DNA of 64,000 nucleotides, from contig CAIIXF020000008.1 in assembly GCA_903813345.2 (NCBI GenBank), positions 34,868,867 to 34,932,866 of the forward strand. Reading direction: 5' to 3'. The DNA comes from Owenia fusiformis (lineage: Eukaryota; Annelida; Polychaeta; Sabellida; Oweniidae). Positions 1 through 64,000 of the stretch are shown here, one piece after another. A model generated the notes under the pieces. That model was not told the origin of the DNA. It saw only the letters and a list, made by a program, of their open reading frames with translations, and ran no database searches. The position numbers were made by a program, and so were the translations under genes. Positions within the stretch are counted from its first letter, which is position 1; each line of letters opens with the position of its first letter.

Positions 1-1109
1 GGAGGGAGAGATTCGGATAAGCTTAATGATTTCTTGAATTGTAAACGTTTCTCATTGATTCTACAAGGTTTACTGCTTATTGCATTGAAACTGTTCACTT
101 CAGCTGCATTACCTTGACGAGTTTGTCTTTCGGCGTCGTTATGATTTCGATATACCAATACTTGAAGAGCAGATTGCAGCTTTCTGGGGAAATGATTGGT
201 TAGTCCAGAACGAAGGGGTGTTTTCCACACATAAATGGCCGCATTCATAGGTACTATAAGAAGTGTGATGGAAACGAGCAACGAAGTGATTGTTCGTGAT
301 GTAATAAGGACACTCAAACCAAAATGAGTGATCCAGGGAAGAAGATAAATCGGAAGATATGCAAATATGAACATAATGACTGCTCTCATTCCCGACTTCA
401 TAGATTTAGCATAAGAGAAGTATGAACTCCTAGAGGATGTCGCAACTGATACTTTTTGTTGCTGTCGCAGTCTTTTAGCTAACACAATGTACAATGTTAT
501 TGTTATGATACAACTAAGTAAAGTAAAGACAAACAGCCCAACCCATCCGACAGAGTTACCATTTTCAGCATCATTCCAGCCTCCAAGGAATGTACAGGAC
601 ATGGACATCGGTCTGAGCTGATCAGTGAAGGTTGTTTTGACAAACAGGCGGATGATACTGCCACAAGTGCTGATCATAAGACAGTTCAAAAGGCCAGCGT
701 ACGAAAAGATCTTCAATGTGCGTGGATTCAAAGAAATGTACAGACCTTTCATAAGGCGCATGCAGGCGATAGTTGGAATCAAGATATGATGTCCCAAGAA
801 CGTAAACGTGCTTAGTACAATGCTTATAGTACAAACGGATGGAGTCATCATTCCGTCCCGATTTGTGAGGGTCGCCAACCATAATGGCGATAGTATCAAT
901 GCATCCATTGTGTCAACAGCTACAAGGCCCATAATCAACAGATTATAAGCTGAATAAGGCCTAGCTTTGTAATGAATGATAATTATAGTCAAATTCATTA
1001 TACCTGTTATGATAACAATCAGCAGGATTATTCCTGAAATCACATCCAGCAATGTCTCAAATTCCATCGGTGGCCTTATAACAGACAATGTGAGATTTGC
1101 GAGAGCCAT
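1..1109 (-). CDS. Rhodopsin-like G-protein-coupled receptor, 3' end outside window
   Basis: An open frame runs from the ATG at 1109 to the window edge without a stop (369 complete codons), so the C-terminal tail is cut off by the window, not by mutation. Seven hydrophobic segments are seen at about residues 21-46, 55-80, 92-118, 132-156, 187-211, 242-264 and 270-295. Asn39 fits the TM1 Asn, Asp66/Asp69 lie where the TM2 Asp is expected, and Cys93 with Cys172 could form the TM3-ECL2 disulfide. The DRY position reads C-M-R, TM6 has F-A-Y-L-P, and TM7 has M-N-A-A-I-Y in place of NPxxY. An Asn-Leu-Thr glycosylation site lies at residue 5. The gene has no intron in the visible part, typical of lineage-expanded orphan class A receptors. 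It is expected to act as a plasma-membrane receptor; ligand and G protein are unknown. Class A assignment is fairly firm, subfamily is not. Confidence 0.85.
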   Translation of the reverse strand, partial: MALANLTLSVIRPPMEFETLLDVISGIILLIVIITGIMNLTIIIIHYKARPYSAYNLLIMGLVAVDTMDALILSPLWLATLTNRDGMMTPSVCTISIVLSTFTFLGHHILIPTIACMRLMKGLYISLNPRTLKIFSYAGLLNCLMISTCGSIIRLFVKTTFTDQLRPMSMSCTFLGGWNDAENGNSVGWVGLFVFTLLSCIITITLYIVLAKRLRQQQKVSVATSSRSSYFSYAKSMKSGMRAVIMFIFAYLPIYLLPWITHFGLSVLITSRTITSLLVSITLLIVPMNAAIYVWKTPLRSGLTNHFPRKLQSALQVLVYRNHNDAERQTRQGNAAEVNSFNAISSKPCRINEKRLQFKKSLSLSESLP

Positions 1110-2301
1110 CTTTCGATTTAAAACAAGTCAAGCTTTTTGGTTTAAAATGTAAGAACCTAGTTGATGTGTTGCCTATATACATGTACTTGAGGAAGCTGCT
1201 TCGGTAGATATTCTTTTAAATACCTTTGTGTTTAACCTTATATATACATGCTGAGTTACGGGTGTTAATTGACAGCAGAAGTACATCTAATTATTATTAA
1301 CAAGTTCCAAGGACATAACTAAAATGTAATTGCACAGTAAAAGTAGGTGATAACAATACCTCATCATGTGAGCTAAAAAAGTAACACTCTCTGTGACTGA
1401 CTGACTGACTGACTGGATTACTCAAGCTTTTTTAAAAGATTAACCATCGGTGTCATGCCAATGATATAACAGTTTAAAGTGATTTTATATAATTAAAAAG
1501 AAAAATATTAATATTAAGGTACTTGAGTGAGTGGAATGTGCTATAAAACACTGCAAAGATGCAACAAGGCTTTAACATGCAAAATGTCACCACCTGCCAT
1601 TTGTTACATTTGGTGCAGCCTGCCAATAAGGGGCCATTAATGTGCAGAGTTTGCAATCAAAAATCCCGGGAGAAAGATTAGAATGGGATCAACCAGTGGG
1701 TCATATCCAAAATGTCGTAGACTTACGATATCGTAACATTTCTGGAAACGACCCCCTAATAATATTTTGACGAGTTCATTAATCACTAAAGAAGATCTGG
1801 AGAGAGCCTCGAGTATTGTGGAACGTCTTTGGTAATCTACTTTTCCAAATTTTCCACCCGAGGTTGTAAATCGGCCATGTACAGGCAAATCAGCAAGGTG
1901 CTACTTTATTGGTGTTGGGCAGATGAGAGAATTAGCTACAACTGGGACTTTTGAGCGGACATCCAGTTATGTTGGACGAAGCCATACAGATGCTGCTCAC
2001 ATTTTCACATGTTTGATCTTTTATGTGATCCCTAGAAGTGATCCTTATTTGTTCCTACAATAATCACCATGACGATATTGTGAAACAGTCAGTAACCCTT
2101 TCTATTCGTCCGACTTCGTTTCTTCGGGGATATCCTCATCTTCGTGGTTTATTTATAACTGGACTCTGCGTGCAGGATAAACAGGTAGTTGAATTCTATC
2201 ATCCTATTTGAATTATTCTGTTCAAGACATAATTAGCCTTGGACATCAATAATGAAAAGGTGAATGCCCCATGTTTAGATTCTCGTGTGAATGTTGGACA
2301 A
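1110..2301. other. Intergenic AT-rich DNA between GPCR and sulfotransferase genes
   Basis: No convincing coding exon on either strand. A short perfect GACT-type tetranucleotide run lies at 1393-1415. The short ORFs here lack splice context or recognisable domains. The 1110-1300 part should contain the GPCR promoter, but I see no decisive promoter motif. Confidence 0.6.
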
Positions 2302-3288
2302 TTAATTTAACTCTATTATGACTTTTTTAAGTTTTTCATTGAATGGTGCAAAATATTTTTGCAGTTTCTTCCTTGTTTTCGGTTTCATCGCTGGATGTAA
2401 TCTGTGCTTATTTCTTCCTAACGTCCCTAAACATTCAACTTTTGACTTTTTTATTGGTGTTGCATTGCTGATATCTGTATGTATACAACTTGTATTTAGC
2501 ATTATATTAAAGTAAAACTGTTTTTCTTTGAAGAAATGTGTTATGTTCAAAAATGTTTCAACTCGGTGTAAAGTTTCCGCTGGATTTATCTTCAGCTTCA
2601 TCATATCTGTAATCAAGATCCGATCACGTGGGAAATATTTCAAGTAGTTTTGTATGTAATCTATATAAACGCCACGCCTAATGAGGGGAGACGTCTCATT
2701 TACTTGACCATTCACATCCAGGATGACGCTTTCGAATGTTTCATTTTTGGAAACTATAAATCCTTTGAGTGCATTTTGCTGGCAGTGTAAGAAAGCTGAC
2801 ATAGTTCTATCTACTGGATCGCATATCTGAAGTATAATTTTTACCCCGGGTACGGTTTTGTAAATCGTTGATACGTTAACCCTGTCAGCGTAGGCTGGAG
2901 TCTTCTCATATGACATCTCCCATGGATATATATCTGGCATGAGATCCATATATGAGACAGATTTATCCAATTTAGCTATTCTATCAAAGAAATGAACTTC
3001 TGTTTTACCAGCTCTTGTAAGTTTAGGATGGTATGAAAGAAATGTTGCAAGGGCCTGTGTGCCACATTTCTGAAATCCAGATATAATGAAACCAGGTAGT
3101 CTTTTCTCCTTACCAGGTAGTATTTTCTCATTTTCAGTTACTTGAAACTTTGGTATTTTTTTCTCTATTAGGAATGAGGTCACTTTATTTCCACGAGTTA
3201 TATATAAGTAACCATTTGTCAGCATCACGATAGCCCCGATGGCAATTAATATCAAACTTGGAACGCAGTGGGCCAGTTTAAGAAGCAT
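2302..3288 (-). CDS. HS3ST-like sulfotransferase, type II membrane protein
   Basis: An intronless ORF of 328 aa. The N-terminus is short and cytosolic, followed by one hydrophobic anchor at about residues 11-30 and a luminal sulfotransferase domain from about residue 65 to the end. The PAPS 5'-phosphosulfate loop is G-F-Q-K-C-G-T at 71-77 (family consensus K-G-G-T). T-E-V-H-F-F-D at 96-102 and Y-E-K-T-P-A-Y at 127-133 are hallmarks of the heparan sulfate glucosamine 3-O-sulfotransferase/NDST group. The 3'-phosphate motif reads I-C-D-P-V-D-R-T-M-S at 155-164, where most relatives have R-D-P; the conserved Ser164 is kept but the usual Arg is Cys156. Several N-glycosylation sites are present. 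Expected role: transfer of sulfate from PAPS to a glycan in the Golgi. The exact acceptor is not predictable, and the Arg-to-Cys change could lower PAPS affinity. Family length is typically 300-400 aa. Confidence 0.85.
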   Translation of the reverse strand: MLLKLAHCVPSLILIAIGAIVMLTNGYLYITRGNKVTSFLIEKKIPKFQVTENEKILPGKEKRLPGFIISGFQKCGTQALATFLSYHPKLTRAGKTEVHFFDRIAKLDKSVSYMDLMPDIYPWEMSYEKTPAYADRVNVSTIYKTVPGVKIILQICDPVDRTMSAFLHCQQNALKGFIVSKNETFESVILDVNGQVNETSPLIRRGVYIDYIQNYLKYFPRDRILITDMMKLKINPAETLHRVETFLNITHFFKEKQFYFNIMLNTSCIHTDISNATPIKKSKVECLGTLGRNKHRLHPAMKPKTRKKLQKYFAPFNEKLKKVIIELN

Positions 3289-4188
3289 TGTCCTTGGAAA
3301 TTAATTTACTACCTAGAATCAATAATCTCTATTAATATTTCATAAACGCAATCTGATTTTCTGATTTCGATGAACAATATCATTAAACATGACATTTTAA
3401 AATTATTGAATCGGATAACAATTCGTTATGGTCAATATGCACAAAATGGTACTTGAAATGACCTTTAACGCACATGTATTAGTACCTTTGACAGATAAAT
3501 TGTTCATCATTTTTACACATTTTGAACAATGATTTAAAATAAAATAACTAGGGATATAGTAGTGGATGAGAGATCCATAAATTCCACCTCTTCCAATAGA
3601 TTTTTTGGGCTAATGCATGTTAAAAAATCATTGAATGTTTGCATTTTGATGTTGCAACGTTTATCCCTTATAAACTTGAATTCCATATCTCAGAACATTA
3701 GAACACGGAATTTTATTTTTGTCCAACATAATCCTAAATAAAATATATGTGTCCTCTACATCCAAAATTTTGGTCAAATTATTTTCTGAAAATGGATATG
3801 TCCTTTAGATTGTCAAGCGTGTATTGCATGTCTTTCCATAGATTGTTATCAGCCTATCAACCATTTTATCATAATCATGAAAATAATGAACGGACTTAAA
3901 GGCCCCTTGTACATTTATGTTTTTAAATATAACGTTCGGTTTTTGAGTCAATCGTCATTTAGTATAAAATGCGCGAACCCGGAATAATACTCAAGGGTAC
4001 AAAGGATAAAGTCACTTTGTAAAGACCCTTACCTGTAGTAATCTATGTAGATCACTTAATCAATTTCACATATTATTGGTGACGTTTCAGGATCTTCTAT
4101 TTGTATTTAATAGGAAAAAGTGATATCTAGATCCACCCATCACGTAACACAAAGCACGGTCTTATGAAATACAAAGCAGTTTGGATTA
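3289..4188. other. AT-rich intergenic DNA, no gene seen
   Basis: This stretch holds the region upstream of the sulfotransferase start and the left flank of the long-TIR element at 4189. I find no ORF with domain content, no RNA gene and no clear repeat structure. Confidence 0.5.
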
Positions 4189-4679
4189 TAGCGCAGTCAG
4201 ATGTCCCTTTGGTAGTTCGACTTTTTCAGGAAAGCAACAAACTTGGCACAGTTGTAGAAACATATGATCTGAATGAAAAATGATTTCGGGGCAAGTGATT
4301 CGGGGTGGTCTTCATGGATTGTAAGCCTCTGACCCCCACCCCTATCAGGCGGGGAGGGGGTACATTATAATAAAATAAATAATAATAGTTGTAAAGTTTA
4401 TTTCTTTAAATGACTTCATTTGGTGATTGCTTTGAGCCTTGAAATTGAGAAAAACGTATTTTAGAAGTGGTGTTTAGGAAGGAAAATACAGTTTAACCCA
4501 ATTATCTAGCGTGAATTCATCTTTCAAAGGGTCAAATATGGGACATCAAGTACTGTATTTCAAGAATGTGATGTCTGATCATCCTGAAAAAATTCATACT
4601 AATAGAGATATAGGTGTTAATCACTCATATGATATATGTCTTGTGTAGCTCATGTAATTTTTGAGAAATAAATTATCGA

Positions 4680-5200
4680 AATATGGATATTTAAGCCCTT
4701 GCAGCCTAGGGGTGACCTTATTTTACCTTAATAATTTTTAAGATACGCAATGTTTGGGCCTCATATGAATTCTAAATGTTGCATTAAGTATTGTTTTGTC
4801 ATATTATTCCTAATTAAATGTAAAAAAATTATTGAAAATTAAAAAAAAATCAAATTTTCATTTTCGGTTCTAAAGGGCCAGGGGTAACCATATTTTACCC
4901 TAATAATTTCCCAGATATGTAATATATGCATCTCAAATTAGCTCAAGATGTTGCATATAGTTCTGTTTTATCATACTTCTTTCAATAAGATGTAGAAAAT
5001 GATCGGATATATCTAAAAAATCAAAATTTTCACTTAAGCTCTTGATGGCCCTGGGGTAACCTTATTTTACCTTAATAATTTTCTAAATATGAGACATAAT
5101 CACCTCAAATGAGCTTAAGATGGTATATTTAGTCCTGTTTTATCATATCATTCCCAAGGAGTGAAAAAATGATTGGAAATTATAAGAAAATGACATTTTC
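4680..5200. repeat. Three ~178-bp direct modules inside the left TIR
   Basis: Within the left arm of the 4189-9620 element, a unit of about 175-180 bp containing TTTTACCTTAATAATTTT recurs from about 4690, 4865 and 5040. A diverged fourth copy follows the small insertion, at about 5455-5620. Matching units in reverse orientation lie in the right arm (about 8560-9110). Such subterminal iteration is common in long-TIR DNA transposons and may serve as repeated transposase binding sites (inference). Confidence 0.65.
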
Positions 5201-5231
5201 ATATTACACCCCCAATCCTCAACATCTTTTT

Positions 5232-5402
5232 GCAGCGCTGTAAACAGTACTGAACAGTGCAGTCAGAGTACTGCACTATATAGCAATGTACAATGCTATT
5301 CTAACACCATCTGTTTTGGACAGCGTAGTACAGTACTGTTTTTACAGCTCAGTACTGTTTTAGAAAACAGCTGTGTTCAGTACTGTTTTTACAGCACTGT
5401 TT
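5232..5402. mobile_element. Short foldback MITE inserted in the long-TIR element
   Basis: Ends at about 5232 and 5402 are imperfect inverted repeats built around CAGTACTGAACA and TGTTCAGTACTG, with ACAGTACTG motifs iterated in between. It separates the third and fourth ~178-bp modules of the surrounding element, so it is probably a later insertion. I could not identify a target duplication. Confidence 0.45.
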
Positions 5403-8400
5403 ATGAAACCATGCTGTTTGATGCAGTTTGAGATTGGTAGTGTAGTTTATGATAGGTCAGGAATGACCTAATTTTACCTTAAAAATTTAAACAAAGATAT
5501 ATCATATTGTCTACTCAAATGAGCTCAAAATAGTGAATATAGTCTAGTTTTGTCATATTATTGCTACTGAGATATACAATAATAATTAACAATTATAAAA
5601 AATGAACCTCAACAGCCATTTATTCCTTTTAAAGTGCCCGATAAACTATAAAATGCGCATGCGTCCAGGTGTTGATAAACTATAAATAGCGAAAATCCAG
5701 GGTTTGTCACCACAAGGTAAGCCAGGACGTGTTGAGAGAACAGCTAGTGTTGATATTGAATTTATATGTAGCCAGATAAGTTTCCTTATTGAAATTACAT
5801 ATGGTTATTAGCAATACTTAAAAGGTGCTAAATAATAAAATATTTAGAGTATATATGAGAGAAATTGGTCATTTCGAACCTGTTGAAAAGTTTGTGGCTC
5901 TCGGCTACACCGGGGAATTTACTTCCATGAGTACACACATAAATGTGGGGTTCCCCAAGAGGTACGCGACAAGGTGACCTGGCATCAAATGTGCGACTAA
6001 ATGCTACTATCGAGAAGATAAAATAACGAATACGACAATAAGTTATTGCATGTGACAATTCCGAGCATTCATCTCACTGAAGTATTTTGAAGTGAAAATA
6101 GGATTTTTGTTTTGATACATGGATTCAGATGAACGTAACTTTATTCTGACAACTAATCAAAACTGAACAAAATTGATTGTACGTAACAGACAATTTATTG
6201 TTTTACAATGTTTTGATTGGCTAAACGAATGAAACCAACAAATTATGACAAGTAAAATGACAATTTTGAAATGTAAAATTTAAAAGTGACAAACACAACC
6301 TCCCTATCCACTCTTTGGGAGCCCTAGTAAATTAGTAATATGGACATGCAGCAGTGGTAGTGTACAGCTTATTATCACACTACGCTTTGTATTCTAAAGC
6401 CTGTTGTTTGTAATAACACTGTTCACTCAACGTATGTTTTGTGTATGGGCAGTCAACGATAATCATTGTTTTATCCCGGTTATATGACCTCGGCAATTAT
6501 AACAAAACCGTACTAAACGAAAAAACGCAAATAAGAGAAAGCTTTCACACACATATAAAAAATGAACTAGTCTAATCCGCCAGTATAAACTCTGTGCTAT
6601 ACGTAGCCGGGTCAGGCGCACACTTTAAGTACCAATGGCAATACTATCTAGTTTTATAGAACATTTTCTAAGATATGAAAATGTTTGATAAGTCCAGTTC
6701 ATATTCGCACGAGTAGTAGCATTGTTATGATTCTGTATATTATCATTTGAGTATATAATCCAAATCTATAAAACCCAATCAAAGGAGTCACAATATATGG
6801 ACTCTGACAGTCTCTCCTACAGCTACATAGCTCAGAGGAAATCAGATCTGCTTTCAAACATTTGCATCTGTTCTCTTTACACAGGTATCTACCCCATGAC
6901 CTACATTTTATGTTGTGGCCTCAGTAGCAGCAGTGGGAGTAGTCCAGCCACATTCATGTGGTGATAGAAACTGTGGGTAAGAATGCACCAGAAAGAATAA
7001 GAACTCTAGTCTTCTAATTTAGGGTATCAAAAAAGATTTAAAGCTTAAGAACACTTGCGTAACCTCTGGGTACACCTTCTATTCCTGCAAATCAGTTGAC
7101 TAAGAGTAGTAGCAGAATGCATCTGGCGATTGTATGAAAGATTGTATGAAAAATGGTAAGGGCTAAACTTCGTTCATAGCCAAGTGGCCTTGAAATATCT
7201 AAGGCAGGTCGTACATACTGGAGGAATTTCCCCTCACCATAGGCCATATGCAATCCAAATTGACATTTTCAGCACAAGTTACTGCCAGTTTAAACCACAT
7301 CAAAATCAACTGTATTGACTATGATTCTTATTAGGTCATGACAGAAGCAGTCTTTGGCATGCTTCTTCATATGAGCGAATGGTGATGGCAGATACTTCAC
7401 TATCGGGCTAAGATATTGCATTACCTCATTTTGAGGTCACTATCTTCTTGCCATCTTCCTCCAGGGTTTCAGTTTTGATGCCTGGAAGGGAAACAGCCCC
7501 CTCTTGTTCCAACTATCTTAGGAAATCTTGCCAATTCCACAGAAGAAGATTAGTAGGATATACTTTCCTCACTGTTAAAGTTTTGTGCTGTTTGTATCTA
7601 TGCTCATTAACATCAAAGTTGAATGACTAAGCTACATAGTAGATGCCAAAATAATAGACAGGGCATGTATAGTTAAACATGCTAACAGTGAAATATAAAG
7701 AAAATTTGGTGATTATGCAAATATGATATTACCCACGTAAAAGTCAAATAGTTCATTGCCTTGATGTCAGCTGGGATGTTTACAAGGACACTAGCTTAAA
7801 GGGGCAACAAGGTCTGTAGAAGATTCAATTTTTTTACTTTTTCTGAGCTATCAGGGCAATATATTTGGCTTTGACATACCTAATTTCTTAAAATATATGG
7901 ATAAACAATCAATTTAAGCATTAAGAAGTGTAAATTCAGTTCAAAGCTTCTATAAACTGATAAAGGGAGTCCCACTTATAGGTTTTTAAGATAAATGGAT
8001 TGAGATTTAAATGTGTGCTGAATTTTCTAATTGTTGTTAATCATATCTCAGTAGGAATAAAGTGAAAAACTATTTTCCCCATTTTGAGATCATTTTATCT
8101 TGAAAATTATTGTGATAACATTTGGCATTCTTGTGCCCAATCATTGACTGTCATTATTCACTGACAGAATCCTTGATAGAAGCAGCTCACCGTAACCCCC
8201 CCCCCCATCAGGCTAAGGTGACTGGACTTACTACCCTTTGCATTCATTCGACTTTCCTTCTCAAAAGAGAGCTTCGTCTTCACTCTATCAGTTTTCAATG
8301 AATCTCTGAACTCACTGCGCTAATCAGAGTTTGTTGTCGAAATAAGGACGGCTTTCTATATGGTCATTTTCTCTGACGAAATCGCATCATTAATGTGCAC

Positions 8401-9620
8401 GCATTTACCACTTGTTCCTTCAAGCTCGCTGATTGGTTGAGAATAGGTCAGCATGGTTTATTGCAGCTTGGGTCATAAATGCTTTTAGACCCAAGCTGCC
8501 AATGGCATCGGTCATGGGGACGGGGCTGCTAAACTCACTCCATCCTTTGCTTCTATATTATGGTAATATATGATAAAATCACCCCTGACCTGTCAAAAGC
8601 TAAAAATGTCATTTTTCAAATTTCCATTAATTTCTACATCTCCTAAGGAATAATATGACAAAACAAGAGTATATGACACAATTCTAAGCTCATTTGAGAT
8701 GCATACGTCTCATAATTAAGAAAAGTTCAAGGTTAAATAAGCCCCCCCCTAGGCCATCATAAGCTAAAATGAAAATTTCAAATTTTAAGAAATGTCCAAT
8801 CATTTTCTACATCTTATTGGAGGTATTATGATTAAACAGAACTATATGCACCATCTTGAGCTAATTTGGGATACATATATTACAAACCTTGAAAGTTATT
8901 AAGGTAAAATATGGTTACCCCTGGCCCTTCAGAAGCGATAATGAAATTTTTTTTTTTGAAAAGTTCCAATCATTTTTCAATCCAATTAGGAATAATATGA
9001 CAAAACAAGACTCAATGCACCATTTTGAGCTCATATGAGACCCATATTTTGCATATCTTAAAAATTATTAAGGTAGAATAAGGTTACCCCTAGGCTGCAA
9101 GGGCTTAAAAATTCAAATTTCGATAATTTTTATTTCAAAAAATACATGAGCTACCCAAGCCATATTCTATATTTGTGATGAACATTTATACCCCTATTAG
9201 AATGAATTTTTCCAAGATGATCAGACATCATATTCTTGAAATACAGTACTTGATGTCCCATATTTGACCCTTTAAAAGATGAATTCATGCTAGATAATTG
9301 GGTCAAAATGCATTTTCCACACTAAACTCCACATCTACAATCTGTTTGTCTCCATTTCAAGGCTCAGAGCAATCACCAAATGAAGTCATTTAAAAAAATT
9401 TACTTTACAACCATTTTTATTTATTTTTTATAATGTACCCCCTCCCCACCTGATAGGGGTTGGGGTCAGAGACTAAAAAATCCATGAAGACCACTCCGGA
9501 TCACTTGCCCCGAAATCATTTACCACTCAAATCAAGTGTTTCTACAACTGTGCCAAGTTTGTTGCTTTCCTGAAAAAGTCGAACTATAAAGGGCTCATTT
9601 CTGGACATCTGACTGCGCTA

Positions 9621-10325
9621 TTAATCATGGACTAATTGAAAGCCCATGGATTAATACAAGAAGTTTTATTGGCTAATGCATATGCATACTCAGGAGTACC
9701 CCAAGGGTCTTTTATGTTCCTTTTATACAAAAATGATATTTCTGACAGTTATTCATTTTTAACCAAAGTAACGAGGGTAACTGTATATCTATTTTTTATT
9801 TTTTTATAATCATTTATATCATAGAAATAACACATGCAATAATTCAAATAACATTTTGATTTTCATTTACAAATAGCCTAAAGGTGTATTATTTTATTTA
9901 AAATAGTCAAGTTGTTTTAATCAGTAAAGTTTAGTTAAGGGTCCAGTAGGTTACAAGCAACGATATTGTCAAACTAAAAACTAATAGGCCTACAAAGTTT
10001 TATGCATAAGTTTCATTTACAATGAAAAGTACATTATTTTATCTAAAATGGTCAAGTTGTGTGCTAAATGAGTAAAGTTTGGTTAAGGGTCCAGAAGCCT
10101 TTTGGTGGATTGCAAAAATGACACTTGCTTTGATTATTAAAATATAAGTATCAACATCAAAATAAGAGAGACCATTTTAAACTTATCAAAAGAAATTTTT
10201 AGCTAGAAATGAACTTAAGCAATCACCATATAGAGATCTTTAAGGAATTGGCATCTTGAGTTGATGTACAGAAAGCTCTTCCCAAAACCCCAGAAGTTAC
10301 ATGCAAAAATGATTAAAAGGAATTT
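9621..10325. repeat. Intergenic DNA with an imperfect ~85-bp direct duplication
   Basis: Two copies of a segment ending AAGGGTCCAG occur at about 9866-9947 and 10030-10094. They share a stretch around GTCAAGTTGTGT and TAAAGTTTRGTTAAGG. Otherwise this is AT-rich DNA just downstream of the NEPRO stop codon; it may include the NEPRO 3' UTR. Confidence 0.45.
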
Positions 10326-13300
10326 TTATTTTTTCCCCCTTTTCCTCAGCTTTTTCAGCTTTTGTGAACTTTTCACCTTTCGTGATTTTGATTGCTGGCT
10401 GTCGAAAAATTTGTTGACAGTTGGATCATCAACAATTTGATGAATGAATACTTGTTTTATCAAAGCATTTGTGATGTTGAAATTATCCTGTGTTACTTTC
10501 CCGTTATCACGTTTAGCAACAATTTCATTCATATCTTCTGACACTGTTTTAAGATACGGCTGAATTGTAGCCATTAATTGTTTCTTTCTGTTAAAATGTT
10601 TCTGAAATTCCTGCGGCCATGTGTCTTTGTCTGTAATTAAGCTATTCAAATGTTTTACTATAGTATCACTCCCATGTTGTTCATCATTTTGTTTTTCATT
10701 AATAAATGCCATATTAGCCAATGCAATCGCTTTATTCCTCATCGTCTTGTGACCTTCACCATCTTCAGTATCACTAGCTTTCGTAAGCTCAGGTCGACGT
10801 TTGATAAATTTTGCCACCGTTTTACCCAGTTTTTTCTTTCCTTTGCAGGAATTAACCCTCTTTATGAAGTTTAGAGTCTCCAAATAGGGCGTCCCGGATG
10901 TATTGTCCATAGAACCTGTAAAGGAGAGAATAATAAATCCAATATTAATAGAGCCTGTAGATACATACAGTACACACACACCATGCCTAAGATCACGACA
11001 TGCTCCCAGCCAGATATATCGATCCCATTCCCTTGAGACAGACAGATGAATGGAAAGTTATTATTCTACAGGGCACTGAATCTTCATACTTAGATGAATA
11101 GCTATAGACAAACAAATCAGGCCCGTAGCCAGGATTTGCCAAGGGGGGGGGGGTCAGTTTTTCAACAATTTCCAGGGGGGTTCACATTTGACAATTTTGG
11201 CCCAAATATGGCTAAAATCATTTGAGAAGTGCTCAAATGGTGAAAAACTGCATGATATTGTAAGAATTTTTCGTCCAAATCCTGCGAACCCCCCCCCCCC
11301 CTGGCTACGGGCCTGCAAATATATGGAAATAATGGACGGTCTCTCTGTGCATGCACCTCTTCTTTTATTTAGTGGGATGATTTTTGTGAATTTTTTGAAA
11401 AAAATGAAAGGTAATTTGTGAGCAATTTATTACAAAATGTTTTTGTTGTATGATGACTGGAAGGCATCCCCGGGTCCCAGGTACTACTGAGCATAAGTGT
11501 AACAAGCGAGATACAGAGATGAATGAAACTGCCCAGTGTGGGAATCTAGCCTAGGATCCTTAGATTCAAAGTCTGATGGAGATATAAAGGCATAATAGCT
11601 CACTATAGTTGAGCTGTGGTAGCAACTTGTTATCCAGGGCCTTTACCTTGTTGTCATAACAATTAATTGTTACATTTATACATATTTGCACATATTTATT
11701 ATGATTTTATGTGCTTTGGTGACAATTTGTACACTGATGCAATAATATTTGTACCCACATGTTTTCAGAAAAATAACAATGTGAAAAAAACATTTCTGTT
11801 TCTATAGAAAATTTAACAATAGCAATTGTAATCCGAATCATACCAAAAACAATTCTGAACTTTAACTTCGATAGGCTCATTAAATATGGAAACATACAAA
11901 ATTAAGCAATGACATATCAATAATGGTACACTGGCGGCCCTGAGAGCCTAGTGCATTAGGGTCTGAGTTTGATCTCTTGATGACCTCAAAAGTAGCTGCC
12001 ATAGCATCGTTCGTGCCATAGCATCGTTCGTTCCTTCTTCCAAAGGAGGTACGAATTCTAGAGGCCTGTGTTTGGAGGTTGCTGTTGTAGCAAAGAGAGT
12101 TTTATGAAAATTAATGCCATATAATGATATGAAAGTATACAATTTGGGGAATGATATTTTTTTTGATCAGGTAGCTAGATTTTCAAATGTTGCCATGTCT
12201 TCAGAATTTTGATTGGTTAAAAGGATTTTTCTCTTAAATCAGAGTGTAGATGAAGATTTCTTTTAAAAGGGTACATTTGCAGTTATAAATATGAAGATTA
12301 TATCAGAGGTCTACATTTGTGTTAAATTTGCATTGATAATTGCAGATAATAAACCTAAGTTTTCTAACATTTTTCCCATCAAAAAAGTCAATGTTTCTAC
12401 ATAATAGGCGGGCGGAATTGGAAATGTCATATAGCAAGAAACTCTAGCAGCCAAATATTTAATTGGGTCATATGAATTGACATAATCTTTTTAGCCCCAA
12501 TCAATCAATCAATCAAACAAGCAATCAACTCTTCAAATCAAAGCAATCAATCAATCAATCAGCCCATCCCTAACAATAGGGAGTTTAAGCTTGCAATGCT
12601 TCTCACAACCAAAACGTGAATGGAAAATATTTAAGCGATGCATTTGCATGGGCGATTTGTCATACGTATAGGTTGAGTATTGATTTTAGATGCAAGCTCT
12701 TACTCGATAATATCTACATACCTGTACAAGCCATTTTCTGGAGATCTTTACTTTCTCTGATGGGTTCTTCATGTTTTTGCTTCTTTTGTTTAACTGCACC
12801 AATATGGTCATCATCATCATCATTGATATGTTTTCTCTTCACTGCCTTTCGTGATATTTCATTGAGGCTTTCTTCCATCATGGAAGTCACACTATCAAGC
12901 ATAATTCTCTCCTTTTTCTTGGCTTTCTTGCTTTTCTTGCTTTCTTTAAATGTCTTTTTCTTCAAATTTAAATCTGGTTTTTCACATTCTTCTCTAAATG
13001 CTGATCTTGTTATTTTCTCACCGATGTCTAAAGTATCTAATGCTTCATGTTCATTATTCTCATTTGTTTCAATATCATCATTGTTATCATCCTTGTCTTG
13101 TTCATCATTGATAACATCTTCGTCATGGTGAATTGATTCATTCTCAGGTTGTTGGCTGGTTGAGAACATATCGAAATATCGTTGGATGTTCAGTTTTTCC
13201 ACTCCTACCATGTAAAGCCTGAAATCGTAATCGTAAAACCCAATCCAATGCAATAACAACACAATATCAAAATCTTTACACTTTTGTTCGAAGGCACAAT

Positions 13301-16300
13301 CAACGATCAAAGAAATTCTGGAATATTTGCCTGTTTGTATTTCAAAAAAGACGAATCAAACCGATACAATGAAATGTTTGAATACACAAATCTAAATGTT
13401 GCTTGCTTAATTCAACCTTCACTCTTATCTTCCATTTAAAAACATGCCAACCAATTTATTACAATTAAATTTCTCTTGATAATTCCAAGTTCACTCAGAA
13501 AACATGCTACTGAAGAATGATGCATCATGGGTACAAATTCATTGAAATGGTCCACAAAGAGTTGAATTTTAAAAACATACTTGCGGTTGATGATGTGCTG
13601 TTTGGCCGTGACAAGGTTTACTATATCAGCACCCAGTGATTCTAGTATATTCTCAGGAAAATCATGTTCCTTGAAATATATAAAAGTACAAAATTTATAG
13701 AGATGGCATCATTTGGTGCGCTCAAATGGTGAAAAGGAGCAAGTGGGTTATCACAAACAATTTCAGAAGGTTATATCTTGGATTATGACTATTTTCTGAC
13801 AATGAAGACAAGTTTATCTTTTAGATCAATTCATTATCTCAAAGAAAATTATGCACAATAATAAATTCAAACAAACTCCGAGATATTTAACTAGCAATTA
13901 ACCCATCAACACACTTTTTCAAAGATGTTGACCCCATTTTCAGCAAAAATGCAATCAGTGTTCCACATGTTATTTCTCATGCTATTTATTGGTTTCAGTT
14001 CATTTTGGTCATCCAAATTGAACATCTTCAAAGTCCCTGGAGCAATCAAATTTTCCTTTTAGGAAATCGAACATGTCTCAAAGCACATTCTAATTATGCA
14101 TTCAACAATATAATAATAGGTTGCATTTTTGGTGAAAATTTGGACAACATTTTTGAAAAAGTATGTTGATTGGTCCATTGCCCCTTCAATATCACTTACT
14201 CTGATTAACTAAAATATCATTATATATACTTTTCTTGAAGATAATGAATGGATCTAGAAGATACAATGTTCATGATCAGAAAATATTCATAATTCAAGTT
14301 AGAATTGTTTGAAATTGTTTGCGATAACCTATGTGCTCCTTTGAAGCAAAAGCAAGAGAAATTATGGACCTTCATAAATGGATAAACGCCTAGGTCTGTG
14401 GCAGTTTTTGTTTGACACATAATTGTCGGGGGACAGATGGATTGATCTGTGGACACAGATAAAGAAGGGATGTACCGTGAGCCCTTTCTTCCAAAAATGT
14501 TGAATTGATATATCTCCTGATGAGGAATTTATTAGATGCAACAAGCAATAATATGTTCTGGTATTATTTTCAAAGTATTGTTTTATTTGTCCATTAATTT
14601 GTAAAAGTTTAAAATTCAAAGTTTATATTTTATTCAAACTTAAGTATTCTAGTATTTGATTTACATGGGAAAGTCCTACTAACAAAAGTGGCCATTTAAA
14701 ATTTAGCAATAATAATCGGGTTAACTTAAAACTGAGAATCTACTCTAAAAGTTCAAGGAAACTTATGTACTTTTAGGCAAATGACTGAAAAAATGGTAGT
14801 TACCGGTACATATTAGCCTAACAATAACAATAAAAGATATTGATAATTGGACCCTAGAAGGATATCTTGTATTACGTACTCAAATTGCAATTAGCAACTT
14901 AAAGATATTTTAAAGACCTCTGGATAGCAAGTTGCCACTACATCGAAGATATTGGCCCCCACGTGATTAGAAACGTCATATACAAAATATAGCTTTGGTT
15001 TATTGGTTCCTTAGTAATCACAACGTCACGGCAACAATAGGATTGTTGTGTAAACAAATTACAAAACATTTTGGCATAATGACGTCATGATTTAATGGAC
15101 CAAAACAGGGCCACGTGGGGACCAGTGAGAGATCACGTGGGGGCCAATAATGTCACAACCAATTCGAATATTGCTTATTAAGCAGCCATAATGATCGTTG
15201 GAGTGAAATAATTTTCACAATACTGATGAGAAAACATGTCCTAATACATTTATCAAAAAGTTATATCGATTCTTTTAGGTCAAAAATACTATTTCATATC
15301 TGCTTTAAGTATTTTATTATTTGATTAACATGGGAAAGTCCTGCTAACAAAAATGGCCATTTAAAATTTAGCAATAATTATAGGGTTAAACCTAAAACTG
15401 AGAATCTACTCTAAAAGTTCAAAAAAACGTATGTACTTTTGGGCTAATGACTGAAAAAATGGTAGTTACCAGTACATATTAACAATAAAAAAGAAATTGA
15501 TAATTGGACCCTAAAAGGATATCTTGTATTAAATACTCAAATTGCAATTAGCAACTCAAAGATATTTTAAAGACCTCCGGATAGCAAGTTGCTACTAAAG
15601 CCAAGCTGTGGTGGCTTAAGCCTTATGGCTAATGGGTAGAGTATGCCTTTGAACCAGAAGGTCCAGTGTTTGATTCCCACACTGGCCACTGAATTTAGCA
15701 GACTTGCTTTCACATTTGTATATGGCTTGTTGACCATTCCAGCTGCGAAGGGTTGTTACAGTATGATCTTTTAAGAAAGATGGTTCACAAAATGGATTGA
15801 CATAGCATTGACTCATCTTTTTTATTTCACTTTATGGCATAGTATAATGATAGAAATCAAAAAGATTGAGGCTTTGCTTTGCAACTTACAAGCCAAAAAT
15901 TATGAGTAGTTTTGAAAATAAAAGTGGCTTGTAAGATACATTGATTTTGCTGGAATTTCTATTCTGATATATTATATTTATGCAGATCCAAGTATTGAGT
16001 AAATATCCCCATATTGTGAGAAATTGGTAAGAAAAAATGCCAAGTTTACAAAACTGATATTAAAACTAATAATCAACTTCATAACTGGGATTGTTTCATT
16101 TCATTAGAACTAAACTAAAATATTGTCAAGAACTGAGAAAAAACATTACTTAAAAATTAAAATTTGTTTATCTAACTTTTATATATGCATGTACAGTGTA
16201 TATAAAGAATAGTGTACCTGATTTTTGATGGTGTTGGATTTCAGAAGCGCGAGCCTCAAAGGTAGCAATGTTTGATAAGCTTCGACAGTCTGAATTAACA

Positions 16301-19300
16301 AAAGTCGTACGAGGGCGCTGAAAGTAGTAAAGCAAAGTTCCATTAGTTCTGAAGTTGACTATCCTGCATGATTTTGTAAGAGTTTTTGGCTGGTGAAGGT
16401 GGGAGGGGGGGGGGGGGGTTCATCCGCAACCCCTGATCCCCAACCCCTAACCTTTGGCTAAAGGCCTGTATTAGGAATCTAGAAATGTTTCATGTTTGTG
16501 ACTGAATCTGATTATAGCCATCACTGATTCCCCATAAAAGACAATAAGTTATGTTTAATAGATATATAACTCCACAACTATATGTACAAATGTACAATAG
16601 GTCTTCCTTATAATTCTAGAGTTATGTGTAAATATTATCAAGCCATCATGTTTAAAGTAAGTAAGTTAAAACTTACAAAAAACATAAATTTTAGAGTAAG
16701 ATACTTAGTCCAAGTTTTCAAATTAACAGGTGTTCACATTCAGAAGTCCTGAAAATGTATGAATAATAACTAAACATACAAAACTGTGACTGAAAAAAGT
16801 GTTCACAAAATATGAAATAATTTTAGTGTAGTGTAGACTCTAAAGTGTCAAGTAGTGAAATGTAGTGTGGTGGATACAATGTAATGAATGTAGTGTAGCG
16901 TAATTAGGAGTGTAGTGTACTATAGGGTCAAGTTGGGTAGTGAAGTGAAATGTAGTGTAGTGTAGTGTAGAGTAGCAAGGTGTATAGTGCAGTATAGTGC
17001 CAACTTGGGTAGTGAAGTGAAATTTAGTGTAGTGACATGTAGTTAAATGTATTGTAGTGGATATAGTATAGTAAATTTAGTGTAGTGTAGTGCATTGTAG
17101 TGTAGTTAGGAGTGTTTTGTACTATAGTGTCAACTAGGGTAGTGAAGTGAAATGCAGTGTAGTGCCATGTAGTGAACTGTAGTGTAGTAGATTGAGTATA
17201 GTGAATGTAGTGTAGTGTAGTGCATTGTAGTGTAGTATACATGTAATGTGTATATAGTGTAGTGCAGTCGCCTCACAACTTACAATATTCTGCTGACGAT
17301 GCTCACAAATATCAACTGCTTCGGTATGAGATAGTCATTCTCCATTAGCTGCAGGAACAATCTGGCTTAGTTAAGAGAAAATAACAGCAGCTACAGCTAT
17401 CTCTTTACACGGGTGTTAAGCCACGATGATACCATGAGCACATGCTTTGAGGATCCACGTTGTTTGAACCTACCGCCGAGCTCACTTATACATCAAGACC
17501 CGTTACACAGTCATGATACCGCCGAGCAAGCTCATTGTATCATCGGGTCTGCTTTACCCCCGTGCTTTATATAACAGGGAGTTTCACAATAATATGCGGC
17601 AAATTGTTATAAACAGGTATAAAGATGTAACAATTGTAACAGACACAGACCACCAACATCAAAATGCTGAAAAATGTTGATTACATTATTTTGGTGACAA
17701 AAATTGATTGGAACATTCAGAATGGAGTTTTTGTATAGGCAATAATAAGATATAAAAAAACTGGGAGAAAATATATATGCTAGAGCTATTCAGTATACTT
17801 TGCATTTTTGATACATTTAAATAATATCATCCAGCATGTCTCGAAAATATATATTAAATACAATAACGCAAATGCGAGTAGGTAGTTTAGGTGGCTCGTT
17901 CGGGTCAGATAGAATGGCGCGTATAGTAGAAGGTTCCCTTTAACTTAAATTACATCTGTTTTCGTGGTTCAATTTTCATATAGCCCTTATGTATCGAATA
18001 GTTATGCAAATTAAAGTATGTCCAGTAAAAGAAAATGTTATATGTCCAATACAAGAAAAGATATTTCACTTTTTGTGATTTTGTAATATGGGGAATCAAC
18101 CCGAACTAGAAGTCACATTTTCAAAAAAGATTAAATTTTCAAAGTTGATACACAATTTTCGAAACCATATTTCCAGATGTACTTTTACCTGTAGATTTCA
18201 AATATGCCATCACTTTAACTGAATTTTGTAAATTTAATGACGTAAATCAAGATCATTTCTACTCTTATCTAGTCTATTGGTGTCTCATCCAAGAGATATT
18301 TTAGGAAACCTTAACACGGCCACCAAATATTAGGCCCCTTACAGTTGAAAGGTGTGTGGATCCATGGAAAAAGCCTATTAATGATTTCTTGAGATTATAG
18401 GACTTAAGAGTGCATGAATTGAAAAACTCTATTCCAAAAAATAATAAAAATAATTATTCAGCATAGAATGATGAGGTAACTAGGACTTATTTAATAATTA
18501 ATAAGATTGTGAAAATTAATGTTAGAAAAAGTCTAAGCTCATGAGAAAGCAATACATTTTTTAAGTATTTGGATAATATTAGGTAAGTCTCATAGAAATA
18601 ATTTGTGAGAACATAAAGTTATTATTGAAAATATAACAAATGATAATTATTATTAACAGCTGAAATGACGAATGTAATTGGGAATTGAAATAACTACAGT
18701 AATACCTGTATATAATGAACATTTTTTTGCAAAGAAAAAAATGTTCAGAGTTGGTAGGTGTTCACTATAGCCGCATTTTGCCATATTATATAAAGAGACC
18801 AGTTATTAAACAAGGCCAAAAGAGAGGAGGGAATAATCAATTCAATTTGTATTTTCTACCCATGATAACCCATGACACTCTAGTGATGTTTTTGTTTTGT
18901 TGTAGTGTAATATTAACTGACTTATTTTAGATTGACTGTCATCTGAATGGTTCATCCTTTTAATGTCAAATTTTAATCTCTTATAATTCTTTATAATCTC
19001 ATTGAGGTGATCCTTTAAATTAAGGAATCCATGACACATTTGAGTCATATGAAGGACTTTATAGAATTAATCAAAGGACATGGAGTCAATTAAGGGTGAT
19101 CATTTTAATTTTAATCCAATGGGGGTCAATAGGAGACAAAGGTTTGGCCAAAAAAACACGTTCACTGTTGATAGATGTTCACGAGAGAGATGTGTTCACT
19201 AACTCAGTTTTACTGTTCTCCAGGTATAAATAAATTAATAATTATATCCTTCACCATGCAACAAGAAAAACAATACTCCAGGCATTTCTCACATGTTTCA

Positions 19301-22300
19301 GCATGTGACACAACAGAAAGGTACCACTGTATCATCCATGACAGTGAAGCTTGACCATTGCTATTGACTCTGCAGTGATTATTATGTCAGACTGTCATAT
19401 CACATGAAAATGATTCAAGTGCCATGTGATGGGAGTGTGTATCATCACAATTAAAATGCTTAGGGGAGGCGTCAAAAGTTCGATGTCGGATCGGAAACTA
19501 AATAAATCTAGTTTTGACTCTGACCCCCCCCCCCTCCCCCCCAAAATTAAATACCATGAAAGTTGATCGCTGACTTCCGGTTTGAGAATTTGAAAAATTA
19601 TTATCGATAGAATAGAATCCATTGGAATGATCTTGACATTCACATGTCAAAGTGAAAGAATACGTCATGAAGACTTCATTAATGGCTCACCATTCTTTGT
19701 ATTATTTTGGTGGTCATTTCTAAAACTAGGTCAAGTTGCAAAATTAAGTCAATCTGAAAAGTAGGTCAAATGACTCACAGATTAGCAGAAATCCTAATCC
19801 AATAAACCAGGAAAAAATAGACAAGGAAAAATATCTTATAATCAATCAATATGTCTTCATCATACAAATTATAATGGGTTGCTACATGTAATATTACTTT
19901 AATTATCATGTTTAGCTATGTCCCATTTTAACAATTAACCACTAATTAATGCCAAATGATATATATTAATTTCAGATTTCATATTTGTATATCTAATATC
20001 TTCAACAAAAATTACGATTAAAGTACAATAATTCATTACTGTTTTTTGCAACATAGGTCTGATCTATGGCTAATTTGTGGTTTGTTATATTTATTTTACA
20101 ATTTCTAAATATTTGGAAACAAATTGAACTGAAAACAAACAGAATTAAGAAAAATGGATACGGGTATGTCTCTGTGCAGTAGGTGGCAGCACGAGCTAGC
20201 AGATTTGACGCGCCTTGAAGTCTCAGTAAGATATGCTCCGTCATGATAAGTGAAGGTATATAGAGCTTTGTCGTTGTTGCCAACACTGCTTTCCTGAAAA
20301 AATAGAACACATTTTTGCTTTGGTTTGATTTAACTACAGGGTATCCCAAAACTTTAAAAAGTGACTTCTAATTTCAAGTGGTTTTGACTCAGATCTCAAC
20401 AAAAAATACATTACAATTTACAGTCATGTGATTGACTATTGGCAAGGAGCTATTCTGTTATATTTCAAATTTCATCTCTAGTTAGAAACTTCCTTATATG
20501 TATCTTATGAGTCATAAATCAAAATCATTTGTTAACACATACTTAATGGCAGAATGGTGTTAATATGAGCCCAAAACATTAATTGAACAAGAGCGTAGGA
20601 AGGTGTAAATTCAACACTAATGCCAAATAAATAAAAAATAAATTAAAAAAAAAGGAAACAATTGTGTCAAATCTTCTCTATTAAAACACCTATTTCATGC
20701 TCATAATAACGTCATTATATGCCAATATATGACCTTTCTAATGTACTTTAAATGTTTGAATGTTAACCATGGAAAGCTGATCTTCTTAATCTCGACACAA
20801 CTCATTCTCACTTTTCTCATGTAAATGTTACTTTTCTCAAACGATATAGATGACCAATTACCAATTAACAATGAGAGATTTTAATCAATTTTGATTAATT
20901 GAATTTAAAACGTATTATTATCTGATTCCATCATGTATCATGCAATATGACAATACAGATTAGTATGATCAATCAATTTAAAGAAACATATTCGTGATCA
21001 ATGATACAATTAACCTTAATGTCTGCAACCTTTTTTATAGCACTTATTCGCAAGACCAAATAACCCCCCCCCCTCTACTTCGGAGTACTACCAATAACAA
21101 TTCGTGATTTAGTAAGAAAAAATATAATTGGTGACTAATTGTTATTCCAATGTAATTTTGGTCCTTGATTTTGCCTAGCAACAGAATACAAATCGAATTA
21201 GTGAAATTGAAAAATTGGTGGTAGGAGAGAGTAAAAGATATGTATATCTAAAATTTGAAGAGGTTCATCATTATAATTATGATACCACCGTTTTTATAGG
21301 CATTAGGAACATGCAAAAAAGATTGCAAAGGTATCCATCCATCAAGTGGTTTTTGAAAAAACTATTTTTCTCTCAAATTTGTGAAGAGAATGCGATTCAC
21401 GAATATTTGGCGAAATTGTAGTTTACTTATAAAATTCATAAGATAGTCAATAGTGTCTCGATTTATATTAAATATAGCATGATTGGAAGGAATTGCGTCA
21501 ATTACATGGACTAAATAATGTTGATAATCACCCAATCAATGTTTTGATTTAGTATATTAAAAATACCAGTATGCGTTTGACTTTTTAGTTAAGAACATTA
21601 GACTCTACTTGGTGGAAAAAATTGAAAAGATCTCTGCATGACACTTATTATTAATATTACTAATGAAATTATAATTAGTAATCCAGAATGGTTTTTAAAT
21701 ACTCACGGTAGCACTTTACAGTAATGGTCCAGATCCTTGTTTAATGATAGGTGGCACCACCGTTTTAAACATCGATGGATCTAAAAAGAAAACACATAGC
21801 GGACTGACGATTAGAGAGTGACAAATACCATAGCCAGCTTTTACCAAGGGTTGTAGCAAGCTTTTACCAATGCTTTTACCAAGGGGGAGGGTTTAAAAAT
21901 GCCAGGGGGATTCTTTGACAATTATGACCAAAAACTACTTGAAAAGAGCTCAAAGTGGTGAAAAACTGCAAGATTCTGAAAGAATTTTTGGCCAGGAACC
22001 CCCAAGACCCACCCCCAAGCTACAAGCCTACTGCGATGATATAATAATAACATATGGAAGAGTATTAAGCAATCAATTCAATCTTCTTAGGTGTATGACC
22101 TCAAGATCCACGTGACAATTCAATAGATTCAATTATCACTTAACAATTGGTAATATAACCCAGTATGTATCTGGAAACATCTAGAACGAAGTAATAACTT
22201 CTTATCCGTTGAATTATTTGATTCATTATCACATGTAAGTGTCACATATGTAAGTGTTAAAGAGACACAAGATGATCTCCATACCAAAAATCCTATAAAC

Positions 22301-25300
22301 TCTACAAAATATATTGGCATTATTCCAAGGCTGATATACTACTAAAATGGGTAACTGGTCAACTGGTCTATAAAATATGATAAAAATATGACATTTTTCA
22401 AAATGGCCGCCTTCTACCAAAAGTGTCATTTGACAGTGTGCCATGCTTATAGTATTCACGTACCAAACATGAACAAAATCGTTCTACTACTTTTCAAGTC
22501 ACAGCAAAAATCGTGAAAAAGCGTGTAAAAGCCGCTAATTTTCAAGTGGCTGCCATGTGCTTCCTCGATATCTACATTTCTAGCTTTATTAATGTCCTAT
22601 ATAATTTTTTTACATTTAAAACATATTGCTGTTACAGTTTTACTAATATTGTTCCTAAATTACTGTAAAATCGGCACTAAAATGGCCGCCACTTTTGAAT
22701 GATCAGCCATTTTGAAAATTGGCTTTCGAGCAGAACCTCTTCCCCATACGGTACATATGTAGAAAATATGAACAAAATCGGGCCAACGGTATTTGAGTTA
22801 TTGCCCGGACGGATGGACGGACGGACAGAGGTGTTCCCTATATCCCTCCGAACTTCGATCAATGAGATAAAAATTGACTAGACTAGCCCCCCCCCTAGCA
22901 AAAGGATCATGACATATTTCAATTTTATCTTTCCAATCCTCTGTAAAGCCTCTTTAAATGTTAATCCATAACAGAGATGACATTCCTACACAGCAGCAGA
23001 ATTTCCAATTAGCTTAGAGACAATCTTCTCATATAACACGTAAATTGACTGTACTATATTGCACAATTGAGTGGCGCAGCGAGTCAATAGTCATGGGAAG
23101 CGCTTGTAAAAAGCCACAAGAATTACCTCCAATTAACATGAAACAAAACGTTGGAGAAGAACAGGAAAGATGGATTGCCCGAGTTAAAATTAGCAGAACA
23201 GAAGACATGGAAGATGACCAAAGGGCCCAGATCAGCCCAACAAAAGACGAGGAAAGTGTAATACAAAAATGGAAGAAAACACTCTATGGGATTAAAGTGA
23301 TAAATGCATCTCAAACAGATAATGATGATGATGACGATGACGATGATAATGACGATACATTCAGTGAAATTGATGGCTTAAACAATAGTGAAAACTATAA
23401 CTCTAAGGGGATTCCAAAAGGTGTCACCAGTGCATGGGGAAGTGATCCAAACTTTAAATTGAGAAAAATTGAAGTTGATGAAGGATCAAATAAGGTAACA
23501 TTTCTCGGTTCGATTACCCAAAATGAAACATCAAACTGTGTCCCATCAAGGAAGGTAATAACACAAACAAATTCAAAATTGAAAAATAAAGCATTAATTA
23601 CTCAATCAGTAACTCTTGTTGAGTCCTCCTCGATATTTTTGGACAGAGTGATGAAACAAGATTCCAAAAATTCTCGCTCCGAGAGCCTTGAGGGAACAGA
23701 ATGTATGCTACCAGGGGCAATAACTGCTTCAGAGGCTCGAAGATCAAAGTCAACCACACAAATTCCTATCATTATAAACAACCCTACTAGTGAGCATGGT
23801 ATGCATGTTAAGAAGGAATCTCTTGCACCAGGGACGTTACTTCCACGGTGTGCAACTCTAATCGAATTACCACCAGTTCTTTATGAGAGCCTTGACAAAA
23901 CAGAAGGTGATTCAACTGGATCTCGATCAAGTGATAGGACAAGCAACAATCCAGAATCAACTACTTATGACTAAAGATTCCACCCACCCAGTGAATAAGG
24001 CACAGTTTGTTGGAAAGACATTCTGACCTCAAGGATTTTGATTCCGTGGCAAGCTTCTACCACAATATTGATAGTTTATGAAATAATCTAATTCTTCTCA
24101 ACATTGTATGGCTGTATGGGATCCATATTGCAAATTAATATCCAACAGAGCTAATATATGGTACACTAACACCATACATGTATGTTACATCATAAAAAAT
24201 TGAAGATTTAATTATGTAACAGATGACCTTAAGATTGACCTAGTAACCTACAAACATTCACAGAGAGACAATAGAATGAATGTCCTAATAATGACTAATA
24301 TAACATCACTTAAGACTTATGGATACAGGTTGAAAGAATCATGAAATAAATTGTCTTCCTTGAAGAAATGAAGAAAAGTGTTAAAAAAAGATAATGGTTC
24401 AGTTTGGAACATTTGGCATCAGGACGGAACAATTTCTGAACAATCTCAGTGTATTTAGCACACATAAAATAAGTTGATGAACTAGATTCATCTGGTAGCA
24501 AAAAGCTCTTCAAAACTCTCCAATGAGAAGCAGTGAAAAAATCAACTTTTGTGGTGCCAAAAAATAGAAAGCAAAATGCTGTTTGTGGCGATTTAAGGGC
24601 TAAACACTGTGAAAATGTAAGATTTTCTTGTTCCAGAACAAACCAAAATGCTGAATTTTTTTTATTGTTCAGTGTTCCAACTCAAGAGGCTTATTACGCT
24701 GGTTGGAACATAATCAGGTCTCTGTGACACCTCTATCAAATATTTTGTAACAGTAATTTTGTTATTGGAAGAAACCTTATTGTTGGGCTAAAATATCAAA
24801 ACTAAAATTGATTATACAATGTTATACTGGTATGTAATTTTGTGTACAATAATATTCAATTATGATCTGTAAATTGCATCTCTCTGTCATCTGTTTGAGT
24901 TTGAGTAGTTGTGAGTATTTTTTGAATACTCACATTATGTATGACCTTATAGAGTAATACAGTTACCTTCTTGAGTCCTTGTAGGCATTTCTCTTGCCTC
25001 AGTTGGTTGTTGGCGACATATATGAGCTTGTTGAGTATGAACATCTCAGTGGAGAGACATTGCTGGTTCAGAATGGTCTCAAGGTATTCTGGTAGCTTTG
25101 CACAAACTTTGCCTATCATCCCTTGAAATAAATAAGGGTTATGTAATGGGAGGTTTTGGATACAGGGTTTATCCTGAGTGAGGGAAATATGTATACAGAT
25201 CCCTAGACACTATATATTCCATGCAACCTCAGTAGATTTGGATTACTTTGGGTTATACTTAACCATGATTTGGTAGTAATTTGACCTATTTTTGCAATTT

Positions 25301-26959
25301 GACCTACTTTTACAGGAGTTTCTTTTCCAAAAATTAGTGTAAAGCATCATGATGTGAGTCTACTAATTAAAGGAATGGTGTCTTATTATCGATAGTACGT
25401 TTCATAGGGGGAGAGGGTATATAAATGACAGTTTCATTAGCAGCAGGCAACAGGCAATTTTCACAAAATTGCCTGTTGTTTTTAGAGACTTTTCAACTTT
25501 ATGATTTCCATTTATTCTGCCTGTTGTTTTCATTTATTTGGCCTGTTGTGAGAAATTCTGGTGAAACCCCTGCAACTGTATATTCACAAGCTTTATATTG
25601 CATACAAATTACTATCGTGATCCTCAATAATGTCCTTACTGCAACATACCTAGGGACCAGGTGTTACAATAAAATAGATGCCAGAGGCAATCAGGAAGAG
25701 GAACATTTAAAACAACAACATCTTCTGATATTAATTGTCACTCCTACATGTACATTCACTTACAGAGCAGGCTAGATATGTCTTAAGGAATATCTAAAAA
25801 GTTACTCGACTTTTTTGTGATTTTGAATCGCAGAAAGCATTCTGGAGTTTCAAATTGGTGCCACGTTTAATTTTTGGCATCCACCTAATGACTTTTTTCA
25901 AAAAAGTCGGGTTACTTTTTACATAGGTATCTTCATAGTTGACTTCAATAAACGAGATGCGAGTACATGTAGATATAAACTTGATTTACATCATTAAATA
26001 TTTAAAATTCAGTCAAAGTGAAATCTACAAGTTAAAAGTACATCTTGAAATATGGTTTCGAAAATTGTTTATCAATTTTGAAAATTTTAATTTTTTGAAA
26101 ATGTGACTTCTAGTTCGAGTTGATTCCCCATAGACACAATGTTAAAAAATCACAAAAAGTTAAATATCTTTTCTTGTCTTGGACAGATAACATTTTCTTT
26201 TACTTTTTCGAGATGCGAGTAGATAAAAACTTGATTTACATATTTAAATATTCAAAATTCAATCAAAGTGATGTCATGTTTGAAATATACAAGTAAAAGT
26301 ATGTCTAGAAATATGGCTTCAAAATTTTTTATCAATTTTGAAAATTTAAATTTTTTGAAAATGTGACTTCTAGTTCAGGTTGATTCCCCATAGACACCAT
26401 GTTACAAAATCACAAAAAGTGAAATATCTTTTCTTGTATTGGACAGATAACATTTTCATTTTCTTTTATTAAGTTAAATGGAACTTTCTACTATACCCGC
26501 CATGCTATCTGACAAGAACGAGCCACCTGGTGGTGAATCTGGTAACTACCTACTCGCATCTGAAACTAAATTATTGAGGAAAAATTTGTTTGCAATTGCA
26601 AAAGTGTGACAATTTGTTATTTGTATGCTAACACCTCAAGTGACATGAACCCCTTTGCAATCATGTTGATTTTGGTGCCCATTTCTCTGTGACATCATGT
26701 CACGATCACACGTCACAATCAACTAAATGCTTTTAACCTGTTTATGTGACAGCCATCTATTGTCCACATGGGGTTTGAAAACCATGAAGCATTAAAACCT
26801 TTGAAAGCAAGGAACACCCTGGAAACTACCAGATAGACAACAAAATATCCATAACGGAGTAGAAATGTATAATCAAATCTTACCTCTGTTTAGCCTATCT
26901 AGGTCAACTTGTACTGTAGCACAAGGTGGGAGGGGGACAGATATCTGGTTCCACGACAT
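10326..26959 (-). CDS. NEPRO: Nucleolus and neural progenitor protein homologue (NEPRO), nine coding exons
   Basis: I assembled this gene from phase-compatible exons with GT-AG junctions, in gene order: 26884-26959 (ATG at 26959), 24967-25121, 21707-21780, 20162-20293, 17284-17361, 16218-16317, 13581-13669, 12722-13218 and 10326-10915 (stop at 10326). The sum is 1791 nt, 596 aa. Residues about 1-255 align by eye with the Nepro domain: the block ending V-S-I-V-S-R-I-F corresponds to the vertebrate V-S-R-L-W block at the same spacing, and exon 2-3 matches the K-C-L/K-R-W helix. Residues about 255-300 are very acidic (D/E/N runs), followed by a Lys-rich stretch (K-K-S-K-K-A-K-K-K) and a basic C-terminus ending L-R-K-R-G-K-K, fitting a nucleolar protein. 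Vertebrate NEPRO is a nucleolar protein implicated in RNase MRP/P function and neural progenitors (established knowledge). Length is slightly above the vertebrate protein (about 567 aa as I recall). Introns are packed with repeats. The exon 4 donor and exon 5 acceptor are weak by consensus, but phase and alignment length support them. Confidence 0.82.
11118..11315. mobile_element. Short G-tract MITE with CAGGCCCGTAGCCAGG ends
   Basis: A 198-bp element in NEPRO intron 8. The ends CAGGCCCGTAGCCAGG and its reverse complement are inverted, each followed by a long poly-G or poly-C tract. A 5-bp CAAAT flanks both sides (11113-11117 and 11316-11320), a likely target-site duplication. Degenerate relatives occur at about 16370-16470, 21839-22030 and 42990-43140. 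Confidence 0.75.
12499..12562. repeat. AATC tetranucleotide microsatellite
   Basis: Interrupted runs of the tetramer AATC in NEPRO intron 8. Confidence 0.8.
14641..15603. repeat. Pair of ~300-bp direct repeats in NEPRO intron 6
   Basis: 14641-14942 and 15308-15603 are direct repeats of high identity with small indels, separated by 365 bp. Both copies contain GAATCTACTCTAAAAGTTC and GATATTTTAAAGACCTC. The spacer has repeated GTGGGG-type and CACGTG motifs. The pair is too close to be LTRs of a retroelement with coding content, so a local duplication or two tandem non-autonomous copies is likelier. Confidence 0.75.
16370..16470. mobile_element. Degenerate relative of the 198-bp G-tract MITE
   Basis: This segment contains the TTTTTGGCTGG...G-tract...AAAGGCCTG layout of the element at 11118-11315, but the ends are eroded. 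It lies between NEPRO exon 6 and the pentamer array. Low confidence in exact limits. Confidence 0.4.
16826..17272. repeat. TGTAG pentamer-rich degenerate satellite with higher-order period
   Basis: The pentamer TGTAG/GTGTA dominates this stretch, and a longer unit of about 130-150 bp containing GGGTAGTGAAGTGAAATG recurs at about 16935, 17010 and 17140. The array ends only about 12 bp from the donor of NEPRO exon 5 (exon edge 17284). Its opposite-strand Thr/Tyr-rich ORF is an artefact of the repeat. Confidence 0.8.
17868..18290. repeat. Dispersed ~420-bp repeat, copy 1
   Basis: This sequence, with GACTTCTAGTTCGGGTTGATTCCCC on its reverse strand, recurs in inverse orientation at about 25935-26565 (two abutting copies) and again in this orientation at 27455-27845. 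It is non-coding and of unknown class. A shared GTGGCTCGTTCGGG-like segment marks one side. Confidence 0.65.
18697..19215. mobile_element. pogo/Tigger-like MITE
   Basis: The left end begins CAGTAATACCTGTATA and the right end finishes AACTCAGTTTTACTG, preceded by TGTTCACTAA. The interior carries GGTGTTCACTATAG-type motifs. The end motif CAGTRWWACC-TGT and a TA to the left fit the Tc1-mariner/pogo group, though the right flank is TT rather than TA. A shorter relative is at 54273-54459. Confidence 0.55.
20294..21706. other. NEPRO intron 3
   Basis: AT-rich intron between exons 4 and 3 of NEPRO. Apart from a C-tract near 21064 I see no defined element, RNA gene or alternative exon. Confidence 0.5.
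21839..22030. mobile_element. Degenerate relative of the 198-bp G-tract MITE
   Basis: It holds the internal block shared with 11118-11315 (TTTGACAATTATGACCAAAAA and GTGGTGAAAAACTGCA) and a C-rich right end. The termini are eroded, and the left end contains a small local duplication of the word CTTTTACCAA. Confidence 0.55.
22480..22880. repeat. Repeat-like segment with GGAC/GGAT tail in NEPRO intron 2
   Basis: It contains two ATGGCCGCC-type words, an internal near-palindrome around 22690-22740, and ends in a GGACGGATGGACGGACGG microsatellite (about 22806-22823). This layout is typical of short interspersed invertebrate repeats, but I cannot assign a class. Confidence 0.4.
23093..23974 (+). 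CDS. Unrecognised 293-aa protein with N-myristoylation-type start, nested in NEPRO intron 2
   Basis: The frame is open without a stop from 23045, but the first ATG is at 23093, giving M-G-S-A-C-K-K. Gly2, Ser/small residues and Cys5 fit the N-myristoyltransferase consensus plus a palmitoylatable Cys, so membrane tethering is possible (inference). The rest is hydrophilic: a D-rich run at about residues 82-95, several Ser/Thr-rich stretches, and a Pro-rich segment near the C-terminus. No domain is recognised and it is probably largely disordered. The gene lies on the opposite strand to NEPRO, between its exons 2 and 3. A polypyrimidine-poor AG at about 23079-23080 could be a splice acceptor, so this may be the last exon of a longer gene. 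Codon content looks more protein-like than the other ORFs in these introns, but without a homologue the call remains tentative. Confidence 0.5.
   Translation: MGSACKKPQELPPINMKQNVGEEQERWIARVKISRTEDMEDDQRAQISPTKDEESVIQKWKKTLYGIKVINASQTDNDDDDDDDDNDDTFSEIDGLNNSENYNSKGIPKGVTSAWGSDPNFKLRKIEVDEGSNKVTFLGSITQNETSNCVPSRKVITQTNSKLKNKALITQSVTLVESSSIFLDRVMKQDSKNSRSESLEGTECMLPGAITASEARRSKSTTQIPIIINNPTSEHGMHVKKESLAPGTLLPRCATLIELPPVLYESLDKTEGDSTGSRSSDRTSNNPESTTYD
25935..26565. repeat. Dispersed ~420-bp repeat, copy 2 (two abutting partial units)
   Basis: Two partial units of the repeat at 17868-18290 lie head-to-tail in the opposite orientation within NEPRO intron 1. Both contain GAAAATGTGACTTCTAGTTC followed by TTGATTCCCCATAGACAC. 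Confidence 0.7.
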
Positions 26960-28234
26960 TTTATTTGTGACTCTCTACACTTCTAAATGCCAATGTTACA
27001 GCTTTTTCCGTGTTCTCCAATGGTTTTTGCAGAGATTTCTGAAAATGGATACTGTTTAAATTATTCAATGGTAATGTCAAAAAGATGACAAGGCATTTGA
27101 CATGTAAAATGCCACCACCTGCCATTTGTTACAGACACAATTTTATACAAGACCCAGACACCAGCTGCCATCTACATGTACGTCTATAACAAATTAACAA
27201 TATGTCACCATGTGGTGTTTTGTGACATAAAAATGGATAAATGTATTTCATAGAATGTGCAGACAAGTGTACCTGGAAGTATTAAAGAGTTGCTTTCAAA
27301 TTATAAGCATTATCACTGAATTTTTCGACAGGACTTTTGTTTATTCAAGAAATCTAGTATAATGTACAGTCAAGGGATGACCTCTTGTACTGTAGTTTTA
27401 AGAGTATCAACCATGTTGACTTTGAGGTCATTCTTCAAGAAACAATTACTCAAATGCGAGAAGGTAAATACCAGTTTCACCACCAGGTGGCTGATTCGGG
27501 GGAAATAACACGGCAGGGTATTACAAAGTTCCCTTAAACTTGAATATTCATCAGTTTTAGTGGTTCTCTTTTTATATTACCCTTATGTATCTGATAGTTA
27601 TACAAATTAAAATATGTCCAGTAAAGGAAAATATTATCTGCCCAACACATCTATGGGTAATCTCCCCAACTTAGAAGCCACATTTTCAAGGAAAATAAAA
27701 TTTTCCAAGTTGATAAACTCTTTCAAAGCCACATTTCTAGATGTAATTTTACATTTAGATTCCAAATGTGATATCTTTGTTTGAATTTAGAAATTTTGAT
27801 GATGTAAATCAAGATTATGCCTACTCACATCTAGTCTATTGCAGGGCATTGCCGCATTAAGCATCAAAATACAAGATTTCACGCATTGTTAGTCAAACCA
27901 GACAATAAAATAAACAAAATGATTGGGTCTTTAACATGTTTGTAATTTTTCAATAAAGTACTGTATCTCCACTATTAAAACAAAATATCATAGTGAGCTG
28001 AAGTGATAGATGATGGTTATTGGTTATTAGTGTGTAGATAGGAGCATAAAACTTGGCATTCCATTTAAGGTAAAGCTGAGGCCTTATTCATAAAGCCACC
28101 GAAGTAAATATGTATGACGCAAGCAAATACGAACCCGCAAACCTATCGTTACATAACGTTTGCATTACAATACTGTATTATTCACAAAACCATGCACGCC
28201 AGCCGCCAAAACATGAACACAAACCGATCATATC
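26960..28234. other. Upstream region of NEPRO, with dispersed repeat copy 3
   Basis: The first ~150 bp should hold the NEPRO 5' UTR and promoter, but I cannot place a transcription start. At 27455-27845 is a third copy of the repeat seen at 17868-18290, in the same orientation as that copy. No coding exon is supported in the rest. Confidence 0.5.
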
Positions 28235-28748
28235 ATCACTGGTGATCCACACGATTACGCTTATCGAAATGGATCGTTTCAGTAACAAAATGTCTGAATG
28301 TTGAAGCTACGATTTTTCTTTTTTCCTTATTTCACGCGCTGTAGGCAGAATCCCAACGACATTTTTCTCACAAACGTGTATATGTATCTTATGTTTTAGA
28401 AAATGTACATTTTTGCAAAAAAATAGCTCAGAAGACAACAGAATCGTCGATTTAATTCCTCACTGAAGTTACATAAACGATTTGGGTTAAAAGTGCAGAT
28501 CTTAACTGTTTTTCGAAATACCATTTTTGTAACTTAAGTGAGGAATTAAACCGACGATTCTGTTGCCTTCTGAACTATTTGTTCGCAAATATGTACATTT
28601 TCTTAAACATATGATACTGATACATATCTGTGATAAAAATGTCGTGGGAATTCTGCCTACAATGTGTGAAATAAGGAAAAAAGGAAAAATCGTACCTTCG
28701 ACGTTCCGACATTTTGTTACCAGCATAATCAAGTGGATCACCAGTGAT
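28235..28748. mobile_element. Palindromic foldback MITE
   Basis: The left arm (28235 to about 28470) is the imperfect reverse complement of the right arm (about 28520-28748). Ends read ATCACTGGTGATCCAC and its complement. Both arms contain the word AGGAATTAAA/TTTAATTCCT next to a block ending GAATCGTCG. A one-armed relative is at about 62930-63310. No transposase is encoded. Confidence 0.75.
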
Positions 28749-28809
28749 TATGTTTAAAACACATGTTAGCCACGAGCACCTATAAAGTAACATTCAAAAT
28801 GCATATTAA

Positions 28810-29298
28810 ACCTGCACATTGCTCCAAAACGCAATATGTTGACATATATTGTTTTTACATTTTCAAGCTCTTATATAAAGTTTATGTAAATAAAAATTGT
28901 TTTTTTCTGCGTAATATCAAAGAACAATCATTTAGTTAAAAAAATAAAAAGGCGAATGCGGGATTCGAACCCGGGCCACCCGCGTGCTCGGCGAGGATTC
29001 TACCGCTACACCACCGTATTATTATGAGTGGTGGAAGTAATTAAACGCTACTTATTTTGAATGCTATGATTCGGAAGTGACGTCACGTTCTTCATTTAGA
29101 AACCTTTCCAAAATCATATCGCCGGCTCCGATCGAAGCAAATTCAATGGAAAATCTTTGAAATGACACATTTATGGTAAGTATTTCTACACAAGATTTGC
29201 CCCATTTGTTCATCATTCTATAATCTTACATTAAGCTCAAAATGATAAAATTCACCCCCGAAACAACCCAAGATTGCGTTTCGGAGCGTAGTCCAGCT
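28810..29298. mobile_element. TTAA-flanked MITE carrying a tRNA-like sequence
   Basis: Imperfect inverted ends (left ACCTGCACATTGCTCCAAAA, right its relative AGCTGGACTACGCTCCGAAA in complement, then shared CGCAAT) are flanked on each side by TTAA (28806-28809 and 29299-29302), as expected for piggyBac- or Kolobok-type insertions. The interior contains the tRNA-Gly-like segment at 28951-29020. Confidence 0.55.
28951..29020 (-). pseudogene. Decayed tRNA-Gly-like sequence with AGC in the anticodon position
   Basis: On the minus strand an A-box-like TGGTGTAGCGGTAG and a perfect B box GGTTCGAATCC are present, and the body resembles tRNA-Gly(GCC). The anticodon arm is intact (CTCGC/GCGGG) but the loop CGAGCAC would read AGC (Ala). 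The acceptor stem does not pair, the D stem is weak, and the T stem has a mismatch at its base. A T run follows immediately, as in a Pol III terminator. I read it as a tRNA-derived relic, perhaps still able to bind Pol III factors, not as a working tRNA. Confidence 0.6.
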
Positions 29299-29475
29299 TT
29301 AATATTTCTGTATTTAGTCCACATTCTTGCAATAGTAAAATAGCAAACAAAGGCTCAATCAATATTGTTGTAGAAATTGTTGTAGAAAAATAAGCATAAC
29401 CAAAAGTAGATGGACAATGTAAGTTGTATAACTGTTTTAAAATTATTTTTTATTGGTTATGTGCCGCAGCAAATG

Positions 29476-30800
29476 TCACCGTGTTATTAAGTGTTTTGAA
29501 GTTGCGCAACGATCCTGCCATGACCGTGGTATTGTTAACATGAAATCCTGGTATAACCGTGACAATGTTATATTATATTGCAAGGCCTGTCATGACAGTG
29601 GTAATGTTAAAGCTAGTCCAACAACATTATTAGACCTAGCCTGGGCCTCGTTCCTTATCTGACATGTCTTATGGCCCAGGCAAGGTCTAACCTCCATGAT
29701 AATTTTGCCTATGATGCGTTAATTTAATCGTTCCACAGGTTTCGACAAGCGGAACTAATTAAACCCTGAAAACATGGTAATATTACATAAAAAATGTGAT
29801 TCAAGCATGCATACATACCTTATGAATACATACACACTATCCTGTATCTCCCTTAGACCCTCTTGATGCATAATTACGAAAATATTGCAGACAGGTTTGG
29901 AATATAACGAAAATGTTAGTCAGTTCTGGTAACATCGAAATTGCAAATCATATCACAAATTAATTGCATTGCGGCACTCCATTAACAAGCAGTTAAGGTT
30001 TACAATTAATAACTATTTGCGTGTATACACGCGCTATATAAATCAATCAAAGATACCTCTTATCCTCAAAACTGATCTTTTTATCACGAGTAATCGTGAT
30101 AATAATTATCAATCTATAGACGAACAGACACAATGACGGACATGCGGAAATGTCATTTTAGAGATTGTTTTAGTGTAGCCTCATTTTACTAGTATAAATG
30201 AACATTTAACACAATAATATTGTGTTAAATCACTTGATGTTATATGTTTTTATATTATTGTCAAGTATCAGTTGCATGTTATCGCGGAAAAATGGTTTTG
30301 ATGAATCCAGAACTTGCAATAAAGGAAAGAATAGTAAGGAGGTTAAACCCAATAATGGCCAAGAAATTTCCTAATAGTAAAGAACGCCGTTATTGAGTTA
30401 AACAGTGTTGAACTATGTTAAAGCCTGATATGACAGTGACAATGCTTTATTATATTGCAAGGCCTGTTATTTAGTAGCATGACATTTAGTAGCATGAGAA
30501 TACCGTAATGAAAAATTTCATTGTTTAACTACCTTAAATATGTAAATCCAGACTACTATACATGGTACTCACATACATTGATACATAACATTTAAGATTC
30601 ATTAACTCAAAACTCTAATCTCATTCAAGAACATGAACATTGTCATGTCATATCAGGCTTTAACATTACCACGGTCATGACAGGCCTTGCAATATAATAC
30701 AGCATTGTCACGATTATACCAGGCTTTCACGATAGCACTACCACAGTCATGGCAGGATCCTTGCAAAACTTCAAACACTAAAATAACATGGTGACAGGTG
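29476..30800. repeat. Inverted repeat of a CATGACMGTGGTA-type block
   Basis: 29476-29612 and about 30651-30800 are inverted copies, each with GGCCTGTCATGAC and CCTGCCATGAC words; a third partial copy lies at about 30409-30470. The left copy abuts the outer end of the 29614-35564 element, so boundaries between elements are unclear here. Confidence 0.55.
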
Positions 30801-30830
30801 TGCCAGTCATAAGTCTTGCAATAGATCCTA

Positions 30831-31655
30831 GGCTAAGGGTTAAGTAATAGTAAGTTGTATATAGAAGAGACAGGTGAACAACTAGGATTTAGGCCACTTG
30901 TTAACATGGCGATTTTAACATTATTTGTGTATAATTTTCAAAAAACAATGCAGAGTTGATCCAAAATTGATAGTTCTCAATTCTTACCTATGAATCAACC
31001 ACATTCAAGTGATATAGAGTGAATAAAGCCGTCTTGAGGCGAGATATTCTGAAAACCTACAATTGCCTGGCAAGTTACCCGGATTTCCGTGTTGAATGGA
31101 AGTTTGAAACAAGGAATTTGATTGGTTCCTGCTAACCGCCGCAAGTGACACCTATCTGGTTCTCTAAAATGTAATTCATTTTCTAGAAATAACAATCAAT
31201 TAAAGTGTACAAAACTATAAAAGGTTTACTTAATAATTATTTATCAAAACATCTGATTCATATAATATCTTTTTAAACCCAATTTAAATGGTGAAATTAA
31301 CATTTTTCTTGGAATTTTAAACTTCTAATTACAACCAATCAAATCAATCGTTACAAGATTCAATCTTTCCATGTGTCCGGAAGTTTCAACTTGCCGGGCA
31401 ATTGCAGGTTCGTACAGTTGGTGTTTTTTTATGCTGTCTTATCGAAGAGTTAGGATATACAGTAGATTTGAAATATTCAACAATATACGTTTCGAAAACA
31501 CTTTGGAGAAGATTCTTGGGAGATTTGGTGGTACGACTCGATACCAGTAAGGAGAACTCGTACCAAGACGGCAAGTTTTTGAAAAAAATTTTCAATCCTA
31601 ATTGTTTACCTGTCTCTTCTATATACAGCTTACTATTACTTAACCCTTAGCTTAC
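30831..31655. repeat. Segment with ~60-bp inverted ends inside the long-TIR element
   Basis: The ends at about 30831-30890 and 31592-31655 are inverted copies containing CTAAGGGTTAAGTAATAGTA and AAGAGACAGGT. This is probably a small inserted element; no target duplication was confirmed. Confidence 0.5.
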
Positions 31656-32680
31656 TTCGGTCCAAAGCCTTCTCTATATTCCGGCTTTGAGTAGAAAGAT
31701 TGAGCTGCCTTGGTATTGTAAATATTGTAAATCATTGTGCCACACGCACAGTAAATACGGCATAATAATATGAAATATACCTCTATATATAGATTTGAGA
31801 AACATCAGCACACATCTCCGTCTGAATCTATTGTTATATTTGATTTCTTTAAGCGAGAATAATTTCAAAGTTTCCTCCATTTATTCACGTCTGGAACCGG
31901 AAGCCATTTTTTAGCTATAGCGAGAAAATTTCACCATGTGTCAAACTCCCAAAGAAATTTTGAAATATCTAAATCCAGACAAGCAACGCTTCATCCTAAA
32001 TATAATTAATATTCTTAAAAATATTTATAAAATTTATTAAAAATGATATCTAGGTGCGTGTAGCAATTTTACATACGAAATACGAGTACATACGAAATCA
32101 ATGAAGTTACATCTAGCTGTAAGCTAGAGACTCGAGTAACCCTTAGCCTATGCAATAGATAGCATGTGATGTGATATGTTAGGCCAATGCATTACAATGT
32201 ACCTCTCAGAAAAGCACTCATAAAGTAGTTCAACGTCGTTAAACTCAATAACGGCGTTCTTTATTATTAGGAATTTTCTTGGGGCCATTATTGAGTTTAA
32301 CCTCCATGCTATTCTTTCCTTTGATGCAAGTTGTGGATCTATCGAAACCACTTTTCCTCGCTAATATGACACTGATACTTAACAATAATATAAAACCACA
32401 TTTCATCAGGCGATTTCACATAATATTATTGTGTTAAATGTTCATTTTTAATCGTAAAATGAGTCTTATTCTTACCAATTTATGAGACGAATATTTCAAC
32501 CGGCAATGTCTGTCTGTGCGTCGCCAAAGTAAACTTGGTCAGCGAAACGAAATTGTTCTTCAATATTGATATTTATTATAACCATCCAGTATGACACGAA
32601 TCTTTGCTTTATTCAAACAGCGCGTGTATTCACCCAAGTTTACTCTATTGTTATTTATAAAAACTTTAAAAAGCAATACT

Positions 32681-34811
32681 CCCTTAAGAAAAAAGCCATG
32701 GTAACCATGGTATTCCATGGTGCGTCCATGGTAATCCATGGTTTTCCATGGAAATTCATGGTTTTTCATGGTATTTTCCATGGAAATTCATGGATACCCA
32801 TGGTAATCTTCCATGGATATTTACCATGATTTTCCGTGGTAATTGGTGACTTGGTAATTGTTTTTTCATGAACATGCCATGTTTTTACCATGACACTTGA
32901 GTTGTAAAATCAACAATTTTGGCAGGTTTTGTTTTTACCCAAATCTTCAAAATTGAATCAATATTTTAACGAATGAATCCAAGCTGGATTGAGAATTAGT
33001 CTCATTAATCATAGATAAAAGAATATGACACCCCCCACCCCAAAATCTTTGAGAAAGTCAACCTTCTTGACAAAAGCTGGTTTCAGGCCTGAAATACAAC
33101 CATGTTTTTACAATCTGAATATATGTTTAGTACATTCTGTACATAGTGTCATGTGACAAAGAACTGTTTACTTAATATTTTTTTAATTGATGATTTGACC
33201 CCACAATTAAAAGTAATAATTTGTTTGCTGGGATTTGCTATCATTTAACTTTGGCACTTATGTAAAAAAAGACAAAATAAGTGATAAAATCAGCTCACTG
33301 GATTCCCTTATTGCAGACTGAATAAACATTTTTACTTGGAGTAAATCCTATTTGGTTTTATTTGATCAACAATGAGTTTTTGACTTGCACTGTCTACACT
33401 CACAGACAATAATAATTACTGAAGAGGGAGCATTAGAAAGAGTAAGATTATCATATATAATAACAATTAAGATCAGAATATTTAAGAATTATGCAAATGA
33501 ACTCTTATAATCTGTTGTAAAGAGATTAATCTTTTGACATTAATTTGAGAGTTAAGACACCTAATTAACATAGAATAATGGCAACCAAATATTTAAAAAT
33601 TATGCAAATGATTATTTATTCCTATTCAAAGACAAATCAATTTTAATTACTTATACTATGTTTCATGTTTTAAGCCAAATGGTGTTGTTAACCCCCTCCC
33701 CTTCCTTCATGCAACTTCTTTTTAAATATAATATTCTTACATAGACAAATTGAATTTTTATCACTTAGGTATAACATTTCAGTTTGCAGCCATAGGCTTG
33801 TGTTTAATCCCCCATCTCGATTTCAAGTCAAAATTCTGTAAAGTATATACTTTTCTGTGGATTTTTTCAGATGATATGCTTATAAAAGTTGAATGGGACT
33901 TAATTTGGAGAAGTTCATTTAGAAACATAATGTATTATTCATTTTTCTGTTTCCAAAAGACCAAACAAATAGCCCATGGAAAACCATGGACTTTCAAAAG
34001 ATCAAAAGAATAATCATGGAAAACCATGGCTTTTGATTGCACTTTCCAAAACATCAAAGAAATAACCATGGAAAAGCATGGCTTTTGATTGCAATCAACC
34101 GTCTTCCATGGCTTTTGATTGCAGTTTTCTCAACTTCAAAGAAAGAAACCATGGTTTTTGATTATATTCTCAAATGTACGAAATGTAATTTAAGAAAATG
34201 AGTTATTTATTTCTTAAATTACTTCATATTGATTTTTAAAACTGAAAATTAAAGAAAGTATTGAAATAAAACAGAGCTTGGGCTAGTTTGACTTAATCTT
34301 TTTCAAAGGAAAGAAGTGTTTGGCCTAAAAAATAAGCAATCTCTATCTAGCCTTGATCTACACAAAAGACCTTTGCACAATTGTTTTTTGAAATCTTGTG
34401 GCCTACTCTCTGCTCTGCTGTTTCACATATTTTATCATTTGTAAGCTGAGTCTAACATTCAATGAATGTTCTTGCTATACCTTCAAAATGAAATGTCCAC
34501 CCTTTTTTCTCAATGATAAGTCTCAGTCTAACTGGGATATATCATCAAAACATTCATTTTGGAGATTTTGGTAAATACAAATCCTACCAAAATTGTTGAT
34601 TTTACATCTCCATGACACATCCATTAAAAACCAATTACCAAACCAACAATTACCACGGAAAATCATGGTAAATATCCATGGAAGATTACCATGGGCGTCC
34701 ATGAATTTCCATGGAAAATAACATGGAAAACCATGAATTTCCATGGAAAACCATGGATTACCATGGGCGCACCATGAAATACCATGGTTACCATGGCTTT
34801 TTTCTTAAGGG
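32681..34811. mobile_element. Element with CCATGG-reiterated terminal inverted repeats
   Basis: The termini begin CCCTTAAGAAAAAAGCCATG and are inverted over about 190 bp. The arms consist largely of the palindrome CCATGG and near-variants such as CATGGAAAACCATGG every 10-25 bp. A further cluster of the same words lies inside at 33970-34160. A 2-bp CT occurs at both flanks (32679-32680 and 34812-34813), which may be the target duplication. The element interrupts the right TIR of the 29614-35564 transposon. No coding capacity was found. Confidence 0.75.
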
Positions 34812-35564
34812 CTCGCAACATTATTGATGCATTTGATTACTGGTAATTTCAGCTCAAAGAAATATAGATGTCATTGATTGTGCTAGATTTCTGTCCCTAT
34901 ATCTTGACACTGTTGAATTCTGGCTTTATTTTATTTTACTAGAGAGATGTCAGACCTATAAATAAAGGCATATGGATGCATAAATTCATCTATAATTCAG
35001 GATAAACTGAGATTGAATAATGTTTTAAACATTTAAAAATTTAACTCTTTAAAGTCTGGGTCAGGACCCACGTACGTGGGTACGAGGGTACGTGGGTAGG
35101 AGGTTTTTTATACAAAGCCCTCCTACAGTATTACAATATTTTGTACTTATATATAGGATAACCGGGGTTCGTTTCGTTTTATGAACTTGTTTCGTTCAGT
35201 GTTGCTAACGGCGGTTTATTCCTGAAAGGATTTGCCATTTCGATGTTACCGGAACCAGAACAGAGTTTTCTAAACTAAGAAAAAGCCTTCTCCCAACATT
35301 TTCATAATTATACATCGATGAGGTGACAGGGGGGTATGTGATGATTTGTATTTATTCATAAGGTATGTATGCATGCGTTGATCACATTATTTCTGTAACG
35401 ATACCATCTTATTACGGTTTAATTTGTTCCGCACGTCGAAACCTGCTGAACGATTAAATGATCGCATCAAGGGCAAAATCATCATGGAAGTTAGACCTAG
35501 CCGGGGCCATAAGACATGTCAGATAAGAAACGAGGCCCAGGCTAGGTCTAATGTTGTTGGACTA

Positions 35565-36388
35565 TCATAAAGGTGAAAAAATAATTTCTACTTAGAGACA
35601 GGGAAGATGCAAAGAACCCACCCACATGTTTTTTTCTGAAATGTTGTCCTGATCTTCAAACCCTTCCACCCCTGCTTTTTCAATTTATGTTGCAACAATA
35701 TTTTTTTGTGGAAAACAATATTTTCCCATGTTATTTTCCCACAGGAAAAGCTCATACAATCCATTGTTTTCAGCTTAGTTTTGGTCACCCATAATGGAAA
35801 TCTTTAAAACACGAAAAGGAATTGTAAAATGGCTGTATCAAATCCAGGTGCACCAGGTGTATTTTAGGATCACACTGTCACATACAAGTGAAAATATTTT
35901 TCTGATTTTCATTTCAATATAATTTTAGACTCTCATCTTACGAAAGACCCAACCTGATGGACGGTGACAACTACGGAATGAATGATGAGGGTTATTGTAA
36001 TTCTCATTAATAAGATTCTTTGTAAATTACCTGTTAAAACTCAAATTTGTTTGGAATTTTTCTCATTCATTTTCCAATCATGGACGCAGACATCTTGGAC
36101 GAGACTTCCTGACGAGACTTCTTTGACCTACTTAAATTAGTTCTTATTTAGTCTTAATTCTAGCATGTTATTGCACCCTATTTTCCTGAGGGTATCTACA
36201 GAAATGAAATAATGTATGGATTCTACAAAACATACAATTCCTTCTCTAAATTGCTTGATATGAAGAATCCAAAAAGTAGGCCAAATTTCTCTTACGAGAT
36301 CTCACCGCCATCTTTAAAAATTTGGAAAATTTACGTGGCAGAAGGAAAAGTGATTTAATTCTCCAATTACAGATACCTCGCAGCCAAA
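35565..36388. other. Region upstream of ZFPL1 coding start
   Basis: No coding exon is supported. A plausible acceptor (CTCCAATTACAG ending at 36372) lies 16 bp before the ZFPL1 ATG, so a 5' UTR intron and an upstream non-coding exon are possible. I cannot locate the promoter. Confidence 0.45.
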
Positions 36389-39300
36389 ATGGGTCTGTGT
36401 AAGTGTCCGAAGAAGAAAGTCACAAGTCTATTTTGTTTTGAACATAGAGTTAATGTATGTGAACACTGCCTTGTGTCGAATCACCCGAAGGTATGTTTTT
36501 GAATTTTTTATTTTCATACAGTTGAGTTTGATCTATGTTTTTAGGCTGGTATTCAGGTAGAAAGCAACTTACTTTTTCAACCATTGGAATACATGTAAAT
36601 TTGGCAAAGTTCAAATCATAATTTCTCAAATCCCAGTCCATCCTGCATCCATTCAGATCATGTAAACTCTGTTAAGCATGATAAAAGGCAAGAAGTTTAG
36701 TTAGAAATAAAAGAGTTATCTCATGAATGGGACCCTTACATAGCTCCTAAAAGGTAGAAGACACTAAATGGTGTAACACTATAAGCTGAATTTTGTCCAC
36801 ATAGAGCATGTGCACAATACTTAAGACATGTAAAATTGAACTGTCAAAAGAACTGAAATATACTTACCAGCTCGTCTTTTCCGGAAGTTATGATACGTTA
36901 TGGTGTAACTACGGTAATTAATTTTAAAATATTGAAAAAATCACAAAATACAAGTTCTGAGGTATATATCGCCATTTTTAAGCGAATTAGCCCATACTAT
37001 GACTATATATTCGCACCCCCATATACAGATATATATAAACTTCATCTTCACAATAAATTGAGCTTCTTTCAAATTTCCATTTTTTGAGATAAGTGCCATT
37101 TTCTTACAATTCAAGCCGTAAAAATAGTTGGAAAGTGCTTCCCAGTTGAGGTTAATGGCTTTTATACTTACATTAATGTATGGAGCACTTAAAATGTACT
37201 TAGAATCGTATAAATAGCTCTATTCTGTGAGATTTATTTTTGTTTTTATTTTTATATTTTTCTCACCTCATAATTGAAGAGCTCCGCTGTCGATTTACAT
37301 TCAGTTACACTTATTTCCTTGAAAATTCGCCATGATTGGAACAAATGATGGTTGGTTTATGTTTTATTCATTTAGTTTGTATTTGAATCTAGCTACTTAA
37401 ACACAAAACATGTCTTCATGTTATGCTAAAGAGCAAAGATCGCGAATTCTAGGTGAAGCCAATTATTTTGCACAAGTCATATCCTGATTGCATCATAGTT
37501 ACTTTGTACTAGTGTTGTCGCGATTAATCGATACATCGCGATATACATCGCCAAAGCTGATTCTGGCGATGCATCGATGTCTGAAACAAAACATCGATGT
37601 TTTTAAAAAAAAGTCATTTGCTAAAAATCACCCTTTCTTATCTTATTTTGACGCAAATCGCTTAAATTTCTCATGTCTTATTTCATTTCCCAATGTTTTC
37701 TGATATTATTTCGCTTTAAAACTGTTTTAGCTAGTCGAAATGAACCATTAATCTAAGAAAAATTACTTTACTTTCATTTCACCGTTACTAGAAGTTCCCG
37801 GATGAACCAGCGTTCTGTATTTTAGTGCATTAGCGTTCGGTATTTCAGTGCACTTTTCTCGGACTTTTTCTCGATGTACATCGCGATGTGCATCGATGTT
37901 TACTACTGAAAATTGCCGATGCATCGATGTACGATTATGGCACATCGCGACAACACTACTTTGTACTAGTCACATCCTGATTGCATCAGCCAATTCACGT
38001 GATTTACAGTTTACACATGGTTTCAATATACATGTTATACTACTTCCGGGTAGGGTAGTGTTTTTTATACTTTAAAAATGAAGCCATTTCGATCAGTTTT
38101 TATAATCCTTGGTAGAACTGAAAGGTATTACAATACATATTTAAATTAATACACATGAGTGTATTTGATGAACTCTCAAAAAATAAAACCCACAATAACA
38201 CCCTATGCAGACAGAGCCTGTGGGAAATATTGGGTGGGGAGCAAATGAGCGGAGGGTGCGGAGCTAACGGTCATTTTTGAATTTAAATTTGGAATATTTC
38301 TGGAACTAAGCCGTTTTGGGACTTCAAATATACCAAGATATGTGTATTTTACACCAAATATCAATACAATTGTGCAAATAGTAGCGCAATTCATTCTATA
38401 GCGACGCAGTGTGCCCTAAACCTTTCCCAGACCTATATATTTTGAAATTATCCTTTTAATACGGAGCCCCCAGCATTCATAAAAAATGGTGTTCAAGGTA
38501 CACTATCTATACAAATTATTTTTGCATCTTGGAAGCCAGGCAGTATCTGTGTGATTTTATAAAAATTCGGAAATGTTCTTCAGATATGAGCCCCCTCTAA
38601 ATATTGGGTGCGGAGCAGCTCCATAAACGTAGCTCCGCACCCAATATTTAGAGGGGGCTCATATCTGAAGAACATTTCCGAATTTTTATAAAATCACACA
38701 GATACTGCCTGGCTTCCAAGATGCAAAAATAATTTGCATGGGTAGTGTATCTTGAACACCATTTTTTATGAATGCTGGGGACGCAGTATTAAAAGGATAG
38801 TCTCAAAATATATAGGTCTGGGAAATGTTTAAGGCATACTGCGTCGCTATAAAATGAATTGCACTACTATTTTCACAATTTTATTGATATTTGGTGTCAA
38901 ATACACATATCTTGGTATATTTGAAGTCCCAAAACGGCTTAGTTTCAGAAATACCCCAATTTTAAATTCAAAAATGACCGTTAGCTCCGCACCCTCCGCT
39001 CATTTGCGCCGCACCCAATATTTCCCACAGGCTCTGTCTGCATAGGGTGAATAATATCTTTTTTATTCACAATTTCATGTCATTAATGTTTCTAACAAGT
39101 CACCTCTTTCTCTCTTTTCTTTATTTTTGTCAACAGTCAAAATCGGAATTTAAAACTTGGTTTCTTTACAAGCTCTGCTTCTGTAAATACTAAATAACAA
39201 GAAAAATGTTAAACCTTACATCCTACACTTATTTGATATGAAATAGGCGATCATTGATATCATTTTTGTGCTGTTAAGTGTGGATCTTTTAATTTTTTAG

Positions 39301-42300
39301 TCAAACTTGATCGCTGATCTCTGTCGATGTGACGTCACGCATTAAGTATGCACGCATGGACAGTACAATACATAAGGCAATATGGCGTCTTAGGCCTATA
39401 CATGAGCCAGAATGGAGGTCTGCAAGTTGAAATGAATATGTTTGTTTATGCATCAATCGATCACACATATAATCCAGACAATCTTTCAAATCATATACTT
39501 AACATTGTAATGGATTTATTTATTTTGTGAGCTAACCTTCACTTTAATTTTCATTGGTGAAGCAATGATTTTACCTAAAATGAGTCCCTGTCTTTGCATA
39601 GTGATATTTAAAAATCGAGAAGCAAAACCTATGTTGAATATACTGTGTATTGATGAAGTTTATATATAGCCTAGGGGAACTCAAAAATATTGTTATTATA
39701 TCGGCAAATTCGCTCGAAAATGGGTGTACACCCTAGAAATTGAATGTTGTTGATTTTTTCAATATTTTAAAATTAATTACCGTAGTTACACCATAATGTA
39801 TCATAACTTCCGGTAGAGGCGAGCTGGTGAGTATTTTCTATTATTTTGACAGTTCAATTTTACATGTCTTTAGTATTGTGCACATGCTCTATGTGGACAA
39901 AATTCAGCTTATAGTGTTACACCATTTAGTGTCTTCTACCTTTTAGGAGCCATGTAAGGGTCCCATTCATGAGATAACTCTTTTATTTCTAACTAAACTT
40001 CTTGCCTTTTATCATGCTTAACAGAGAGTAGTCCTATTCAAAAACTTCCTGTTCGGTTATATGGTGAAAAAAATATCCCACGAACGAAAAAAGATTTTGC
40101 TACATTTATAAGCGAGCATTGATTTCTGAGCCTGTAAAAAGCATGTAGGACCTGATTACCCCATTGATTTACTGAGACCGCCAAAAATATAGTTCAATTT
40201 TTTGGTTCAAAATTATAATCTCTCAGCGGTCCCTGACACTCCTACTAGCTATTACCAAACATTAATTGTCAATACATGTACAAATATACGTGTCATACAT
40301 CTACAAAGTAGCAAACTAGTGTTTTAAGTACTACCCTCAGTCAGAATTCATATGTGACTTGTTCAGATTGTCTTGGCAAGATGAAATAATATACATTAGT
40401 TGAGTTCGTTATGACCTCTACCCACATATAGTGGGGGGGGGGCTGATGATGGGAAGTTCTACCATCGAATCGAGGCCTGTATGAAGAGTTTAGATGGTTA
40501 TCGCTGAAAAAAATCTTATAGTATTATGATTCATTTCACTAATAAAAGCGATGTCCCGTGATCATTTCAGCCCATTTTACTGTTTTATTGCATCTGTAAA
40601 ACTCCAAAAATAAGAAATCAGGAGACCATTGTGCAATAATATAGAAAAGTTAATTCATATTGTACATGAATGGCATTTGTATATTTCAGATTATTTCGTT
40701 TTTTTGTGCAATGAAGCCTGTGCCTTCTTGTAATTTGCAGAATTTCAGCCATGTTATCTTTTTGAAAATACTATGGCTCTGAGAAGCATCAAAATATAAA
40801 AGGCCACACACTTTAAAGCCAACTAGAAGCAATCCAAGATAAATAAATGTCATTTATGTACAATATATGTAAAAATATATTTTTCCATATATTGTTGCAT
40901 AATGATCTTTTGATTTCATGTTTTCTAGATTTTACTGACGCAATAAAACAGTGCAATGGGCTGTAGTCTGTATCCAATAGATGGAATATCTTGAGAATTC
41001 GGTCTATTGATCACCTGGAATTGATCATCTTGTCAATTGATCATCATGTCAATGATAAGGACTATTCAGTGCATAATAATATATTTCAATCCCAAAGTTT
41101 AACATATGTGGTCTAAAGTCTGAATATTTTTATTCCAAATTTCAATGTATTTCTAACCATTTATGCATATGAATTAAATTTTATACTGACTATCTTTAGC
41201 TTCAATTCAACTGTTATCCCCTTTAAATTATATTTACCAAAATAAATGTCTCCAAGGCTCAATACCAGCATCTAATGCATGATACATTTCTGTTTGTGTT
41301 AAATTTTGTAGGGGTCATCTGTGCCAGGTTTGTTTATTGTGGTTTTAAATAGGTGCAAAATTCTCATTTTTTCCCAATAATCGCAAAGCTTTTGCTTCAT
41401 TTGTGCATTCTATCCTTGAGATAAGAATCTTTTGGGCATCTACATATATAGGCAATCCATTTCAGAAGGATTACTTTATTTAATTTGAAAAACTACAGCT
41501 TATTTATTATGTATCTAGACTTAAATCATAGGTGTAGCGCTCGATACGCTGGGTAAGCACAGGCGTATCAGATACAAGCAAATTTCAAAATTTCAAATTT
41601 CAGACCCCCCTAAACGCTCATTTTTGCTTCGCTCAACTCATGTTCCCGTGGTGGCGTATTACTGAGAAATGTAGCGGTACGCCCATGTTAGTGAACAATG
41701 GATGCCAGCACATAGACTTTGTTGCGTCAACCATATGAGCACTCAGCACACAATATCTTAAGAGATATTAAATTAACAGTAAAATGGACTCGCTTCCTCA
41801 TAAGGTCCAGAAGTTTTGATACGCAATTTGCACAATTGTTTAAGATAGTCTGTACCATTGTATCTTGTCATTTCAATGCATAGTTCAGTCATATTAGAAC
41901 TGGCTCCAGGATAGTGACTATAGTCCAGTTTGTACATTGTGTAAAAGAGTCTGTACCAGTGCATAGTTCAGTCATATTTGAACTGGCTCCAGGATAGTGA
42001 CTATAGTCCAGTTTGTACATTGTGTAAAAAGAGTCTGTACCATTGTATCTTGTCATTTCAGTGCATAGTTCAATCATATTTGAACTGGCTCCAGGATAGT
42101 GACTATAGTCCAGTTTGTACATTGTGTAAAAGAGTCTGTACCATTGTATTTTGTCATTTCGGTGCATAGTTCAGTCATATTTGAACTGGCTCCAGGATAG
42201 TGACTATAGTCCAGTTTGTACATTATGTAAAAGAGTTTGTACCATTGTATCTTGTCATTTCAGTGCATAGTTCAGTCATATTTGAACTGGCTCCAGGATA

Positions 42301-45300
42301 GTGACAATAGTCCAGTTTGTACATTGTGTAAAACAGTCTACCATTGTATCTTGTTATTTCAGTGCATAGTTCAATCATATTTGAACTGGCTCCAGGATAG
42401 TGACTATAGTCCAGTTTGTACATTGTGTAAAACAGTCTACCATTGTATCTTGTTATTTCAGTGCATAGTTCAATCATATTTGAACTGGTTCCAGGATAGT
42501 GACTATAGTCCAGTTTGTACATTGTGTAAAAAGAGTCTGTACCATTGTATCTTGTCATTTCAGTGCATAGTTCAATCATATTTGAACTGGCTCCAGGATA
42601 GTGACTATAGTCCAGTTTGTACATTATGTAAAACAGTCTACCATTGTATCTTGTTATTTCAGTGCATAGTTCAGTCATATTTGAACTGGCTCCAGGATAG
42701 TGACTATAGTCCAGTTTGTACATTATGTAAACAACAGCTGAGCAATGAAGAGATGGGCCAATGTGTCAGACTTATATGTTATGGTAAGTCAGTTTTCATT
42801 AACATTGTTTGGACACATTAATTTGAGGGAAAAAAAGCAGATATACTTTTTTCATTACACAAACTGTATTTTAGGATGCCCCATAGCACAACCAATTGTC
42901 TGTAAAGAGTTTCTAATCTCTGCCAGTAGGTGGACTTACTCCATACACTATGTCAATTACATCAATGAAATATAAAAATAAAGTTCAGACCACCCTGGCC
43001 AAAAATTCTTCCAAAAACATGCAGTTTTCACCATTTTGAGCACTTTTTAATCTGTGGCTTAAAATTCCAAAGTGGAACCCCCTGGTATATTTTAAACTGA
43101 ATCCCAACTCCTTATCAAAAGATGGCTACGGGCCTGCTAGCCCTATAATTCAATAATGCAGCCATTATAATTACAGTATTCTATATTTTCAGATGTCCTA
43201 CATTGGAAATGTATTGATAGATACGCGAGACAGCTTCCGCCAAATACTGCTCCTGCAGGCTACTGCTGTCCAAATTGTAAAACCGGCATCTTCCCACCAC
43301 CAAATATGGTGTCTCCTGTAGCAGATGCGCTGAAATCGGTCTTGTCACAAGTCAACTGGGCCCGAGCTGGACTAGGCTTACCACTTGTGAGTATTATTTT
43401 GTTTGAAATAAGATAAAGTTTCAGAAATGTTTAGTTCCAAATCTCTGAAATGATGTTTATGATGGGGTATTGAGATTTAGTATGACTATTAATCACATAT
43501 AATTGCATTAAATGCTTTGGGATTTTCATATTACCTCAAAATTGTCATTGCGGTTACTATAAAAAAAGATGCCTTCCTCTTTGATTATTTAGTTTCATCT
43601 GTATGTATTGTAGACCCCTTGAGGGTTGCAATGGTGTTGAATGTAATCTTCCAGCCTAATAAAATGATTAAAAAGGGTAACATGTAATCTGTAATTTTTG
43701 TAAAGCAGTTGCCATCATCATGGCTTGCAATTGAAGCCTAGTTTCTCAAAACTGTGAAAAATTGGCTAAAATGAGGGGAGTGTGGTTGCACTCAATGTAG
43801 TGAATGCCCCCCCCCCCCTCCTTGCAGACACCCATGCTTATCATGCATGCAGCAGAAACTATAGTTTATATCTAGGAGTTATACTTACATTCTTTACATT
43901 AAACTATTTTGTGATATCTGTTTCAGATTGATGAACCCCCAGAACAACAATCAGCCCCAGCGCCATCTACAAATGATAGCCTGATTATCACAACCAGTCA
44001 CAGTAGCGCCTCCTATAGTACACAACAACAATACAGTCCTCCAGCCCAGACCCAGTTCAACCCACCACCCCAATATAGCTCCAGTAGTGCCCCCTATCTA
44101 GCCCAGAACACACCACACATGACTGCCCAACACAGCAGTATAAACATAGGGGATGTTGCCCCACATGTAAGGGGATCAGATAAGCTAGGTACGTTTGCTA
44201 ATTATAATACAGGGTGATCACTAAGTAGTGACACCAGGTCTCTCATTTTTACAAATTTTTAAACAATCTCTCTAATTTTGGCACACACTAGTGGGCATGC
44301 AATTATGAGTAAACAACTTTTAAAATCTGTTTTTAAACATACACATTTTAATTTTACATAAACTCACAATTGCATTTTTAAGGCATGTTGAAAATATAAG
44401 CAAGATTCCTTAAAATTTGACATAATGAGAGACCTAGTGTCATTACTTATTGATCACCCTGTATGGCTAATGTATCAAAATGGCCACTTTTATCATTGAG
44501 AGTATGTATGATCATAGTAATAGACTATAGGTTTTGTAAAGAGTTTGATTGTCTGTTTTAATGTGTCAGTTATACTTCAGTTGATTTGGTTTGTTTGAAA
44601 GCTAAGGCCTAGTTAAGGTATTTTTAATTCAACAAATCTTTTAATCAAATTAAAATGTGCCATGTTGCAAAAATAGCCAAAATCCCAAATTCACATATAA
44701 AAGATAAATAAACATTTACAAAAAGCAATCTGTGCAAATATAAATACTAATATTTCTATAGCACATATTTCCTGTATTTTCTTAAAGGAACAAAATGCGT
44801 AAATGAAGTCTCACTTTTGATCTTCAGAGTATTTCCAGTGGATTAATAAGTACCAGATCTTTCATTTGACACCAAAAACAGCTCAAACATATCACATCAG
44901 AGTTGACACTAGATCATGAAAAAATATTTTCAATATATCAATTTATATATTTCAAGTTTTTAGCAATGATAGTTAGAAACCCATACCTCTCTATCGTTTC
45001 AAAAAATTTACCCAACGTATCGGTCTCTGTTAATTTATGGCATCCATACTTTTTGGAAAGGTAACACTTTGAGGTTCAATTTTCTGCCGGATGCCCTCGC
45101 AAACTCTCATTGGTTGCTCTGTATTGTAGCATTCTGTTGCCATGGTTACGCATCTTTAGACATCTTACCTTGGAATCTTAAATCATTTGTAGCTTTGTCA
45201 TTACTTAGTCTATAGGGATGATATTGGTATCAAATTGAACCTTATTAAATTCACTAAATGTTCACGATGTTCAATTATGCAAATGAGCTAATTTGCATAA

Positions 45301-48300
45301 TGTGTGACGTCATCAATCTATTTTTGGTTCAGAATTTTCCAGTATAGCAGCATATCTTGTAGAACTGAGGTCGTATGGCAGAATTTCTGCAAAAGTTTGC
45401 CCTTTCTTCTTCGAGTAGAAGGTATAAACAAGACAAAAATGAAAACGGATTCAATATTGAATCAGTATTGACCGAGTTATTCAGTTTTTAAGGCAGCTAC
45501 CAAGAACGTCATTATTTGACAATTATCTCAATAGAGACATTACCTTGAAAACGAAAGGTTTGATAACTTTGTTGTTATTTGGTCCACAGAGGTGATATTG
45601 GTATCAAATTAAGCTTAAGCAAATGTTCCATATGACTATGATATTTAATTATGCAAATTAGCTCATTTGCATAAATAAATGTATTTTCTTTGTTCAATTT
45701 TCGCCAGTTTTTAAACTGAAGAGTTTCTGCATATTTTATCCTTTCTTTTATTAGTGGAAGGTAAAAGCAATTTAAAATTAAGACAGATTTGAATTTGGAT
45801 CAGCATTAATCAAGTTAATAAGCAGTTTAGACGACTTTTGTTTAAACATCATTGTTTGAAAATTATAGATTAAATATCAGAATAACAAAATGAAAAATTA
45901 CTAGTTGCACCAGTTTTATTACAATAACTGTTATTAAAATACATGCTCTTTTAATCTGAAATTTGAAAAGAAATTGCTTTTTACAGAATGTCTATGATTA
46001 TATAATTATTATATTATGTGATACAGTCTCTATGATAATATTGTCCACATAGTACGACCATAAAGTCCATCTATCAACAGCTAAATATAATGTGTATCTT
46101 AAGAGGTGTAAAAACCTCTATTATCAATATGAAACATGATAGTCTAATGTTACATAACAGCATTTAAGGTTGGCGTCAACTAATTCCTTTGAATGTTTAA
46201 ATATTAACTCGAGAATATACTAAAACATGTACCGGTACTTCTTAAATATATTACTCATGTTATCTGATTTCAATGCATACATAGTGTTTAACATATAGAG
46301 TGTTTTGGATGAATCATATTCATGCTAGATTTGCTGATTCATTTTCATCTTCACTTTCATTTACAGAGTTCAGGCAATCTACATTGTCACATCCGCAGGC
46401 AGGAATGCAGGTTATCTGTTTCTTTATGCACCCACAACCTCCAGTAGAGCACTTTGTTTTGCAGGAGCATGTAGTAAGCTCAATGCAAGCCTTTGGAATA
46501 GGTGGCAATGATGTCCATAACGGCTTTAGGATATTAGTTGTACCTGACTCAAGGAACCAACCACCAGTGTCTTGTGCAGGTTCAACATCTATCAAAACTC
46601 TGTCTGCTTGTGTCCATATCCTTGCCTGATAGTCGGCACGGAGTATATGAAATCCCAGTGCATCTGATGTCGGGGGCATTGCCTCTAAACTTTTCTTTGC
46701 TTTTGTGAAGATATGAAGTCTTGCCTTGTCAACATCTTCAAAAGTAGTGCCGTAAAGACAACAGACATATTTCTCTAGATTGGTCACATCATAAGATTTT
46801 CGCCCAAGGCCATTGAGTAGTTTGGGGTTTTTCAAAAATACCTTCCAGCAGGTTGATTTGCTGTGGCCCTTGAATGATGACACAGAATCACATCCTGTGA
46901 ATGCGTGAAACCCCAAAATTGCTGATATGGTGTCCTCATTTAGACTTCCTACAATTTCATGGATGGGATAGTATTTCTGTGTTTTGCTGGTACCAGCTTT
47001 CATCCAGACTTCTGTATTGGGCTTAAAGAAGGCTATTAATAGCAACAAAACATCAGTGTCTTTACATACTATTATGAATCTCTTAAGCCCATTTTCAACA
47101 GCATCCAAACTATGAAGAACAATTCGTGTGTCTGCTTCTTCGTGATTGCAGTTACTAAAGGGGACATGTTCTCTTACACTGGAGTGTGCACTCTCTAACC
47201 CTCCACTCACTACAAGTTCTTTAGAGCTTGGTAATTGCTGTGCTCTTTCAAGTAACCGTATCGATAAGAATCTGGCAAGATCTGACTTGTTTTCATTATG
47301 AGATATGTAGTTCTGCCAGGAATTAGGCATAGGTATTTCAGGTGAATCTATTTTCTTTCTGATTGGTATAGTCTTGGAGGTTCGTCTCTTTCTAGTAGTT
47401 GACTTGATGCTTTCATGCCTGTACACATCAAATACAACATCAATTCTTCTTGTCTCTGGCCTGTTAAAATGGGAAAGCACAACATTTGAGAAGATGTCTC
47501 CATACTGCCCAAATGTTTTACATGTTTCCTGTTTTCCCAATGCATGGACAACTGCGAATCCATCTATGATGACACACGATCCTTCTTCTGATGAGGGGAG
47601 TGAAGGAGGGATGTTTATGCCTTTTGTGATTGCACCCAGTATATCAGACTTCATTGTAGTATTCATGTCACCTCTAGCATTTGTCAGTGATTGTGGAAAT
47701 GGGAATAATTCATGTCTTAAGATAGTATTCATCTCAACTTCTCTTCCTGCACTTGATGCAATGAGAAGTCGCTGCAACAGCTTTCTGTCAGCTTTAATGA
47801 CTTTTTGTTTATTTGCATCACCTGAAGTGATTTTTGTGTTGAACATCGATGCAAAGGTTTTGCTATTGTGCTTTTGGATTCTCTCGTGAAATTTTTTCTC
47901 ACGCTCTACCAGTCTCTCTTTTACGTTTTTTATGAGTGCTGTTTTCCCCCTCTCATTTGCTGTTAGAAGGTCACGTTCAACATCCAATGGGGCTACATCT
48001 TTTGTTGAAAGACTTATCAGGTCATACTCGCCGTCTTGATTCGGAGCTACATTCAGTTGAAATATATTAAAAACTTTCATTTGATCCTTCAGTTTTGAAA
48101 CATCATCATTATCACGTTTGATGCTTGATCTAACATCATCATTCCTTGAAAATCCTCCCTCGTTCTGATTATGTTTGATTCCTAACATTTCTTTTGTCAT
48201 TTCAAGAATTTGTGATCTTTGGGACCATGTTACGCAGAACCGGTCTAGAGCTTGCTTGTTCTGTGTAATGCCAATTATGCCCCCTTGGCCTGATTTTGTC

Positions 48301-51300
48301 ATTTTATTCACCCATTCAGTCCCATGGTCTGCAGCTACCTGGTTGAATTTCCCCTGACTAAACTTAACAGCAAAGTTCCCATTCATAAATTCCTGGAACA
48401 CTTCATAAGCTGTATCTGCGAGATTCATCATATCATTCAGGTACACTGCTCCAAATCGAGCATAGTTTGTGTGATCGTAGATGGTTAACCAGGGAAGCAT
48501 TGCTGAAAATGATTCCAAGTGCAATTTCCAATTGCCTTCCCTCTCAGCACGGATGAAATTCATCAGGATTTCAACCATGTCAATGTAAATTTTCCAAAAT
48601 TTATAGTTTGGGTTCTCTTCATGGGCATGGTCGAAATCCATGATTAATTTCTTGTATCTATCATTTGTTTTGGTTGCCTCTATGAGTTTTTTGACTGATT
48701 CTTGAATTTGTTCCTCATCTTTGTCTTGGAAACCATTGACTACCTCCTGTGCTGATGATAAAATTCCATCATCGATTCTTTTATCATTTTCCTTTGCCCA
48801 CTCATCAAGGTAATCAAGGTGTAGGCTTGTGAGTGCTTCATACGCCAGAAGATGGCCTCTAACTGCTCGATAATAGGCTTTGCCCTGCATGATATTTGGT
48901 ATGATATTTTCAGAATAAACACCAGTCTCAGTCCACAGCTCCTCCAGTCCCGAGTTCTCCATTTGTTGGCCAATACATTTCAAAAAATTAAAACAAACAT
49001 GTAGACCTCCGAACCTTGTGATGACATTCTTGTATGCTATAGGATTTGCCCATTTCAACAAAGTTGTCTTTGAATATAAGGGTTGGTCACCTGTGATTAC
49101 AGTGAAACTTTGTTCAAGGGCAGTTGATGTTGATAGGAACCGATTCATTACAGTCGTGAGGGTTTCATCATCGTCTGCATGGGCTTTAATGATAGGATAC
49201 ATACCTATTGTTGAAACTGGGGGGTTATCTTCACAGAGAATGACATTAAATGGCTTCCAGGTTGGGACATTAATTTTGTCTTTGTCCAGCCATCTTGTTA
49301 GGGACCATGCAGAATTAATGGCATGGGCCCGCTCACTTTCCTCTGCACATCCACGCTCAAACCATTCTAGGTTCGCTTTGTAATTTTCGGGTGGTTCTTT
49401 TTTGTAGCTTCCATTGATTGGCTTGTCTAGTCTGTGAAAATCATCTAAAGATTCCTTTGGTAATGTCATCTTTCTACCGTGTTTAGTAAGATCAAGGTCA
49501 GTCTGTTTAGGAGGTCCCCTCTGCCACGCAACCATTTGTGTACAGTGAAATGTGTTCTTCCCATCTATAGTAGAGTCTTGTACATCTACATTGTCACATG
49601 AGTAATGTGTAAGTCTTCCCTTTACAAGCTGATCTGGTACAAACACGCCATTCCTCTCATCGGTTCTTTTAATTATTGCATTTGCAATTGATGTATCAAT
49701 CCTTTTGATTGTATTTGATCCAACACATGCATTTGCTTTGTTGAACATCTCTACTAATTGTGTTGATCTGGTACAGTGGTGCAAGCTTAAGCCTAAGCCC
49801 ACATGTTTAGGTGTAAGCTTTTTTCCTTTGGATACAGTGAAAATTATATCTTGTGCTATACTGAGGATTTGCCGTCTACGTTCCTTGTTGTTTTCTTCTT
49901 CATTATCAACTGCATCTGTCCCACCACAGAGTATATTGAGAAAAAGATAAAGTGTATCTGGTACTATTTTAGCGATGTTTTCTTCATTCAAATCACCCCA
50001 GCTTGGATGCCCATCTGTCCTCTCCAATTCAGCTCTTATTGTCAGAGCAATGTGAGCTATGCTTCCCAATGTTACACCTTCAGGCTTTTGATAAGTTGGT
50101 ACACTTCCCTCATGGTCTTCATCTGTTGTGTCAGACTCACTACTCAGTCCTTCATTTGTGTCACCTTTCTTCCATGCTTTAAGAAGGACCTCTCCTGCCA
50201 TGTCTGTTGGATATATGTATGTGTTTAGACCTTTATCTGTTATAAAACTGGCTACATCACCCAATGCTTTCCGAAGGAACTCATAGAATGAGTTTCGATT
50301 CAATTCTTTTGAGGGAACTTTGACATTCTCATTTTCATCATTACATACATTTGAATATTCATCATATACATCTTTCAGAACATATGTTTTCCCTTGTAAC
50401 AACCCATTCCTTACATTTTTACACACATTCATCAGTGACCTTTTGATATTATCATCTTCCTGACTTATACCTGACCCACTCAATTGTAACTTAACCTTTT
50501 CTATTCTTCTTTTGAAACTGATATAGCAGGGTAGATGGTATTGTATATCTGCAGCAATTAGATCAGTGGAATTTGCTAACTTTGCAGACATTTCCTCACA
50601 TAACTTTGAGTAATCAATAATCTTTTGAGATACATCAAACGACATTACCTTGTGCTTCTTTCTGGTGCTCTCTTTTTGACAAAATACACACTTCTCTTTA
50701 TCAAATTTTAATATTGACTTACTTTGCCTCGTTACTACTTTAGCTTTCTTAGCCGAGCTTTTTTTATCCATTTTAAACCGACCCATTTTATATTTTGATG
50801 TAAATGTGCTGTAGCAAGATTTATGCTTGTAAAGTGTACATTTAACCCATCCTTCTTTTGACATATTATTGTACATCTCTCTGACATTTACATATCGTTC
50901 ATCGTTCATTGTTTGCCTTTGATTGAGAACCTCAACAACACGTGCTTTCCCAGCAGCAGACAGTTTTTGTAAGTTTCTATAAGGTCCTTCACATATGAAG
51001 CAAGTCTGTTTTTTAAGAAACGCATTGTTCCACTTTCTTTTTCTTGATGTGACCGATGATTTAACTGGACTTTCATCATCCATAGTTGCTTCTGCAAGTG
51101 AGAACACGTATTGATATACTAGGTTTGCTCATTTTGATTAACACATTTGAATCCAGCTTTTAATTTACCATTTACTGAATAAAGTCATAATTATCCTTGT
51201 TTATGTTAAACCATGGATTTAATGCAAATAGTTTAACATATTTAATATAACTTAATCATCTAAACAGATTTCTAAAATGTTCAACATGTTCAAAATACCA

Positions 51301-54300
51301 AACATTATTATTACAAGATAGAAAATGAAATGAAAGCCTTTTTAAAATGACTATACATAAAAGCTTATTTGTTACTTTTAATTTCATCACACTTAAATGA
51401 AAAATATGGGACACATGGTTTATGCACCTCATTCTCATCAAAATATGGAATAGTGCTCTATTCTAATTATTTACCTTATACACATAGTATCTGAATTGAG
51501 AATAGCATTTCTGATTTCTCTAGAGAGTAAGATGATGTACTGCCATTTCAACTGCAACTATTTCAGTGTGCTCAACATCCTGGTCTTCATTCATAATCTG
51601 CTTAGTTTTACCTAGCATTAGAGAACAACTTTTAAGGTTATTTGTTTGTCATGATAATTTCCATTTAAGATCTCAGAACTCTCACTTTATTTATAAAAAC
51701 ACATTAACACCCTGTTAAAAGGTTATTGATGTAGCTATTTAAAACATCATGTGTCACACTATTTATAGCTTCAACTATGGACATACAGTATAGACAAGTA
51801 ACTGATGGATACTTGATCGAAATGAAAATATCATAATATTATTAGGTTACTCACTTATGTAATACAACATTGAAGGAAGGACCATGACTCAATGGACATC
51901 ATACATCTTTGACTCCCTCCTTGAATATCAACAGTTCAACATAACTGACCTGAAACCTGATATTCAATTTCTAAGTTTCTGCATGATAAAGAAGTATGCA
52001 TGACATAATGTAGAATCAATTCATTTAATTAAGTTGTACTTTTAATTTACTCAGATATTAATTTTAGATTATAAATCTCAGTTTGGTTGGGAATGCTTAA
52101 CTATAGCCCATACAAGTAATAATCTACAGTATTTAATGAAATAAAGGAATTTAGTATTGTATTTACCTCTAGCTTCCATAAACATATATCTAAAAACTAG
52201 TGTACCATCCATACTAGGCATAGATTAGAAAAAGACTAGGTGACATAACTCAAATAGTAAATCTGGATATCAATAAGTTACCTCCTGATTTGAAGAGGTA
52301 ATATTCACTCTTCAATATTCATGAACCACCAAATGTAGTTTTGGCCAATCCTGCTGTCTCTCTTGTTTGATATCAATTGAAACATGCATGTATGTCAAAA
52401 TAGCTAATTTAAATTATCCCTTTTATTTCTATGCTTCAATGACAGTTAACATTATGTACTTGATGAGCTTATATTCAGTTTGGTTAATTATCGAATGGAT
52501 GCTTGTGTCTTTAATATACAAGATAGAAATGACCATTAGAGTAATAGTCACAATTACAAATACATTTCTACAAAATGACATTCAGTTCCATGGAAAAAAA
52601 TAAAGACTTTCCTTAGATTTCTTCTGTGTTTCAAACAATAAGATTGGTGCAAGTACATACAAGCATTTTGGTTATTTTATATTCTATTTATGATTGTTTA
52701 ATAATGAGGCTTAATGATAACAACAACCTCAAAATCTGATCTGTCAAAACTGATCCAAACTGTTTTCACTTTTACCTTACCTTTTACTCATCAATTAAAA
52801 GAAAAACACATTGAAGAAATCCTGCCATTGCCTCACTTTTATAATTGAAATGCAGCCATAATGGGCCAAAAACCCAAAATAGACTGATGACATCACAATA
52901 TATACAAATTAGCTTATTTGCATAATTGAATATCATAATCATATGGAACATTTGATTAAGTTTAATTTGATACCAAAATCACCTCTATGGACCAAATAAT
53001 AACACAGTTATCAAACTTTTTATTTTCAAGGTGATGTCTCTATTGAGATGATTGTAAAATAATGGCATTTTTGGTAGCTGCCTCAAAAACTAAATAACTC
53101 TGTCAATACTGATCCAATATTGAATCCGTTTTCATTTTTGTCTTGATTATACCTTCTACTCAAAGAAGAAAGGGCAAAGTTTTGCAGAAATTCTGCCACA
53201 CGGCCTCAATTCTACAAGGTATGCTGCTATACTGGAAACTTCTGAACCAAAAATAGATTGATGACGTCACAGAATATGCAAATTAGCTCATTTGCATAAT
53301 TGAAAATCGTGAACATTTAGTGAATTTAATAAGGTTCAATTTGATACCAATATCATCCCTATAGACTAAGTAATGACAAAGCTACAAATGATTTAAGATT
53401 CCAAGGTAAGATGTCTAAAGATGCGTAACCATGGCAACAGAATGCTACAATACAGAGCAACCAATGAGAGTTTGCGAGGGCATCCGGCAGAAAATTGAAC
53501 CTCAAAGTGTTACCTTTCCAAAAAGTATGGATGCCATAAATTAACAGAGACCGATACGTTGGGTAAATTTTTTGAAACGATAGAGAGGTATGGGTTTCTA
53601 ACTATGAGAGATGGCATTGCTGTTTGCATTAATTTTCCATTCATTTTCGATAGGATTTTCAACCATACGCCATCTTTTTACCCAAGAGTTATTTAAAACA
53701 TACACCTTGTGAAAAATGGTAATTCATTTCTTTTGATCTCTGAAAGTTTTTATTATCATATTTGATTGAGTGTGTGAGTAACATGTCTCAAATAATATTT
53801 TGTCCTTTTTCCTTCAAAAATAGGCGCATTGCCTGTTTAATATTATAATTTACATACATATTTTCAGGGCCCAGAAAATTGTTTGATTCCAACACTAGGG
53901 GAGATGAGATATTGAATATGTCACATGACCATGACGAAGATAAATACAAGAGAAGATCAGCATTCCAATGGTTTTCCAGATGGTTCAGGTAACTACCTAT
54001 AGGTGGCTCAGACATCCACATTTTTTATCATCATAACAGCATATCAACATTTAGTCTAATATGTAATAACAAATATAATTCCATTATTTTTGTTTGACTC
54101 CCTCAAAACATATGTGATGTTGAGAAAAAATGTTTTGTATATTTCATTCCTACTGGATTCTTGTCATCACTCTTTGTTTGATTTTGAATGAAATGCCAAT
54201 TCCCTTGTCTTTTGCTGCATTTTATGCTCAAATTCAAGTGCTTTCTGTTTTGTGTTAATTCATTTGTATGTACAGTATAACCTGTCTAATCTGAACACCT

Positions 54301-54761
54301 CTGGGACAGGCCAAAGGTGTTCAGATTAGCAGGTGTTCACATTCCAAGGTTTTATTAACATGTAAATCAATGGGAGATTCCAAATTTGGGACTGAGAAAA
54401 GGTGTTCACATTGAGAGGGGTTTGGATTAGAAAGGTGTTCAGATATACAGGTTTCACTGTTGACTGAATAGTGAATGCCAGATGGTGTATTCTATGATTT
54501 CTCTCTTTCTACTTTTGCATTTAAAAATAAAATAAAACATAATCTGTGACCTTTTGTACTTTCAGCTCTAGAACTGGAGGCAAGCAAAAACAAGACCCCA
54601 ATGCATCAATGAAGAGAATTCTAGTGATTTTAATCTTAGCCGTCATAGCCTTCTTCACTTTAGTTATTATATTCACACGGGCGGGGCGTGCCTCTGCCGA
54701 CAGGGACCCCCTTTTAGACCCATTTGCTAATCCAAATATTCGAGTGAACTCTGAAGATTAG
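36389..54761 (+). CDS. ZFPL1: Zinc finger protein-like 1, Golgi membrane protein, six coding exons
   Basis: Exons are 36389-36490, 42663-42783, 43193-43386, 43927-44188, 53868-53988 and 54566-54761; all junctions are GT-AG and in phase, total 996 nt, 331 aa (vertebrate protein about 310). The protein starts [10 protein letters not shown], nearly identical to vertebrates. Residues 1-34 hold the first Cys/His cluster (B-box-like) and residues 35-115 the RING-like zinc finger, with conserved C-I-V-Q-S-Y-L, D-V-L-H-W-K-C and [16 protein letters not shown] precedes a Ser/Pro/Gln-rich linker (about 140-225). D-E-D-K-Y-K-R-R and one transmembrane segment at about 286-305 follow, ending in the conserved [14 protein letters not shown] tail. 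Known role: integral cis-Golgi membrane protein that binds GM130 (GOLGA2) and supports cis-Golgi assembly. Oddities: intron 1 ends in a tandem array of exon-2 fragments, and intron 4 hosts an 8.6-kb antisense transposon. Start chosen by homology and context (AAAATGGG). Confidence 0.96.
37510..37958. mobile_element. hAT-type MITE with 8-bp target duplication
   Basis: The ends TAGTGTTGTCGCGAT and its complement are inverted, a classic hAT-like terminus, and both are flanked by CTTTGTAC (37502-37509 and 37959-37966), an exact 8-bp duplication. The subterminal regions repeat CATCGATGT/ACATCGCGAT words many times. 449 bp, no transposase. Confidence 0.9.
38199..39049. mobile_element. 851-bp palindromic MITE with AATAA duplication
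   Basis: The two halves are near-perfect reverse complements meeting near 38620, with only a short non-palindromic core. Ends read CACCCTATGCAGACAGAG. An exact AATAA flanks both sides (38194-38198 and 39050-39054). A second copy starts at 63634. The short ORFs in both arms are by-products of the repeat, not genes. Confidence 0.88.
40027..41790. other. Remaining ZFPL1 intron 1 before the exon array
   Basis: AT-rich intron DNA with a G-tract at 40432-40442. I see no nested gene or clear element. Confidence 0.5.
41846..42662 (+). repeat. Tandem array of ZFPL1 intron-1 end plus exon-2 start (eight extra copies)
   Basis: Each unit holds about 30 bp of the intron end (CCATTGTATCTTGTCATTTCAG) followed by the first 69 nt of exon 2, encoding [23 protein letters not shown]. 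Exon-like starts are at 41877, 41960, 42062, 42163, 42264, 42363, 42462 and 42564, followed by the true exon at 42663; unit lengths are 83, 102, 101, 101, 99, 99, 102 and 99 bp. The acceptor AG is lost in the 41877 (CAA) and 42163 (CGG) copies and kept in the others. Copies from 42264 onward share the frame of exon 2 and are open through its end. Confidence 0.95.
42990..43140. mobile_element. Degenerate relative of the 198-bp G-tract MITE
   Basis: In ZFPL1 intron 2. It has CCCTGGCCAAAAATTCTT at the left, the shared CAGTTTTCACCATTTTGAGC block and GGCTACGGGCCTG at the right, all in inverse orientation to 11118-11315. Confidence 0.6.
44970..45805. repeat. Left terminal inverted repeat of the Academ-like transposon
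   Basis: It contains two direct modules about 370 bp apart, each with GATATTGGTATCAAATT (near 45220 and 45595), an AAATGTTC word and an octamer palindrome (45277-45298 and 45651-45672). The second module is more diverged from its partner in the right arm. Confidence 0.85.
45277..45298. promoter_or_regulatory. Inverted pair of ATGCAAAT octamers in the TIR
   Basis: ATGCAAAT and ATTTGCAT face each other across 6 bp. Equivalent sites are at 45651-45672, about 52901-52924 (one half mutated) and 53276-53297, so each TIR has two. ATGCAAAT is the canonical POU-domain (Oct) binding octamer. Function as a host-factor or transposase site is inference. Confidence 0.5.
46320..51083 (-). CDS. Academ-like transposase/XPG-type nuclease polyprotein, 1587 aa
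   Basis: A single uninterrupted ORF. I start it at the ATG at 51083 (M-D-D-E-S-P); the frame is open for eight codons further but only from a GTG, and a CTTGCAG acceptor-like site lies just upstream, so a 5' UTR intron is possible. N-terminal zinc-binding-type Cys/His pairs occur near residues 28-87 and 130-190 (C-F-I-C, C-V-F-C, H-L-P-C-Y). The central region has candidate DDE-core acids: S-C-D-N-V-D near 498, T-G-D-Q-P-L-Y near 664 and H-G-T-E-W near 922. The C-terminal ~400 residues look like a FEN1/XPG PIN-like nuclease: V-I-I-D-G-F near 1172, E-E-A-D-T-R near 1314, K-D-T-D-V-L-L-L near 1341 and T-G-C-D-S near 1398. The protein ends in a CXC (tesmin-type) cysteine cluster at about 1538-1573 and an acidic tail. 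All four acidic nuclease motifs are intact. The DDE assignment is my reading and less certain than the nuclease and CXC parts. Confidence 0.8.
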   Translation of the reverse strand: MDDESPVKSSVTSRKRKWNNAFLKKQTCFICEGPYRNLQKLSAAGKARVVEVLNQRQTMNDERYVNVREMYNNMSKEGWVKCTLYKHKSCYSTFTSKYKMGRFKMDKKSSAKKAKVVTRQSKSILKFDKEKCVFCQKESTRKKHKVMSFDVSQKIIDYSKLCEEMSAKLANSTDLIAADIQYHLPCYISFKRRIEKVKLQLSGSGISQEDDNIKRSLMNVCKNVRNGLLQGKTYVLKDVYDEYSNVCNDENENVKVPSKELNRNSFYEFLRKALGDVASFITDKGLNTYIYPTDMAGEVLLKAWKKGDTNEGLSSESDTTDEDHEGSVPTYQKPEGVTLGSIAHIALTIRAELERTDGHPSWGDLNEENIAKIVPDTLYLFLNILCGGTDAVDNEEENNKERRRQILSIAQDIIFTVSKGKKLTPKHVGLGLSLHHCTRSTQLVEMFNKANACVGSNTIKRIDTSIANAIIKRTDERNGVFVPDQLVKGRLTHYSCDNVDVQDSTIDGKNTFHCTQMVAWQRGPPKQTDLDLTKHGRKMTLPKESLDDFHRLDKPINGSYKKEPPENYKANLEWFERGCAEESERAHAINSAWSLTRWLDKDKINVPTWKPFNVILCEDNPPVSTIGMYPIIKAHADDDETLTTVMNRFLSTSTALEQSFTVITGDQPLYSKTTLLKWANPIAYKNVITRFGGLHVCFNFLKCIGQQMENSGLEELWTETGVYSENIIPNIMQGKAYYRAVRGHLLAYEALTSLHLDYLDEWAKENDKRIDDGILSSAQEVVNGFQDKDEEQIQESVKKLIEATKTNDRYKKLIMDFDHAHEENPNYKFWKIYIDMVEILMNFIRAEREGNWKLHLESFSAMLPWLTIYDHTNYARFGAVYLNDMMNLADTAYEVFQEFMNGNFAVKFSQGKFNQVAADHGTEWVNKMTKSGQGGIIGITQNKQALDRFCVTWSQRSQILEMTKEMLGIKHNQNEGGFSRNDDVRSSIKRDNDDVSKLKDQMKVFNIFQLNVAPNQDGEYDLISLSTKDVAPLDVERDLLTANERGKTALIKNVKERLVEREKKFHERIQKHNSKTFASMFNTKITSGDANKQKVIKADRKLLQRLLIASSAGREVEMNTILRHELFPFPQSLTNARGDMNTTMKSDILGAITKGINIPPSLPSSEEGSCVIIDGFAVVHALGKQETCKTFGQYGDIFSNVVLSHFNRPETRRIDVVFDVYRHESIKSTTRKRRTSKTIPIRKKIDSPEIPMPNSWQNYISHNENKSDLARFLSIRLLERAQQLPSSKELVVSGGLESAHSSVREHVPFSNCNHEEADTRIVLHSLDAVENGLKRFIIVCKDTDVLLLLIAFFKPNTEVWMKAGTSKTQKYYPIHEIVGSLNEDTISAILGFHAFTGCDSVSSFKGHSKSTCWKVFLKNPKLLNGLGRKSYDVTNLEKYVCCLYGTTFEDVDKARLHIFTKAKKSLEAMPPTSDALGFHILRADYQARIWTQADRVLIDVEPAQDTGGWFLESGTTNILKPLWTSLPPIPKACIELTTCSCKTKCSTGGCGCIKKQITCIPACGCDNVDCLNSVNESEDENESANLA
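52741..53604. repeat. Right terminal inverted repeat of the Academ-like transposon
   Basis: Reverse complement of 44970-45805, with the same two-module structure and GCATAATTGAAAATCGTGAAC near 53290. The outermost ~330 bp are nearly identical to the left arm, which argues for a recent insertion or for terminal homogenisation. Confidence 0.85.
54273..54459. mobile_element. Tigger/pogo-like MITE in ZFPL1 intron 5
   Basis: Ends CAGTATAACCTGT and ACAGGTTTCACTG are inverted. The inner sequence repeats GGTGTTCAGATTAG and AGGTGTTCACATT. The left flank is TA, the right TT. Related to 18697-19215. Confidence 0.65.
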
Positions 54762-54839
54762 AATTTGAGGGTTGTGGGGTAATGTGCCGTAACTTGAACA
54801 TGGTTTTATATATGAAGATCCGGAGTATGTTACTGCCAG

Positions 54840-56180
54840 ATATTGAACATGTTAGAAGTAGAACTTGAAACATGTTGTTAATGGAATACGGAACATGTCA
54901 AAGGCAGAACTTGGAACATGTCAAAGGCAGAACTTGGAACATGTCAAAGGTAGAACTTGGAACATGTCAAAGGCAGTACTTGGAACATGTCAAATGCAGA
55001 ACTTGGAACATGTCAAATGCAGAACTTGGAACATGTCAAAGTCAGAACTTGGAACATATCAAAAGGCAGATCTTACTTGGAACGTGTCTTAAGCAGTACT
55101 TGGAACATGTCAAAGGCAGAACTTGGAACATGTCAAAGGCAGAACTTGGAACGTGTCTTAAAGGCCCCATGTAAAGTTTAAACCACTTTGGCTAATATTG
55201 TAGTCTTACCCAATGTTATCAAAGTGTGATATGTGAAACTTTTTTTTTAAATTTCAAAAAGTGGTTTTTGATAGACTTTTTGTTCCAAAATTTGTGAATT
55301 TATTTAAAACCAACTTTTAGAGGTCACTCATATCTTCTAATTAGCCACAATTCATATCAATGCATAGCATTCATCCTCCCATGTTTTTTGCCGAAAAAAT
55401 TAAGAAAATCGGTTGATAAACAAGCGAGAAATGAACTTATCAGTGCATGAAAATGGTTCTGAGAAAAATGCATTTCAAAATTTTAGTTCTCATAGAAACC
55501 AATGGTACAATGATATCTAAAACATTATTTATTCTTCCTTTTAATTTGGTTAGACAATCAACATTGGTTTTTATGAAAGTCTAGCATATTTAGAAAAGAT
55601 TGACATCGAAAAAAAAAATTCAATTTTTTTCAAAAAGTTTTTGTTACCTTAGTGACATCACTAATGTTTCAAAATATTTTTGATAAGCTAAAACATTGGT
55701 GTAGCCCATTAAATATGGCATTTTATTATTGAAATAGCGTGTCTTTTGTTCAATCTTTACATTGGTGTTAAAAAGATAATCTTTTTGGAAATGCATTAAG
55801 AAATATTTGATGATTAAGAAATTTCAACTTTTTTTGAAAAATGGCGGGAAATTTGAATATTTGAGAAATGAAATGCTCACAACTTTTTTTTGAAATTTTT
55901 TTTTTGTTCAAAAATCTCTAAAATCACTTTTTAAGTCCTGACAAATAGTAAATGAATGAAAAAATAATATTTTCAAACTTTAGACGGGGACTTTAAGCAG
56001 AACTAGAAACATGTCAAATGCAGAAGTTGGAACATGTCAAAGGCAGAACTTGGAACATGTCTTAAGCAGAACTTGAAACATGTCAAATGCAGAAGTTGGA
56101 ACATGTCAAAGGCAGAGGTTGGAACATGTCAAAGGTAGAAATTTGAACATGTCAGTGGCAGAACTTTGAACATGTCAAGC
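54840..56180. repeat. 21-bp minisatellite downstream of ZFPL1 stop, split by a MITE
   Basis: The unit GGAACATGTCAAAGGCAGAACTT (about 21-23 bp, with variants CTTAAGCAG) is repeated about 15 times at 54840-55160 and about nine times at 55990-56180. The two blocks were one array before the insertion at 55162-55992. The array starts about 80 bp after the ZFPL1 stop and probably lies in its 3' UTR. The three overlapping ORFs here are repeat artefacts. Confidence 0.9.
55162..55992. mobile_element. 831-bp TTAA-flanked MITE inside the minisatellite
   Basis: The ends AGGCCCCATGTAAAGTTT and the complement of AGTCCCCGTCTAAAGTTT are inverted. TTAA flanks each side (55158-55161 and 55993-55996). The minisatellite unit variant CTTAAGCAG supplies the TTAA target. 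A piggyBac- or Kolobok-type non-autonomous element; no ORF. Confidence 0.85.
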
Positions 56181-57840
56181 CAAACTTGCGGATCTGGAAC
56201 ATTTCATAAACATGGTACTTGAAACATAATTATATGCAGATTATGTATATTTCATAAGCAAAACCTAGAACCTATCATTAGGGGATCCTAAGACACATTA
56301 TCACCAGATCTAAAGTATTCAGTGTTCTCCATTAGGCAAAATGGAATAGTATGACAACTTGGATACAAATTCCACCAATCAGTTTAGATTGGTACATCTC
56401 TTTGCAATAGTCTTATATATAAATACATGGGCTCTCTAATTTTTTTTCGGCTTTTATAGCCCATTTATTTCATTTACATTATACACAATACACATAATAA
56501 TATATTAAAGAAGAAAAAAGTGCCGGAAAAAAAGTAATAAATTCTCTAATTTTACTTATCTGTTTTGTCACCACACAAAAAAAATTCTGAGGTAATCGAC
56601 TACTTAAAATGTCAAGACCCCTTTTCAATAGTATGGTTTTGCTACTTGAAAATATAATGTAATTACAATAGTAGAAAAGTGTTCCTCTGATGGATATGTA
56701 GAACAAATGAAGATAGAACACATGGAACACAAATGTTTGTAAAATGTTCATATAATATTGTGCAATAATATCCAGTAAGAGACCTTACAATCAAATTGCA
56801 GATTCTCCAGTTTTGAGTGGCAAACAGAGCTGTCGTATCTTTGGTGTACAACTACGAGGAATTGTATTTCTAAGTTCTAGACTATACTGATCAAAATCAG
56901 GGTGAATGATAAAATCGGTAATTTTCTCATGTTATTTCAAAATATTCCATGGGGAAATAACGTGGGATTTTTACATTTTTAGTGTTCCTGCAAAAAATAT
57001 TTATAATGCAGATATGGGGTAAATTTCAGAAATCTGAAGAAAGGATTAAAAGTAAAATTTGTTTCTTCAGGTTCCTGCATTTAGAAAAAATCATGTAAAA
57101 TCTCGAATGAATGAAAGTTTGCGGTCTTCTGATGTGCATAACTAGAACCATACAAATATTCAAAAATATTCTTAATGTCACAAAATTTTTAAATAATGTA
57201 TCATTCTAGAACTGATTTTCTATAAAAAAATTATCCCAGACAAGAACATATGTATTGTTGAAGTAAATATATTTGTTGTACACTCCTCCCTTCTTCCCCA
57301 AGTGTGTTTAAATCCAAATATTGCTGCTTATTTTTTTCTTTTGGACTTGTTTTCAAAAATATGACATGGTGAGCAATTTTAGAAATGTGGTCCTATATTT
57401 TCAAAAATCACAAGCCTGAGAAGGAATTTTCAAATATTTTTGCACTTCATGTCAGCTTTGTGATCTTATTTGTTTATTTCATCAAAGTGCTGTATGTACT
57501 TGTTGAATACTATAGTTTGTTCAATTGATTAATAACGCAGTATAAACCATATGTAGCCAGTCAGTTTAATTACAAAGCTTATTTATTACTGGAATTGTAA
57601 ATAGTGATCTGTATATATGTACAGTGTATATAAAGTATATGACGCAAATGTACATAACAATGTAAATGTATAGTCGGGGCTGGTAAATTGTACAATATTG
57701 GGAGCTTGGAAATTTGAATATACAAAATGTACATGTTTGTATACACTCTAGGCAATGTAATTGATAGTAGCTTTCTTCAGATTATTTCTAATTCATGGTC
57801 TATGATGACATCTGTCATTTGAATGGAAGAATCATTTTTA
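56181..57840. other. AT-rich intergenic DNA after ZFPL1
   Basis: No supported exon or element. Some of it may be ZFPL1 3' UTR, but I could not choose a polyadenylation site. Confidence 0.45.
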
Positions 57841-58338
57841 TGTCACCACCAAAAAGTGGTGACATATTGTTATGGTCTCCGTTTTTTGACGGCGATCAGT
57901 GGTTGGCGATCGGTGGTCGGCGGTTGGCGATCGGTTGGCGATCGGCGTCTGTAACAAATTCTTACAACTTCCAATAACTTAACAAATACTGTTTAGACTG
58001 ACTTCAAATTTTTTCAAAATCATCTACATGTTTCAAGAAGTTCAAATCTCACTTTATATTTAAGATTTGACCTTTAATGACTTTTTCAAGGTCAAAAAGG
58101 TGTTTTTCAACTTGCTTCAAATTGACCAATTCTTTCTTTCAAAATAATCTACAAGTTCTTAGAAGTTCAAATCTGACTTTGTTTTGAGATTCCACCTTCA
58201 ATGACCTTCTCAGGGTCAAAAAAGGTCTTTTCACAACTTGCTTCAAATTGACCAATTTATTTTTTCAAAATCATCTACAAGTTCTAAAAAATTCAAATCT
58301 GACTAAGATTGAACTCATAATATTGTGAGCAACAAGGT
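57841..58338. mobile_element. Element with GTCACCACC ends and a terminal hairpin
   Basis: The left end is a perfect hairpin (TGTCACCAC, 5-nt loop, GTGGTGACA) at 57841-57863, and the right end carries AAGGTGGTGACA. GGCGATCGG words are tandemly repeated at 57890-57945, and a ~110-bp unit with TTCAAAWTCATCTACAAGTT recurs three times. Class unknown. Confidence 0.5.
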
Positions 58339-58894
58339 GGTGACATTTTGTCCCTTGTTATCTTTGTCGTTTTAACTAATATTTTTGTCACTCTCTGTTT
58401 AGTGCCAGTGATTAAAATACATCAAATATTTCAAAATTACATTCTCCCATCAACTGATGTGCTAAGTTCGTTCTGGGTCTAGAATTCAAGAATTTGCTTG
58501 TAATAGGTTGCAATCATATCTGTGTATAATGAATCCAAATATAAAATGTTATGTGATGTTTGGGTATATGGAACATCAAGAAATAAAAAATAAATATATA
58601 AAAGCAAAAAATATATTTTGTACCTAATTAATACACAAATATAAGATGATATTTTCTAATTTCAATTTTTTAGTATCATTGTCATGATCTCATGTTAGAT
58701 ATATTGTCCTATACTTTTTACTCCATTTTTTACTTGAAATGGTGATCACGTATACCGATGTAGAACTGTTTACTTTATGTAGGTTAGATTCACGCTATGA
58801 CGTGAATGTAACGTAGGTTTCAGGTCTAAAGCGTATGAAATGGACCTCTGTGAAGATTCTCATGCAGAAGACAAATAGATTGCCACCTAAAACA

Positions 58895-59090
58895 CAATGC
58901 ATAATCATTTAAAACACATTATGCACAATCAATTAAACACGATGAACAATCAATCAATACTCCATGCACAATCAATCAATACACGATATACAATCAATCA
59001 ATACTTGATGAACAATTAATCAATACACGATGAACAATCAATCAATACAATAATCAATCAATCTTAATCAATAATCAATCAATCGTTCTT
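58895..59090. repeat. ~20-bp AATCAATCAATACA minisatellite
   Basis: Units such as ACGATGAACAATCAATCAAT recur about eight times and decay into an AATC microsatellite. Confidence 0.8.
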
Positions 59091-59153
59091 CAAATTAAAA
59101 GATACTTAATAAAAATAGATCTATTTTACTACATGTAGGTGATAACACACAAA

Positions 59154-60100
59154 TCAAGATCCCTCTATGGCCCATTTACAAAAATATTTGACTTTGCAGA
59201 AGAAATTTTATTTTAGGAGTCGAAATGTAGGCTTTCTTATCTTGGGAAAATCAATGTGCGTACTACTTACCCATTGCTACAAGGGCCAGTCTAGGGAGCC
59301 ATCCCACTAGTCCAATCTGCGTAGTATAGACATATCCAATCATTGCCAAATAGAATGCACAAACATTTACAATCTGAAATGAGAGGATTGATGAAAAAAT
59401 ATAGTTGGACAAAAAGGAAATACCCAGAACCTCGCTCCCTATTAAAGGTTTTTGTGTGCGTTTTTAATGTGATTTAAAATGGTTAATCGCGTTTTTAAAA
59501 ATCACTTGTAAAGTAGTCTTCCTTCAAGACACTGGACTATCTACTCTAACGACTGGTTAGTCCAATAGGTAGTCCAGGGTCTTGAGCAAGACTACTTGTA
59601 AAGTTACTGTTGTCATGAGATTGCGTGTCGGAAATGTGGAGCCAACTGTATGAGCTGCGAAGAGTGACTTGTCGGTGGTCGGCCACTGGCGGATTAGGGG
59701 CAATTAATGGGCCTTTTGGGCCTTGTTTTTTAATTTTACTCAAAACTATCAAGGAAATTGGACTTTGGGTCCTGAGTTTTTTCGTTTTAGGGCTCAAAAT
59801 ACTTGTCAAGTCTTCAAAATCAGTTTTTAAATCCGGCCTTGTCGATGGTCGGTCTTTTTTGCAAACCTCTAAAAAGAGATTACAGATAAATCAAGAAATT
59901 CTTACCAAAAGTGTCATAGTAAATTTTTGGGTGGTCAGCACTGTAGGGTTCGACTCTGTGCTTATGTATGTATAGTGTACCAAATCATTTATAACAGTAC
60001 CAGCTAGGAAAATATAACAGAACGTTGAAAAGTAAATATATGCATGCTTTTTTGTAAGCTTGTGAATCCTGGATTTGACGTCATAGCACGTTAGTGTCAT
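59154..60100 (-). CDS. Small multi-pass membrane protein gene, two firm exons and a tentative third
   Basis: Exon 1 is 59906-60100 (ATG at 60100, 65 codons, donor GTAAGA); exon 2 is 59271-59373 (acceptor CTCATTTCAG, donor GTAAGT, phase-compatible). Their product has hydrophobic segments at about residues 22-40 and 60-84 and a further one near 90-100. A possible last exon, 59154-59191, has an AAG acceptor and a stop after 11 residues, giving about 111 aa; this exon is uncertain and other 3' exons may exist. I do not recognise the family. The gene converges on ZFPL1. The 5-kb interval between them and the good splice sites argue for a real gene, not a shadow ORF. Confidence 0.6.
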
Positions 60101-60479
60101 TCCCACAGAATTCTTTAATATTTAAGCATTTTTTCGATTTGTAAGTCGTCATCCATCCACGTTTTAACGGTGTTTGGTTTCAGCATTTTGATACTCAGTC
60201 GTACATCCTGTTAGCCATTTTGTAAACATAAAACGTCACGTCAATTGATACCATAGAGATAATCATATGACGTCATGTATTGTATTGTATTAGGTTCCCA
60301 TGGAAAGAAGCACATGACGTCATACAATTTGAGACATAGTGCTGCAAACAACAATACACCCATGGTAGTAAAATAAATGGTGTATTGAACATTTTGTTGT
60401 GGCTAGGAATACTAAGCCAACGATTTTATCCCAAGGCTGTGGCTAATATTTCATTGTTCGATAATATACGAATATCGCT
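60101..60479. other. Upstream of the membrane-protein gene
   Basis: Contains several TGACGTCA-like (CRE-type) words, for example at about 60230-60325, and GACGTCAT repeats. No gene is seen; this could be promoter sequence for the minus-strand gene (inference). Confidence 0.35.
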
Positions 60480-62286
60480 ATTATGTTATGTTATTTTATT
60501 TACCATCTACAAGATGAGTACATATACATAAATATGTCACAAAAATAAATATACGAAAAATACTACAAGTTATATGTATGTTAGATGAGCAAAATTAATA
60601 TGCTCATATGTCAGAGCATGCTATTATTTACAAGGATTTAAGAAGGTAATCCCTTCTTTTGTGCATTTCATATATCGTGTCCAGCAATGGAAGCATCATT
60701 TCAGGATCATATTCGCTCCCTCCACCGAAAATGAAACATATGAATTCACAAAAGTTGTTGACTCCTAGTTTATATAATTCACTAAATAGATTGTATCTTA
60801 TATCTATATACGCTGGGCACAATAGTAAAAAATGCTGTACGTCTTCAGTGACATTTAAATTGCATAGTAAGCATACTCGTTCAGACATTGGTTGTCCGTA
60901 ATTAAATATCCTGTATGTTCCTGATATCATTTTCATTATAACTTTACATTGTGGTAAGCGTCTTGGAAAACGCCTGGCAACTTCCCACCATAAAAATGGT
61001 TTTAAAACAGTGAAACATCTCAAAATTGGTCTCAGTGTTGGATATAAGGAGCTAAGAACGAAAAAGCGTCTCATCTCAAACGACTTGACAACGTTCATGA
61101 CTTTTCTCTTCCAGACACATTTGAGTGGTGTCTTAGCAGTAGTTATCATATTCAAAACGTCCCCATGTAGGTCGTATTTCATTGTTGTTTCCCACATTGA
61201 GACCAATGGAGATTTACTTGAGCGATAGGTTCCAATGTGGATTATACTCAACAGTCGATAAATGCATACAATTTTATAAATACATTGTACCGGTAACGAT
61301 AAAACGAACCAGATGAACATAAGGCGATCTACATCGATTCGCGCTTGAACTGAAAGCCATCCGAGTGGTTTTATCGCCATCGGGTCAGGGGTATTTACTG
61401 GGAAGCTTTGTATTCTCTTGCCAATGGATCTATGTGCATCCTCCATAGACTCAATTTCGGTTATTGAATATTGCGTTACAGAGCTGCCATACGTCATTGT
61501 TGGGAAGCAAAAACTCCAGTATAACTTGGAAGCTAGCAGAGGATTTAAGCCTCCTACATTTGCTCCTAAACCAAGCAGAGAAAAGAATTTTCTTTTACTG
61601 CGTGAAATCAAATTTGATACATGCTCTGAGCTTTTGCCTAAAGGTATGCCAACATGCGTAGCAGATTTTTCTATTTTTAGAATATTCTCTCCTAATTTGC
61701 ATTCACAAAAAGCATTTTTGTTTCTACCAAACCTTAGCACTACACATTTTCCTGGATGAAACTCAAACCTCCACCTTTTACTATACATGTCAGCAATGCT
61801 CAACAGAGCATTTAGATTTTCTGGATTGTTTGCAATTAAGGCAATATCATCAGCGTATGCTGGACATGCTACAGACGTTTCACCAATTCTTACTCCTTTT
61901 GCCGAATCTACCAGTTGTTGCAAAAGGTCTGCTATAAAGAACTGGTAGAGAAACATAGAACATATCCCGCCCTGGTGAACACCTCTATTAACAGGAAAAG
62001 TATCCGATAAAATACAATCTACAAAAACCTTACATTTATACTTGTTATATGATTGATACAAGAGCCTCCAACATAAACCATTTATACCACAATTATATAA
62101 CTTATGGAACAGGCCTCGTATCCATGTACTGTCAAAGGCCTTTTTAATGTCCATTAAAGCCATAATTGTGCCATTTTCTTGATGAGATATGGCTTCTTGC
62201 ACTATTAGAGATGTTTGCAAGGATGAGCAACCTTTAATAGACGCACCTTGTAATTGCGGTATGCGACCTTGCAGTACACATATAAT
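60480..62286 (-). mobile_element. 5'-truncated non-LTR retrotransposon (LINE)
   Basis: On the minus strand the element enters at about 62286, inside the reverse transcriptase, and runs to a 3' end near 60480 with ATAACATAAC-type repeats. The endonuclease and ORF1 are missing, as usual after incomplete target-primed reverse transcription. The clade is not certain; a Jockey/I-like group is possible. Confidence 0.8.
60628..62286 (-). CDS. Reverse transcriptase C-terminal part, 5'-truncated LINE ORF2
   Basis: An open frame of about 552 codons from just after a stop at 62287-62289. Seen in order: L-Q-G-R and S-L-Q-T-S-L (finger region), motif A M-D-I-K-K-A-F-D, motif B H-Q-G-G-I-C-S, motif C A-Y-A-D-D-I-A-L, then thumb/connection, and near the C-terminus the zinc-knuckle C-L-L-C-N(x8)H-F-L-L-L-C. 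The catalytic Y-A-D-D is intact and there is no internal stop, so the truncation is fairly recent. It would not be mobile on its own because the endonuclease is missing. Confidence 0.88.
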   Translation of the reverse strand: MICVLQGRIPQLQGASIKGCSSLQTSLIVQEAISHQENGTIMALMDIKKAFDSTWIRGLFHKLYNCGINGLCWRLLYQSYNKYKCKVFVDCILSDTFPVNRGVHQGGICSMFLYQFFIADLLQQLVDSAKGVRIGETSVACPAYADDIALIANNPENLNALLSIADMYSKRWRFEFHPGKCVVLRFGRNKNAFCECKLGENILKIEKSATHVGIPLGKSSEHVSNLISRSKRKFFSLLGLGANVGGLNPLLASKLYWSFCFPTMTYGSSVTQYSITEIESMEDAHRSIGKRIQSFPVNTPDPMAIKPLGWLSVQARIDVDRLMFIWFVLSLPVQCIYKIVCIYRLLSIIHIGTYRSSKSPLVSMWETTMKYDLHGDVLNMITTAKTPLKCVWKRKVMNVVKSFEMRRFFVLSSLYPTLRPILRCFTVLKPFLWWEVARRFPRRLPQCKVIMKMISGTYRIFNYGQPMSERVCLLCNLNVTEDVQHFLLLCPAYIDIRYNLFSELYKLGVNNFCEFICFIFGGGSEYDPEMMLPLLDTIYEMHKRRDYLLKSL

Positions 62287-62289
62287 TCA

Positions 62290-62924
62290 TAATTCAGTAT
62301 TATAATTCATTGGTGGGCCAACATACTTTTCCGACTTTCACATGGAGGCATTCTGATACTCCTTAATGTATTATTTTATGCCCTAATTGTTCATATGTCC
62401 ACTTTTGGTCCAATAAATAACAAGAATTTTCATTGCCGGGAGCGTAAATTTGGTTATTTTGAATGTCGCCTCTTGTATTTTTCATTTGTCTCTTGTACAA
62501 AAAGTTACTGATACCACTGGTAACGAATAGTTTTATGAAATGATATTGGTATAGTGATGTCAAGGTCGAAGCAGCGGGAACACGACTCAAGGCTACCGTA
62601 TATTAAATCTATCATGGACAGATTTTAGGAAAATACCAATGCTGTATACGTTTTTCTTTATGTCGGACTGGGACTGCTCAAAAGAATTAGGTTTTTGTAT
62701 TTTCTCTCTACTATATATACTATACATTGTTCAATTTCAACATATGATATTAAGTTCCCTTATAATAGAAATAACCTCATAATGACATTGTTGCAAGGTG
62801 TGCATGACTAATGTGGCATCCCGTATACATGTAAATTCCATTTGCATTTTACCATATCTTTATGACGAAACTCTATGTTTGCATGGACGAGTGATATTTC
62901 TTAACACGTCCTTATTTACGCTGA
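62290..62924. other. Intergenic DNA between LINE and foldback copy
   Basis: No gene or clear repeat is seen. Confidence 0.4.
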
Positions 62925-62929
62925 CTGGT

Positions 62930-63310
62930 GATCCCTGGTGATCCACTCGATTACGTCGGTTGCCGAAACTGACCGTTCGTTTCAGAAACAGAATGTCGGA
63001 ACCTCGAAGGTACGATTTTCCTTTTCCTTATTCCACATGTTGTAGGCAGAATTCACACGACATTTTATCAAAAACGTGTGTCAGAATATATATCATATAT
63101 TCAAGAAAATCTACATGTTTGCAAACAAAATAGCTCAGAAGACAACAGAATCGTCGATTTAATACCTCACTATTGTTACGTAATAGGAACGAGTTAGAAG
63201 TGCAGATCTTAGACGCTTTTGAAGTTCCATTTACGTGAAATAAGGAAAAAGAAAGGTTCCGACATTTTGTTACCACCAGATCAGCGTAATCGAGTGGATC
63301 ACAAGTGATA
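62930..63310. mobile_element. Partial copy of the foldback MITE at 28235
   Basis: It carries GGTGATCCACTCGATTACG at the left, the AGACAACAGAATCGTCGATT block in the middle and AATCGAGTGGATCAC at the right. Most of the second arm is missing compared with 28235-28748. Confidence 0.75.
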
Positions 63311-63358
63311 TATAGCGGTACGAAGCAGAGGGAGAGAAACACCAGGGTTCAAAGATGA

Positions 63359-63532
63359 CATACGCTTATTATTAAGGCTCACCTCTACGCTCATAATTTC
63401 ACTAATGTAAACTCCCCCATCTGCCAGTGTGGAATGGATGGTGAAACAACTAATCACGTAATTTTTCACTGTAATCTAAGATCAACATTTTGGACAGAAT
63501 TTGAAAATGAATTAAAAAATATGAATATATAA
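63359..63532 (+). pseudogene. LINE ORF2 C-terminal remnant
   Basis: The plus-strand frame reads A-H-L-Y-A-H-N-F, then C-Q-C-G(x7)H-V-I-F-H-C, then a stop at 63530-63532. The CCHC knuckle near the C-terminus is typical of non-LTR reverse transcriptase proteins. Only about 57 codons remain, from a different family than the element at 60480-62286. Confidence 0.7.
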
Positions 63533-63633
63533 GCACAAATGCCAAAGGGAAGGGTGACTAAAAACTTTAATGAAACCCAACAAGAAAAGCAAACTGTAAG
63601 TGTAAATCTGTCATAAGAAAAGTAGACCCTATA

Positions 63634-64000
63634 CACCCTATGCAGACAGAGCCTGTGGGAAATATTGGGTGCGGAGCAGATGAGCGGAGGGTGCGGAGCT
63701 AACGGTCATTTTTGAATTTAAATTTGGGATATTTCTGAAACTAAGCCGTTTTGGGACTTCAAATATACCAAGATATGTGTATTTGACACCAAATATCAAT
63801 ACAGTTGTGAAAATAGTAGCGCAATTCATTCTATAGCGACGCAGTGTGCCTTAAACCTTTCCCAGACCTATTTATTTTGAAGTTATCCTTTTAATACTGA
63901 GTCCCCAGCATTCATAAAAAATGGTGTTTAAGGTACACTATCTTTACAAATTATTTTTGCATCTTGGAAGCCAGGCAGTATCTGTGTGATTTTATAAAAA
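63634..64000. mobile_element. Second copy of the 851-bp palindromic MITE, cut by the window end
   Basis: From CACCCTATGCAGACAGAG onward it matches the left arm of 38199-39049 closely with scattered substitutions. The right half lies outside the window. Confidence 0.9.

Follow-up and report, generated by a model that had tools for sequence, protein, structure and literature searches.

We analysed a 64,000-nucleotide window of the Owenia fusiformis genome (C8:34868867-34932866), which contains no N and harbours a gene of six exons. All splice sites of the gene are canonical, and the joined exons form an open frame of 331 codons. In window coordinates, the exons are as follows:

36389..36490, + strand, exon 1 (coding part from the ATG), with the donor AAG/gtatgt
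42663..42783, + strand, true exon 2 (121 nt), with the acceptor TTTCAG and the donor ATG/gtaagt; its translation ends in LICY
43193..43386, + strand, exon 3, part of the open frame
43927..44188, + strand, exon 4, part of the open frame
53868..53988, + strand, exon 5, part of the open frame
54566..54761, + strand, exon 6, with the stop codon and a hydrophobic, membrane-anchor-like segment

Exon 2 is flanked by introns of 6,172 nt (intron 1) and 409 nt. We take the gene to be ZFPL1 from the N-terminus of the human protein; the name rests on that sequence because Pfam matches are absent or weak. The spliced N-terminus matched no Pfam family at 0.001, and a longer spliced version gave weak matches to PHD, RING and B-box families (best E-value 0.026). 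No Rfam match was found within the window. A bantam-like microRNA match of 53.2 bits, below the cut-off of 61, points to a protostome host.

Immediately upstream of exon 2, the end of intron 1 and the beginning of the exon are repeated in tandem. The opening 69 nt of exon 2 occur nine times, eight times as extra copies and the last time in the true exon at 42663. TRF delineates the repeat at 41957-42731, with a score of 1364, a period of 99 and 95% matches. The unit comprises these 69 nt and 30-33 nt of intron end, with one spacer of only 14 nt. The extra copies are the following:

41877..41959, + strand, copy 1, 83-bp unit, acceptor lost (TTTCAA), TTG to TAG stop in the exon part
41960..42061, + strand, copy 2, 102-bp unit, preceding intron end deleted, leaving the 14-nt spacer, which ends in GTACCAG
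42062..42162, + strand, copy 3, 101-bp unit, TTTCAG intact, out of frame, with stops
42163..42263, + strand, copy 4, 101-bp unit, acceptor lost (TTTCGG), 69 nt identical to the true exon
42264..42362, + strand, copy 5, 99-bp unit, acceptor intact, in frame, open, adding 133 residues
42363..42461, + strand, copy 6, 99-bp unit, acceptor intact, in frame, open, adding 100 residues
42462..42563, + strand, copy 7, 102-bp unit, acceptor intact, in frame, open, adding 67 residues
42564..42662, + strand, copy 8, 99-bp unit, acceptor intact, in frame, open, adding 33 residues

Over the 69 nt, the copies are 96-100% identical to the true exon. Five of these 69 sites vary, as do the spacers; two of the changes are synonymous, each being found in several copies, and the others, each in a single copy, are two amino-acid changes and one stop. 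The border of the true exon is intact at the end of the array, with its TTTCAG and gtaagt, and the gene is open. An intact acceptor is kept in five of the eight upstream copies, and over its last 24 nt each differs from the true acceptor at no more than one position. By sequence these upstream acceptors seem no worse than the true one, which speaks against their being silent. The open reading frame of the array also gave Pfam matches to DUF3039, DUF5071 and QSregVF_b, taken as spurious products of repetitive sequence.

A preliminary description of this DNA had proposed that a splice acceptor and exon start were amplified in tandem and have coding potential. The amplification is real, and the coding potential is borne out by copies 5 to 8, which have intact acceptors, share the frame of the true exon and meet no stop until the donor after 42783; the added lengths given for them were correct. 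All eight extra copies had been said to carry both intron end and exon part. The eight exon parts are there, but the intron end accompanies seven of them, the exception being the copy at 41960. Acceptor loss, attributed to the distal copies, does affect those at 41877 and 42163, but the one at 42062 keeps its TTTCAG. The contrast drawn between distal 101-bp units and proximal 99/102-bp units is not clean, as a 102-bp unit is also found distally, at 41960. Nor does the exon part of the distal copies bear out the greater age that had been suggested: it is no more diverged, with 42163 matching the true exon throughout, whereas the proximal copy at 42462 differs from it at three sites. An age gradient from distal to proximal was thus rejected for the exon part.

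Searching the 498-Mb genome with an exon copy, by a method that skips very common words and some stretches, returned nine matches, all in the ZFPL1 array, with no dispersed repeat or second gene copy. These nine fall at a single place in the assembly. Within intron 1, a search for decayed copies outside the array found nothing beyond a 12-nt match at 37841-37852 (E-value 0.78).

Several known systems resemble this arrangement. In mutually exclusive or tandem duplicated exons, exon sequence is repeated in tandem within a gene. Unlike these, the ZFPL1 copies correspond to 69 of 121 nt, have no donor and are not complete exons. The closest likeness is with the 'mirages' of amphioxus, tandem arrays of intron-exon borders described in Adh3, the globin genes BflGb6 and BflGb9, troponin C and PGBD5. 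The BflGb6 mirage joins the 3' end of an intron to the 5' part of exon 2, with six and three units in two haplotypes, and the ZFPL1 array has the same architecture. The traits shared with amphioxus are minisatellite-like units that span a border, AG or GT signals in some of the copies, partial homogenisation and the involvement of several genes; acceptor-side and donor-side forms are known, with units of about 10-160 bp. Here the unit spans the border, the true border is intact, splice signals are partly kept, copy identity is high, and several genes of the genome are affected. What differs is the host, an annelid and not a cephalochordate, the gene, ZFPL1, and the number of extra copies, eight, with the open frame continued in four; the literature found reports mirages in cephalochordates only. 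The internal tandem repeats that De Grassi & Ciccarelli 2009 (PMC2812944) describe for human genes in segmental duplications likewise represent minisatellite expansions that alter gene structure, but those repeats were compared between paralogs, whereas the ZFPL1 unit spans an acceptor and is probably intronic. The beta-globin constructs with a duplicated 3' site of Reed & Maniatis 1986, as related in PMC9225289 and PMC5389562, also place sites in tandem, with a partial exon after the upstream one. They were engineered with two sites, while the six near-identical sites of ZFPL1, the true acceptor among them, are natural.

Similar border duplications were found at other genes of the genome. Our survey took in 85 central exon matches, of which 30 were kinase, 30 myosin and 25 CCT, and 39 neighbouring ones, five of which were already central (C9:37977976, C9:37977687, C9:37977014, C4:17297858 and C4:17298796); with the neighbour C8:21837681, which has no duplication, this gave 120 distinct exon matches. 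The neighbour C11:135225 sits on the array of L081 and was not counted separately. Self-matches that do not cross the edge, are inverted or are very short were excluded (L021, L040, L057, L063 and L042). Ten of the 120 matches show a border duplication, eight clearly and two marginally (L043, with 3-4 nt of exon in its unit, and L054, short and decayed). By family they amount to 6/39 for CCT, 4/47 for myosin and 0/34 for kinase, in a non-random sample whose top kinase matches are long. The surveyed exons are HMM matches, not annotated exons, and some borders fall outside the matches. Based on the best NCBIfam matches of the exon fragments, the CCT arrays affect the alpha, beta (twice), gamma, delta and theta subunits. 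In the five acceptor-side arrays other than that of ZFPL1, 14 of the 17 intact upstream acceptors would introduce a stop; thus, there is no general removal of acceptors that break the frame. The CCT theta array has eight extra intact acceptors, every one reaching a stop after 20 codons, and its exon has no other match in the genome. Where they have been studied, CCT subunits are essential. As use of the theta acceptors would truncate such a protein, the upstream acceptors of the mirages in this genome are probably largely ignored in splicing.

Direct tandem duplications cover 8.4% of the flanking bases as against 0.56% of the interiors of exon matches; of the 170 exon-match edges they cover 4, or 5 when a margin of 15 nt is allowed. 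These figures make a special targeting of borders unnecessary. The ZFPL1 array is very probably a mirage, a passenger minisatellite lying across the border of intron 1 and exon 2 and left in intron 1. It would have been founded by a tandem duplication of a segment across that border, then expanded and homogenised; it is one of several such arrays in a genome whose tandem duplications abound outside exons and at times extend over an exon edge. The entire array would be retained in intron 1, exon definition selecting the acceptor at 42663. That acceptor should win because the exon, between introns of such length, would be recognised as a unit; the site closest to the donor, giving the 121-nt exon, would then beat upstream sites giving 220, 322, 421 and 520 nt. 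Human data show that, with long introns, the 5' and 3' sites lying nearest each other across an exon are the preferred ones (PMC9225289). In beta-globin, a duplicated 3' site followed by a 14, 55 or 205 nt exon led to use of the distal site only, and very inefficiently (PMC5389562). Against this, the classic duplicated-site experiments, as told in PMC9225289, favoured the upstream 3' site with the intron as the recognition unit, and the length of the exon behind the proximal site is reported to affect 3' site choice (PMC5389562). Microhomology at the founding breakpoint, expected under slippage, was not found by an ungapped search, 1587 of 2000 shuffles scoring as well.

The alternative favoured by the preliminary description, that the copies are optional exons, is quite unlikely. 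It holds that one or more of the proximal acceptors are used, inserting 33-133 residues between two zinc modules that we take to be B-box-like and RING-like, and that the frame is under selection. Consistent with it, half of the eight copies can be read in frame from an intact TTTCAG through to the true donor, and the 69-nt part starts with a Cys codon and ends with CxxC, such that insertion of whole units leaves both modules formally complete. We examined selection on the frame by spacer shuffling, six-frame stop counts over four units, the kinds of changes, and counts of open versus intact copies. A unit that is open and keeps the frame arises by chance with a probability of about 0.21, the product of 1/3 and 0.63, the latter being the chance, from spacer shuffles, that a unit whose length is divisible by three is open. 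One minus-strand frame of the array is also fully open, with no stop in 132 codons and an ORF of 180 residues. Intact acceptors are found in all four open copies and in one of the four others, a difference with a chance of 0.071. Neither shuffles nor counts were significant for selection on the frame, and the changes were too few for testing. Selection against frame-breaking inclusion is thus unsupported, all the more since frame-breaking acceptors persist in the other arrays, and the optional-exon reading loses its support on the same grounds. The exon-proximity rule (PMC9225289) and the normal splicing reported for amphioxus mirages also argue against it: according to the PGBD5 paper, the Adh and troponin C mirages generate no aberrant mRNAs. 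The in-frame state of the four ZFPL1 copies can be ascribed to chance and homogenisation, and no function of the array needs assuming. Recent homogenisation, the other option of the preliminary description, is compatible with the data. Taken as a whole, that interpretation is partly supported and mostly not.

An assembly artefact, with the copy number reflecting a collapse or expansion error, is very improbable. Such arrays are unstable in copy number, and Ebner et al. note that the draft genome contained an aberrant assembly of one BflGb6 mirage haplotype; but the copies differ from one another in both exon part and spacers, which sets them apart from plain copies of a single unit, the window is free of N, and unrelated genes of the assembly carry similar arrays. 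Least probable of all is a regulatory decoy, in which the five intact upstream acceptors would bind splicing factors and tune ZFPL1 mRNA amount or slow splicing, since the presence of comparable arrays in chaperonin and myosin genes, which are unrelated, argues for passengers.

By itself the ZFPL1 array is a curiosity; the interesting part is the wide occurrence of such arrays across the genome. Their recurrence in an annelid at exon edges of genes for five CCT subunits, which are essential, suggests that mirages are not peculiar to cephalochordates. Acceptor-side arrays are natural competitions among up to nine near-identical sites, as in CCT theta, in which the spliceosome must choose the one joined to the complete exon. 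They could be used to set exon definition against a 5'-to-3' search, the frame-breaking copies gauging the cost of mis-selection. It is unlikely that the open in-frame arrays are read through at a low level or in some tissues. If they are, repeat-extended isoforms of conserved proteins would be exposed to selection, and minisatellites would provide a lasting supply of added protein length and of new introns. Two of the six acceptor-side arrays are open, those of ZFPL1 and of CCT beta, which has three in-frame open copies; as a point against the passenger reading, this lies slightly above the estimate made for ZFPL1, 0.2 per array.

The ZFPL1 array, in which the end of intron 1 and the first 69 nt of exon 2 are repeated in tandem ahead of the true exon, is a mirage, a known kind of intron-exon border duplication. 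The gene, presumably ZFPL1 and so called after the human protein, consists of six exons with canonical splice sites that join into an open coding sequence of 331 codons; Pfam gave no confident family for the protein. In this exon model, introns 1 and 2 measure 6,172 and 409 nt, respectively.

Exons of ZFPL1 and extra copies of the first 69 nt of exon 2 (start, unit length)
36389-36490, forward strand, exon 1
41877, forward strand, copy, 83 bp; acceptor lost (CAA)
41960, forward strand, copy, 102 bp; intron end ahead of it mostly deleted
42062, forward strand, copy, 101 bp; TTTCAG intact, frame runs into stops
42163, forward strand, copy, 101 bp; acceptor lost (CGG)
42264, forward strand, copy, 99 bp; TTTCAG intact, frame open
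42363, forward strand, copy, 99 bp; TTTCAG intact, frame open
42462, forward strand, copy, 102 bp; TTTCAG intact, frame open
42564, forward strand, copy, 99 bp; TTTCAG intact, frame open
42663-42783, forward strand, exon 2; TTTCAG intact
43193-43386, forward strand, exon 3
43927-44188, forward strand, exon 4
53868-53988, forward strand, exon 5
54566-54761, forward strand, exon 6

Tandem Repeats Finder (TRF) detected the array with a period of 99, 95% matches and a score of 1364, far beyond chance. The window corresponds to G000:C8:34868867-34932866 in a genome of 498 Mb and 525 contigs. A DNA search of this genome with exon 2, very common words and some stretches being skipped, returned nine matches, all within the array. 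The last 24 nt of the six intact acceptor sites vary at one position only, and the four open frames run through to the donor after 42783. Re-reading of the eight copies, the TTTCAG sites and the frames thus bore out the preliminary description, with corrections. The age gradient that it proposed, with older distal copies, is absent from the exon part, since the distal copy at 42163 is the same as the true exon over all 69 nt. Microhomology was sought at the breakpoints and none was found.

Amphioxus mirages are the subject of Ebner et al. 2010 (PMC3087553). For lancelet PGBD5, a later paper (PMC3902484) describes duplications that are comparable but less perfect, and it cites the Adh and troponin C mirages as producing no aberrant mRNAs. 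Our literature search, limited to open-licence papers, found no report of mirages outside cephalochordates, and none of the titles listed for ZFPL1 dealt with such an array. ZFPL1 is a new gene for mirages, and the phylum is probably new as well.

The array is not unique in its genome. A survey of the top-scoring exon matches from three families (30 kinase, 30 myosin and 25 CCT chaperonin; 85 loci) compared each match and 60 nt per side with its own surroundings; neighbouring matches in the same loci were then added. Tandem copies across a border were found at 10 of 120 distinct exon matches (8 clear, 2 marginal), namely 6/39 for CCT, 4/47 for myosin and 0/34 for kinase.

Border duplications at surveyed exon-match loci
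L076, CCT theta, acceptor side, eight extra copies, 83/89 bp
L081, CCT beta, G000:C11:134865-135017, acceptor side, three extra copies, 96 bp
L082, CCT delta, acceptor side, one extra copy, 86 bp
L055, myosin exon, acceptor side, one extra copy, 94 bp
L049, myosin exon, acceptor side, four extra copies, 61 bp spacing save the most distal
L071, CCT alpha, donor side, one extra copy, 154 bp
L070, CCT gamma, donor side, 48-bp unit, 5.3 copies
L077, CCT beta (second array), donor side, 28-bp unit, 16.6 copies, GGTGAGT present four times
L043 and L054, myosins, donor side, marginal

The CCT complex has eight subunits; border duplications affect the genes of five. Each subunit name is that of the NCBIfam model which best matched a short exon peptide, with every score under the whole-protein cut-off. 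This wide occurrence of border arrays deserves follow-up. Two further loci came to light: at G000:C10:2256896-2257205, two partial kinase matches to one profile stretch, separated by 178 bp, may represent a further duplicated exon fragment, and at G000:C9:37986009-37994334, twelve separate matches in a row to one stretch of the myosin head (approximately positions 18-84) probably form a large mutually exclusive exon cluster of a myosin gene.

Besides the ZFPL1 array, the five acceptor-side arrays have between them 17 upstream acceptors that are intact, and 14 of these would bring in a stop (eight in CCT theta, four in myosin L049 and one each in CCT delta and myosin L055). In the CCT beta array L081, all three upstream copies keep the frame and are free of stops, so that this array, too, has coding potential. 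When the CCT theta exon was searched against the genome as DNA, only the exon itself and its array matched, and this gene is presumably essential; the acceptors of this array are for these reasons likely to be mostly ignored. Upstream mirage acceptors thus appear to be silent, CCT theta providing our strongest, indirect support.

Published work suggests how they may be passed over. In the human data of Carranza et al. 2022 (PMC9225289), long flanking introns are associated with preference for the sites closest across the exon, intron definition instead favours the upstream 3' site, and the switch is placed at 200-250 nt of intron length. With the intron lengths of ZFPL1, exon proximity would pick 42663. 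The beta-globin substrates with a duplicated 3' site and 14, 55 or 205 nt of exon (PMC5389562), spliced very inefficiently and only to the distal site, lead to the same prediction. For the present animal, we infer the choice of 42663 from these human and beta-globin results.

The preliminary description had proposed that the open copies provide optional in-frame zinc-finger repeats. This is possible, but unlikely. When the 27 nt of spacer that precede the CAG were randomised, 63% of shuffles remained open; multiplied by the 1/3 chance that the length is a multiple of three, this gives 0.21. One minus-strand frame of the four open units is also stop-free (132 codons). The acceptor is kept in 4/4 open copies vs 1/4 of the others (chance 0.071). 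Only 5/69 exon positions vary among copies, too few for testing kinds of change: the two changes that several copies share are synonymous, whereas the three confined to one copy each comprise a stop and the replacements Y>N and L>F.

As to the origin of such arrays, 8.4% of flanking bases but 0.56% of exon-match interiors across the 85 loci lie in direct tandem duplications (offset 20-500 nt, identity of 75% or more), as do 297/3,400 random flank positions. The duplications include 4/170 match edges (5/170 within 15 nt), a low estimate as edges often fall inside exons. TRF (periods 40-300) gave 5.6% for flanks, 0.65% for interiors and 3/170 edges. Exon borders are thus struck no more often than the sequence around them; copies would be removed from exon interiors by purifying selection, and borders would tolerate them.

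Directly downstream of the ZFPL1 stop codon, two minisatellite arrays (54845-55162, possibly in the 3' UTR, and 55993-56178) share a 23-bp unit up to rotation. Within intron 4, on the opposite strand, lies an uninterrupted ORF of 1602 codons (46320-51128), without a Pfam match at 0.001, possibly a mobile-element protein. An ORF of 552 codons at 60628-62286 (minus strand) encodes a reverse transcriptase domain (RVT_1) and belongs to a non-LTR-like element, and a single open frame at 2302-3300 (minus strand) contains a sulfotransferase domain. A microRNA locus resembling bantam (53.2 bits, E 9.3e-8, under the curated cut-off of 61) suggests a protostome host; to our knowledge, bantam occurs in protostomes only.
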